A DNA stretch of 64,000 bases from Craspedostauros australis. Taxonomy: Eukaryota; Bacillariophyta; Bacillariophyceae; Mastogloiales; Achnanthaceae. Made by a program: the position numbers and the translations under genes. The notes under the pieces were generated by a model. The model was not told the origin of the DNA, ran no database searches, and saw only the letters and a program-made list of their open reading frames with translations. Where the stretch lies: positions 1-64,000 of the forward strand of contig JAMXDE010000013.1 of assembly GCA_026770025.1 (NCBI GenBank), written 5' to 3'. This document shows positions 1 to 64,000 of this stretch, one piece after another (position 1 is the stretch's first letter; the number at the start of each line of letters is the position of its first letter).

Positions 1-300
1 CCCTAACCCTAACCCTAACCCTAACCCTAACCCTAACCCTAACCCTAACCCTAACCCTAACCCTAACCCTAACCCTAACCCTAACCCTAACCCTAACCCT
101 AACCCTAACCCTAACCCTAACCCCTAACCCTAACCCTAACCCTAACCCTAACCCTAACCCTAACCCTAACCCTAACCCTAACCCTAACCCTAACCCTAAC
201 CCTAACCCTAATCCTAACCCTAACCCTAACCCTAACCCTAACCCTAACCCCTAACCCCTAACCCCTAACCCCTAACCCTAACCCTAACCCTAACCCTAAC
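1..300. repeat. Terminal telomere tract, (CCCTAA)n
   Basis: About 50 near-perfect CCCTAA units run from base 1. On the left end of a chromosome read 5' to 3' this is the C-rich strand, so the window starts at a true chromosome end or at an assembly that reaches it. Variants occur at about 121 (an extra C), about 209 (one CCTAAT unit) and 247-278 (four CCCCTAA units). Variants cluster toward the inner edge, as expected where telomerase has not recently renewed the DNA. The tract passes directly into unit A at 301. Confidence 0.98.
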
Positions 301-940
301 TATCGCTAGAGGGTCCTCAGGTGCAACCAATCAAACCCTAATGTACGAGGATTTAACACGGTGACGTACGACGGCCAGACCGAAGTTTGGGTCGATTGAC
401 GGTTGACGTACAGACGTTTGTATGGGCACGCAATACACACGGCCGACGTACGGACGTTTTGTATGGAAAATGTCGATGATCCGCAACTCCCCGAAAGTGC
501 GGACGAATGTTCATCATCCGCAACTCCCAAACAACGCGAGATAGTACGAGCCACGCGATACACCGTGTTAAACATGTACAGCACGCTACACCATGATGAA
601 CACATGTTCACGTACATCTATGTGCACACACACATGCACCACGTCCATACGTACACGTCAACACTTCTATCATCTCCAACGGACCTCTACAACGTGAGAT
701 ATTGATGATCAAAGTACTCAACATCAACCAGTACTTGCAATACACGGTGTCATGTACATGTAAGCACACACACGTGTCTGCCATGACCATACGCACATGT
801 GACAACAGGAAGCACACTCTGAATCAACTTGGTGATGGAGATAGTGATGCATGAGTACAACACAAACAACATGTGATAACACGTGCAACCATGTTAATGT
901 GAGATGAACATGGTCAATGGCAGATGAACATTGTCAATGG
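301..940. repeat. Subtelomeric unit A, copy 1
   Basis: This unique-looking segment touches the telomere tract and reappears almost base for base at 18,989-19,640, again directly after CCCTAA repeats. It contains short internal repeats, including GACGTAC(A/G)GACGTTT at about 404 and 444 and two CGCAACTCCC motifs near 480-530. An open frame at 403-705 (plus) is partly kept in the second copy, but it is low in complexity and diverges at its end. I see no convincing gene here. Confidence 0.85.
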
Positions 941-944
941 CAAA

Positions 945-1345
945 TGAACTATCTGTCAACATCAAATGAACTATTGTTAACACATTCCAACTACTGGAGG
1001 ATGGCACAAGTCCCATGAAATGGCTGACTTGTGGGGGAGGAGGGGGAAGTCAACACCATTCCAACTACTGGAGGATGGCACAAGTCCCATGAAATGGCTG
1101 ACTTGTGGGGGAGGAGGGGGAAGTCAACACCATCAACTGTGATACTCACACATCCACGTGCTCACACATCCACGTGCTCACACACACACACACACCGCCA
1201 CACGGTACAACCAGCCACAACACACCACAACACGTGAGACCGTGGTGCAACAGTCAACACCAAATGAACTATCTGTCAACACCATTCCAACTACTGGAGG
1301 ATGGCACAAGTCCCATGAAATGGCTGACTGCAGAGCAGGGGGGAA
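945..1345. repeat. G-rich 74-bp satellite array 1
   Basis: A 74-bp unit, marked by GGGGGAGGAGGGGG, occurs at 1033 and 1107 and is followed by a CA-rich spacer of about 150 bp (CACACATCCACGTGCTCACAC, then CA repeats). The same unit and spacer build larger arrays at 12.5-13.3 kb and 19.6-21.2 kb. The G-rich core has four G runs within 14 bases. Open frames here only read through the repeat. Confidence 0.9.
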
Positions 1346-1379
1346 AGACTTGCATTGCATTGCGGTGCATTGCAGCGAT

Positions 1380-2726
1380 ACTGATTGATCGTTCACTCTC
1401 ACAGTTGCAGTCACTTCTGGCCCATCTCTCAACACCACAACAAGTGATACTCACACACCCCTAACGCATGCACAGGTTCCATGTCACGCATGACATGCCA
1501 CATCCATCACGCATGCGGCCAGCCACTGCATGATGCTCATTGCCACACTTGAAGATGGAGCACCATGGATCCCAGCATGACAAAGTTGCAGTCACTTCTG
1601 TCCCCTCTCTCATCACCGCCAACAAGCAACATTCGCACATCTCACAACGCATACACACACTTCGGAACCCCCTTAACATGATACAAATGTGGCACATGCA
1701 GCTGGCTACTCCATGATGCTCGTTGTGACACTACATGATAGACCATGGTGGATCACGAAGTCTCACACATGCAATCACTTATGGTTCACCTCTCAACACC
1801 AACTGCGATACTCACAAATCCCACAATGCATACACACGTCCCATAGCATGCATGACATCGCATGAGCGTTGCACATGCTCCTGACTTCACTGTGATAATC
1901 ACTGTCACATTCAAACATAAACCAATATGAATATCCAAGTCTCACAGATGCAGTCACTGTCAGTCCCCCTCTCTCAACACCATCAACCGCGATATTCACC
2001 CATCTCACGACGCATACACGCATCGCACAGCCAGCATGACATGGATCAAGCATGGTGTGTGCGACCGGCCACTCCATGATGCTTGTTGTCACAATCAAAG
2101 GGTTAGCGTAGCGCATTGCCCAGTTGCACTGCTGCAGTCAACTTCAGTCTTGCTCTCAAAGCCATCAACAACATTCATCACACATACTACACTGCATACA
2201 CATACCTATCAGCCCTCTGGGTATGGTGCATCCCTGGCACATGCAGTTGGCTACTCCATGATGCTAGTTGCCACAGTCAATGGAGGACCATGATTGATTG
2301 TTCAGTCTCACAGTTGCAGCCAATACCGGGTCCACTCTCAACACCAACAACTGTTGCAGTCACACATTCCATGATGCATATACATACCTTGTACAAGCTG
2401 CATGGCATGGCATGGCATGGCATGGCAGGGCATATCCACAACACATGCAGGAGGCTACTCTCTGATGTTCGTTGTCACACTCAAGGATGGACCGTGATGA
2501 ATCACAATTCTCACAGCTGTAATCACTTCCAGTCCCACTCTCAACACCATCAACCATGATATTAAGACATTCGATAACGCATATACCTACCTAGCATAGC
2601 CCCGAATGACATGACACAATCGTGACACATATGGCCAGCTACTTCATGATGCTTGTACACACACTCAAAAGGCTGAGCATAGCACGTTGCTGAGTCTCAC
2701 AGTTGCAGCTACTGTCTGTGCCCCCC
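1380..2726. repeat. ~182-bp subtelomeric satellite, array 1
   Basis: A degenerate unit recurs about every 180-200 bp. The landmark CCATGATGCTCGTTGTCAC lies near 1530, 1711, 2075, 2254, 2458 and 2642, and each copy also carries CTCAACACCATCAACTGCGATACTCACAC and a CTCACAGTTGCAGTCACT-like block. The array continues after the LINE insertion (from 5105), so the two parts were once one array. A small CATGG repeat sits at about 2400-2425. No gene is supported. Confidence 0.85.
2717..2726. repeat. Left target-site duplication of LINE remnant
   Basis: The ten bases TGTGCCCCCC are repeated at 5105-5114 on the other side of the LINE remnant. The left copy continues into a longer C run (14 Cs), so its exact end is uncertain by a few bases. 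Confidence 0.7.
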
Positions 2727-3161
2727 CCCCCCCCAACAATAATAATAATAACTCAGGGATTACATTAGAAATGTGCTGGTAGGCATTACCCTTGCCACCA
2801 CCAGCCTTGTGGGGCCCAGCTTTGAGAGAGCTTTCAGAGAGTCCTTACTCACTCACCCAGCCCGAGCCAAGATGCCATTGATCGCTTTTTGGCATGCATT
2901 GACCTGGATTGGCGTCGCGCCCTGACTTTCGCATGAACGGCAGTCATGGAGTGGACCCACTGCGTCATCTGTGCTTCCGTGCCGAACTCAACTGTCCTGC
3001 CCTCGCAGAGCAGATGGAGCTTCTCCTTCATCATATCCTGGCTGATCCCCCAACGCCAAACGCCTCACCTGTCGCCGTAACTCTGCCACGGATGGGCGTT
3101 GCTCCTCATTGTGAACTTTATCGTTGCAGGCCTTCCAGACTTCGCAGGGGACTTTCCATTT

Positions 3162-4408
3162 CTACCTGATCACCTCTTTCGCCCAAGCGCCTTCGTCCAG
3201 GTAAAAACACTCATGGCTGGTCATCCAAGTGTTCTGTTGACGTCGCCAATCTTTATGCAAGAACCCCAGGATGAATGGATGCCAGCCAATCATGCCCTGA
3301 GCGTGGCTCTGGGCTGCGCGCCGGCGCATTTCCACCAACCTGTGCCAAATCCCTTGTATCACTCGTGGGTTTGTGCCGATTCTCACCATGTGGTCGTGGA
3401 ACTCCTCTGTCGCCCGTGTCCATGCTTCGACGTGTTCTGGGCATTCCAGAATGTGGTGGGTGGCCTCCTCCCAGAAGCAGAACTGGCATGCAGCCATCTC
3501 TTTCTGCCCAGTTTGGTGGAGCTTCCTGTTGAACCCAAAGGACCTCGACAACCACTTCATGATGAACTGGGCGAGGTCCTGGTTCTTCAGTGCCGATTGA
3601 GCGGCTTGGTACAACTTCCAGTCGACGAGAGCCACCTGCACCTCGCTCTCTTGGAACTTCGACGCCCAATATTTGGCGGCTGAAGAGGACTGGAGCAGGG
3701 CATTCATAGCGGCTGAATCCACATGCAAGGGATGCCGTCCGTACAGTAAGATTGTCCATCGATTGGTGCATGTGTTCCATTGACGGATGTGCCTATGTTG
3801 TCTGGTGCGCTCCCAATGCTCCTTTGCTTTGTGATCAGCAACAACATTCAGCTCCTCCAGGACCAAGAGCTCTTTGCCAGTATTGTCCTGGTGACCCCGC
3901 ACCCACTCCCATTTGAGGGTAGCCAGAGTACTGTGTCGCAGCCATTCTGTCGCCATAGGCAGGTCCCAGTCTCGTTGGGTGGACCGCAGCCGGTATTCTT
4001 GAGCTTGCTGCAGGGCCTGACTACTGTTGAGTGCCAGAGTAATGGTGCACGAGCTGTCAAGACCATCAAGCGCCTCAACCATGGAAAGGGAGGCCCATAT
4101 CCCTGCCAGCTCGCTGCGGTATTCCCTGTGTACGTCGCTCGGCCCAGGACGAAGGTGTGGCAACATAGCTGGTGCTTCGAAGCCATGTCATACATGATGG
4201 AAGCAGACGTGCCTTGGGACTCCTTGAAAGACCCGTTGCTCACCACCAAGAGGTTCCCTCTCTGGCCAGACGCCGCTTCTGAATCATGGGTGAGGTCACC
4301 TTGCACTTCCTCAATGGGGTCATAGGGGAGGGGAGCCAAGGGAGCTTCTGCGGTAAGGCTTGCATGGCCGTTCCACGTTGTCCCTCGCTCTGTAGTCGTC
4401 ACTGACAC
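3162..4408 (-). pseudogene. LINE RNase H domain, frameshifted
   Basis: Two overlapping minus frames together make an RNase H type I domain. The first (3848-4408) holds VVSNGSFKESQGTSASI, where the family has a catalytic Asp in place of Asn. After a frameshift near 4150-4165 the second frame continues with YRSELAGIWASL (catalytic Glu), LALNSSQALQQA (an Asn where an Asp is usual), KWEWVRGHQDN and NVVADHKAKEH (final Asp). A C-terminal part with CQFCFWEEATHHILECP follows, a CxxC-H-C arrangement often found downstream of RNase H in such elements. Two lost acidic residues and the frameshift make this a pseudogene. Confidence 0.75.
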
Positions 4409-4480
4409 CTCTGCACTAGTCTGGGCAAAGCCTTGGCCGTCTCCCCTGAGCGATATGCGCTGGCCCTCGTCCGTGAGCTC

Positions 4481-5104
4481 CTAACCAGATTGTACTTCCG
4501 TATCGGGATCCTCGCTGTATCGTAGATGTGGTTCGTCAGTGTGGACTTCCACCATCTCCAGCTGCTGTCGTCGGAGTGCCAAAGCCCGAGGGTTCAGTGA
4601 AGCTTCAGGCCTCAGTAGCACATGCTCTTGCACCACGTCTTCCATTCTCTCCACCAACTGTCCGGAATTGTTGGGGGTGTGGGCCCATCGCCTGGGAATG
4701 TTGGGGGCAGACAGTCTGTCATGAGCTTCGGCTGTTTCGCGGATCCCGCTCGCCAAGGAGATGTCCAATATTCGGCTCACCCCTAGCTGCAACCGGCACA
4801 TGCTCAGGTGATACAGCTGGGATCCCTTGAACCCCTGCCGCAGGCAGATATCCATCAGGTGTTCATCTCCTTTGCACTGTAACAGTGGCCCTCCAGTTGT
4901 CTCATGTATCATCACACCTGTGTCCTGCAGCTGTTTCCACAGTCCAGCCATCCAGCAGTGAGTGATGCAACGACTCATCTTGTATGGATATTCGAACAGA
5001 GACCAATGGACCCCCAATTCTTCTTTCAGCGCCTGTATCGAGCATTCCACCATCTGTCCCGTGGTGGTTCCTGTCTGGATCTCCTCAAATGCTATCTGGA
5101 CTTG
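4481..5104 (-). pseudogene. LINE reverse transcriptase C-terminal region, fragment
   Basis: The frame reads from the element's truncation point toward lower coordinates for about 200 codons. It has the look of the connector between RT and RNase H in LINE proteins: a segment like ALKEELGVHWSLFEYPYK and a later CRLQLGVSRILDIS block, which I recognise from RT-linked proteins in protist genomes. The catalytic RT fingers and palm are missing because the copy is 5'-truncated. The open frame runs past 5104 into satellite DNA, so its apparent start there is not real. The family assignment rests on resemblance and is moderately sure. Confidence 0.55.
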
Positions 5105-6600
5105 TGTGCCCCCCTCAACACCATCAACTGCGAAAATCACACATTCCACAACAAAATACATATCCCCTCATCCCTCTAGGTGTGGTACAATCATGGCACA
5201 TGAGGCCAGCTCCATCATGACGCTCGTTGTGATACTCAAAGATAGGCCATGGTGGATCATGGATTCCACAGCTGCAGCAACTGATGGTCTCTCTCTCTGT
5301 CAACACAACAATCAAGTGCGATATTCTCACATCCCACGACGCATATACACATCGCACAGCCCGCATGACCTGGCTCAAGCATGGCACATTCAGCCTGCCA
5401 CCCCATGATGCTCGTTGTCACGATCAAAGGCTGAGCATAGCGTATTGCTGAGTCTCACAGCTGCAGTCACTGTCACGCTCGCTCTTGACACCATCAACTG
5501 CGATGTTCTCACATCCCACGACGCATACACACATCTCACAGCCCGCATGACCTGGCTCAAGCATGGCACATGCAGCCTGCCACTCCATGATGCTCATTGT
5601 CACGATCAAAGGGTGAGCATAGCGTATTGCTGAGTCTCACAGCTGCAGTCACTGTCATGCTCGCTCTTGACACCATCAACTACAATACTCTCACTTCTCA
5701 CAAATCGCATTCACACGTTGCATAGCCCCCTGGACACGACGCAAGAGTGGCACATGCGAACAGCTACTCAGTGATGCTCGTTACCACACACAACAGATGA
5801 CCATGATGGATCACAGATCTCACCAATGCAGTCACTTCTGGCCTCCCCCTCAGCATCATCAACAGCATCTATTACACATCCCATAATGCATACGCACGTC
5901 ACATATCCCCCCATGACATGATACATCCGCAACACCTACGGTCGGATACTCCATGATGCTCGTTAGCACACTCAATGGATGACCATGATGGATTACAAAG
6001 CCTTGCCAATGCAGTCACTGTTGGCCTCCCTCTCTCAACACTGTCAACAGCATCTATCACACAACCAACAATGATCACACACTTTGTGGGTGCCTCTGGA
6101 CATGGTAGGCGAGTGGCACACTAGTTCAGCTACTCCATGATGATCTTTGACACAATCAATGAAGGACCATGATGGATCACAGATTTCACCAATGCAGCCA
6201 CTGCCAGTCCCCCTCTCAACACAATCAACTACGATACTCGCACAACCAACAATACATACACACTCCATCGACGTCTCTGGACATTGTGCAAGCGTTTCAC
6301 GTTGGACTGGCTACTCCATGATGCTTGTTGGTACGCACAGATATTCACTACTGCACGCACATTCTCACTGTCTTTCCACATGCAAAAACAAAGGCCACAA
6401 CGAGCATATCTCACACAACCAACAATGAACACACTGTCCATGAATGTCTCTGTACATGGTACAAGCATTGCACATCAGACTGGCTGATCCATGGTGCTGG
6501 TTGGTACGCACAAACATTCGCCATTTCACAGGCATTCTCACTGCCACGGACAGATGCAAAACAAAGGCCACAACAAGCACCCTGCTGATTCTTGGCCACG
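5105..6600. repeat. ~182-bp subtelomeric satellite, array 2
   Basis: This continues array 1 beyond the LINE. The landmark near CCATGATGCTCGTTG recurs at about 5213, 5402, 5582, 5768, 5951, 6133, 6310 and 6488, giving a regular 177-189 bp period. The units at 5402-5650 are nearly identical to each other, suggesting a recent local duplication. The first ten bases are the right target duplication of the LINE. Confidence 0.85.
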
Positions 6601-7479
6601 CAACCACGTTAAGGAGGGCCTATGTGACACCACGCAAGCCTGGGACGCGAGATGGCCACTCCTCAACACTTGTTGATCAGGTGTGACACAAGAGCTAGCG
6701 CTAAGTCGCGAACAGCCGTTATTTTGCCGTTTAGAAATTGGACTCATTCGACTCAATCCAGTCAGTCATGCGTAATTTAACGACCACCGTTATTGAATCA
6801 CGGTCATCCCCGCACTCACGTGATCCAAAAGTCAGCTTCAAAGTCGATCGTGTCGAAAGTTCGACCAGTCTGACTGACTATAACGTCTGCCATAACGGTA
6901 ACCAGTCAGCTGTTGATTCAATTCGCCGTTTGTCGTCGCGACACAAAGAGAACTGTCAGAACCCGCCGCCGATAAGTGTTGTGAGTCACGGTGTCCGTGC
7001 GACGAACAACGGCGTCACATCCGTACATAACCATGGAGAACCGCAGAAGCGAAAATGTTGTTGTCACACATCACCAAAGGAGAAATTGTGAACACGCGAA
7101 CTTAACGTTGACGATCCTCAACGAATGTCAGTGTGAATCACAGGTCATTGTGAGTTCGTGCGTGACACGAAGGGGCTTCGTCTGAACGGTACTCACGCAC
7201 GCTTGTTTTATAATTAATTTAATTGAAACGACAATGGCTTGGAAACATCTTTGGCATGTCCGATCAATAACAACCTTTGTCGTGTGCGACGCCATGAGCT
7301 CTGGGAGGTCCGGGAATGGCATTCATCACTCCCATTTGTGGCTACGTCGTCCACCGTGCAAAAAGTACTGGAATGGGTGCTTCCTTGCCTCATGTGGGAT
7401 TTCGCATCTAACACGTACAACCGACTAAAACGGCGAGCGCGACTTCAGCGTCGATATCGCTGTGCTCTGAAAATGTCTC
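6601..7479. other. Unclassified subtelomeric DNA, no gene seen
   Basis: About 880 bp without satellite structure or recognisable protein similarity. Composition is balanced and several short open frames exist on both strands, none with a known motif. It may be decayed mobile DNA. Confidence 0.5.
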
Positions 7480-8400
7480 AGTCTTGAGTTATCGTCAAAA
7501 GTGCTTTTTTGATATACATACCAGCCACTCGTGCTCTGGATATGTACTCGTAATTGCGCGCGGTGGTATGAATAGACTGATTGGGAGGTGGCGGACACGA
7601 TGGAGCGATCAGATTTTTTGCGCAACACCAAGAATGGTCTTGTTTTTGCATTTCTGCATTTCTGCAGGTAGATGTGACGCACATACCAGCCACTCGCGCT
7701 CTAGATATGTACTCGCCGTTGCGCGTGTTAGTGCGGATAGACTAATTGGGAGGTGGCGGTCACGATGGTGCAATCGGATTTGCTCTACGACAACGATAAC
7801 AACCTCGTTTCTGTATTTGTACACTTCTTTCTGCACGTATTTCAAAGACAGCAGCCTCTAGTACTCTGGCTTTGTACTCGAAATTGTGCGCGTTGATGCG
7901 GATAGAGTAATTGGGAGGTAACGGTCATGATGGCGCAATCAGATTTGTTCTGCGACAACGAGAACAAGCTCACTTCTGCATTTGTAGTATACATCGCACC
8001 CTCTAGTACTCTGGGTATGTACTTGTAATTGCGCGCGTTCGTATGAATTGACTAATTGGGAGGTGGCGGTCACGATGACGCAATCAGATTTGTTCCGAGA
8101 GAACGAGAACATGATCATTTCGGCAATTGCACACGTCTTTCAACGACAGCAGCCTCTGGTACTCTGCGTATGCACTCGTAATTGCGCGCGTTAGTACGGA
8201 CAGACTAATTGGGAGGTGGCGGTCACGACGACGCGATCAGATTTGTTCTGAGACAACGAGAACATGATCATTTCGGCATTTGTACGCGTCTTTCAACAAC
8301 AGCAGTCTCCAGTACTCTGGGTCTGTGCTCGTAGTTGCGTGCGTTGGTATGAATAGACTAATTGGAAGGCAGCGGTCACGATGGTGTGCTCGGATGGAGT
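7480..8400. repeat. Tandem repeat of ~145-190 bp, six copies
   Basis: The phrase GACTAATTGGGAGGTGGCGGTCACGATG (with variants) recurs near 7573, 7738, 7905, 8050, 8205 and 8355. Each unit also has a TACTCTGGGTATGTACTCGTAATTGCGCGCG-like part and CAATCAGATTTGTTCTG. This is a separate family from the 182-bp satellite: it is richer in GC, with no CA runs. No coding frame crosses the units consistently. Confidence 0.8.
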
Positions 8401-9600
8401 ACAGATGCTAAAGAACATCCTGAATTCGCGCATTTTCGTATGTGCCGCATGGATAATATCCTTCTGTCATTCTTCCCCATTCTTAAACATGGATGCGAGG
8501 AAAATCGTGAAAATACAAGTGGGCTTATTGGGAAGGGAGAATCTTAGCCAATCCAAAGAGAACAGTGTGCAACGCTTTTCCATGGACAAGTCTTCAACAT
8601 TCCTACCGCCGCGGACACGCATGACGACGCGGTCTGTAGTTGGATGACAAGAGTGATGGAATGAATCACTTCCACGCTCCATGTCCGTAACCTTGCGTCT
8701 TTCTCCGCACGCCACAGTGTTGCCATCGAACAAGTCTTGGTAGATGGCGAAGTTGACGACTTCAATCCTTGCGGAGTGCGCGGTCAACATGTTGCTCTGG
8801 CAACCTTCAAGCTCACTGAATTCCTGTTCGCGTCTGGTTGCCACAACACTGGATGCAATCCAAAAGAGCCTGTCCAGGTACTTGCGAAGCACCAATGCTC
8901 TGCACGTTCAGTGCCCCCTGAAACCTGCTGATGCTTCCACAGAGAACACCATCCCGTTTTGCTTGCATGTTGGACCTGTTGCTGTGGTATCGAATCCACC
9001 ATCGCTGCCACTGAAGATAGGCTCCTCATCACCACTTCCTTTGCCAGCTCCTGATAGTGATTGCGAGTCAGGAGTGATGTTCTTGCTGATGCTGTGATGC
9101 ATGTGCTCGTTCTGGGCTTCCCCGAATCCATTTCTCACGAGTGTGGCTGGTGACTTTGGCGCTTGTGATGAATCCATGGCACGTTTGGATGGACGGCATT
9201 CTCGCCAATGGGAATGGCAACTCTGGTGCTTACAGTTGGACCGACCGTGGCGTTGTTTGCTGGCTGCGGCGAGAAGGGGAGTGGCGAAGCGTGGAGAATG
9301 GTGGGGCGATCAACATCGATATCCTTGATGTGGGCAGGGTGCTGTGTCGAATGACCAAGACTCTCTCCAGAGAGGGTGTGCGATGGTCATCAATTTCTGT
9401 CTCTTTCGTTCGTGTGGTTGAGCTGTCCTCACACATGTGTTGCAGCAGATTGCGTTGTCACAACAGTAACAACCAGCGCAAACGCACAATTCCTGTGTTT
9501 CGTGATGACAGTTCAGTGAGATGCAGACAGAAGATCTGGTGCGTGAAACGTACAGAGGTTGGCAGATGGCAAAAAATGTCGCCAATTGATAGAAAGAGAC
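8401..9600. other. Unclassified segment between tandem repeat and Copia remnant
   Basis: About 1.2 kb with overlapping open frames on both strands (for example 8467-8895 minus, 142 codons, and 8908-9177 minus). None shows a motif I recognise. The plus-strand frame that later encodes Copia RT is open from 9141, but residues before about 9620 do not look like integrase or protease. The segment could be the decayed 5' part of that element or unrelated DNA. Confidence 0.4.
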
Positions 9601-11300
9601 TTGATAGAAAGAGACATAAAGTTCGTGTTCTCCACAACGAGACGTCGGACCCAATCGCATTCGCAGCCTCGGCCGATCCAGACACCATGTACTATCATCA
9701 AGCCATGAAGCAACCGGATCGCCTCAAGTTCAAAGAAGCAATGCAGGCGGAGATCAACGCTCACCATGAGAATGGTCACTGGGAGGTCGTAAAGAGATCC
9801 GAAGTGCCTGAAGGGACCAAGGTGGTCGCATCAGTGTGGTCAATGAAGCGAAAGCGACGCATCAAGACCAGAGAGATCTACAAATGGAAGGCAAGACTGA
9901 ATGTCCATGGCGGCCAACAAGTGAAAGGCATCAACCTCTGGGAGACCTACGCCCCAGTCGTCATGTGGATGTCCATCAGACTGGTGCTCATCCTGTCCAT
10001 CCTCAACAACTGGCACACTTGACAGATCGATTTCGTGCTGGCTTATCCGCAGGCTGAAGTGGAGACCACCATCTACATGGAGGTTCCAGTCGGGGTAAGT
10101 ATCGGAGAGAGCGACAACAAGGACCATGTCCTCAAGCTGGTGAAGAACTTGTACGGCCAAAAGCAAGCCGGACGAGTCTGGAATCAGCACATGCATCGGG
10201 GATTGCTGGACGTCGGATTCACCAGAAGCAAGGTGGATGAGTGCGTCTACTATCATGGCAAGACCATATTTCTGGTGTACGTGGACGACGGAATCCTGGC
10301 TGGCCCCAGCTCGGAAGAGATCGACAGACTGCTCGCTCAACTCAAGCAGCGGTTCAACATGACAGACGAAGGGGACCTGTTGGACTACCTGGGTGTGCAC
10401 GTCACTCACCTGGAAGACGGACGCATCAAGCTCTCGCAGCCACACCTCATTGACCAAATCATCAAAGACGTCAACTTTCGGCCCAACACCAGACCGAGAG
10501 ACTCGCCAGCGCTGACCACGAAGATACTGGAGGCTGATGAGGACGGAGAGGATCACAACGCCACCTGGAGCTACCGGTCAGTCATCGGCAAGCTCAACTT
10601 CCTGGAGAAATCCACTCGCGGAGAGATCGGGTACGCGGTGCACCAAGCCGCCAGGTTCAGCGCCAACCCAAAGAAATCGCACACACAGGCAATCCACCTC
10701 ATTGTGCGGTACTTGATGGCAACCAGAGACGAAGGAATCATCCTGGATCCGAACGACAAGGCATTCGAGTGTTTTGCTGATGCCGACTTCGCCGGACTGT
10801 GGAACAAAGACACCGCAAGAGACGACTCGGCCACTGCATGGTCCAGAACTGGCTACCTGATTCGATTTGCTGGATGCCCAATTGCATGGGCCTCCCGCTT
10901 GCAGACGGAGATCGCTTTGAGCACAACTGAAGCCGAGGTGATTGCATTGTCCACTGCTTTGCGCGACGTGATTCCAATGATGAACCTCTTGAGCGAGATG
11001 TGCGACAACGAGATTGTACCAGAGAAGTACAAGCCACGGGTGTACTGCAACGCATTCGAGGACAACTCAGGAGCTTACAAAATCGCCAAGTTCCCCAAGA
11101 TGCGCCCCAGAACGAAGCACATCAACATCAAATACCATCGCTTCCGATCATACGTGGATCGCAAACTCATCGAGATCTACGCAATCGACACCGACGACCA
11201 GCTCGCTGACCTGTGGACGAAGCCTCTCGCGGACGACAAGTTCCACAAGTTCACAGAGCTCTCCATGGGATGGAAGTTCCCACAGAGGGACCAAGGTTGA
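9141..11300 (+). pseudogene. Copia pol C-terminal half: RT and RNase H, one in-frame TGA
   Basis: Recognisable Ty1/Copia sequence starts near 9620 (SDPIAFAASADPDTMYYHQAM) and continues with YKWKARLNVHGGQQ and WETYAPVVMWMSIR, the start of RT. A TGA at 10,020-10,022 interrupts the frame just before QIDFVLAYPQAEVE, where related proteins, as I recall them, have Arg; CGA to TGA would explain it. The same frame then runs to 11,300 with the catalytic VYVDDGILAG near 10,280, DYLGVHV, and the RNase H parts FADADFAG, LSTTEAEVIALS and KHINIKYHRFR. Gag, protease and integrase are absent, so the copy is truncated as well as interrupted. Confidence 0.85.
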
Positions 11301-11944
11301 CAAGGGAGTGTGGGATTATTCCAGTGACTTAACTTTAAGGCACGGGAATTTCCCGATCGTGTCGGAAGCAAACCTTCGATCATGATGAATTGATCATCGA
11401 ATCATCCACGAATCGAAGATATCACTGCGCGCCACATTTTCTCAACAATGTCCATCGTGTGGGAGTCCGAAAACACGATAACACAAAACACGCGATAAAT
11501 GCATCCGAATCAACCGTGGAATCGGATGACAGATATCAACTCCACCGAATACGATATCGGAGTGCAGTCGCAATGCAAGACCAAGACCAGAATACCACGG
11601 GACAGTGCGACCGAAACAAACAGAATGTCGACGATGCTCATGGCCGATAACGCGGCACATCGCGACAGAATCAAACCGAATGTCGATGATGCTCATGGCC
11701 AATAACGCGGCGCATCACGACGAATGCAAACAGAATGATGATGATCACGGTCGTTCACACGAGAGATGCTGCTGACCCTGCAAGTTGCAATCAGTCCAGA
11801 ACAACATCTCATCCCCATCTCATAATCCGAGAGTTCAATCAAACTCACCAACCAACAGTCAAACCAACTAATCGACAACTAACGATAACAATTACCTCCA
11901 AACCAGAGCCCACGATCTCACCACTGCCTACGCCGGTCTAATCA
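9620..11944 (+). mobile_element. 5'-truncated Copia retrotransposon, plus strand
   Basis: This groups the pol C-terminal half and its 3' LTR. It differs strongly in sequence from the three minus-strand Copia elements at 22.9-50.3 kb and belongs to another lineage. The residues around ATAWSRTGYLIRFAGCPI and LSTTEAEVIALSTALRDVI resemble Copia elements I associate with diatoms and other stramenopiles. No 5' LTR or target duplication was found. Confidence 0.7.
11309..11944 (+). repeat. Probable 3' LTR of the 9.6-kb Copia remnant
   Basis: Eight bases after the RNase H stop lies a short purine tract (AAGGGAG) followed by TGTGGGATTATTCCAG, the expected polypurine tract and LTR start. The LTR probably ends near CCGGTCTAATCA (11,944), but with no 5' LTR in the window the end is a guess. 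A ~53-bp direct repeat (GATGCTCATGGCC...AACGCGGC) occurs at about 11,622-11,708. Confidence 0.55.
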
Positions 11945-12490
11945 GTGCTGACATCTGGACACAATATCAGAGTTGTCATTCCTGCTGCTGCTACTGTTGC
12001 TGCTGTTGTTGGCATGACAATGATGGCATGACAATGATGGCATGACAATGATGGCATGACAATGATGGCATGACAATGATGACAATGTTGATGACGGTGT
12101 TGATGACAGTGTGGATGACAGTGTGGATGACGGAGTTGATGATGGTGCTGATGCTGTCCAGCATGGTGGGTCCGACAGTGGCTTTGTGCTTGCGTGCGTG
12201 TAGAGGTGGAGCCCATCGTGCCAGCTCCTCATGAGCATGTAGAAGTGTTGTAGGGAGGGACCGATTGATGGAGGGGAACGACATTCTGCGGTGTTGTGAT
12301 GATTGTTTGCGCGTGGAGAGAAAATCCGTGGCCATTGTCGTGCTTGGCACCGCGTGGTGATTTCGCGGTGATTTTGTTTTCGTTTTGTTTTTGTTTTGTT
12401 TTGCTGCGCGTCTGTCCTTTCGTTCGTTTTTTTAGTGTGTTCTTCTCCAGGAGCGTGTCCGAGATGTAAAATTAGGAGAATGGGGTTGGA
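11945..12490. other. Low-complexity spacer with 14-bp minisatellite
   Basis: At about 12,012-12,085 the 14-bp unit CATGACAATGATGG is repeated five times, followed by looser GTTGATGACGGT-like units to about 12,150. Farther right is a T-rich stretch (TTTTGTTTTCGTTTTG near 12,370-12,440). Open frames across it are repeat-driven. No gene is seen. Confidence 0.7.
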
Positions 12491-12497
12491 TATAAGA

Positions 12498-13330
12498 GGG
12501 GGAGGAGGGGGAAACCATCAACTGTGATACTCACACATCCACGTGCTCACACACACACACACACTGCCACACGGTACAAACAGCCACAACACGCAACAAC
12601 ACGTGAGACCGTGATGCAACAGTCAACACCAAATGAACTATTGTTAATATCATTCCAACTACAGGAGGATGGCACAAGTCCCATGAAATGGCTGACTTGT
12701 GGGGGAGGAGGGGGAAGTCAACACCATCAACTGTGATACTCACACATCCATGTGCTCACACACACACACACACACACACACACTGCCACACCGTACAACC
12801 AGCCACAACACACAACAACATGTGAGACCATGATGCAACAGTCAACACCAAATGAACTATCTGTCAACACCATTCCAACTACTGGAGGATGGCACAAGTC
12901 CCATGAAATGGCTGACTTGTGGGGGAGGAGGGGGAAGTCAACACCATTCCAACTACAGGAGGATGGCACAAGTCCCATGAAATGGCTGACTTGTGGGGGA
13001 GGAGGGGGAAGTCAACACCATCAACTGTGATACTCACACATCCACGTGCTCACACACACACACACACACTGCCACATGGTACAACCAGCCACAACACACA
13101 ACAACACGTGAGACCGTGATGCAACAGTCAACACCAAATGAACTATCTGTCAACACATTCCAACTACAGGAGGATGGCACAAGTCCCATGAAATGGCTGA
13201 CTTGTGGGGGAGGAGGGGGAAGTCAACACCATTCCAACTACTGGAGGATGGCACAAGTCCCATGAAATGGCTGACTTGTGGGGGAGGAGGGGGAACAACA
13301 CCATCAACCGTGATACTCACACATCCACGT
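12498..13330. repeat. G-rich 74-bp satellite array 2
   Basis: The G-rich core GGGGGAGGAGGGGG occurs at 12498, 12701, 12921, 12995, 13206 and 13280. Pairs at 12921/12995 and 13206/13280 are exactly 74 bp apart. Units are separated by the ~150-bp CA-rich spacer with CCGTACAACCAGCCACAAC and CGTGAGACCGTGATGCAAC. The higher-order period is therefore about 210 bp with one 74-mer and about 285-290 bp with two. A perfect CA run lies near 12,757-12,783. Confidence 0.9.
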
Positions 13331-13344
13331 GCTCACACACACAC

Positions 13345-13581
13345 TGGCACTATGCACACAATAACACATGCTATCACATGTGACTATGACACTGCACACC
13401 ATGACACATAGCATCTCACATTAATGTGGGATACAACATGCTCAACAGTGTTGACATGACAGTGCATGGATACAGGTGAGTTGCTGTGATCACCAGTCTT
13501 CGATTGAGTTGAAATAACACTTTCTGAAATAACACGGGGATGCAATTAAGGTTACAGTTTCTGTAAACCCTAACCCTAACC
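13345..13581. repeat. Joint sequence J, copy 1, ending in interstitial telomere repeats
   Basis: This ~230-bp sequence leads into AAACCCTAACCCTAACC at 13,565-13,581. It is closely matched by 22,058-22,271, which also ends in telomere repeats (shared blocks: ATCACATGTG.CTATGACACTG, GACATGACAGTGCATGGATACAG, AAATAACACGG, AAGGTTACAG). Its left part, ACACATGCTATCACATG, is the unoccupied version of the site filled by a solo LTR at 21,230. Confidence 0.85.
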
Positions 13582-14880
13582 ACCCAACTAACTGCTGGAA
13601 GTATTGCCTGCCCTAACCCTTGATACCAATTCATCGCACATTAACCCTTGATACAAATTCATCACAAAATTAACCCTTGATACCAATTCATCACACATTA
13701 ACACCCTAACACCCTAACCCTTTTCATCACTCACCATACAACACACATTGGCCAAAATCTATTCCTATACCCCACCCCCAACCATGCAACTAACTGCTGC
13801 AAGTATTGCCCCAACTAACCCTTGATACCAATTCATCACACATTAACACTCTAACAAATTTGTCAGCCATTCACCCTTGCCACAAGTTCATAAAGCCCCT
13901 GACCCTTGCCATCACTCACCATACAACACACATTGGCTGATATCCATTCCTATACCCCACCCCCAACCACGCAACTAACTCCTAAAAGTATTGCCCAAAC
14001 AAACCCTTGATACAAGTTCATCACACATTAACACATTAACACCCTGACCCTTGATACAAATTCATCACCCATTAACCCTTGCTACAAGTTCAAAATGCTG
14101 TAACCCTTTTCATCACTCACCATACAATGCACATTGGCTGATTTCTATTCCTATACCCCACCCCCAACCACGCAACTAACTCCTAAAAGTATTGCCCAAC
14201 CTAACCCTTGATACAAATTCATCACACATTAACACATTAACACCCTTACCCTTGATACATATTCATCACCCTACTAACCCTAACGCTACAAGTTCATAAA
14301 GCCCCAACCCTTACCATCACTCACCATACAACGAACATTGGCTGATATCTATTCCTATACCCCACCCCCAACCACGCAACTAACTGCTGCAAGTATTGCC
14401 CACCCAACCCTAACCGATACAAATTCATCGCCCAACCTAACCCTTGATACAAATTCATCACACATTAACACCCTAGCCCTTGATACAAATTCATCACACA
14501 TTAACACCCTAGCCCTTGATACAAGTTCATAAAGCCCCAACCCTTACCATCACTCACAGCACAACACACATTGGCCAATATCCATTCCTATACCCCACCC
14601 CCAACCGACCAACTAACTGCTGCAAGTATTGCTCACCCAACCCTTGATACAAATTCATCACCCATTAACACCCTAGCCCTTGATACAAGTTCATCACACG
14701 TTAACCCTTGATACAAAATCATCACACATTAACACCCTAACACCCTGACCCTAACCATCACTCACCATACAACACACATTAGCCAATTTCTATTCCTATA
14801 CCCCACCCCCAACCGCGCATACCCTAACTAACTCCTGAAAGTATCGCCCAACCTAACCCTTGATACAAATTCATCACACA
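13582..14880. repeat. Telomere-adjacent degenerate repeat, ~180-230 bp period
   Basis: Units contain ATTCCTATACCCCACCCCCA (near 13763, 13945, 14147, 14349, 14583, 14790), then a CAACTAACTGCTGCAAGTATTGCC-like block, then several copies of a ~36-bp module built on AACCCTTGATACAAATTCATCACACATTAACACCCT. Many modules contain scattered CCCTAA. The array sits just internal to a buried telomere tract, so it may derive from degenerate telomere-like DNA. Confidence 0.8.
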
Positions 14881-14930
14881 CTCACACACTCACACACTCA
14901 CACACTCACACACTCACACACTCACACACA
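14876..14930. repeat. ACACTCACAC microsatellite
   Basis: A 10-bp unit, CACACACTCA, is repeated about five times. It is followed by two copies of a segment with GGTTGGAACACACTGTGGA. Confidence 0.85.
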
Positions 14931-16354
14931 TGGTTGGAACACACTGTGGAATGGCTGACACACACTCACACACGGTTGGAACACACTGTGGAGCAGCTGA
15001 CACACTATCAATACAATTCCATTAGCCATACACAACTCATACGCTCAAATGGAATGCACAGCAACTGTCATCAATCACCACACAACACACACTTGCAGTC
15101 ACTTCCGGCTTCTCTATCAACACCTCTGATTGTGGTAGTCACACATCCAACAACACATCCAACAACGCCAGGAGGCGTCCCACACCACGAATGACCCGAT
15201 GCAAGCATGGAACATGTGGCCAGCCACTCGATGATGCTTGTTGTTACCATCACACTCAAAAGATGGACCATGGTGGATGGACCATGGTGGATGGACCATG
15301 GTGGATGGACCATGGTGGATGGTGGATGGTGGATGGTGGATGGTGGATCACATTATCTCACACTTGCAGTCACTTCTGGCTTCTCTCTTCACACCTCTGA
15401 TTGCGGTAGTCACACATCCAACAATGCCAGGAGGCGTCCCACACCATATATGACATGGAAGAAGCGTGGCACATGTGGTTGGCAACTCCATGATGCTTGT
15501 TGTTACTGTCACACTCAAAGATGGATCATGATGGATGATGGATCACAAAATCACATACTTGCAGATACTTCCGGCCCCTCTGTCAACACTACCAACTGCA
15601 ATGCTCGCGCATCTCACAATGTTCGCACATGCCCAATGGCACGCATGACATGCCACATTCATATCACATCTGGTCAGCAACTCCATGATGCTCATTGTCA
15701 CACTCAAAGATGGATCATGGTGGATGATGGATCACATACTTGCAGATACTTCCGGTCCCTCTCACAACACCATCAACAACGATACTTGCACGTCCAACAT
15801 CGCATACACACGTCCCATGACACGCACAATGCACAATGCACAATGCACCACATCCATAACACATGCAGTTGGCAACTCCCTGATGCTCATTGTTATTGTC
15901 ACACTCAAACATGGACCATGGTGGATGATGGACCACTTAATCATGCACTTGCCAATACAATGCTTCTGGCTAACCCTAACTCTCAAAACACCATCAACTG
16001 CAACACTCGCACGTCCAACATTGCATACACGCGCCCCATGGCATACACGCGCCCCATGGAACGCATGACATGCCACATCCATGTCACATGCAGCTGGCAA
16101 CTACAAGATGCTCATTGTAAGACTCAAAGATGGACCATGATGGACCACAAAATCTCAAACTTTGCTGATACTTCCGGTCCCTCTCACAACACCATCAACA
16201 ACGATACCCACACATCCTACAACAATCTCACACACTACAAAGGACGCACAATACGTCACATCCATATCACTTATGGCTGGCAACGCTTTGATGCTTGTTG
16301 ACATGCTCAAATGTGGATCATGGTGGAGCATGAATTCTCACAGTTGCTGTCACT

Positions 16355-16382
16355 AACCCTAACCCTAATGGCTAACCCTAAC
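16355..16382. repeat. Short interstitial telomere tract in satellite
   Basis: CTAACCCTAACCCTAATGGCTAACCCTAAC-like sequence occurs inside one satellite unit, between CACAGTTGCTGTCA and CTCTCACAACACC. A similar single TAACCCTAACTCT lies at 15,970 and 16,820 in the same position of other units, so the satellite unit itself may contain a telomere-like motif that sometimes expands. Confidence 0.7.
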
Positions 16383-16550
16383 TCTCACAACACCATCAGC
16401 TACGATACTTGCACATCCCACAACGCTCACACACGCCCCATGGCACGTACAATACACAATACACAATACACCACATCCGTATCACATGTGGCTGGCAACT
16501 CCATGATGTTCATTGTTACTGTCACACTCAAAGACGGACCATGGTGGATC

Positions 16551-16593
16551 ACAACACCCTAACACCCTAACACCCTAACACCCTAACACCCTA
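16551..16593. repeat. (ACACCCTA)n telomere-like tract
   Basis: Five copies of AACACCCT lie in a row inside a satellite unit. This 8-bp variant is not the canonical telomere unit and matches the ACACCCTAAC bits scattered through 13.6-14.9 kb. Confidence 0.7.
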
Positions 16594-17260
16594 GCATCTC
16601 AAACTGGTGGTTGCTTCCGGCCCCTCTCACAACAACACCAACAATGATACTCGCACATGCCACAAAGCTCACACACGCCACATGGCACGCACAATACATA
16701 ATACACCATATCCGTATCACATCTGGTCAGCAACAACATGATGCTCAGTTTCACACTCAGACATGGATCATGATGGACCATGATGGATCACAATATCTCA
16801 CACATGCAGCCATTTCTGGCTAACCCTAACTCTGTCAACACCATCAACAACGATACTTGCACATCTCACAACGTTCACACATGCCCAATGGCACGCATGA
16901 CATGCCACATCCATATCACATGCGGCCAGCAACTCCATGATGCATGTTGTCACACTCAAAGATGGATCATGATTGAGCACGGTGGATGGTGGATCACAAA
17001 GCCCTAACACCCTAGCATTTCACACTTGCAGTCATTTCCGGCTTCTCTCTCAACACCTCCAACTGTAATAATCGCACATCTCACAACGTTCACACGTGCC
17101 CCATGGCACGCGCAATACTCCACCACCATATCACATGCAGCTGGCAACTTCACGATGTTCATTATCAGCCTCAAAGATGGACCATGTTGGATCACAATGT
17201 TTCACAATATTTCACACTTGCAGTCACTTGCAGTCACTTGCAGTCACTGGCCAACATGCA

Positions 17261-17896
17261 CACACAGACAGTGCACACAGTGCACACACACTGATCACAT
17301 GGTTCCCTACAAGCTTGAATAGCCAAATCACAACACACTGCCCATACAGTGCCCATACAGTGTGCACACACTGCTCACACACTGCTCACAACAAGGAAAT
17401 GCACAAAAAACCAAGATACAACATCACTAATAACCCCTAACCCTCAATACACGAGTAGCAAAGACACACAAGGCACACAAGACACACAAGGCATGCACAG
17501 AGACAAGTTCATGGCACAACATGACACCAACTGCTCACTAAATGCAAATGCATGATAACCAACCACACAAAAGAACAGGGAAACTTCCAGCACCCATCAT
17601 ACACTAAGACACTGCTCACTACAGGCCAAAGCACAATAATCCAGGACACAAAAGCATCACCCTAACAATTGACAGCACCAATCATACATCAAGACACAGC
17701 TCACTACACCCCAATGCACAACAACCCAAAAAAGAATGTTGCTAATAGCCCCCAGCACACTGGCAGCAAAAACATGCACACACAAGCGCCCGAACAATGC
17801 CCACAAAGCCAAAACTCAATCACACAACACACCAATGCACGATAACCCATAATACAAGGACGTTACTACACTCAAGACACACATGAGCAGCAATGG
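17261..17896. other. AC-rich unique segment, no gene
   Basis: About 630 bp rich in ACACA and CACTG words, with a few partial repeats (GCCCATACAGTG twice near 17,340-17,365; ACACAAGGC near 17,470-17,490). Open frames are short and low in complexity. Nothing functional is recognised. Confidence 0.6.
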
Positions 17897-18075
17897 CACA
17901 CACTCACACTATCACTCACACTATCACTCACACTATCACTCACACTATCACTCACACTATCACTCACACTATCACTCACACTAACACTCACACTATCACT
18001 CACGCTATCACTCACACTATCACTCACACTATCACTCACACTAACACTCACACTAACACTCACACTATCACTCAA
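17897..18075. repeat. 12-bp minisatellite, CACTATCACTCA
   Basis: About 14 tandem units of ACACTATCACTC with occasional ACACTAACACTC variants. It grades on the right into CACTCAAACACA and CTCGCACACTCTC words up to about 18,230. Confidence 0.95.
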
Positions 18076-18239
18076 ACACACACTCAAACACACACTCATG
18101 CTCGCACTCACACTCACACTCACTCAAACACACACTCGCACACACTCTCCCACACTCTCACACACACTCACCCTTGCACACTCACCCTCGCACACTCACA
18201 CGGTCACAGTGAACAACACACAACCAATGACTAAAAGAC

Positions 18240-18610
18240 CAACACTACACACCACACCACACCACACCACATCACACACCACATCACACTACACAGCACA
18301 CTGCACAGCACACTGCACAGCACACTGCACAACACACTGCACAACACACTGCACAACACACTGCACAACACACTGCACAACACACTGCACAACACACTGC
18401 ACAACACACTGCACAACACACTGCACAACACACTGCACAACACACTGCACAACACACTGCACAACACACTGCACAACACACTGCACAACACACTGCACAA
18501 CACACTGCACAACACACTGCACAACACACTGCACAACACACTGCACAACACACTGCATAGCACACTACACAACTCACTGCACAACACATTACACACCACA
18601 CTACACACCA
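18240..18610. repeat. 12-bp minisatellite, CACTGCACAACA
   Basis: About 20 nearly perfect copies of CACTGCACAACA lie between about 18,320 and 18,560, flanked by variant units (CACTGCACAGCA on the left, CACTACACACCA on the right). The 12-bp period keeps all frames open, producing spurious frames that encode His-Cys-Thr-Thr or Val-Leu-Cys-Ser repeats. These are not genes. Confidence 0.95.
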
Positions 18611-18969
18611 CACTACACAACGAACGACGTACAGACCAATCACTGTACACACACACACTCCGACGAATGACAGACCAATTATCCACAACCCAATCCACTA
18701 CGGACGACGTACAGACGTTAATTGACACCATATCGCCATTTCCCGCAACTCCCAAATGTACCACCCAATGTCCATGTCCCACACCTCCCAAAATACCCCT
18801 AATCAACACCAAAATAGTGACAAACTTCAACACCCCACCGCTCGCTCAATATCCATCCGTTGACAAAAGCGAGCGTCACTACAGCCACCCAAAACTCCCC
18901 TCCACACCATCAACAACAAAAAAGCCAAAAATATCATCCTTGACTTTCACAGGTTCCGGCTTTTATAAA
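18611..18969. other. Joint-like sequence before second buried telomere
   Basis: A ~360-bp segment with the GACGTACAGAC motif of unit A at about 18,625 and 18,708, then ending in GACTTTCACAGGTTCCGGCTTTTATAAA directly before CCCTAA repeats. The 102-codon plus frame at 18,667-18,975 runs into the telomere repeat and has no recognisable motif. Confidence 0.5.
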
Positions 18970-18988
18970 CCCTAACCCTAACCCTAAC
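18970..18988. repeat. Interstitial telomere tract at the unit A copy 2 junction
   Basis: Three CCCTAA units sit in the same orientation as the terminal telomere. The next base begins unit A in the same register as at 301, so this is a buried copy of the telomere/unit A boundary. Confidence 0.95.
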
Positions 18989-19640
18989 TATCGCCAGAGG
19001 GTCCGCAGGTGCATCGAATCAAACCCTAATGTACGAGGATTTAACACGGTGACGTACGACGGCCAGACCGAGGTTTGGGTCGATTGACGGACGACGTACA
19101 GACGTTTGTATGGGCACGCAATATACACGGTCGACGTACGGACGTTTTTGTATGGAAAATGTCGATGATCCGCAACTCCCCGAAAGTGCGGACGAATGTT
19201 CATCATCCGCAACTCCCAAACAACACGAGATACTACGAGCCACGCGATACACCGTGTTAAACATGTACAGCACGCTACACCATGATGAACACATGATCAC
19301 GTACATCTACGTGTACACACAGACGCACCACGTCCATACGAACACGTCAATACTTCTACCATGTTCAACGGACCTCTACAAGGTGAGATATTGATGATCA
19401 AAGTACTCAACATCAACCAGTACTTGCAATACACAGTGTCATGTACATGTAAGCACACACACATGTTCACCATGCTCGTACACACGTGTGACAACAAGAA
19501 CCACACTCTGAATCACCTTGGTGATGGAGATAGTGATGCATGAGTACAACACAAACAACATGTGATAACACGTGCAACCACGTTAATGTGAGATGAACAT
19601 GGTCAATGGCAGATGAACATCGTCAATGGCAGATGAACAT
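18989..19640. repeat. Subtelomeric unit A, copy 2
   Basis: It aligns with 301-940 at a constant offset of about 18,688-18,689 bases, with only scattered substitutions and a one-base indel near 19,147. It leads, as copy 1 does, into CAAATGAACTATCTGTCAAC and the G-rich array. No gene is supported. Confidence 0.9.
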
Positions 19641-21205
19641 TGTCAATGGCAAATGAACTATCTGTCAACATCAAATGAACTATCTGTCAACACCATTCCA
19701 ACTACTGGAGGATGGCACAAGTCCCATGAAATGGCTGACTTGTGGGGGAGGAGGGGGAAGTCAACACCATTCCAACTACAGGAGGATGGCACAAGTCCCA
19801 TGAAATGGCTGACTTGTGGGGGAGGAGGGGGAACAACACCATCAACTGTGATACTCACACATCCACGTGCTCACACACACACACACTGCCACACAGTACA
19901 ACCAGCCACAACACACACCAACACGTGAGACCGTGATGCAACAGTCAACCCACAATGAACAACAAGTCAACATCAAATGAACTATTGTTAACACATTCCA
20001 ACTACAGGAGGATGGCACAAGTCCCATGAAATGGCTGACTTGTGGGGGAGGAGGGGGAACAACACCATTCCAACTACTGGAGGATGGCACAAGTCCCATG
20101 AAATGGCTGACTTGTGGGGGAGGAGGGGGAAGTCAACACCATCAACTGTGATACTCACACATCCACGTGCTCACACACACACACAACACCACACGGTACA
20201 ACCAGCCACAACACACAACAACACGGGAGACCGTGATGCAACAGTCAACACACAATGAAGTATCTGTCAACATCAAATGAACTATTGTTAATATCATTCC
20301 AACTACAGGAGGATGGCACAAGTCCCATGAAATGGCTGACTTGTGGGGGAGGAGGGGGAACAACACCATCAACTGTGATACTCACACATCCACGTGCTCA
20401 CACACACACACACACTGCCACTCCGTACAACCAGCCACAACACACAACAACACGTGAGACCGTGATGCAACAGTCAACATCAAATGAACTATCTGTCAAC
20501 ACCATTCCAACTACAGGAGGATGGCACAAGTCCCATGAAATGGCTGACTTGTGGGGGAGGAGGGGGAACAACACCATCAACTGTGATACTCACACATCCA
20601 CATGCTCACACACACACACACACTGCCACACCGTACAACCAGCCACAACACACAACAACACGTGAGACCGTGATGCAACAGTCAACACCAAATGAACTAT
20701 CTGTCAACATCAAATGAACTATCTGTCAACACCATTCCAACTACAGGAGGATGGCACAAGTCCCATGAAATGGCTGACTTGTGGGGGAGGAGGGGGAACA
20801 ACACCATTCCAACTACTGGAGGATGGCACAAGTCCCATGAAATGGCTGACTTGTGGGGGAGGAGGGGGAAGTCAACACCATCAACTGTGATACTCACACA
20901 TCCACGTGCTCACACACACACACACAGTGCTACACCGTACAACCAGCCACAATACACAACAACACGTGAGACCGTGATGCAACAGTCAACATCAAATGAA
21001 CTATCTGTCAACACCATTCCAACTACAGGAGGATGGCACAAGTCCCATGAAATGGCTGACTTGTGGGGGAGGAGGGGGAAGTCAACACCATTCCAACTAC
21101 AGGAGGATGGCACAAGTCCCATGAAATGGCTGACTTGTGGGGGAGGAGGGGGAAGTCAACACCATCAACTGTGATACTCACACATCCACGTGCTCACACA
21201 CACTG
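19640..21205. repeat. G-rich 74-bp satellite array 3
   Basis: The largest array, with GGGGGAGGAGGGGG near 19743, 19817, 20043, 20117, 20345, 20552, 20790, 20864, 21065 and 21139. The CA-rich spacer begins near 19842, 20142, 20368, 20577, 20879 and 21163. Higher-order units are about 210-226 bp (one 74-mer) or 284-302 bp (two 74-mers). Confidence 0.9.
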
Positions 21206-21229
21206 CCACAACACACACAACAACACATG

Positions 21230-22057
21230 TGTTGGAAATCCGGGGTGGTGTGATAGTAGAGAACTAATCGTTTGTTAGAATCTACTTCTCTGAACTGTGA
21301 GCTCTTCATTGCTCTCGATTGCAAAGTCCAATCTCCTCCTGAGATTGCCATGGGTCCCTCTGTTGGTCAAGCAGGCATCCATCTTGCATTCATCGCAAAT
21401 TCATCATGGACATGCATGCACCACCGAGTACCCCATATTCGTGCACATTAGCACGTTGTCCTCCACTGATAGTTTCGATGCCTTAGACATCACCGAGTCG
21501 TAGGCATGACACAGATCGGCTCATTCGATCAGATCACGATCTCTCATCCGTTGCGGGAACGCCTTGGTTGGGAGCTCGCTCAGCTCCTTGATCATCAGAC
21601 ATCTCCGATCATCTCCGATCAACTCTGGTCGACTCCGATCGTTTCTGATTGTTTCTTCGCCGATCACTTCACCGGCTTCCTGGATGTTCCTCATACCAGG
21701 TTCGTTCCCAGGTTCGTTCCTAGGTTCGTCTCCAGGTTCGTTCCCAGTACTCTTATCTCATTGGTTGCGACGTGGGGGCCGTTGTCGCTCGTATCGTGAT
21801 GTTGGTCACGATTCCAACATCCCCGCCCCCTGCGACATACACGTGTGATTCGCATTCCTGCATTGGAGTCATGAACGTCAGGCATGGTTCGCATTCGGCA
21901 CGTGGCGTTCTCCACCGCGAGTTACGTGCAGCTCACATTTTTCTGTGTCACAATGATCAAACGTGGGAGTTGCGGTAATGTAGAATATCCCCACGTTCGG
22001 CTCCTTACTCTTGGGAGGTGCGGCAATATGGTGTTTCAGAACACCCGATTCCTGACA
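21230..22057 (-). mobile_element. Solo LTR, 828 bp, Copia family of elements 1-3
   Basis: It begins TGTTGGAAATCCGGGGTG and ends CACCCGATTCCTGACA, the same ends as the LTRs of the three Copia elements farther right. It is flanked by a 6-bp duplication, CACATG (21,224-21,229 and 22,058-22,063). There is no internal region, so the element was lost by LTR-LTR recombination. The middle is diverged, including four CAGGTTCGT(C/T)(C/T)C units near 21,700-21,745 and a CTCCGATC series near 21,600. The strand follows the sense of elements 1-3. Confidence 0.9.
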
Positions 22058-22271
22058 CACATGGTATCACATGTGGCTATGACACTGCACACCATGACAC
22101 AAAATATCTCAAATAATGTGGGATACAACACGCTACACATTTTTGACATGACAGTGCATGGATACAGATGAGCTGCTGTGAGCACTTGTCTTCGATTGTG
22201 TTGGAATTTCACTTTTTGAAATAACACGGTTGTTACCCTAAGGTTACAGGTTTATGTAAACCCTAACCCCA
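22058..22271. repeat. Joint sequence J, copy 2, ending in interstitial telomere repeats
   Basis: The right half of a second copy of the sequence at 13,345-13,581; its left half lies before the solo LTR. It ends AAGGTTACAGGTTTATGTAAA and then CCCTAACCCC at 22,260. The two copies share length and order but differ at many positions. Confidence 0.85.
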
Positions 22272-22447
22272 ACACACAATGAACCAACGATATCACGCGA
22301 AACAGCGTACCTCCCACCAAACGAGTTGCACAAGAGTGCAGCAATCATGCTTTAACATGGTTTCCACACAGATCAGTCTACGGTGGTGGAATCTAGACGT
22401 GCTGAAAGTATGACAAACTTCCAGTTTTGTTAAACCCTAACCCTAAC
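22272..22447. other. Spacer ending in a third buried telomere tract
   Basis: About 160 bp of unique sequence ends CTTCCAGTTTTGTTAAACCCTAACCCTAACGG. The telomere tract at 22,432-22,447 abuts the broken end of an old Copia gene. Its upstream TTTTGTTAAA resembles the T-rich lead of the other buried tracts. Confidence 0.75.
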
Positions 22448-22911
22448 GGTTGAAGAGAGCGGCGTCCGAGTTGACGATGTGACACGAAGCTCCGCTGTTG
22501 GCGAGCCAGGTGTCCTTGTTGACCTTGTCCTTGTACTTGGTGCTCAGCTCATGAAGCTGCTCCACAGCTGCCGCAGCTATCTCGTCGTTAAAGCTGCCGT
22601 CATCGTCGTCTTCGTGGACTCCATCTCCGTTGTGTGGATTGCGGTGGTCCTCATCGTCCATGTTATCGGGTAGTTGCGCATAGTCCGATGGAATCGTACT
22701 GTTTCGATGTGATCGTGTGGCTGGATCATATGGGCTGACGCGTGGTCGTTCGCATGAGAGCACGCGCATGCATCCTCCAAGGATGTAGTGCAGGTCCGTC
22801 TCTGGAATCGTCTCTGGAATCGTCTCTGTCTCATTCGCTTCCAATATGCGGTTGATGACAACCGAATTGGCAAGAATCTCTTCGATTGATCTGAAGTTCT
22901 CGGACAGAATG
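22448..22911 (-). pseudogene. Older Copia element X, protease region fragment
   Basis: The minus-strand frame (22,443-22,911) is acidic and low in complexity, then reaches DTWLANSGASCHIVNSD, the Copia aspartic protease active site. The catalytic Asp of the usual D-S-G is Asn here. Downstream coding is lost: the frame ends at the telomere tract. The upstream part of the same gene lies at 29,365-29,759 on the far side of element 1, and the reading frame continues across if element 1 and one copy of its 6-bp duplication are ignored. The sequence is too diverged from elements 1-3 to be one of them. Confidence 0.75.
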
Positions 22912-23687
22912 TGTTGGAAATCCGGGGTTATAGTAGTAGACTAATCTGTTATCAGTCTGTACCGTTTTAGAACTGTGAGCACAACATGCTCATCTCCTTT
23001 CGATTCCAATTTCACAACAAGCATGATCTGCAGTAGCCACCCGAGGTCACACCCTTTAGCTTGGCTCCTTTCGTCTGCATCTTCATCTTGCTTTCATTGT
23101 GGTTCATCGCTTGCTTAGCTGAGGATTGGAGAGTACCTACATTCGTCAAGTTCATACTCGTAGACCTGTAGGTACCTCTCCTTTGGTCTTCTGTTGCCTC
23201 ACTGGTCCCACTTCATTTCAGTTCCTCCCTCCGGTCATCTCGATGGTTGCCTTTAGATGTTTGGAACTTATTGTCCGGATCGTGGTCTTGGGTGAATAGG
23301 GATCGCCTCTGTTTCGCTTTCTCACATTAGGTTCTCAGGGACGCGTCGACTTGTTCAGATATATTGGTTGTCGCGCTCACTCGATTCACTCATGGGCTGG
23401 TGTGTTGCCATCCTCATAGATCTCTCCGTTCCCGACCGTTATCAGGACATGGCCGAGTAGGCCACTGGATGAGGGTGCTTGGATGTCGCATAAGACAGGT
23501 AAGGCCATTGGGCTGTCCGAGTGCAACTGGTCGATTGCTAGGTTGCGGTTTGTCTGGGAGATGCTATTGGGGGTTGCGGCAATCGTGGGTATCTTTGCAC
23601 TTAATACCATTCCGGTTCCAGTCAGTCCTCATGGGAGCTGCGGTAGAATAGGGTATCTTTGCAAAGTTGTACCCCCGATTCCTGACA
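22912..23687 (-). repeat. Element 1 3' LTR
   Basis: On the minus strand it starts TGTCAGGAATCGGGGG and ends CCCCGGATTTCCAACA. Just inside it (23,688-23,702) the minus strand reads GCGACAATGGAAGGG, a plausible polypurine tract. Confidence 0.92.
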
Positions 23688-23783
23688 CCCTTCCATTGTC
23701 GCACCACCATACTCACTCACACTCACAAATCGTCTCTCGTCACACTCCCTTGTCTCGCTCTTGCACTCATCTCTTCTGTCCCA

Positions 23784-26700
23784 TTAATCCATGGTTGATC
23801 TCAACTGAATGATGCTTCCTTTGTGTCTATCGTAGATCTCCTTCTTTGTGTTCTTGGTGAAGCCGTCTGCGATGTTGTCCTCTGAGCGCACAAATTGAAT
23901 TCGTGCCTCTCCGTTGTCTATCAGCTCCCGAGTGAAATGATGTCGTATGTCGATGTGTCTCGTTCGCGCTGATGTCGATGGATTGGAGGCAATGAAGATA
24001 GCCCCCACATTGTCCACATACACATCCACTGGTTTGGTCATTGTCAAGCCGATGTCCTCCATTAGCTGCGTAAGGAAGCGAATCTCTTTTCCTGCTTCCG
24101 ATAGGGCGACGTATTCCGCTTCTGTTGAGCTGAGAGTTACACTTCGTTGTGCCTTCGATCTCCATACAATGGGCACCCCTTGCAATAGGACGAGATGTCC
24201 CCCGACACTGATCCGGTTATCCTTGTCTCCCGCAAACTCACTGTCTGCGTAGATCTCGATCTTCCATGCGTTGTTCTCCAGTGGGGTTGGTTTCATTCGT
24301 AGTCCGTAGTCCCTCGTGTCCGATACGAACTTCATTACTCGCAGCATCTCCTTGTATGCTGCAGCTGATGGTCCGTCCAATACTTTGGTAAGCTCACGCA
24401 CCGCATTCGCAATGTCGGGTCGCGAGTGCTTCACCAAGTATAACAGCATACCTACTCCGCTTCGGTATCTGCTGTGTCGGTCACTGTCCACTTTGGGTAG
24501 GTCGCTGTTTCTCTGAATACCCTGTCCTGGTGTTCCTGGAGTTCCGTATCGTTGTAGAGTCAGTACGTCATCCTTGAATGTATCGATGATATTCTTGATG
24601 ATGTGTGGCTGGTTCACCCAGCAATTCGACTGGTCGTTGTTGAAGATGATCTTGCAGCTGAGGTAGTCTTCGAGGTCGTTCTCCACCTTGATTCCGAATT
24701 GCTCAGCTTTGATGTCGATCGTCAGTTGCTTCAATTCCTCCTTCTCTCCGATGCATAGGCAGTCGTCGACGTAGGTGCCTATCAGCAGCAGTTTCCCTTC
24801 CTGATTCCGAATTAGAAGGCATGGATCCACTTTGCTCTGTCGAAATCCCAGCTTGAGTAGAATGTCGACCAGCTTTTTGTTCCATTGTCTGGCACTCTGC
24901 ACTAATCCGTAGATGGTCTTCTTGAGCAGCAAGCATTCGTCGGCCTCATGCCTCATGCCCTTTGGGCATTGCATGTAGATCTCTTCGTCAAGTTCTCCAT
25001 GCAAGAATGCTGTCTCGAAGTCGATGATCATACTATCCATGTGCAGTAGCATCTTCATAGTGAGCATGATGCGGTAGGTTGCATCATGAATCACTGGTGC
25101 GTGGTGTGCTGAGAAGTCCACTCCTGCGATCTGTGAGTAGCCGCAGGCGACGAGTCTGGCTCGAAAGACTCCGTTCCTCTTCTCCTTGAACACCCACTTG
25201 GTCTTCACGCATCGCCGATCCCTCGGCATTCGGTTCCTCTTGATCTTCTCCCATACTCCTCTTCTGGTCATATCGTTGAACTCCTTATTGATGGCCTCTC
25301 TCCACTTCTTTCTCTTCTCGGGATCCGCATGGTCCCAGCATTCTTCGAAAGTGGTAGGGTCTAGCATCATAGCTACGCTTGCTTGCTCGGGTCTAGCTCG
25401 ATCATTCGTTACTTGGCTCGCAGTGATGAAGTCATCCAGCCTCATCTTTCCGTGAGTGGTATCAATCATCATCCCTGCGATGTCTCTGTTGAACATCGAC
25501 CCGTCTGTGTGGAAGCTAGGTCCCCCTGTCGCCGCTGTTTCGGCTTCTGTCTCTTGGGCAGTCTCTTGCTTCTCATCGTCGGATTCGGAGGTCTCGCTGG
25601 ATCCGTAGTCTCTATCCTCCTTAGGAACGGGCGAGTTGTTGTACCCTGCGAGATCTCTGACCATCCTTGGTACGTACGCAACAGGTGTTGCGACTGGAGT
25701 CGAGGGCGGTCCTTTTTCTACCGTTCTTTCCTCACTCCTTTCATCCTCGTCCCTTCCGGATTCATCCCCGACGTCATCGTCTGGTTCCTGATCCTCTTGG
25801 ACGGGTAGCAGGTCGTCCTGGTCTAGCGCGGCTTCCTCTGTATCGCCTCGTTCTTTGGTTCTGCCGCGCTGGTCATCGTCATCAGTCTCTATATCATTCA
25901 TACTATCCGATTGACGAAGCCAAGTCACTCCTCTCTCTGGAGACGACTCCCTTGATGAGGAGTCGTCGTCTGTGTTCATCACTCTAGATCTGTTGGCATC
26001 CTTGATACCCTTGAACTCTCCATATGACTTGTTCAACCAGGTTACATCTCGAGTCATCAGGATTCTCGAGGTAGCAAGGTTCATCATGCGGTACACTCCT
26101 TTCGCGTGCGACTGTCCGTACCCCACAAACATGGCAGGTTTGGAGCGGTCGTCTAGCTTGGCCTTGATAGTCTGTCCACCGATGTGTACCATCCCCATCT
26201 CACCGAACACACGCAGGTCATTTGCATACTTCGGGATTTTTCCGTTTAACAGTATACACGCTGGTTCCCTTGACTTCGTGCCAATGATGTTCTCCAGCTG
26301 CGTCGCTGTGTGAGCAGCCTCTGCCCACAGCTTCCCTCGCGTTGTTTTTGGTAGATGAGTTTGGTTCAGCATGGCGCGTACTTTTCCGTAGAGTGTCGCG
26401 AATTTCCTTTCGACGCGACCATTCTGTTGCGGAGTCGATGCCGCAGTGTACTCGAAGGTTGGGGCGAATCCCTTGTTAAGTAAGAGTTTCTCTGTAGAAC
26501 GATTCTCTCCTGCGTTGTCACATCTGACATTTTGAACCGTTACTCGCTGATTCGCCTGGAGCCATTGGAACAACAAAAGCATCTTCGACCCCACGTCGCT
26601 TTTCTCTGTGATGAAGTAACTCCAGCAGTAGTCGCTGTAATCGTCGATCACAAGAAGCCAGTATTTGCCCCTTCCCAGGCTGTGTGTCTGAACACTTGAT

Positions 26701-27345
26701 GTATCCATGAACAATCGATCCCCGACTCCTTTCGTTCGTTCTTGAGTCGATTTCGACATCGGTCTCTGTCGCGATTTCCCAATCGCGCAGTCAACACACA
26801 CGTTCAGTTTTCCTGTCACGTTCCAGCCGTACCTCCCTGCTGTTCGAGAGATGGTGTACGCGTCAACGTGACCTAACTTTTTATGAATTGTGTTGATGTC
26901 GACTGGTGCGTCGGTCGATACGCCAACATGAGCTTGGTCGTCGGCCTTGGCGTTGCTCACCATGTTCACTCCGCACACGAAACCGCTCTGGGTTGCCATG
27001 ATGCGGTCAAAGCTGATGCGCACGCTGCCTTTCTTCAGGCTGATCACGATGCCGCGGTTGCTAATGTCGAAACCATTCTCGAGAGCTTTGTTAATGCTCA
27101 GTAGGTTCACCCACAGCTTCGGCACGTACTTCACTGACTTGAGCACAACGATGGATGTCTTTCCATTCTTCTGCATGACGCTCATGCGCTTGTCCCCGAC
27201 CTTGGTTGCCTTGAGGAAGCGTCCGCTTCCGATCTTAACGTCCTGATCGGAGATGCGAACGTTGGTCATTCCTTCGTCGCTGTTGGTGAGGTGGCATGAT
27301 GCGCCCGAATCCCCCAACCAGGTATTGGTCTCGTAGCTGTCCGGT
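23784..27345 (-). pseudogene. Element 1 pol: protease, integrase, RT, RNase H
   Basis: A minus-strand open frame of over 1,180 codons encodes, in order, Copia protease (NTWLGDSGASCHLTNS), the integrase HHCC finger (HKKLGH...CVDCAIGK), the integrase core (MDTSSVQTH, CDNAGE, PQQNGRVERK), RT with GTYVDDCLCIG, and RNase H (YADSEFAGDK, SSTEAEYVALSE, YVDNVGAIF, TRHIDIRHHF). It ends LRSTMD then TAA. The pol domains look intact, but the frame has lost its link to gag: a deletion upstream places it in a different frame. The open frame continues slightly past the junction to 27,431, but those codons are out-of-frame gag sequence. Confidence 0.92.
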
Positions 27346-28507
27346 TGTCGCGTGTTTTCGCCTCGCCTGTGTTCACAGACAAGTTGGTCACATTTTCCAA
27401 TTCGTTCGTGTTTCTCGAGGTGGGCACACAAATCAATTCGTCTGTCATCACAAGAGCTACGTCGTTATTTCCCTCCATCCCATCGGTTGCCACATTAGCC
27501 GAGTCTGCCTCTTTCATGGCTGCCTTCAGCTTGAAGCACTGTAGGATCTTGTGTCCCTTCTTACCACAGTACTTACATTCCCCATTGAACTTGGGCTTGC
27601 TGTTGTTGACTCCTTGGCCACTCTTCTTGTTCTTGCCGTTGTCTTTCTTGGGGGCGGAGCGGCAGTCTGCTTTCTTGTGGCCGTAGGCACCACAGTTGCG
27701 GCAGTGACCTTTGAAGCCTCCTACTGCAGCGAATGCAGTCTCTTCCCTGTTACTGTTGTTCTCACGTCTGTTGCCGCCCAGTTTGAGGTATCGGCCGTCG
27801 TAGGTGGCACTGACAGCTTCGCGGATGTCTTCGAGGGTCATGGTATCCTCCATACCGTCGAACTTGAGCTCCAAGAGCTTCACGTCCGTCTCGTATTCCC
27901 TTCCGAGGGCGTTGAGTACGAGCATGTGGTACTGTTTCATATCTATCTTGATACCAGTACTACCGAGGCGATTACGCAGCACTTCCATCTCGGTCAGGAA
28001 CGTGTCTGGGTGCTCGCCTTTCTTCAACCGCATCCCGTTGAGTTGAGCCAACAACTTTGCCTTGATAGGCGCGGTACGTTGCTCGTAGATGCGTTCAAGG
28101 GCCTTCCACGCCTTGCGTGGGTCTCCACTCTCAGTGGGCCCGCCCTTGGTTCCCACCACAGCCATGAAGGCGACATTGCCTTCCGTAGTTTCATGGTTGA
28201 TCGCCATGGCCAGTTCTTCAAACGCGCACTTAGCCAGCCCATTCTTGTATACCTCCTTCTCCTCAGCAGTCATCGAGGCTATCTTCTTCGCGATAGACTC
28301 ACCCTCTTCGATCTTCACATCGGAGATGAGGGCGCTGGGGCCGAAGGGAGCTGGCTTCACCTCCACCTTGTCTAGATCCATGAGATACAGGTCCTCAAGG
28401 CCCCTGCCCGCGGCGCGAGCTAGGAACTTGATGCTCCAACCTGTCTAGCTGGAACGCTTGCCGTCGAAGATAACGACGCGGTCGTTCTTGCGAAGATAGG
28501 AGCTCAT
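27266..28507 (-). pseudogene. Element 1 gag with in-frame TAG at codon 21
   Basis: The first ATG is at 28,505-28,507 and matches the start of element 3's gag (FDGKRSS, then a sequence like W-x-x-W-S-x-KFLARA). Codon 21 is TAG (28,445-28,447), where element 3 has Trp. The same frame then stays open from an internal Met at 28,381. The gag body has the Copia UBN2-like pattern (FEELAMAINHETTEGNVAF, YEQRTAPIKAKLLAQLNGM, KKGEHPDTFLTEME) and two CCHC knuckles, CRNCGAYGHKKADC and CKYCGKKGHKILQC. It ends out of frame after TRDN at the deletion junction near 27,345. Confidence 0.9.
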
Positions 28508-28588
28508 GGTGGTGTGGTGGTGGTGATGTTTGTTGCTGTGTTGGTGGGTGATGGAAACGTTGGATTTCAATCGTAACGTTTCGAAACG

Positions 28589-29364
28589 TGTTGAAAATCC
28601 GGGGTTATAGTAGTAGACTAATCTGTTATCAGTCTGTACCGTTTTAGAACTGTGAGCACAACATGCTCATCTCCTTTCGATTCCAATTTCACAACAAGCA
28701 TGATCTGCAGTAGCCACCCGAGGTCACACCCTTTAGCTTGGCTCCTTTCGTCTGCATCTTCATCTTGCTTTCATTGTGGTTCATCGCTTGCTTAGCTGAG
28801 GATTGGAGAGTACCTACATTCGTCAAGTTCATACTCGTAGACCTGTAGGTACCTCTCCTTCGGTCTTCTGTTGCCTCACTGGTCCCACTTCATTTCAGTT
28901 CCTCCCTCCGGTCATCTCGATGGTTGCCTTTAGATGTTTGGAACTTATTGTCCGAATCGTGGTCTTGGGTGAATAGGGATCGCCTCTGTTTTGCTTTCTC
29001 ACATTAGGTTCTCAGGGACGCGTCGACTTGTTCAGATATATTGGTTGTCGCGCTCACTCGATTCACTCATGGGCTGGTGTGTTGCCATCCTCATAGATCT
29101 CTCGGTTCCCGACCGTTATCGGGACATGGCCGAGTAGGCCACTGGATGAGGGTGCTTGGATGTCGCATAAGACAGGTAAGGCCATTGGGCTGTCCGAGTG
29201 CAACTGGTCGATTGCTAGGTTGCGGTTTGTCTGGGAGATGCTATTGGGGGTTGCGGCAATCGTGGGTATCTTTGCACTTAATACCATTCCGGTTCCAGTC
29301 AGTCCTCATGGGAGCTGCGGTAGAATAGGGTATCTTTGCAAAGTCGTACCCCCGATTCCTGACA
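28589..29364 (-). repeat. Element 1 5' LTR
   Basis: 776 bp, the partner of 22,912-23,687. On its internal side lies a perfect palindrome, CGTTTCGAAACG (28,577-28,588), at the position where a primer-binding site is expected. Confidence 0.92.
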
Positions 29365-29759
29365 AGAATGGATCCCATCATGTTCACCCATATTGGTCTG
29401 AGCACTCCTTGTGCGACTCCTGGGAACAGTTTCACTCCTGCTTCCATTACGGCATCAAAGATGAGTTGTTTCTGGATTATCAATGCTGTCGCCGTTCCGT
29501 ATGGGATGGTATCATGACGATGAAGGTAGTTTGAGTTGTTGGGACTCTCAATCGGTGGGAATTCGATATTCACTGGGTAGACGACACGCTCATTTGGGTT
29601 GAAGCTGTCGTCTGGATGATCCTTGGTTTCGTTGCTGTCATCTTCATCGAAGATGCCCGATCTGTTGTTCCCCGCTGCTGGAGGAGGCGGCGCCGCGCCG
29701 CTGTTCGTTTCGTCTTGGCCTCTATCAATCTCGTTGGTCTCATCGTCGCCCTCTTCACT
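29365..29759 (-). pseudogene. Older Copia element X, region upstream of protease
   Basis: An open minus-strand frame from element 2's edge to element 1's target duplication encodes an acidic, Pro/Ala-rich start, then NIEFPPIESPNNSNYLHRHD and a segment ending VLRPIWVNMMGSIL. The frame continues into 22,911 and lower coordinates if element 1 is skipped. It corresponds in position to the gag-protease linker of a Copia polyprotein. Its upstream part was lost where element 2 now begins. Confidence 0.6.
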
Positions 29760-30537
29760 TGTTGGAAATCTGGGGTTATAGTAGTAGACTAATCTGTTAT
29801 CAGTCTGTACCGTTTTAGAACTGTGAGCACAACATGCTCATCTCCTTTCGATTCCAATTTCATAACAAGCATGATCTGCAGTAGCCACCCAAGGTTACAC
29901 CCTTTAGCTTGGCTCCTTTCGTCTGCATCTTCATCTTGCTTTCATCGTGGTTCATCGCTTGCTTAGCTGAGGATTGGAGAGTACCTACATTCGTCAAGTT
30001 CATACTCGTAGACCTGTAGGTACCTCTCCTTCGGTCTCCTGTCACCTCACTGGTCCCACTTCATTTCAGTTCCTCCCTCCGGTCATCTCGATGGTTGCCT
30101 TTGGATGTTTGGAACTTATCGTCGTCTGGATCATGGTCTTGGGTGAATAGGGATCGCCTCTGTTTTGCTTTCTCATATTAGGTTCTCAGGGACGCGTCGA
30201 CTTGTTCAGATATATTGGTTGTCGCGCTCATTCGATTCACTCAGGGCTGGTGTGTTGCCATCGTCATAGATCTCTCGGTTCCCAACCGTTATCAGGACAT
30301 GGCCGAGTAGGCCACTGGATGAGGGTGCTTGGATGTCGCATAAGACAGGTAAGGCCATTGGGCTGTCCGAGTGCAACTGGTCGATTGCTAGGTTGCGGTT
30401 TGTCTGGGAGATGCTATTGGGGGCTGCGGCAATCATGGGTATTTTTGCACTTAATACCATTCCGGTTCCAGTCAGTCCTCATGGGAGCTGCGGTAGAATA
30501 GGGTATCTTTGCAAAGTTGTACCCCCGATTCCTCACA
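29760..30537 (-). repeat. Element 2 3' LTR
   Basis: 778 bp, plus-strand start TGTTGGAAATCTGGGG and end CCCCGATTCCTCACA, where one base differs from the usual CCTGACA. That changes the terminal bases recognised by integrase on this end. Confidence 0.9.
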
Positions 30538-30631
30538 CCCTTCCATTGTCGCACCACCATACTCACCCACACACAAATCGTCTCTCGTCACACTCCCTTG
30601 TCTCGCTCTCGCACTCATCTCTTCTGTCCCA

Positions 30632-33600
30632 TTAATCCATGGTCGATCTCAACTGAATGATGCTTCCTTTGTGTCTATCGTAGATCTCCTTCTTTGTGTT
30701 TTTGGTGAAGCCGTCTGCGATGTTGTCCTCTGAGCGCACAAATTGAATTCGTGCCTCTCCGTTGTCTATCAGCTCCCGAGTGAAATGATGTCGTATGTCG
30801 ATGTGTCTCGTCCGCGCTGATGTCGATGGATTGGAGGCAATGAAGATAGCCCCCACATTGTCCACATACACATCCACTGGTTTGGTCATCGTCAAGCCGA
30901 TATCCTCCATTAGGTGCGTAAGGAAGCGAATCTCCTTTCCTGCTTCTGATAGGGCGACGTATTCCGCTTCTGTTGAGCTGAGAGTTACACTTTGTTGTGC
31001 CTTCGATCTCCATACAATGGGCACCCCTTGCAATAGGACGAGATGTCCCCCGACACTGATCCGGTTATCCTTGTCTCCCGCAAACTCACTGTCTGCGTAG
31101 ATCTCGATCTTCCATGCGTTGTTCTCCAGTGGGGTTGGTTTCATTCGTAGTCCGTAGTCCCTCGTGTCCGATACGAACTTCATTACTCGCAGCATCTCCT
31201 TGTATGCTGCAGCTGATGGTCCGTCCAATACTTTGGTAAGCTCACGCACTGCATTCGCAATGTCTGGTCGCGAGTGCTTCACCAAGTATAGCAGCATACC
31301 TACTCCGCTTCGGTATCTGCTGTGTCGGTCACTGTCCACTTTGGGTAGGTCGCTGTTTCTCTGAATACCCTGTCCTGGTGTTCCTGGGGTTCCGTATCGT
31401 TGTAGAGTCAGCACGTCATCCTTGAATGTATCGATGATATTCTTGATGATGTGTGGCTGGTTCACCCAGCAATTCGACTGGTCGTTGTTGAAGATGATCT
31501 TGCAGCTGAGGTAGTCTTCGAGGTCGTCCTCCACCTTGATTCCGAATTGCTCAGCCTTAATGTCGATCGTCAGTTGCTTCAACTCCTCCTTTTCTCCGAT
31601 GCATAGGCAGTCGTCGACGTAGGTGCCTATTAGCAGTAGTCTCCCTTCCTGATTCCGAATTAGAAGGCATGGATCCACTTTGCTCTGTCGAAATCCCAGC
31701 TTGAGTAGAATGTCGACCAGCTTTTTGTTCCATTGTCTGGCGCTCTGCACTAATCTGTAGATGGTCTTCTTGAGCAGCAAGCATTCGTCGGCTTCATGCC
31801 TCATCCCCTTCGGGCATTGCATGTAGATCTCTTTGTCGAGTTCTCCATGCAAGAATGCTGTCTCGAAGTCGATGATTATACTATCCATGTGCAGCAGCAT
31901 CTTCATAGTGAGCATGATGCGGTAGGTTGCATCATGAATCACTGGTGCGTGGTGTGCTGAGAAGTCCACTCCTGCGATCTGTGAGTAGCCGCAGGCAACG
32001 AGTCTGGCCCGGAAGACTCCGTTCCTCTTCTCCTTGAAAACCCACTTGGTCTTCACGCATCGCCGATCTCTTGGCATTCGGTTCCTCTTGATCTTCTTCC
32101 ATACTCCTCTTCTGGTCATATCGTTGAACTCCTTATTGATGGCCTCTCTCCACTTCTTTCTCTTCTCGGGATCCGCATGGTCCCAGCATTCTTCGAAAGT
32201 GGTAGGGTCTAGCATCATAGCTACGCTTGCTTGCTCGGGTCTAGCTCGATCATTCGTTACTTGGCTCGCAGCGATGAAGTCATCCAGCCTCATCTTTCCA
32301 TGAGTGGTGTCTATCATCATGCCTGCGACGTCTCTATTGAACATCGACTCGTCTGTGTGGAAGCTGGGTCCCCCTGTCGCCGTTGTCTCGGCTTCTATCT
32401 CTTGAGCCGTTTCTAGCTTCTCATCGTCGGATTCGGAGGTCTCGCTAGATCTGTAGTCTCTGTCCTCCTTAGGGACGGGCGAGTTGTTGTACCCTGCGAG
32501 ATCTCTGACCATCCTTGGTACGTACGCAACAGGTGTTGCGACTGGAGTCGAGGGCGGTTCTTCTTCTACCGTTCTTTCCTCACTCCTTTCATCCTCGTCC
32601 CTTCCGGATTCATCGCCAACATCTTCGTCTGGTTCCTGATCCTCTTGGACGGGTAGCAGGTCGTCCTGCTCTAGCACGGCATCTTCTGAATCTCTTTGTT
32701 CTCCCAATCTGCTGCGCTGCTCATCGTCATCGGTCTCTATATCATTCATGCTATCCGATTGACGAAGCCAAGTCACGCCTCTCTCTGGAGACGACTCCCT
32801 TGATGAGGAGTCGTCGTCTGTGTTCATCACTCTGGATCTGTTGGCATCCTTGATACCCTTGAACTCTCCATACAACTTATTCAACCATGTCACGTCCCGA
32901 GTCATAAGGATTCTTGAGGTGGCAAGGTTCATCATCCGGTACACTCCTTTCGCGTGCGACTCTCCGTATCCCACGAACATGGCAGGTTTGGAGCGGTCGT
33001 CTAGTTTGGCCTTGATAGTCTGTCCACCGATGTGTACCATCCCCATCTCACCGAACACACGCAGGTCATTTGCATACTTCGGGATTTTTCCGTTTAACAG
33101 TATACACGCTGGCTCCCTTGACTTCGTGCCAATGATGTTCTCCAGCTGCGTTGCCGTGTGAGCAGCCTCTGCCCACAGCTTCCCTCGCGTTGTTTTTGGT
33201 AGATGGGTTTGGTTCAGCATGGCGCGTACTTTTCCGTAGAGTGTCGCGAATTTCCTTTCGACGCGACCGTTCTGTTGGGGAGTCGATGCCGCAGTGTACT
33301 CGAAGGTTGGGGCGAATCCCTTGTTAAGTAAGAGTTTCTCTGCAGAACGATTCTCTCCTGCGTTGTCACATCTGACATTTTGAACCGTTACTCGCTGATT
33401 CGCTTCGAGCCATTGGAACAACAAAAGCATCTTCGACCCCACGTCGCTTTTCTCTGTGATGAAGTAACTCCAGCAGTAGTCACTGTAATCGTCGATCACA
33501 AGAAGCCAGTATTTGCCCCTTCTCAGGCTGTGTGTCTGAACGCTTGATGTGTCCATGAACAGTCGATCCCCGACTCCTTTCGTTCGTTGTTGAGTCGCTT

Positions 33601-36283
33601 TCGACATCGGTCTCTGTCGCGATTTCCCAATCGCACAGTCAACACACACGTCCAGTTTTCCTGTCACGTTCCAGCCGTACCTCCCTGCTGTTCGAGAGAT
33701 GGTGTACGCGTCAACGTGGCCTAACTTTTTATGGATTGCGTTGATGTCGACAGGTGCGTCGGTTGACACGCCAACATGAGCTTGGTCGTCCGTCTTGGAG
33801 TTGCTCACCATGGTCACTCCGCAAACGAAACCGCTATGAGTCGCCATGATGCGGTCAAAGGTGATGCAGGCCTTGCCTTTCTTCAGGGTCATGATGACGC
33901 CGAGGTTGCTGATGTTGAATCCGCTTTCGAGAGCCTTGTTGATGCTCAGTAGATTAACCCACAACTTGGGCACGTACTTCACCGACTTGAGCACCACGTT
34001 GTATCTCCTTCCGTTCCTTTGCATGACCGTCATGCGCTTGTCGCCCACCTTGGTCACCTTGAGGAAGCGTCCGCTCCCGATCTTCACATTCTGATCGGAG
34101 ACGCGAATGTTGGTCATACCTTCGTCGCTGTTGGTGAGATGGCAGGATGCGCCCGAATCGCCCAACCAGGTGTTGGCCTCGTGGTTGTCCGGTGCGACGG
34201 AGGAGCGCCTTGCGCTGACGTTGTCGGTGTTGCCGACCACCATTGCCACCTCGTGTTGTTCTGCGCGTTCGGAGTAGATTGGCAGCACCCAGTGCTCCGG
34301 ACTTGGGTTTCGGACTCCGCCGTCACCTGGATGGTAGGTCCAAACGATGGAGTTCGCGGCATGGTGTGTCATGCGCGAAATCAGATCACTGGGGAAGGGG
34401 TCGAAGCGACGGGATTCCAAGCTGTTGTTGATGTTGCATGGGTTGCGGCACACTCCCAGTGTGGTGTGCATCCCGATCTCGTGCAATTTGAAATACACCG
34501 TGCGTGGCTCGATCAGTGGAGTGCGGTCCCCATTGTGGGTGGCCACAGCGTCGTAGCATAGTAAGGCGAGCTCACTTCGCACATCATCCGCTTTGAGCAC
34601 GTTGCTGAGCGATGCTCGAACCGCATTGCGGAGGGAGCCAGCTCTCTCGAGTCTGGTGCGTCGCTCCGCGCGCTCTTCGTCGTTGGTTGGCACATTGCCA
34701 CGCGGCTCATTGTGGAGCTGGATGAAGAAAGGAACTTGGGGGCATTCCATGCACCATGCGTAGAGTGGTCCTCGCTTGAGGCACAGAGGGCACCAGGCCG
34801 TGTTGGTGATGAGTCCTGTCGAGTTCCCGATCATGCGGTCCACACGAGAGAGCTCTGGGGCGAAGTTGAAGATAGGGCGACGTGCCGCTTCTCCTCGGTT
34901 GGCATCGCCCATGTCGTCATCCACGTCCTCGGTGTCGGTGGCCCCTTCGTTGGTGAGGCTTGCGTCGTAGCAGGATTCTTGTCCTTGGTTGGAGTTGCTC
35001 ATCTTGTTGTTGACGTTGTGTGGTCTCAAGGAAACAATGGGAGATGTGTCAGTCTGTTCGACGATGGCTGCAAAGGCGACGTCCTCCATTACATTGGAGT
35101 CAGCTTGGTAGTTGCTGTTGTTGTCGCGTGTTTTCGCATCGCCTGTGTTCATAGACAAGTTGGTCACATTTTCCAATTCGTTCGTGTTTCCCGAGGTGGG
35201 CACACAAATCAATTCGTCTGTCATCACAAGAGCTACGTCGTCATTTCCCTCCATCCCATCAGTTGCCACATTAGCTGAGTCTGCCTCTTTCATGGCTGCC
35301 TTCAGCTTGAAGCACTGTAGGATCTTGTGTCCCTTCTTACCGCAGTACTTACACTCCCCGTTGAACCTCGGCTTACTGTTGTTGTCTCCTTGGCCACTCT
35401 TCTTGTTCTTGCCGTTGTCTTTCTTGGGGGCGGAGCGGCAATCTGCCTTCTTGTGGCCGTAGGCTCCACAGTTGCGGCAGTGACCTTTGAAGCCTCCTAC
35501 TGCAGCGAATGCAGTCTCTTCCCTGTCATTGTTGCTCTCACGTCTGTTGCTCCCAAGCTTGAGGTGTCGGCCATTGTAGGTGGCGCTGACAGCCTCGCGG
35601 ATGTCTTCGAGGGTCATGGTGTCTTCCATACCGTCGAATTTGAGCTCCAAGAGCTTCACGTCCGTCTCGTATTCCCTTCCGAGGGCGTTGAGTACGAGCA
35701 TGTGGTACTGTTTCATATCTATCTTGATACCAGTACTACCGAGGCGATTACGCAGCACTTCCATCTCGGTCAGGAACGTGTCTGGGTGCTCGCCTTTCTT
35801 CAACCGCATCCCGTTGAGTTGAGCCAACAACTTTGCCTTGATAGGCGCGGTACGTTGCTCGTAGATGCGTTCAAGGGCCTTCCACGCCTTGCGTGGGTCT
35901 CCACTCTCAGTGGGCCCGCCCTTGGTTCCCACCACAGCCATGAAGGCGACATTGCCTTCCGTAGTTTCATGGTTGATCGCCATGGCCAGTTCTTCAAACG
36001 CGCACTTAGCCAGCCCATTCTTGTATACCTCCTTCTCCTCAGCAGTCATCGAGGCTATCTTCTTCGCGATAGACTCACCCTCTTCGATCTTCACATCGGA
36101 GATGAGGGCGCTGGGGCCGAAGGGAGCTGGCTTCACCTCCACCTTGTCTAGATCCATGAGATACAGGTCCTCAAGGCCCCTGCCCGCGGCGCGAGCTAGG
36201 AACTTGATGCTCCAACCTGTCTAGCTGGAACGCTTGCCGTCGAAGATAACGACGCGGTCGTTCTTGCGAAGATAGGAGCTCAT
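30632..36283 (-). CDS. Element 2 gag-pol polyprotein (Ty1/Copia), TAG at codon 21
   Basis: The main open frame gives 1,841 residues from Met at 36,157. An upstream ATG at 36,283 is in the same frame but separated by TAG (36,221-36,223). Domains, numbered from the 36,157 Met: gag about 1-200; CCHC knuckles 227-240 and 269-282; acidic linker; a conserved extra domain about 425-640 with C456-PLC-459 and C469-MEC-472; protease D667-S-G; integrase HHCC near 810 and catalytic core to about 965; RT with YVDD near 1514; RNase H from about 1689. All catalytic motifs I can check are present. One oddity is IYRLVQSARQW in RT where elements 1 and 3 have IYGLVQ. It is probably the best template for the family. 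Confidence 0.95.
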
Positions 36284-36364
36284 GGTGGCGTGGTGGTGGT
36301 GGTGTTTGTTGCTGTGTTGGTGGGTGATGGAAACGTTGGATTTCAATCGTAACGTTTCGAAACG

Positions 36365-37142
36365 TGTTGGAAATCCGGGGTTATAGTAGTAGACTAATCT
36401 GTTATCAGTCTGTACCGTTTTAGAACTGTGAGCACAACATGCTCATCTCCTTTCGATTCCAATTTCACAACAAGCATGATCTGCAGTAGCCACCCGAGGT
36501 TACACCCTTTAGCTTGGCTCCTTTCGTCTGCATCTTCATCTTGCTTTCATTGTGGTTCATCGCTTGCTTAGCTGAGGATTGGAGAGTACCTACATTCGTC
36601 AAGTTCATACTCGTAGACCTGTAGGTACCTCTCCTTCGGTCTCCTGTCACCTCACTGGTCCCACTTCATTTCAGTTCCTCCCTCCAGTCATCTCGATGGT
36701 TGCCTTTGGATGTTTGGAACTCATCGTCGTCTGGATCGTGGTCTTGGGTGAATAGGGATTGCCTCTGTTTCGCTTTCTCACATTAGGTTCTCAGGGACGC
36801 GTCGACTTGTTCAGATATATTGGTTGTCGCGCTCATTCGATTCACTCAGGGCTGGTGTGTTGCCATCGTCATAGATCTCTCGGTTCCCGACCGTTATCGG
36901 GACATGGCCGAGTAGGCCACTGGATGAGGGTGCTTGGATGTCGCATAAGACAGGTAAGGCCATTGGGCTGTCCGAGTGCAACTGGTCGATTGCTAGGTTG
37001 CGGTTTGTCTGGGAGATGCTATTGGGGGCTGCGGCAATCATGGGTATTTTTGCACTTAATACCATTCCGGTTCCAGTCAGTCCTCATGGGAGCTGCGGTA
37101 GAATAGGGTATCTTTGCAAAGTCGTACCCCCGATTCCTGACA
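36365..37142 (-). repeat. Element 2 5' LTR
   Basis: 778 bp. The palindrome CGTTTCGAAACG abuts its inner end (36,353-36,364), as in elements 1 and 3. Confidence 0.92.
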
Positions 37143-37533
37143 AAGATCGATGACCTACAGATTCGTGATCACCCCATCTGGAGAATAAGACACGTGCCAC
37201 CTGCGGACTAGAACAATTCAGAAAGAGCATCAAGCATGACACCAATCGTAAAACAGGTGTCAAGAGATCAAGGGCGAAACCTGTGACAAGTCAAGTGCAT
37301 GACTTCGGAATTGTACCGCATGAATGTAGATGATGAGATGCATGATGAGATGCATGATGAAAGGATCAATGAATACAAGCGAGAATGCAAAAGTATAACT
37401 CGATGCTGCTGCAGAAGATGCTATATGGGAAATGAAAGTCGAAAGAGATGAAGAGATTGAGCTCACAGTTCTAAAACGGTACGATCTAATATCAGATTAG
37501 GTTCCTACTAACTACAACCCCGGATTTCCAACA
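37143..37533 (+). repeat. Truncated LTR, opposite orientation
   Basis: This ends TACAACCCCGGATTTCCAACA, the 3' end of the family's LTR read in sense on the plus strand. It matches the right part of the solo LTR at 62,174-62,815 (blocks such as GATCACCCCATCTG, AGAACAATTCAGAAAGAGCATCA, GACACCAATCGTAAA). Its 5' part is missing at the boundary with element 2. Confidence 0.85.
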
Positions 37534-38143
37534 TCGAACCTCAGTCTGGATTGGGTGACAATGTATCTGCTCAGCGCAGATGGGATGTTCGTGGAGTGAT
37601 TAACGAGCCCGTCCATGAATGCGCTGCAACAGAGTGCGACGCTGTTCATGAAGTCCATGGACCACGACGAGCTATGAGGCAGGGTGTTGGACGACGGTGG
37701 ATCGCGACGTTGTGCGTGTTGCTAGTGTGGATGGATGACCGCACCTACATGTGCATTTGTGCAAGCAAGGCTGGTTCATTTGACTCAATCGCAGTTGTTC
37801 TAAATGCACTCTGTTGAATAGAAGCTATTTCGTTGATTGGCTGGTTGATTATCGGTGTACTAAGTATGTGTACGGTATGTATGATCGGAATGATGGGCAT
37901 GGAAGGCAAACTAACAGACATCGCCTTTTCCATCATGTGTATTGACGTCATGTCGTCATGCATAATAGTCATGTAATGTTTGTGGTGAAGCGTTGGATGT
38001 CATAAGGGGTGTGCCACCAACGCGTTCTCTTGTGTTGTGAATGGAGATGGAAGCTTCGTTGGATGCCGTTAGATGCTGCACGAGTACGAATGGGCACCAT
38101 GTGCCTGCCCTCCTCTTCTGCACTTGGAACAGACAGAACTGCC
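37534..38143. other. Intergenic segment, no convincing gene
   Basis: About 600 bp between an LTR fragment and the vWA/kinase gene, containing that gene's 3' flank. A plus frame at 37,551-37,817 (88 codons) has no recognisable motif. No terminator or polyadenylation signal stands out clearly. Confidence 0.5.
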
Positions 38144-40069
38144 TCACTCTTTTGTCTTGAACATCTTGAGCTTGTCTTGAACTGATGCCAAGTGACGCAC
38201 GATTCCCGGTGTACACATATTGGTGCAGCCGAAGCGTCTCATGTCGGTGCACAAGATCGCAGGGTCGGTCAAGTAGTACTTGCCATTGGCCTTGACACCT
38301 TGAAGATCCGCCACAATCAAGTACTCCTTGGAGAAGACGTACGAGAACTCCACGAAGCGAAGGAGCGACTCATCGATGTGATCGGGATGCCAGGCTCCCG
38401 TGTTGCTGCAGTACTTGGTGAATGGCGTTCCGGTGGTTGGCAGCACATCTTCACCACAGTAGAAACGGTTTCCGGCTGCTTCATTTCTGTCGCTGACCTC
38501 CTCCACCACGCATGCCTGCAGAACCTTGATCATGGCACAGTGCGAAGGACGGAAGGCTGACTTGTTGTATTCGTTGGCAAGGAAGCACACGATGGATGAT
38601 ACCTCCATCTGTTGGAAGTATTGTTGTCTATCGTTGATTCTTGGCCCGTGATGCTTGTTGGTCTTGAGCACCATGGCGTTCTTCTTGAGGCGGAGTTCGG
38701 AATTGTGACGCGCCAGCCTTGCATGGAATGCAATGCGGCATGACCCCTCAGCAAACGGTGATCTCGCCAGTTGGAGCCGGAACTTGAGGTTGACGCGTTT
38801 CATGCAACAGAACCGAGAAATGTAGGTCTGGGCCAACTTGTTGACCGAGAGAGGTGTTCGCAAAGACTGGACGGAGATGCTGCGTGTGTTGCAGTACACG
38901 TTGACAGGCACCGTTGCTTTCCATCCAAAATATGTTGGAAAATCTTTGGAGATTGTGTATGGTTTCATCTTGGCCTTCTTCATCTTCCCTCTGTTTGCTT
39001 CATACTCCACTAACTTGCTCTGAGAGTCGATCAACGACACCGAGTTGAAGACAGAGTGGCGGACGCTCTTGACCACGACTTTCTCAACCATTTCGGGAGA
39101 AGAGAAGTCCACAACCTCGAGATCAATGTTGTAGACGGACGCAAACCGCTCAATCATCTTGTCCGTTTTCTTGGTGATACGACCAAAGAAGACGTTCATG
39201 GTTCCACCCCTTGGATTGGTCCTGAGTTTGGACAGCTCCGAGACGATGTTGATGCCTGGAGTGCCGGTCGGATAGTTGTCGCCAGACTCACCGTGGTTGT
39301 GGAATTCGGTTCCATGACATGCATCATCACCAACGATGAAGGCGACTCTGGTGGGGTGCATCCAGGAGAGCTCATTGGCCTTTTGGATGCCAACCGCTAT
39401 GTCTTCTGCACGGTCGTCGCTGCGAATGGACTTGACTCCCTTCAGGAAGCGTTCGAAGACACTGACATCATCCACGAAATCAAGTACTTGATATCGATCA
39501 GACCCATTGTAAATGTCTCGGTAGGCCACGAACCCCAACCGTAGATCCTTCCCCTTTCCATCAGCCTTGATCTTCTTGACAATCTTGCGGATGGTCTGCT
39601 TGGCACCGTCGATGTATGGCCCCATTGAACCAGTAGCGTCCATGATGAACACGAGATCGATTTCGTTCTCCACAGCGTCAAGTTTGCCCAGCACGTCCTT
39701 GATATTGGATTCCCTCATGCGACGCTTCAGTCGGCATTGATGCAGCTTTGCGGCAAGCTCCTCGAGGGATTTGGTGGCATTGTCGAGTTGTTCACCAAAA
39801 TTGCTGATCTCAGTGTTGCATTGAGAAAGTAGTCCGGAAGGTAGGGTTTTGCTTGTGTCCAACTTACATTTCTGCATCATGTCTTGGGCTGCCTTGATGC
39901 TTTCGTCGAGTTGCACTCTTATTTTGGCCTCCTTCTTCTCCGCATCGCTGATCTGTTGTTGGATATCCTCCTCATCATCGCTGTCATCCTCTTCCTCCTC
40001 TCCGATCTCCTCGAGAACAGCCCCACCACCGCCGAGACTCACGAACTTTTTATTCTTTTTTGGCGGCAT
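38144..40069 (-). CDS. vWA domain plus alpha-kinase protein (vWKA-like)
   Basis: A 641-residue single-exon protein. Residues 1-40 are basic then strongly acidic, and 40-130 look like a coiled coil. From about 136 to 335 is a von Willebrand A domain with the metal-site motif D144-ATGS-148 and later GDDACHG. From about 415 to 630 is an alpha-kinase domain: PFAEGSCRIAFHARL (438-452), VLKT with Lys469, FVEFSYVFS, DLQG (588-591), LTDPAI (600-605) and FGCTNMCTPGI (613-623). Alpha-kinases are atypical Ser/Thr kinases; a Dictyostelium vWA-kinase has the same architecture and similar length. In the usual G-x-G-N-x-G-x-x-G pattern two glycines are replaced here, and the C-terminal zinc cysteines are not visible, so activity is uncertain. 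It is the only convincing host gene in the window, set between two retrotransposons. Confidence 0.85.
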   Translation of the reverse strand: MPPKKNKKFVSLGGGGAVLEEIGEEEEDDSDDEEDIQQQISDAEKKEAKIRVQLDESIKAAQDMMQKCKLDTSKTLPSGLLSQCNTEISNFGEQLDNATKSLEELAAKLHQCRLKRRMRESNIKDVLGKLDAVENEIDLVFIMDATGSMGPYIDGAKQTIRKIVKKIKADGKGKDLRLGFVAYRDIYNGSDRYQVLDFVDDVSVFERFLKGVKSIRSDDRAEDIAVGIQKANELSWMHPTRVAFIVGDDACHGTEFHNHGESGDNYPTGTPGINIVSELSKLRTNPRGGTMNVFFGRITKKTDKMIERFASVYNIDLEVVDFSSPEMVEKVVVKSVRHSVFNSVSLIDSQSKLVEYEANRGKMKKAKMKPYTISKDFPTYFGWKATVPVNVYCNTRSISVQSLRTPLSVNKLAQTYISRFCCMKRVNLKFRLQLARSPFAEGSCRIAFHARLARHNSELRLKKNAMVLKTNKHHGPRINDRQQYFQQMEVSSIVCFLANEYNKSAFRPSHCAMIKVLQACVVEEVSDRNEAAGNRFYCGEDVLPTTGTPFTKYCSNTGAWHPDHIDESLLRFVEFSYVFSKEYLIVADLQGVKANGKYYLTDPAILCTDMRRFGCTNMCTPGIVRHLASVQDKLKMFKTKE

Positions 40070-41640
40070 CGTACTTTCGTGTTCGAATTGTTTGTCAAGA
40101 GCTGATTGAGAATTATGTTTGCCCGATAATGTGAGCTTGTGGCTTTCCCAGCTTCACAACTTGTTTGAGTTTCGGGGTTTTGTGAGAGCGTGGTTGGGGG
40201 ATGTGTGGAGCACATTGCTGCGCTCCTGTTGCATTCCGGTACACCTTCAAGACATGGTCGCACGCCAATTCGAACACGCACAAGATCGCATCAGATCGCA
40301 CATGCTCCGAGTTTGCAACACAGTGCTGCGTTGATGCAGAATCTTGGGAGGTACAGCTAGGTTTCCAGAAGCGTTCGATGAAGTACCAGTCTCATCACTG
40401 GGCAGGTCGCCCAAAGACTTCTGAGAACTGCTCCACTGCTCTTCGACAGCTTCCCGACGATGCATCAGAAGTAAAGCTCTCCGAAAGAGTCACCTTCGCA
40501 TCACGTTGCATTGTACTTTCGGGACATGGTCGCACCCTGGAGTTTGGACACGCAGAAGGTCGCAGCAGATGTCATCCAGCTCGAGCGTGTCCTCGTAATG
40601 CTGTGTTGAGTTGTCACAGAATCTTGGGTGACTCGCGGCTTCCAGAAGCACCTGATGAAGTTCCGTCGTCGTGAACTTGGTACGTTGCGCTGGCGTGGGT
40701 TGAAGTACTCTCCGTGGATATCTTGGAATCTGACTGATGGTGTTCGATTCTGTTCGATGCTTTGGTGCCACAGATCGGAAGTGACGATCTCTGGCAATCG
40801 TTGACACCAAGACGGAGAAGCAATTCTCAATGAGGGTGCGACCTCCTTCGCCACCATCGACACTGAAATGCAGGAGCTATGAGACGGAACTCTTTTGGTC
40901 GCTCCCATCTGCGTGTGATCGAAAAGTGGGAACACCTGTGAACTCCCATTTTCGAAGATGTCATGGATGCCAGGCCTTTGATCGCATGCTTGAGTCTGTG
41001 TTCCTATCAACCCCGAATCCCACTCCAGGCATTGGTGTTTGAACAAGCGGAGACACGAGGAGATCTCAGAGAGGTCATTTCAATCCAGGGTTGGCGGTTG
41101 CTGGGCGCCATGTGAGGAGGTATCTTGTGGTTCGGGCTATGACTGGACCGTCCGAATGCGTGTGATGTCAGCAACCAAGATCCAAACCGAAATGTGTTGT
41201 CGCCAGTCAGCCGGCGCGAAAAATGCAACGGCACAGGCAGCCATACTCACCCGGGAGAGTCAACACGTCCAGGAGGGAAAACAAGAGAATCAAGCCGAAG
41301 TGCTCTCTCTTTACTATCCAGAGTCTCTCCTCGTTGTGGCCGATGCCGCTTGCTACATCCCATGTGTCGTCATGCTGCAGCCTGTTGTGTTGCTTTGCGT
41401 GTTGTGGTGCATCTTGCACTATCTATAATACGTGTAACTCCCTTTGCGGCTCTATTGCACTGCCGTACTCGTGCTATCATTCACGGTCACAGCCATGATT
41501 GCTGCCGTCGTCACAGCCACTGTCATCGCGACATCGTCCAACACTTACGCACGGCGTGGCCTGGTGACATGCTCATGCACTTACTCTGTAATTGGTGCGT
41601 TTCTCCTTTCTCTCGTCTCCCCTGAATGAGTGACATGATC
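40070..41640. other. Intergenic region with a diverged direct repeat
   Basis: This holds the upstream region of the kinase gene. Segments 40,240-40,396 and 40,511-40,670 are diverged copies of each other (shared ACATGGTCGCAC, CAGAATCTTGGG, TTCCAGAAGC, GATGAAGT). Several frames are open for 100-180 codons but show no motif. Around 41,450-41,560 is a Thr/Val/Ala-rich low-complexity stretch. No gene is supported. Confidence 0.5.
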
Positions 41641-41644
41641 AATC

Positions 41645-42170
41645 ACGTTCATCGCGTCAGCTTCATTCCGCGTGAACGAGTCATGCATCCCGAGTTCATG
41701 GTCGAGATAGCTTGCTGTGTCACCATCTTGTGCAAAGGCTCCAAACCATCGCAGACCAGGTTGTAGGCCTCTTGGAAGATGGGGTCGCACTTGACTCGTC
41801 AGTTGCGGTTGCGGCTGTTGCTGTTTGCGTTGGCACATCGACGGCCGCAGGATTTGTTGCCTTCTTCCCTAGCACAGATGCGCTTGTAGACGTATCCCAG
41901 ATGTCCCTCCTTCCATCCATGCATGGAGGTTGGCATGCAGGACACCAGCTCGATGTCAAAGTTGGAGATTTTGATGAGATCGTGTGGATTCAAGTAGCAG
42001 ATGAGGTATTTGGCGGAGCTCATGTTCCACATGTTCGAAAGGTGATCCCACAGGTCCGGTAGGAAGCCTGTTTGTATTGTTGTTTGTTTTGTTGTCATGA
42101 ATGATGCGTCCAGTGAGTGAATGAATGAGTGAATAAGTGTGACATTACCATGCCACGTGCAGATGATCAC
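41645..42170 (-). pseudogene. Possible gene or exon fragment, unknown function
   Basis: A minus-strand frame from 42,170 to 41,799 includes a natural-looking segment (about 90 residues with LPDLWDHLSNMWNMSSAKY and ELVSCMPTSMHGWKEGH). It meets a TGA near 41,800, then the same frame continues for about 50 codons (VKCDPIFQEAYNLVCDGLEP). The segment is preceded by ACAACAATACAAACAG then G, which resembles an intron 3' splice site, so it could be an exon of a spliced gene or a decayed one. I do not recognise the family. Confidence 0.25.
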
Positions 42171-42222
42171 ATACAGAATCAGCCCACAGAAGCTGCACGC
42201 ATGTCAACTTACCAATGCTGAA

Positions 42223-42455
42223 TGTTGGAAATCTGGGGTGGTGGTGATAGTAGAAAGCTAATCGTTTGTTAGCATCTACTTCTCTGAACTGTGAGCTCTT
42301 CATTGCTCTCAACTCCCAAAGTTTGATCTCCTCCTGAGATCTCCATGGGTCCATCCATTGGTCCAGCATACATTCATCATGCATTCATCTTGAATTCACC
42401 ATGGACATGCATGCACCACCAAGTTCCCCATGTCCGTGCACTCATCACACTTGTT
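42223..42455 (-). repeat. LTR fragment related to the 21,230 solo LTR
   Basis: It starts TGTTGGAAATCTGGGGTGGTG and follows the solo LTR at 21,230 for about 230 bp (GCTAATCGTTTGTTAG, CTCCTCCTGAGAT, CATGGACATGCATGCACCACC). After that the similarity stops. The rest of the LTR is missing. Confidence 0.8.
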
Positions 42456-42589
42456 GGAATGTGTGTACTCGGATGTGTATGCATCAGTCACACTTGCGTG
42501 CCAGCAGGAATATTTGTTGGCGCAATCATGACCCAAAATTGATATTAGAGCACTATCATAAAAATCACGAGGGGAGAGCAAAAGCAAAG

Positions 42590-42658
42590 TACCATGCCGG
42601 GATTCAAACCTGGAACCTCAGATAGAATTACTGGTGCTCTACATTGAGCTACAGGTGA
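42590..42658 (-). other. tRNA-like sequence, degenerate
   Basis: On the minus strand a D-arm-like GTAGCTCAATGTAGAGC is followed by a degenerate anticodon arm and a T-arm-like CCAGGTTTGAATCCCGG. The T stem has one mismatch, the D loop appears one base short and the acceptor stem pairs only partly. It is most likely a tRNA pseudogene or the tRNA-derived head of a SINE, not a working tRNA gene. No anticodon can be assigned safely. It is bracketed by an inverted 9-mer, GCAAAGTAC / GTACTTTGC (about 42,583 and 42,716). Confidence 0.45.
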
Positions 42659-42757
42659 TGCGATTGCTGAACCGAACACAAGTGAAATTTATAGATAGTG
42701 GGGGCTACGGGAGTAACGTACTTTGCACTATTCAGTTTTGTGCTGATAATTGATGAC

Positions 42758-43438
42758 TGTTGGAAATCCGGGGTTAGTGTTAGTAAGAGCTAATGGGTTG
42801 TTAGATCGTACTATTCAGAACTGTGAGTTCATTCTCTTCAGCTCCTTTGCCTTTCGTTTCTCATGTAGCATCTCCTGCAGCAGCATCGTGTTAGACTGTT
42901 GCGTTCATGCATCTCATCATCATGAATCAACGCTTGCATGCATGAGATCTCATCCGTAGGCGTCCTTGTCATGCACATCGTCGTGCATATCCGTAGGCAT
43001 TCTTGCCATGCACCTCGTCGTGCATATCCTTATTCTACATTCCCTGTGGTACGATTCCACAGTCTTGCGTTTCGCTCTTGATCTCCTGACATCGAACTTT
43101 ACGATTGGTGTCATGATTGGTGTCATGGATGATGCCCTTTCTGAGTTGTTCTAGTCCCTGGCTGACACGTGCCATGATCTCCAGATGGGGTGATCATCAA
43201 TGTGTCGGTCATCATCTTCCTTCACCTGATTTAGGTATCGTGGCCTTTTCTTGATTCACAAAGGACAGGCTTGTTTTCTTGGTAAGACTGAGGTCATTCC
43301 CGTGTGATTCGTGTCGTGGGTGGAATGGATGATATTCAAAGGTGTGACGAATAATATCCAAAGGTGTGACAAATAATGTTGGGAGTTGCGGCAATCATGG
43401 GTATCTTTCCGACAGAGTCGTACCCTCGATTCCTGACA
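42758..43438 (-). repeat. Element 3 3' LTR
   Basis: 681 bp, sharing ends and several internal blocks with the LTRs of elements 1 and 2 but forming a separate subfamily. The minus-strand sequence just inside it, with GGAAGGG, is the likely polypurine tract. The solo LTR at 62,174 belongs to the same subfamily. Confidence 0.93.
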
Positions 43439-43513
43439 CCCTTCCATTGTCGCATCGACAACACATCACTCACACTCTCACATCTTTCATAATTTCGTGT
43501 CCTCTCCTCTCCG

Positions 43514-46500
43514 TCATTGATCCATTGTGGAGCGCAGTTGGATGTAGTGATCCCGGTGTTTTTCATAGGTTTCCTTTTTGGTATTCTTTGTAAAGCCATC
43601 TGCGATGTTGTCTTCAGAACGTACAAATTTGGTTCTGGCCTCTCCGTTTGTGATCAGTTCTCGAATGAAATGATGTCGGATGTCGATGTGCCGTGTCCTG
43701 GCGGATGTTGATGGGTTGGACGCGATGAAGATCGCTCCAACATTGTCAACCATCACGTCTGCCGGCTTGTGCATCCTCAGTCCGATGTCGTTCATCAATT
43801 GTGTTACGAAGCGAATTTCTTTTCCTGCCTCCGACAGGGCGACGTACTCTGCTTCCGTCGAGCTGAGTGTTACGCTCCGTTGTGCCTTTGATCTCCATAT
43901 GATCGGCACTCCTTGTAGTAGGACGATGTGCCCTCCTACGCTGATGCGATTGTCCTTGTCACCTGCGAACTCGCTGTCGGTGTATATCGCAATCTTCCAT
44001 GCATTTTGGGTCAGTGGACTTGGTTTCATCTTCAGTCCGTACTCTCTCGTGTCCCATATGAACTTCATGACTCGAAGCATTTCCTTGTATGCTGCGGCTG
44101 TTGGTCCATCCAACACCTTGGTCAGTTCCCGCACTGCATTGGCGATGTCGGGTCGAGAGTGTTTCACCAGGTATAGCAGCATACCTACTCCGCTTCGGTA
44201 TCTGCTGTGTCGTTGCTTGTCCACTTTGGGTGCATCGCTTTGCCTTTGGATGCCTTGCCCTGGTGTTCCAGGCGTTCCGTACCGTTGCAGCTTCACCACA
44301 TCGCTTCCGAACGTATCGATGATGTTCTTTAGGATGTGTGGTTGGTTCACCCAGCAGTTCGTCTTGTCGCGGTTGAAGATGATCTTGCAGCTCAGGTAGT
44401 CTTCGAGATCTTCCTCCACTTTGACACCGAATCGTTCTGCTCGAATATCCTTCACAAGCTTTTTCAGTTCCTGCTCCTCTCCGATGCAGAGGCAATCGTC
44501 CACATAGGTGCCGATCAGTAGCAGTCTCCCTTCCTGATTCCGAATCAGCAGGCATGGGTCCACCTCGCTCTGTCTGAACCCTAGTTTGAATAGGATGTCG
44601 ACGAGCTTCTTATTCCATTGTCTCGCGCTCTGAACAAGGCCGTAGATGGTTTTCTTGAGTAGCAGGCATTCGTCGGCTTCGTGCCTCATACCTTTTGGGC
44701 ATTGCATGTAGATCTCTTCATCGAGGTCCCCATGCAGGAATGCTGTCTCAAAGTCGATGATGATGCTGTCCATGTGTAGTATCATCTTCATCGTGAGCAT
44801 GATTCGATATGTTGCATCATGTATCACTGGCGCGTGGTGTGCTGAGAAGTCGACTCCTGCGATTTGCGAGTATCCGCATGCCACGAGTCTGGCGCGGAAC
44901 ACCCCATTTCTCTTTTCCTTGAAGACCCATTTGGTCTTCACACACCGCCGATCCTTCGGCATCTGGTCCTTCTTGATCTTCTCCCATACTTTCCTTCTGG
45001 CCATATCATAGAACTCTTTGTTGATAGCTTCGCGCCATTTCTTTCTTTTGTTGGGATCCGCATGGTCCCAGCAGTCTTCGAATGTGGTGGGGTCCAGCAG
45101 CATGGCGACATTCGCATCTTCTGCCCCTCCTTCATTTCGTTCGTCCTTCAATGCCTGGTCCGCAGCGATGATGTCATCTAGTCTCATCATTCCATGAGGT
45201 GTGTCTATCATCGTACCTGCGATATCTCTGTTGAATATTGACCCGTCTGTGTGGAAGTCGGGTCCTCCTGTTTCCGGTGGATTTGTGATGGTCTCTTCGG
45301 GCGTCACATATCCCTCGCTGTCATTAGGTTCTGACTCATCACTTGATCCGAGATCTCGCTCCTCCTCTGGGATTGGGTCGTTGTTATACCTGGCGAGAGC
45401 GCTCAGCATCCTTGGTATGCGTGTTACAGGTTCTGCGACAGGGGTGTCTTTGGGCTCACTCTCGGCCGCTTTGTCTACTTTCCCCTCGTCGTCCCTTCCG
45501 AATTCATCGTCGTTGTCTTTGTTCGATTCATCTTCCCCTTGGGCAGGGAGCAAGCCATCTTGCCCTCGCGCAGCGTCTTCAGTATCTTCTATTTCTTCGG
45601 CTCTGCTGCTGCGATCCGCGTCGTCGGCCTCCATGCTCTTGATGGTCTCCGATCGTCGCTACCAAGTTGTTCTCGTAGCTCGGGTGTTCATACCCGACGT
45701 AGAGTCGTCATCTTCCAGATCTATCAGCACAGATCTGTTGGCATTCTCGATACCTCTGAATTGCCCGTATGACTGATTCATCCATGTCACGTCTCTCGTG
45801 ATTAGGATCTTGGTTGTTGCGAGATTCAGCATTCGATATACTCCTTTCGCGTGCGATTGGCCGTAGCCGACGAACATGGCTGGTCTGGATCTATCGTCCA
45901 GCTTAGCCTTTATCGTACGACCGCCGATGTATACCATGCCTATTTCTCCGAATTTTCGTAGTCCATCCACGAATGTTGGGATGCGGTTGTTGAAGAGAAC
46001 ACATGCTGGTTCTCTTGTCTTTGTCTCGATAATATTTTCAAGCTGAGTCGCGGTTCGGGCTGCCTCCGCCCACAATTTTCCACGCACTGTTTTCGGTAGG
46101 TGCGTTTGGTTGAGCATGGAGCGGACTTTCCCGTACAATGTTGCGAATTTTCTTTCCACGCGACCGTTCTGTTGGGGAGTGGAAGCGGCGGTGTATTCAA
46201 ACGTTGGGCCGAATCCTGCGCTGAGAAGCTGTTTTTCCGCGGCATAATTCTCTCCCGCGTTGTCACATCTGATATTTTTCACATGTGCCTGTTGGTTGGA
46301 GTGAAGCCATCGGAGGAGCGTGATCAGCTTCTCTCCGACTTCACTTTTCTCTTTCAAAAAATAACTCCAGCAGTAATCACTGTAATCATCGATGACAAGG
46401 AGCCAAAATTTTCCTTGTCCGTAGCTGTGCGTTTGAACACTCGATGTGTCAATGAACAACCGCTCACCAATTTCCTTTGCTCGGCGCTGCAGGCGTTTTG

Positions 46501-49500
46501 TCATTGACTTCTGCTTTTGTTTTCCAATTGCGCAGTCAATGCATGCATGCAACTTGCCTGTGACATTCCAACCGTATCGTCCCGCTGTGCGAGAGATCGT
46601 GTAAGTGTCAACATGGCCTAACATTTTATGAATTTGGTTGATGTCCACCGCGGACCCGGTGGACACGCCGACATTGGCTTGGTCTTCGTGGGGAGGGGCG
46701 CTGATCATGTTCACTCCACTCACGAAACCGCTGTGGGTTGCCATGAGTCTGTCGAACGTAATGCGTTGCCCGCGCTTCTCCAAGCTCATCACGACACCTT
46801 GGTTGCTGATGTCGAAGCCGTTCTCGAGAGCTTTGTTGATGCTCAAGAGGTTCACCCACAGGTTGGGCACGAACTTCACTTGCTTGAGCACGATGGTAGC
46901 TTGGTTCCCGTTCTTCTGCATCACGACCATGCGTTTGTCGCCGACCTTTGTTGCCTTGAGGTATCGGCCGCTGCCGATCTTGATGGAGTGGTTGGCCACT
47001 CGTACGTTAATCATTCCCTCTTCGCTGTTGGTGAGGTGGCATGAGGCACCGGAGTCACCCAGCCATGTGTTTGCCTCGTGGTGGTCGGGGGCGATGGTAT
47101 GGCGGAGTGCGCTTGCATCGCCGAGGTCACCGATCACCATGGCCATGTCTGGTTGAGCGTCTTGGTGGTCACCGATCACCATGGCCATGTCTGGTTGAGC
47201 TTCGGCGGCTCGGTAGATGGGGAGCTGGTTGAACTCCTCTGGGTCTCGGACTCCTTGGTCTCCTGGATGATGCATCCACATCAGCATCTCTGCGGCATGC
47301 TGGACCAGGCTGTCGATGAGCCCTCTGTGGATGGGTGGCAGGTTGAGCTCCTCAAGCCTTGCGTTAATGTGTTGCACGGCTTGCACCAGTTGCATTGGCG
47401 TGTACACGTCGATGCGGTGCATCATGTAGTAGAGCGTGCGAGGGTTCAGGCTTTCTCCTCCTCCTTCGGCGTACGCGTGCGCCGCGTCGCAGCACAGTAG
47501 GGCGAGCTCAGAGCGTACTTCATCAGCAACCATCATGTTGCTGAGAGAGTATCTCATTGCGACATGCAGAGGTCCTGCAGTCCAGAGCTTCTGGCGGCGC
47601 GTCATGATGTCTTGGATCGTTGTTGGCGCCGCCCTTGCAGGGGGGTTTGCCAGTTGAATGAGGAACGGCGAGTTACGGCAGGTCTTGCACATGGCGTAGA
47701 GAGGGCCGCGCTGAAAGCACAGCGGGCACCATCCTGCGGTGCTTCCTCCGTTGCGGGACGACTCTTCGATCATTCGATCGACCAGAGTCCTTGGTTCGGT
47801 TCGAGAGTAGATGGTGGAGGTGACGCGATGGTCGACTCCAGGCATCGCTACTTCATTCTCCATGATGTCCCCGACGTTGAGGGGTTCATCCTCGTAGACG
47901 ATCCCGTCGAAGAGGTTGTCTTCGTCGGTGTAATCGTCTTCGTCGCTTGATGGGAAGTGCTCGCGGTTGATTGTCTCAACTGCAGCTACTGGGGGTCCGT
48001 AGTATCCGTATACACTCGGGGTGTGGGCCTCTCGTTCCTCTTCGGAGTACTCGACCTCTTCTTCGAGGTCGAGTCCGGTCATGTCTTCGTCGGTAGTCGC
48101 GAGGGCCATGTCGTCGATGAACGACTCGTAATGCGCCATGTCGGTGGTGTTGATTGTTTGATTTTTCTTGATGTTCGTGATTTCGTCGATTGTCACGATT
48201 CTTGGGTTGGTCACATTTTTGACCTCAACGGGGTCGGTTTCGAGCTCGTCGATGGGGAAACACACCAATTCTTCGTTGTTGGCCGACTTGTCTTCGTCGG
48301 GCAGCCACATGGATTCATCGGTCATCACGAGATCGATGTCGTCTCCTTCGTCGCTGGCGAGCATCCACATGGGCTCGTCTACCACGACGAACGCGGCGTC
48401 GTCTGCCGCGGCGTCTTCAGGTAACCACATCGGTTCCTCGACCATCACGAGGGCGACGTCGTCTGTTCCGTCCATACCGTCGGTGGCCACGTTGGCGGCG
48501 TCGGCTGCTCTCATCGCTGCCTTCAACTTGAAGCACTCGAGGATCTTGTGTCCCTTCTTACCGCAGTACTTGCAGTTTCCGTTGAACTTGGTCTTGTCCT
48601 CAGTATCACTTCTCTTGTTCTTCTTCGTGGGCTTGCCACCTTTGTTCTTAGGCGCAGAGCGGCAGTCAGCCTTCTTGTGCCCGTAGGCGCCGCAGTTGCG
48701 GCAGTGGCCCTTGAAGCCACCAGTGGCGGCGAGAGCCATTTCTTCCTTGTTATTGTTCTCGCGCTTACTACCTCCTTGCTTGATGTGACGTGCGTCGTAG
48801 GTTGCACTCACAGCTTCGCGGATGTCTTCGATAGTCATCTGCTTTTCGATGTTCTCGAACTTGAGCTCGATGAGCTTCACATCCATTTCGTAGTCCCTCC
48901 CGAGAGCGTTGAGCACGAGCATGTGGTACAGCTCCATGTCCATGTTAACTCCCGCGTGCTTGAGGCGGTTACGGATCACCTCCATTTCGGTGAGGAAGGT
49001 ATCCGGGTGTTCGCCTTTCTTCAATCGCATCCCGTTGAGTTGAGCCAACAACTTTGCCTTCATTGGCGCAGTACGTTGCTCGTAGATGCGCTCGAGAGCC
49101 TTCCACGCCTTACGAGGGTCTCCTCCCTCGTAGATGTTGCTCTCGCATCCCAACACAGCCATGAAGGCGACATCGCCCTCGGTAGTTTCATGGTTGATTG
49201 CCATGGTCAGTTCTTCAAACGCGTACTTGGCCAGAGCCAACTTGTACTCCGCCTTCTCGTCGGGAGACATGGCAGATAACTTCGAGGCCTTAAGCTTCTT
49301 CTCTTCGCTTCCCACGATGGAGGCGAGAGGAGAGGGGTCAAAGGCTTCGGTCTTCACAACCACTTCATCCAAGTCCTTGAGATACAAGTCTCCATAACCC
49401 TTGCGGTTGGCGCGGGCGAGGAACTTCGCACTCCAAGCTTTCCAGGAGGATCGCTTGCCGTCGAACATGATCATGTAACGATCGGTCTTACCGAGGAAGG

Positions 49501-49507
49501 ACGTCAT
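43514..49507 (-). pseudogene. Element 3 gag-pol, split by one in-frame TAG
   Basis: From Met at 49,507 the frame runs 1,282 codons to TAG at 45,659-45,661, then continues in the same frame to 43,514 (706 codons from the next Met). Order: gag (FDGKRSSWKAWSAKFLARA at the N-terminus), two CCHC knuckles near 272-330, three to four acidic repeats with EPMWLP-like cores, the extra Cys4 domain (WCPLC...CKTC near 593), protease DSG near 817, integrase from about 960, RT with GTYVDDCLCIG, RNase H. The TAG lies in the linker between integrase and RT, where elements 1 and 2 read W-L-R-Q. It would separate gag-PR-IN from RT-RH unless read through. Confidence 0.93.
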
Positions 49508-49586
49508 GGTGATGATGGTGAGAGTCGTTTGTTGCTGTGTTGGTGATGATGGAAACGTAGGATTTCAATCGTAGCGTTTCGAAACG

Positions 49587-50267
49587 TGTTGGAAATCCGG
49601 GGTTAGTGTTAGTAAGAGCTAATGGGTTGTTAGATCGTACTATTCAGAACTGTGAGTTCATTCTCTTCAGCTCCTTTGCCTTTCGTTTCTCATGTAGCAT
49701 CTCCTGCAGCAGCATCGTGTTAGACTGTTGCGTTCATGCATCTCATCATCATGAATCAACGCTTGCATGCATGAGATCTCATCCGTAGGCGTCCTTGTCA
49801 TGCACATCGTCGTGCATATCCGTAGGCATTCTTGCCATGCACCTCGTCGTGCATATCCTTATTCTACATTCCCTGTGGTACGATTCCACAGTCTTGCGTT
49901 TCGCTCTTGATCTCTTGACACCGAACTTTACGATTGGTGTCATGATTGGTGTCATGGATGATGCCCTTTCTGAGTTGTTCTAGTCCCTGGCTGACACGTG
50001 CCATGATCTCCAGATGGGGTGATCATCAATGTGTCGGTCATCATCTTCCTTCACCTGATTTAGGTATCGTGGCCTTTTCTTGATTCACAAAGGACAGGCT
50101 TGTTTTCTTGGTAAGACTGAGGTCATTCCCGTGTGATTCGTGTCGTGGGTGGAATGGATGATATTCAAAGGTGTGACGAATAATATCCAAAGGTGTGACA
50201 AATAATGTTGGGAGTTGCGGCAATCATGGGTATCTTTCCGACAGAGTCGTACCCTCGATTCCTGACA
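49587..50267 (-). repeat. Element 3 5' LTR
   Basis: 681 bp, with the palindrome CGTTTCGAAACG at its inner edge (49,575-49,586). Confidence 0.93.
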
Positions 50268-50273
50268 GATGAC

Positions 50274-50650
50274 GTCACAACGATACTACCACGATACCAG
50301 GAGGACACTACAATACTACAATGTCAGGATACTGCAATACCAGCGGATACCACAGTATCCACCGTATGTGACATCACATCAAGGCCTTACCTACCAGGTC
50401 AACAGAGAATGAAATATGATTTAAATTTTCCATCAGATTCGATCAATCATCAGATTCAACAAAACCCGAGAATGGAACAACGACGAAACAACGAGAGAGA
50501 GACAACAACGTTGACGATCAAGTCAACATCAACAAGCAACAAGGAGAGCAATGTGCATAGAGGTGCAAGAGTATTGTACCAGTAATGAGAGCAAGGAAGA
50601 GATGGATCAAGAGAGCATCTTGATCATCGTATTCTGCACGCTCGCTCATC
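50274..50650. other. Unclassified segment right of element 3
   Basis: About 380 bp, A-rich, with repeated GATAC(T/C)(A/G)C words at the start. It is the continuation of the DNA at 42,456-42,751 before element 3 inserted. No gene or known repeat is seen. Confidence 0.5.
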
Positions 50651-51425
50651 TGTCGAGATGTACATGTGAGTATATGTCAAGATGTACGAGTATATGTGCA
50701 TCGTTCACCTGTTATTCTCTCATACCCACTTGAACGATATAACTACATTCGTGTCGATAGTATGCTGTGATTCGTCAGAATTACAGCGGAAATGGAACAC
50801 ACGAAAAAGAACAAGATTTCTGGAGGAAATTTGCAATCGACGATTTCTGAGAGAATTGGAAATATCGTCCGTCCATCCATCAATGGTACCAAGAGAATCT
50901 TGAGGTACTTCCCAACTAAACCTCAGATGACGATATCATCTGACAGACTACTGCATCACCAATGGAACGTGACATCTGGAGAGCAGAAGGACGCCTACTG
51001 ACGTTGACAGGATGTCATCGTGTCACCACGTCAACAGCTGTCTCCAAGTCAGAGCAGGAGGCAAAGATCCGAATGACCGAAGGGCATCAGGATCATGGAT
51101 ACAGGAGATGAACTTCAAATGGTAAGTACTCATGGAGTAGGAACCAGTACTGAATGAACGGAGTGTCAAATGTGGAGTACGCATCGAACACGGAGTATCG
51201 TGTAACACGAGTACACGATGCTGAGACAGAGAGAGAGAGAGAGAGAGAGAGAATACAGAGAGGAGCGAGAGAGCATCTCACGTACCGACTCATAGTCGGA
51301 GACCGAATCTACAAAACAGATTGAAGCGCCGAGAGCATCGGGCAAGAGAACGGGCGTACACTGAGAGGATCGGAGTAGCCAAGTAATGAAATAGCAAACG
51401 AACGACTATCAACCAACACCATCTT
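50651..51425. repeat. Long direct repeat DR, copy 1
   Basis: It begins TGTCGAGATGTACATGTGAG and is repeated at 63,242 in the same orientation with few substitutions. It contains a GA microsatellite (about 51,227-51,252). The true right end may be farther on, since the second copy is cut by the window edge. The TG start suggests an LTR or another terminal repeat. A GTTATCAGTGCGCG near 51,596 resembles the initiator-tRNA primer site used by many Copia elements, which would fit an LTR ending near there. Confidence 0.8.
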
Positions 51426-54396
51426 CCACGATCGTAGGCTACCAATCACGGAACTTGCCAACACTCATCAACAATCGATAACAGTAACAGTAGCAAGTAA
51501 CAGAAACACTTACAGCCAAAGAGTGTGACTACTACTGATTCTCCGTGCGCGGAGCCTTCCAACACTCTCTCTCTCTGTCTCGCTCTCTCTCCATGTTATC
51601 AGTGCGCGATACTCTGTATTCGATACGTACTCAATCATCCTGTCTCATATTGACCTACTGCTTCATGCGGAGTTTTCAATGTCTTGGTTGAACTCCTCCT
51701 TTACATATCCCTTCATGGACCAGCCCTAAAGGATCTGTCAGAGCCATTATAAAGCCTCCGTGTTAAATTTCTACAGCTTTTCCCTACCATGTCCTACGCA
51801 CAAAATCTAATTCTGTACTTGTCTCTAAACTGGATTTAGACTGTAATGGTCAGCTCATGATGAGAAGAAACAATCAAAGAGATTGCGTGCAACGGAGAAT
51901 GATCCACGAGTGATGAGCCACGGAGATCATCAGAGAAGCAATGTGCTGGCAGGCATTCATGGAGCTGTATGGACACGCATGTCAAGTGATGCATGCGAAA
52001 AACGGCGATTGAGTTGGGAGATGTGAGCACCAAAAAACCATTGATGTGTCACGAAAATCAGCGATGATGGCCTCGCTGATGAGTTTTCCAGTCAGTCCTG
52101 TCGTCAAAAAAATGATTCACGAGTACTTCGGAGGCCGATGGCGACCCAACCGCAGTAAGAAGACCCCTGATTCAGGAAGATCAGAAGAAGCGCAAACTCC
52201 CAAGGATTCCGTTGGTACAAGAAAAGTGGAGGGGTACATGTAAAAGTTGCGGTCAAAAACGGAATGGAGTGACAATGAAATTTATATTGGATCGAAGTAA
52301 TCCCCTAGGTCATGAAGGGATAGTTGAGATTCAATGCGGGACAGACTATTACCGGACATGGTATCCACCTCTGATGGGAGAAATTCTTGTTTTGGCGCGA
52401 AATCTTCCAACTTGACCGACCACCAAATCTTTTCCCCCTTCTTTCTCTCCTCCATTCACAAATCCATCATGACTCAAACATGACTGACCTGACTCACATC
52501 TCACCTTGGGAACTATATGCTCCTCAGATCCTTTCTCTACAACACACCTCGATTCCATCCATGCTAATGACTGCTGCACTATTGCTGTAGTCTTGACGCG
52601 TGTATCCAACCTGATTCAACTCAAGCAATGGAATCCGAGAGTGAACTCAAGCCACAGTCATTGCTTCATGACCGTCACCATTGAGTGTCATGACCTACAC
52701 TACAGTGTGTCTATGTGTGTGGAGAGCAAGGAACTGCAACAATCACCTACCCTCAAGCACTGAACCAAGTACATCAGTGCAGGGTCCCACCAAGCTGAGC
52801 GACATTGTTTCTTCACCCTACTAACACTACAAGCTAACTCATAATAAACAGACAAGGCTTAGCTACAAAGCACTCTTCTACTCATCATTACAGCAATAAC
52901 TCTTCAACCAGTACACCTCTCTTGAACTGCATTACATGGCTATCTCGAAGCTGGCAGATTCACGAGGCATCCTCCACTGATCCGCGTCGCCTAAGCCCAA
53001 ATCTTAACTCATATCCATGATTTCCATGATGCCACAGTAATAGAATCTTTGGATTCTGTTCTGATGTGGAGTCAGCTGTTGATGTGGGGACACATGACAT
53101 TGTGTCAGTGCAAGCTGTCATTCCATCCTCCTTCACATTCCATATTCCGATGATAATGTAGATGGGAGGTAAAGGTATTGTCATTTTGGGTATAGTTGTG
53201 AAATATTTCGATCTTGGCTTGATGTCACTTGTTTCTGTCGAATGGATGGACAGACCAAATATCTGATGCTCTCAGATAATGTTGTTCACCTATTGCCTTC
53301 CCAAATGGTGAACACATTGGCGCGCGTAAATTCGTGATGTGATTCACTCAATCACGCTTCATTGATGGCATGAATGTTAGCGCCGTTTGCACAGAGAGTA
53401 CAAGAGAACAATGGGTGAGTAATGCACATACACCTATGCACATTCCGACACACAAACAACACAAAAACAAAGATGCGAAAGACTACTCTTTCCCATTCAA
53501 TGATGAAGGTGATTGTGCACGTCATGTTAGAATAACAAAGATAGCAGTTGGCAAACAATCCAGATCTATTATGCAGAAAAGCAACATCATGCAGAGTAGA
53601 ATAGTAGGGTGTGCGTAGAGTATGCAGTGCGCATGATGTTGTGATGGATGTGGAGGAGTATGACACAAGGTCACTCAACAAAAACGCGCAGTGCAGGACG
53701 GAGAACAAAGCGAGAATCGAACCAGCGCAAAAGGATCGCATGAGCAACGAAAGACTCTCTGCCGTGTTGTGTGGCGACACGTGATGCAAAACGCAAATAC
53801 AGTGGATTTCATTTTCATCGCACGACGAGCATCCCAAATGCGCTTTCGAGACGGATTGGCAAACATGCCTCTGCGACCCAGAAACCGTGAGAATCAGCAT
53901 CGATCTGAACCAGGTGGGACGAAGATATCAAATGTAAAGTCTGTCCAACCACTCGTGAACTTGACGATGTCACTCAACATGGAGCATGCGACGTTGCCAT
54001 GCACTTAACGACAAGAAGAAACACGTCATCACAGTTTCGATTCGAACTAACGCCCGTAACCACTCGTGTCTCCACTAAGGAGGTATGACTGGAAGAGAAT
54101 GAGACAGGTCACGGACGGACAAGTACTGATCTAGCCTCCTCTTGACATGCCCTGAAACCAGATTGAATGACACATCTGGATTCTGACACCAAGACGGATC
54201 CTGACGTGTTGCAGTGGCGAGGATTGCAAGCAGAGAGAAAGGATGCAAACAACAGAGACATTGCATCACTCTCACAACAGCAGCATCCATCACATCGAGC
54301 ATCAAGCAAGCGCGCGGTTTCGTGGTTGATCATCGAAAACCCGTCCTTCCTTGCTGTGAAAATTTCCTTTCCCCTCCGCCCGTCTCTCTTCCCGCC
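51426..54396. other. Mostly non-coding segment between direct repeat and DIRS-like genes
   Basis: About 3 kb with balanced composition and no long convincing frame. One interesting patch is described separately (52,046-52,415). Minus-strand frames near 53,352-53,900 are hydrophobic, Ser/Cys-rich and unrecognised. Near 54,030-54,075 (minus) is a weak tRNA-Ser-like half. The segment may be the leader of a larger element or unrelated host DNA. Confidence 0.4.
52046..52415 (+). pseudogene. Cys-containing protein fragment, unknown (transposase-like?)
   Basis: Two plus-strand frames appear to form one fragment with a frameshift near 52,160: first VVKKMIHEYFGGRWRPNRSKK, then LPRIPLVQEKWRGTCKSCGQK followed by a later Cys (EIQCGTDYY). 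A basic run followed by CxxC and further Cys near a C-terminus is reminiscent of piggyBac-type transposase ends, but the match is weak and I would not name it. Confidence 0.2.
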
Positions 54397-56707
54397 ATGA
54401 CGGTCTTCGACTTCCGGTCCGTTCGCTCTGCCTCTCGCTCGTCTCCTTCGGGTGGTGGCGGTGGCTCTGCGGCCCTGGCTGGTGCCCCATTGGGCACTCC
54501 TGCTGGTGGGTTGTTTCCGCCTTCTGCGGTGGCGTCTGTTACCGGGGGGTTGGTGATGGCGATGCGGTGGTGTCGCTGTTGTGGGTTGAATCTGTGGGGT
54601 CCATCTGTGGTGGTATCATTGGGGGCTCAGAGGAGAAGGGCGCTGTGCGCTTCTGCACTCGCTCTCTCTGTCCAACGAAGAGCCATGTTGGGAACAAGGC
54701 TCCCCTGCGCGATGGGAGCTTCTACGTCCGCACCATCAAGGCCGACCAGGCACGATTGGCGCCTTCCATCGACGCGTCATGGTTGCCTGTGTCCATGACC
54801 AAGGAGGACCTGCTGGCTGAGCTCAAGGCTCCAGCAGTGTGGCATGCCTTTCTTCGCGACCTCACCACCTCTCGCCTCTGTGTCGAGGCTGGTGAGAATG
54901 TACCGATCGTCTCCGTTGACGATTTCGCGGCTGTTGAGGACTTGGCGTCCCCTCGCCGCCTCGCTCTCCGCATCAGCCCACGCGCAGACGAGGTCTCCTC
55001 CATCAAGCTGCAAGAGCTGGACATCGTGGCACCTCTGCCAGACGAGTACCAAGTCTCAGACAACACTGACCCTGCCATCACTGGCGCCGTCGTTCTGATT
55101 GAGAACTGGGGACAGGTCCGCTCCAACTTCGCGCAGCTGGAGAAGATTGTTGCTGGCATCGAGAAAGGACAGGGCGCTGTTCGCAACGCGGTTGCCAATG
55201 ACATCAGCGCCGTCATGGCCAGCCTGCAGCGTCTGCACACTCAAGATCAGCTCCTCAGTGCTCGCATGGGCGAGGGAGCCAGTGCTGACGAGATGCTCAG
55301 TGAGCAAATCCTCGGCATCCGATCTGCAGTGGAGATGACACACCAGAAGGTGCTCGACTTGGAGCGCTCCGGTGCGGCTAGATTCGCCTGTGAGTGGGCC
55401 ACCCAGCTTCCCACTCTGCGCTCATCGCTCGACAAGCTCTTCACTCATTACAGCAACTCGGTCAATGCCATCGTTGGACACCTGGATTCCCTGCAGTCCA
55501 AGCCATCCTTTTTGCTGGAGCGGTCCTCTCCTTCTCGTGGAGTCTCTTTTCTCCCATCGCTTCCGCTGCATCCATCGCAACCATGGTGGATGATGCCGTC
55601 GAGCGCCGCTTCTGTGCATTCGAGCGCGACATGGAGGCCAGGCTTTCTGCTTCCCGCTCGGTCCCAGGCATCTCCGCACCCAGCGGTGTTGGAACTGACC
55701 TTGCCAAGCGGCTGAACGAAGCAGAGCGTCGCGTGGAGCAAGCCCTTCGACTCCAATCCGACCACGCCTTCTCGACCGACAGCAACACCTTCGCATCGCT
55801 TGAGGACGTTCGCGCCTGGATGGACTCCAACAATGTCAAGTCAGTGGGATTGTTCTGGGAGATGTTCTCCCTGCTTGTGTCCATGAACTCCAAGGCCAAC
55901 AAGAGCGGCAAGGATCATGCCGATAAGGGCTACTCTGCCAGTCGCATTGCTGCCACTGTTGCTAGGATTGACCTCACTGCGTCCATGGGCCACATCCGTC
56001 CCGTCGCTCTCTTTGCAAAGAACGGTCGTGGAGAGCTTTCGCCACCTGAAGAAGGCCTGGCCGCTGCTCCCAGCTGGAACAAATGGGCCAATGGCATGTC
56101 ATCCTACCGTGGCATCGTCTCCTCGTCCTACCGTGGGTACCTACAAGGCATCAACGGAAAGGTCCCGTCCTGCGGCAACCCTGCCCAGGCGGCACTTGCT
56201 TGCTACCTTAGTGGGCGCGCTGAGATCCATTGGCATGGGCTCACCTCATTCATGCAGACCTTCTACCATGACCTCGTGTCGGCATCCAACTTTCAGGCCG
56301 CCTCGGCTTGGAACTTGGTCGGCCGATGCGTCTGCTCCATCTTTGACAAGCTACATCTGGTCCGATCTGACTCCAGTTTGGTCGCTGGCGAGATGGCGAG
56401 CCTCGACAACAAGGCCAAGGTCCTGTGGTCCGTTCTCCGCTGTCATCGCATCATGGACTCGCTCCTGGAGGTCAAATTCCATGGGCATCCTGCCCTTGCT
56501 TGGGCGCTGTCCATGTACCAGCTTTCTGAGCGTGTCGACAGGTCCGAGATGGAGAAGCTGTGCGATGAGCTCAAGCTTGTCAAGTTGCTGGCACGGGATG
56601 CCATGGATGAGGCTGAGCGCAGCGGCAAGAAGGCTGCTGAGGCCAAGCGGGCTAGTGCCAACGTGAAGAACGAGCTCAACCAACAGAAGAAGAAGGGCAG
56701 TAACTGA
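54397..56707 (+). pseudogene. DIRS-like ORF1 (gag-like), two frameshifts
   Basis: A likely start is ATG at 54,397 (MTVFDFRSVRSASRSS, then a Gly/Ala-rich stretch). The coding frame appears to shift near 54,560 and again near 55,500-55,570. The middle frame (54,567-55,500) encodes FYVRTIKADQARLAPSIDAS and a helical region around SNFAQLEKIVAGIEKGQGAV. The last frame to 56,707 encodes VDDAVERRFCAFERDMEARL, LEDVRAWMDSNNV, WEMFSLLVSMNS, IHWHGLTSFMQTF and a charged C-terminal helix ending QKKKGSN. Length and position fit a DIRS gag. I infer the role from context and did not recognise a domain. Confidence 0.65.
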
Positions 56708-57253
56708 GACACGGCTCCTGGGTCGGCTGTTGCGGTGGATGGTGTGGATTCCAGACCATCCTTGCATGGCATGACTCGGGGCACAGTTGGGCGCAGGTTG
56801 CGGCGGACTGATTGCTGTGCGGGCGTTGTTGCTTCGCAATGCCCGGCTTGGGTGTTCGATCTTGACTCGCTGGGGCTGTCTGTCGGCTTCATCGCCGGCT
56901 GGTCTGGCTCTGACAACGATGGCGCGATCATCCGGCAGCTGCTTCCATTGGTGGTGCTGCAGCCAGCAGCACCCTCTGTGGCACAGCTCAACAGCATTAA
57001 TCTGCTACTAGCTGAGCATTCCATCACCAAATCCCTCTTCTCTGCTGTTGATGCCAGTTCTCTTGTTGTGGTCGCTTCATCGCATCGCTCTCGCTGGCTT
57101 CCACCTGGTTGGTCGGCAAGGTCTTGGCGCGTGGAGCACTCACAGGTCGGTGGCGTCACCGATGCCGTAGGCTCTCTGACTATCTTCTGGTGATGCCCTT
57201 CGCCTCCGCAAGGCCCCCTACAGATTCATTCGGTTCCTCGCACTCTGCACTCG
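56708..57253. other. Spacer between DIRS-like ORF1 and ORF2
   Basis: About 550 bp with an open plus frame (56,735-57,193, 152 codons) that shows no motif and is rich in Leu, Ser and Val. It could be the untranslated spacer or a decayed N-terminal part of ORF2. Confidence 0.4.
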
Positions 57254-60200
57254 GTGCTGGACGACAAGCAATCATCTCAGCACTGGCATCCTCCTCCACT
57301 CAACCTCAATGTTGGACCTCTTCGCGTCGTCCGCGTGGACGCCGTGAAGGTGCATGGTAAACCTGTGCTGCATCCTGGTGGTCTCATCCCGATCGGCTGC
57401 CTTTGGTCGGAGTTTGTGCTGGCGCCTTCCATGTTCGGTCGTGGCAGGTGGTGTGCTTGCCCACTTCGGTCGTTCGATCGTCTTCGTGCGCTCGACTTCC
57501 CTGATACGGTTGCTCTCACCCTTCCTTCTGCTTCTGCTTCTGCGCTCCCAGGCAAATTGTTCTTCTCTGTTTTGTCCCAACTTTGCACATTCAACGAGGG
57601 GGGTACTTTTCTTTTCGATTCTTCTTCCTTTGCGACTAGCTGCCGTCCTGCCAGTTCGCCTCCATCTTCCGCCGGTCGCGGCTTGAGTCCGCCTGCAGCG
57701 GTATTCATTCCTGGATCCGCTGCAATGACATCTACCGCTCACTGTGCTACTATCAACTCTACGTCTCTACCATCTTCTGGCGATTCCATGCCTCTCACTT
57801 CATCGCTCCACACCGTCAACTCCATCTCTCCTCCTGCCTTGTCACCTGCCAACGACAACTCGTCTTGTACTCCTGATTCCACAGATTCATCAGCAGCCAG
57901 TCACCCTCCCATCAAAACATGGGTGGCTCCATCAGAACTTCAGCGCAGCGCGCTGGAGGAGGCGGAATGGAACCGGCGCGCTCAGAAGGCTACCAAGTCC
58001 GACGACGCATCCATTCCCACTCACCTCTGGATGGATCGGCTGGCCAAGGGTTCTGCAAATCAATGGGATATGGCAGATATGCAGAACCTGGAAGCCGGAT
58101 GCAACGGCCTGAGGAGATGGATGTTGGGATGGTGGAGTCGGCGCGTCACCACCTCCTTCTGGAGATGGTACTGTCGGCATCACCTCTCCCCGCGTTGTGT
58201 CACCACCAAGGTTGTTGCTGTTTCAACTGATGGCATCTACCGATGGAACCGGAAAGGCAGGGCAAGGTATGCAGCGTGGCGAAGACAGAGGCGACAGTCC
58301 TCACCTGATGTATTCAATGCTGCTTGCGATGCAATCGCTCAAGCGTGTCGCTCCACTTGGTGGAATTGGGATGACGGGTCTCGCCCTCTGTTCTGGAGGT
58401 GGGCCAAGGAATATCAGGCTATCATTCAAGAGGGTCTGCGAGTACACTTTCAATCGTCGCCGCCAAGCTACACTCAACCGCAACGCAACGCCAACGATCC
58501 TGACCTAGACTGATAACTAGCTAGAATATCCTAGTCTCCCAATTGAGTCCAGTCATGTATCTACTGTTGCCAGTACTGGATCGATTCCATTAACGTCCGT
58601 GACTGAGACCAGTCAGTCGAGTCCAACCATGCGAGACTCGACTCAGTCGTAACTGCGGTGCCAACATATGGAAACATGCCACCACCAAACTTGATGCCAA
58701 AACATGGAAGCAAGTAAATGAGCGACCAGGTGGTGCAGGTTTGGAATTCAGGCGTGGTTCTTGGAACAGGCACGGAGTAAGCAGAGGCAGCATGGCAGAG
58801 TGCGCTACTTGTGGAGTAACGCGAAGTAGAGCAGGTGGAGGCAAGAAGGAAGGAAGGTAATCATAATCTACAATTATCCCTCAATCGTCTGCTGGCATAA
58901 GGCAGATCCCCACATTCGAGACATGATGGCAGCGAAGCTGAGCAAGGTCCAACAAAAGCGATACATCATCCCAGGCACTGTTCACTCTCTCACTTTGTTC
59001 TTCGGGGTACCCAAGGGAGAGACCGACATCCGCATGGTGTATGATGCAACTGCAAGTGGCCTCAACGACGCTGTCTGGGCGCCTGGGTTCCCACTCCTGA
59101 CTCTGGACACTCACCTACGAGCTGTGGGCACCAACACCTTCATGGCTGACAACGACATTGGAGAGATGTTCCTGAATTTCATGCTTCATCCATGCCTGAA
59201 GCGGGTCTGCGGTGTCAACATCACACACTATCTGACTGAAGAGGACCCCAAGGCTGGTAACAAGCTTGTTTGGGAGCGATGGGATCGGGCAGCAATGGGC
59301 TTAAAGTCATCGCCTTATCAAGCTGTCCAAGCCATGCTCTTCGCCGAAGAAGCTATCCTGGGGTCCCACACTGATCCGCTCAACGTGTTCGAATGAAGCC
59401 AAGTCCGGCTGAACCTCCCTGGATCGGTGAATTTCAATCCGTCTCTTCCTTGGGTTTCGAAACTGGACAGCAACGGCAACATTGCAGCAGATGCCTTCAT
59501 CTACGTGGACGATGTCCGTCTTACTGGAGGCTCACAAGACATCTGCTGGCGAGCTACCAAGCGAGTGGGACACATGCTGGCCTACCTTGGTATTCAGGAC
59601 GCGGCAAGAAAGCGTCGAGCTGCTACCAGGACCCCTGGTCCTTGGACTGGGGCAGTGGTGGTGGCCCATGACTCAGGTGTGTACACCACAGCAACACAAG
59701 AAAAATGGGACAAGGGCCGCGATCAGGTGGCCTCTGTCCTGGCAGATCTTGTGAAGAGTGACACCATCGAGCGAAAGAAGCTGGAACGCATACGAGGATT
59801 CTTGAACTACCTTTGTCAGACCTACAAGCCAATGACACCCTACCTGATCGAATTCCATCTCACCATAGATGGATGGAGAGAAGGAAGGGATGCAGACGGC
59901 TGGAGAATCCTCAGCTACATCAACCAGACAACATCAACACATGTGGCAACAGGTGATGCCACTCCTCCACCTGAGTACATCAAGCCTGCTCTGCGTCTTG
60001 CTTCCGACCTTGAGGATCTTCATCAGTTCTTTGCACCACCAGAGCCACTACTACATCTTATGTGGCCTGGTCATTCCATTCGAGCCTGGCACGGTTTTGC
60101 AGATGCATCACAAGCCGGATTTGGCGCTTCCCTTCAGGTCGGCAATGACATTGCCTTCCAGTACGGCGAATGGACATCAGAAGAAAATGAAGCCAGCACA

Positions 60201-61034
60201 TCAAACTGGCGTGAGCTCAAGAACTTGGTCGAAGCCTTGAAAGAATGGACTGCCAAGTTCAAGCTGGAAGGGAGCGAGGTGTTCCTCTTCACGGATAACT
60301 CCACTGCTGAGAGTGCGTTTTGGAAGGGAAATTCAACCTCCAAATGCTTGACGGACCTGGTGCTCGAGATGAGACTGCTCGAAATGAAGTCAAACATGAT
60401 CTTGCATGTCATACATGTCAGTGGAGATCGGATGATACTTCAAGGCACGGACAGATTGTCTCGGGCTGATCACAGCACCGGCGTTATGGCTGGACAGAGC
60501 ATGCTGCAACACATTCCTCTCCACTTGCAGCCATCAGATCGAAGAGGCAATCATCTCAAGGACACCATGAGAACATGTTTGGAGGGAATCGAATACGAAT
60601 GGCTCACCCCTGAAGGATGGTACAGTACGGGCCAACGGCGAGGCAATTTTGTATGGGAATCTGCTCCTGCAGCTGCGGATGCGATGATCGATCAGATTGG
60701 CAAAACTCGGCACAAGCAACCCCAGAACTTGCACGTGGTCTGCATACCCAGATTGATGACTGGTCGGTGGCGGAGGAAGCTGTTGCGGTTGAGTGACTTC
60801 TACTTCAAGGTTGAACGGTGTCATGAATGGCCTGCTCACCTGCTGGAGCCTTTGTTTGTCTTCATTTGTCTTCCTTATCTCTCTTGGAACCCCAGACTCG
60901 ACGAACAACGCAAGTTATTGGAAGAACCAAATGAGGTTCTGCTGCAGCGAGGTGTGTGGGAAGCTGATCCAATCAGGTGCAGGCGTGTTCTGCGCGAACT
61001 TCTCCAGTCCGCGCGGGCCCTTTGCTCCCTGTAG
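57254..61034 (+). pseudogene. DIRS-like ORF2: reverse transcriptase and RNase H, interrupted
   Basis: The N-terminal part (57,254-58,500) is Ser/Pro-rich, then basic; the first ATG used here is uncertain and the Met near 57,725 is an alternative. It ends WDDGSRPLFWRWAKEYQ, the start of the DIRS RT region, and is cut by a 404-bp solo LTR. Beyond it RT continues in frame after the 5-bp duplication: IRDMMAAKLSKVQQKRYI, VPKGETDIRMVYDATASGLN, the TGA at 59,394-59,396 (where relatives, as I recall, have Trp), LNLPGSVNFNPSLPWVSK, and the catalytic FIYVDDVRLTGG. RNase H follows with GFADASQAGFGAS, NWRELKNLV, LFTDNSTAESAFW and GTDRLSRAD. The frame ends at 61,034. Confidence 0.88.
58501..58904 (+). mobile_element. 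Solo LTR, 404 bp, in DIRS RT gene
   Basis: It starts TGACCTAGACTGATAAC and ends GCATAAGGCA, giving TG...CA ends, and is flanked by GATCC (58,496-58,500 and 58,905-58,909). Skipping it and one GATCC joins the RT reading frame exactly. It shares no obvious sequence with the other LTRs, so it comes from a family with no full copy in this window. The strand is arbitrary. Confidence 0.85.
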
Positions 61035-63042
61035 GTCAGCTTGGTGCGGCTCGTGCTATGGCAAGATTGGAGACAAGAACTTTCCTGTCCAAACTGCCAA
61101 CGACGATGACGGTATCGATCTCACTCCGGATACCGACAAGACTCGCTTCCGAATAGCCCGAAACGGTGACCATCTCATGGTGCCGTTTCAGTGCGATCGC
61201 TGTCACTTCCACAATATCATGCTCCACAAGCCACTCAACCACAGACAACAGGATCGAGAGATGCTTGTCTACATTTGACGAGCCAACCTTGACGCCTTTT
61301 GGAGCAGAGAACCATCCACTGTCGCGGCAAATCTTCGCGAAGCCCGACGCATGGAAGCTTTTGCGGATCGGTTGAACATCCCATCCATCAGCGCTCCAAT
61401 GGGGCCCTTCCCGCTTCAAGATTTGTGTGGCATGGCTGGAGCAATGGCAGTACTTAACAGGTCCTTGGATACAGGTTGCTATGCGACCAATGTTCAATGG
61501 GAGACCTTTCGACGCACCAGGTCGGTCATCACCAATATTCACCAAGCGGGTGTTGCTGGACTTGGGGAGTCTGTCATGGCATACAAGAGGTCCCGCATGT
61601 GGATGTCAAGTGTGCCGTCGCATCAATTCTGGTTCACTCAATTCATGGAAGGCACCCACAGGAGAGTGGGTCAGATCCGCAAGCCAGCTCGTGCCTACAC
61701 CATTGACAAGATCCATGGGCTGGAAGCTCTGTTGGAGCAAGAGTGGAGAATGGACAACGATCACTCCCGGCGCAAGAGAACCGCAGAAGTGGCTATGCTT
61801 ACAATTGTGGCCTTCTGCACTGGGCTGAGGGAAGAGGAGATGCTACAAATTGACCTTCTTGCTACCTCTTCGAGTCTCAAGCATCTTCAAGATGTGAAGC
61901 TTCCGCACGCACGGCTTGCCATCATCGGTCGCACCAAAAGCAACAGGCATGACGGAGCACGATTCGGCGTTCCATGCGTGAAGACAACTTCAGGCACCGG
62001 ATTACAACCCGGCAAATGGATCAAGCGAATGGTGCGACAAGTCGAAGGTGCGGGACTTCGTAATGGCAAGCTTTTGACGAGGAAACTGAATCCGCCAAGG
62101 CTCCTGGAGTTCCGGGATGATGTATACGTGGCGCTGGAGGCCTTGCAGGCCCAAGGCATAATCGATACAGAGGTGTCAGGAATCGAGGGTACGACTCTGT
62201 CGAAGATACCCATGATTGCTGCAACTCCCAACACTATTCATCACACCCTTGGATATTATTCGTCACACCATTGAATATCATCCATTCCACCCATGACACA
62301 AATCACACGTGAATGACCTCAGTCTTACCAAGCAAATCAGCCTGTCCTCCATGAATCAAGAAAAGCCACGACATCGAAATCATGTGAAGGAAGATGATGA
62401 CTGACGGATTGGTGATCACCCCATCTGAAGATCAAGGCACGTGTCATCCACGGGCTAGAACAATTCAGAAAGAGCATCAGCCATGACATCAATCATGACA
62501 CCAATCGTAAAGTTTGGTGTCAGGAGACCAAGAGAGAAACACATGACTGTGGAATCGTACCACAGGGAATGTAGAATGATGATATGCATGACGAGATGCA
62601 TGACAAGGATGCCTGCAGATATGATCTCATGAATGCAAGCGAAGATCCATGATGATGAGATGCATGAATGCAACAGTATAACATGATGCTGCTGCAGAAG
62701 ATGCTATATGTGAAATGAAAGGCAAAGGAGCTGAAGAGAATGAGCTCACAGTTCTAAATCAGTACGATCTAACAACCAATTAGTTCCTACTAACATTAAC
62801 CCCGGATTTCCAACACAGAGGTGGATATCCGAGACAAATACGGTCTTGACCGCTCAGCTCGCAGAGGGTCCACTTCTCACACGATCAACATGCGTGTTCC
62901 AAGAGATATCATCATGGCAAACAACAGATGGCGAACCGAAGCCAACTCAGTCTCGGGAAACCCAAGACTGGACATGGTGGACACCTACTCAGCACTGGAG
63001 TCACTGCTTCCTGCTGTATTGGAGTACTCGAAGCAGACGTGA
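60931..63042 (+). pseudogene. DIRS-like ORF3: tyrosine recombinase, interrupted
   Basis: The frame overlaps the end of the RT gene; Met at 60,931 is a plausible but unproven start. The N-terminal module has paired cysteines: CRSAWCGSCY, then ARNGDHLMVPFQCDRCHFHN, a zinc-binding pattern I associate with DIRS-type recombinase proteins in protists. A TGA at 61,276-61,278 interrupts VYI-x-RANLDAFWSREPST, consistent with a CGA codon having mutated. The core follows with FCTGLREEEMLQID (first catalytic Arg). A 642-bp solo LTR splits the gene at 62,174. After it the frame resumes with RSARRGSTSHTINMRVPRD, ANNRWRTEA and MVDTYSALESLLPAVLEYS, which holds the candidate nucleophilic Tyr, and stops at 63,042. 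Confidence 0.85.
62174..62815 (+). mobile_element. Solo LTR, 642 bp, in recombinase gene
   Basis: It starts TGTCAGGAATCGAGGG and ends CCCCGGATTTCCAACA, with the 6-bp duplication CAGAGG on both sides (62,168-62,173 and 62,816-62,821). It belongs to the subfamily of element 3 but is in the opposite orientation. Removing it with one duplication keeps the recombinase frame. Confidence 0.93.
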
Positions 63043-63241
63043 TACATCTGCTGGGACGACGAGGGGGGAGAGAACGGCTCCATTGTGCCAGCACACACAC
63101 TGCCACACTGGAGCTGATTCAAGCTAGGTGCATTCATCTTCGCTCACCCAATATTGACCAGAAAAGGACAACCATGGGAACTTGACGCTGTCGTTCCAAA
63201 TGGCTAATCCAGGAAAATATATGGGCACGTATCTGGAATCG
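63043..63241. other. Spacer between recombinase gene and second direct repeat
   Basis: About 200 bp after the recombinase stop, with a purine-rich run (GACGACGAGGGGGGAGAG near 63,055). No gene is visible. In a DIRS element this would be terminal, non-coding sequence. Confidence 0.5.
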
Positions 63242-64000
63242 TGTCGAGATGTACATGTGAGTATATGTCAAGATGTACGTGTATATGTGCATCGTTCACC
63301 CGCTATTCTCTCATACGCACTTGGACGGTATAACTATACTCGTGTCGATAGTATACTGTGATTCGTCAGAATTACAGGGGAAATGGAACACACGAAAAGG
63401 GGCAAGATTTCTGGAGGAAATTTGCAAATAACGATTTCTGAGAGAATCAGAAGATCGTCCGTCCATGCACCAATGGTACCAAGAGAATCTCAAGGTACTT
63501 CCCAACTAAACCTCAGATGACGATATCATCTGACAGACTACTGCATCACCAATGGAACGTGACATCTGGAGAACAGAAGGACGCCTACTGACGTCGACAG
63601 GATGTCAACATGTCACCACGTCGACAGCTGTCTCCAAGTCAGAGCAGGAGGCGAAGATACGATGACCCATGAAGATCATGGATACTGAAGGTGAACTTCA
63701 AATGGTAAGTACTCATGGAGTAGAAGCCAGTACTGAATGAACGAAGTGTCGAATGCGGAGCACGCATTGAACACGGAGTATCGTGTAGCACAAGCACACG
63801 ATGTTGAGAGAGAGAGAGAGAGAGAGAATACAGAGAGGAGCGAGAGAGGATCTCGCGTACCGACTCATAGTCGGAGACCGAATCTACGAAACAGATTGAA
63901 GCGCCGAGAGCATCGGGCAAGAGAACGAACGGACACCGAGAGTATCGGAGTGCCAACGTAATGAAATAGCAAATAGACGACTATCAACCAATACCATCTT
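63242..64000. repeat. Long direct repeat DR, copy 2, cut by window end
   Basis: It matches 50,651-51,425 in the same orientation with scattered substitutions, a shorter GA microsatellite (about 63,807-63,828) and a small deletion near 63,665. It continues to the last base of the window, so its full length is unknown. Confidence 0.9.

What the first reader, a model, noticed from the sequence alone, without database searches (positions are those of the whole stretch)
34208..34885. Extra conserved Cys4 domain between gag zinc knuckles and protease in a Copia family
Element 2 has about 215 residues here that are not part of a standard Copia gag-PR-IN-RT-RH layout. They contain WCPLC-x3-RGPLYA-x-C-x2-C, then RSELALLCYDA and YHPGDGGVRNP. 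Element 3, whose polyprotein is clearly diverged, keeps the same parts (WCPLC-x3-RGPLYA-x-C-x2-C, VRSELALLCCDA, HHPGDQGVRDP) at about 47.1-47.8 kb. Conservation between divergent copies suggests selection. A CxxC-x9-CxxC zinc ribbon could bind RNA or DNA, or adapt the capsid or a host factor. I know of no such domain in well-studied Copia elements.
Basis: partly seen in the sequence, partly recalled or inferred. Interest (0 to 1): 0.8.

Follow-up and report, generated by a model that had tools for sequence, protein, structure and literature searches.

The report
Undescribed two-part domain in Copia retrotransposons
Some jumping genes of a diatom, and related ones from unidentified environmental organisms, carry between their coat-protein part and their protease an extra zinc-finger-like motif joined to a small helical domain that selection keeps and recombination swaps between copies, and that seems not to have been described before.

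The parts
34232..34873 (-). Element 2: the extra domain as modelled (214 aa)
   Evidence: conserved in 17 of 17 aligned copies
34742..34795 (-). Element 2: Cys4 module W-CPLC-x9-CxxC
   Evidence: same spacing in 10 of 27 long-gap environmental Copia proteins
34334..34576 (-). Element 2: five-helix module (model residues 100-180)
34145..34168 (-). Element 2: start of the protease (WLGDSGAS)
35312..35479 (-). Element 2: tandem CCHC zinc knuckles of gag
30632..36157 (-). Element 2: polyprotein ORF gag-CCHC-domain-PR-IN-RT-RH
29757..37142 (-). Element 2 between the outer ends of its LTRs (29757-30537 and 36361-37142)
47171..47809 (-). Element 3: the same domain
47678..47731 (-). Element 3: Cys4 module
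42758..50267 (-). Element 3 between the outer ends of its LTRs (99.7% identical); frame split near 45.65 kb
27344..27345 (-). Element 1: place of the 926-bp deletion that removed the domain

Best explanation
The segment is a clade-restricted accessory domain at the gag/protease border of Copia polyproteins: a Cys4 (probably zinc-binding) module followed by a small five-helix module. It is made in frame with gag and pol, so it should enter the virus-like particle with Gag-Pol. It most likely works there as a protein-protein interaction module that helps to set which Gag/Gag-Pol molecules, or which host partner, the particle engages; it evolves under purifying selection and by swapping of divergent versions, often together with the neighbouring protease. 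Shown from sequence: the domain, its conservation, its spread, its clustering on the RT tree, the swapping. Inferred: zinc binding, presence in particles, the interaction role and the partner. About 0.85 for the identity, about 0.35 for the interaction mechanism; the number below is for the whole statement.
Confidence: 0.5

Rival explanations
1. It is an additional nucleic-acid-binding module, an accessory nucleocapsid that packages or chaperones the element's RNA or binds the cDNA.
For: It lies beside the CCHC knuckles, has a Cys4 motif, and its best structural matches include DNA-binding HhH-like domains. 3 of 12 environmental segments are basic.
Against: The domain is neutral to acidic in 17 of 17 copies of this genome (pI 4.4-8.3) beside a CCHC region of pI 9.8-10.0 and an acidic linker. 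The 450 nt before the ORF differ by 0.9-6.3% among family A copies whose domains are up to a third diverged.
Confidence: 0.2
2. It is a regulator or partner of the protease, like a pre-protease segment that controls when the protease becomes active, and is swapped because it must match its protease.
For: It lies directly before the protease; the raised-divergence block covers both (E2 residues about 400-780); L011/L021 differ over 406-786.
Against: In L016/L017 the exchanged stretch starts inside the domain (586-766), and their domains are close (third positions 0.08) while their proteases differ (0.28), so the two need not travel together. Short-gap relatives have a protease without the domain.
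Confidence: 0.15
3. It is an adaptor to a host protein (transport, chromatin targeting, evasion of a host defence) and evolves fast because the host partner does.
For: Fast protein change between families (dN 0.49-0.64 against 0.03-0.08 for RT), neutral to acidic charge, weak match to protein-interaction domains such as NusA AR2 and GIPC GH2.
Against: dN/dS stays well under 1; no site-level test for positive selection was run; no partner is known. It overlaps with the best explanation and differs only in the partner.
Confidence: 0.25
4. It is a passive spacer or decaying leftover without a function of its own.
For: The neighbouring linker is long, acidic and hardly alignable between families (dN 0.39-0.83), and one copy, E1, has lost the segment.
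Against: dN/dS 0.07-0.33, invariant cysteines, homology across divergent environmental elements. E1's deletion also shifts the frame, and its junction was found in full nowhere else.
Confidence: 0.03

Closest known systems
CoDi6-type Ty1/Copia elements of diatoms (PMC2806351; passages read)
   Same: Diatom Ty1/Copia with tandem CCHC fingers in gag (reported there for CoDi6.2-6.5) and the order PR-IN-RT-RH
   Different: The passages read mention no further domain between knuckles and protease; whether the window's elements fall in CoDi6 by RT was not tested
CoDi-A elements with a chromodomain at the integrase end, and sireviruses with duplicated or triplicated knuckles and a large gag C-terminus (PMC2774666; passages read)
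   Same: Copia lineages marked by an added protein feature
   Different: Other place (integrase end) or other motif (CCHC); no Cys4-plus-helical module in the passages read
Orchid Gypsy elements with an AlkB m6A demethylase (PMC9289625; abstract read)
   Same: An LTR retrotransposon lineage that fixed an extra protein domain, which the abstract calls a rare event
   Different: An enzyme in its own reading frame in Gypsy; here a non-enzymatic-looking in-frame domain in Copia
Ty1 gag exchange and copy number control in yeast (PMC7055915; abstract read)
   Same: Ty1/Copia family members exchange a divergent gag-side segment by recombination, with effects on who restricts whom
   Different: Ty1 exchanges gag itself; here a separate domain with or without the protease is exchanged, and no restriction effect has been shown
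CxxCxGxG (DnaJ/BSD2-like) and generic zinc ribbons
   Same: Two CxxC knuckles close together; some environmental copies read CxxCxGxG in the first knuckle (P0016, P0025)
   Different: Only scattered weak hits: BSD2_CRD 0.027 in 1 of 12, zf-HIT 0.0014 in 1 of 12, PADR1 ribbon 0.0093 in 2 of 12, DnaJ 1exk E 0.42, RtpA 0.039 in 1 of 14; the window's copies lack the inner glycine

Membership tests
Ty1/Copia LTR retrotransposon | Copia-type gag, PR, IN, RT in that order in one polyprotein | tested here: met
   Retrotran_gag_2, Pol_BBD, SH3_retrovirus and RVT_2 in order in E2; rve and CCHC only below their cut-offs
Ty1/Copia LTR retrotransposon | Long terminal repeats | tested here: met
   LTR pairs 98.1% (E2), 99.0% (E1) and 99.7% (E3) identical
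CoDi6 group of diatom Copia | Tandem CCHC fingers in gag | tested here: met
   Two CCHC knuckles in E2 and E3
CoDi6 group of diatom Copia | RT groups with named CoDi6 elements | not tested
   No named CoDi sequence was at hand
CCHC zinc knuckle | C-x2-C-x4-H-x4-C | tested here: not met
   The extra motif is C-x2-C-x9-C-x2-C without the His
RanBP2-type zinc finger (pattern recalled) | W-x-C-x(2-4)-C-x3-N-x6-C-x2-C | tested here: not met
   Spacing 9, not 10, and no Asn at that place in 17 of 17 copies
DnaJ CxxCxGxG zinc domain (pattern recalled) | Paired CxxCxGxG motifs | tested here: inconclusive
   Not in the window's copies; partly in P0016 and P0025; only sub-threshold library hits
SAM-like / helix-hairpin-helix fold | Fold match well above unrelated structures | tested here: inconclusive
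The environmental gag-protease insert described here | Same Cys4 spacing at the same place | tested here: met
   10 of 27 long-gap and 0 of 50 short-gap proteins
The environmental gag-protease insert described here | Homologous helical module | tested here: met
   0 of 400 column-shuffled controls reach the profile match

The most novel reading that the evidence does not exclude
The domain is a self/non-self assembly module: divergent versions are kept and swapped between element backbones because particles built with a different version escape interference from older copies, a Copia counterpart of Ty1 gag exchange under copy number control. The clade would then carry a dedicated, swappable specificity cassette (the domain, with or without the protease).
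Probability: 0.14. Interest if true: 0.78.

Novelty: new variant of a known kind. Interest (0 to 1): 0.56.

Why it matters
Extra conserved domains in LTR retrotransposons are described as rare (abstract of PMC9289625) and point to unknown steps of the element-host contest. This one recurs across environmental Copia elements, clusters on the RT tree, is stop-free in 150 scored copies of one diatom genome, and has no specific model in Pfam or NCBIfam, so annotation that rests on those libraries would miss it. The swapping of a divergent domain-protease block between near-identical backbones is a natural experiment on what limits or favours copies in a genome full of Copia elements.

Tried and rejected
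Direct searches with the domain found nothing usable: E2 residues 435-660 of the full-length protein (979 candidates, none at E 0.001), alignment of 17 copies (2874 candidates, none at E 10), viral contigs (15 pattern matches, none confirmed), prokaryote genome contigs (16, none confirmed), PDB sequences (best E 1.5, 0.26 and 0.031, not convincing), Pfam (1 of 17 members, ZNF598 finger at 0.12; zf-AtTam37 in 2 of 14, best 0.03; scattered ribbons) and NCBIfam. The break came from searching with the protease-RT part and reading the gag-protease gaps of the hits.

The first test of the insert of family L051 against the window's own alignment was negative (46 of 300 shuffles as good; also P 0.15). 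With the environmental profile it became positive (0 of 150). Both are reported.

The two-row AlphaFold model (mean pLDDT 49.7) and its weak PDB list were superseded by the 14-row model (mean 67.0). Its first residues, residues 81-98 and the tail stay under pLDDT 50; the Cys4 part is at about 65-71. A family missing from the VIA-align list is not excluded.

A captured host gene: I saw no stand-alone copy. The shorter open frames look like truncated elements, but only 150 of 261 and 150 of 265 candidates were scored, and one search did not list every match.

Border motif as protease cleavage site: 56 matches against 15.6 expected (maximum 29 in 500 shuffles), but I chose the pattern after seeing the sequences; kept as a lead only.

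Rows dropped: 120 of 251 hits were listed and used; no protease motif was placed in 21 of the 120 and no knuckle in 22 more, so 77 entered the gap count; one of those 22 (P0020) has the Cys4. 42 of 128 tree leaves had an unknown state. In some searches E1 carries the wrong label (it lacks the domain); it was left out. In the tree 'insert' means the Cys4 motif or the helical module; for P0020, P0036 and P0092 only the Cys4 is shown. dN/dS used the 22 copies with open frames of 1800 aa or more. Between-family dS is saturated or erratic, so only within-family ratios are quoted. The 11 helical segments were picked partly by eye, though linked by BLAST; of the other 16 long-gap proteins seven were tested and nine were not. 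For families B and F one pair each was tested for swapping.

Full report
What is there. The window holds three related Copia elements on the minus strand (and a decayed fourth, 9141-11297 plus). Element 2 (LTRs 29757-30537 and 36361-37142) has one open frame with gag, two CCHC knuckles, an acidic linker, the extra domain, protease, integrase, RT and RNase H (RNase H by position, recalled). Element 3 (LTRs 99.7% identical) has the same layout with its frame split near 45.65 kb. Element 1 is a close relative of element 2 that has lost 926 bp including the whole domain; its junction region matches in full only at its own place among 40 scored matches of 72 candidates, so this looks like private decay.

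Host. A diatom: 88 matches to the silicic acid transporter family, 32 of them covering 483 or more of its 513 positions (that this family marks diatoms is general knowledge). The assembly is 74.8 Mb in 90 contigs. The RVT_2 search had 1493 first-look candidates, of which 150 were scored, so Copia elements are numerous.

Copies. With the E2 segment, 150 of 261 candidate places were scored, all without a stop inside. They form several families at about 38-48% identity to each other. The 47 locus records fetched for the domain (six of them repeat another record or the window) and both window elements have C-x2-C-x9-C-x2-C 208-224 residues before the protease motif; the loci were chosen by similarity. 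In 17 aligned copies 45 columns are invariant, the four Cys among them.

Selection. Pairwise counting in 22 open copies gives dN/dS for the domain of 0.195 (family A, 10 copies), 0.067 (B, 3), 0.107 (F, 7) and 0.333 (E, 2 copies, 24 changes), against 0.077, 0.044, 0.055 and 0.016 for RT and 0.118, 0.079, 0.260 and 0.222 for the gag core. The gag-domain linker is at 0.170-0.216, so in family A the domain is no more constrained than the linker. Between families dN of the domain is 0.49-0.64 against 0.03-0.08 for RT: it is a fast part.

Relatives elsewhere. Searches with the domain alone failed. A search with protease to RT gave 251 polyproteins, 120 listed. In 77 of them both the last knuckle and the protease could be placed. 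27 have gaps of 150 aa or more; 10 of those hold C-x2-C with exactly nine residues to the next C-x2-C, while no other spacing from 4 to 17 occurs more than once; 0 of 50 short gaps have it; shuffling gives 0.0015 on average. A Gly two residues before the first Cys and a Gly four after the second Cys are each kept in at least 90% of the 12 sequences aligned. The window-genome profile itself finds P0071 best (E 3e-4 within the 120).

The helical module. Environmental gaps share a second pattern, linked by BLAST among themselves. A profile of 11 such segments, without any sequence from this genome, matches the window alignment over 52 columns, P 2e-5, score 35 against at most 17.8 in 400 column-shuffled controls and 12.8 for the reversed alignment. 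P0001 and the insert of another large family of this genome (L051; 150 of 456 candidates scored) match too, 0 of 150 shuffles each, the latter without a Cys4. P0092 is borderline (1 of 150); P0036 (15), P0101 (45), P0018 (70), P0013 (125) and P0039 (49 of 150) are not significant; nine long-gap proteins were not tested. With these segments as alignment AlphaFold2 gives block pLDDT 85-97 for model residues 101-170, against 63-82 with two sequences, which supports the homology by another road.

Tree. On an RT tree all proteins with the insert lie on one side of a branch (56 of 128 leaves, support 0.967, midpoint root), together with 8 short-gap ones, 6 long-gap ones without the motif and 18 of unknown state. 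On a second tree with one window representative the trait needs 4 changes, against a minimum of 10 and a mean of 13.9 in 1000 shuffles (77 scored tips, 15 with the insert). So the insert looks old and inherited within the clade, with losses or unrecognised forms; counts of changes cannot tell gain from loss.

Swapping. In family A synonymous divergence is 0.57 in the domain and 0.52 in the protease but 0.11-0.16 in gag core, integrase, RT and RNase H; the raised block is E2 residues about 400-780 with limits that differ by pair. Two copies on different contigs, L016 and L017, differ at 29 of 5268 nt outside but at 77 of 540 nt inside residues 586-766; L011 and L021 at 147 of 4668 and 245 of 1140 (406-786) (statistic 504 and 457 against shuffled maxima of 32.2 and 19.5). 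L020 and L021 show the reverse, a shared block on more different backbones. L010 and L011 differ most elsewhere, in 1106-1306. The one pair tested in family F shows no block above its shuffles, and the one in family B a weak one starting at residue 279. This is recombination or conversion that brings in divergent versions. It does not by itself show why they persist.

How it works. The domain is in frame before the protease, so it is made with Gag-Pol. In this genome its charge (pI 4.4-8.3 in 17 copies) contrasts with the basic CCHC region (9.8-10.0 in four) and the acidic linker (net -19 to -57); of 12 environmental segments 9 are at pI 6.5 or less and 3 are basic. The 450 nt before the ORF differ by only 0.9-6.3% among eight family A copies, so RNA-leader recognition is not what diverges. 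I therefore favour a protein-protein module in the particle. Recurrent short motifs at the borders might be cleavage sites (56 against 15.6 expected), but the pattern was chosen after looking.

What is known. The Maumus paper reports tandem CCHC fingers in CoDi6.2-6.5 (passages); the network paper reports the CoDi-A chromodomain and sirevirus knuckle duplications (passages); the Ectocarpus paper was looked at in passages only. None of the passages read mentions this domain. Seven text searches listed no paper that I could see to be on it; I read only titles and abstract starts of most, and the library lacks most subscription journals and all preprints.

Verdict. A real, old, selected, two-module domain without a name that I could find, in a known kind of element: a new variant of a known kind. 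The function is open; the swapping makes the specificity-cassette reading worth a test.

Noticed in passing
window 22908-29364 (-): Element 1, next to and 95-97% identical with element 2, has a 926-bp deletion that removes the domain and shifts the frame between gag and pol; the junction region matched in full nowhere else (1 of 40 scored).
   Followed up: yes
genome G000: Silicic acid transporter family: 88 matches, 32 nearly full-length (483 or more of 513 positions), four of these 32 with stops inside. By my recollection this is far more than in most diatoms.
   Followed up: no
L051:654-1271 and 150 scored copies (of 456 candidates) in G000: Another, very numerous Copia family has the helical module at the same place without the Cys4 motif.
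   Followed up: partly
L049, L050: Two other Copia families of this genome have a short gag with a different Cys/His motif (WCxNHxxWxKHKxxxC-like) and a stop codon between gag and protease in the copies read.
   Followed up: no
P0051 and P0055: These environmental polyproteins carry two Cys4-type motifs in the gag-protease gap, so the Cys4 module seems to have been duplicated there.
   Followed up: no
window 47069-47240 (-): Element 3 and its family repeat a 14-residue stretch (AQPDMAMVIGDHQD-like) just before the protease; similar motifs recur in the linker.
   Followed up: partly
window 38147-40069 (-): Host gene between elements 2 and 3: alpha-kinase domain (E 1e-28) with a weak VWA match.
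   Followed up: no
window 9141-11297 (+): A fourth, decayed Copia fragment whose RVT_2 match is split by a stop.
   Followed up: no
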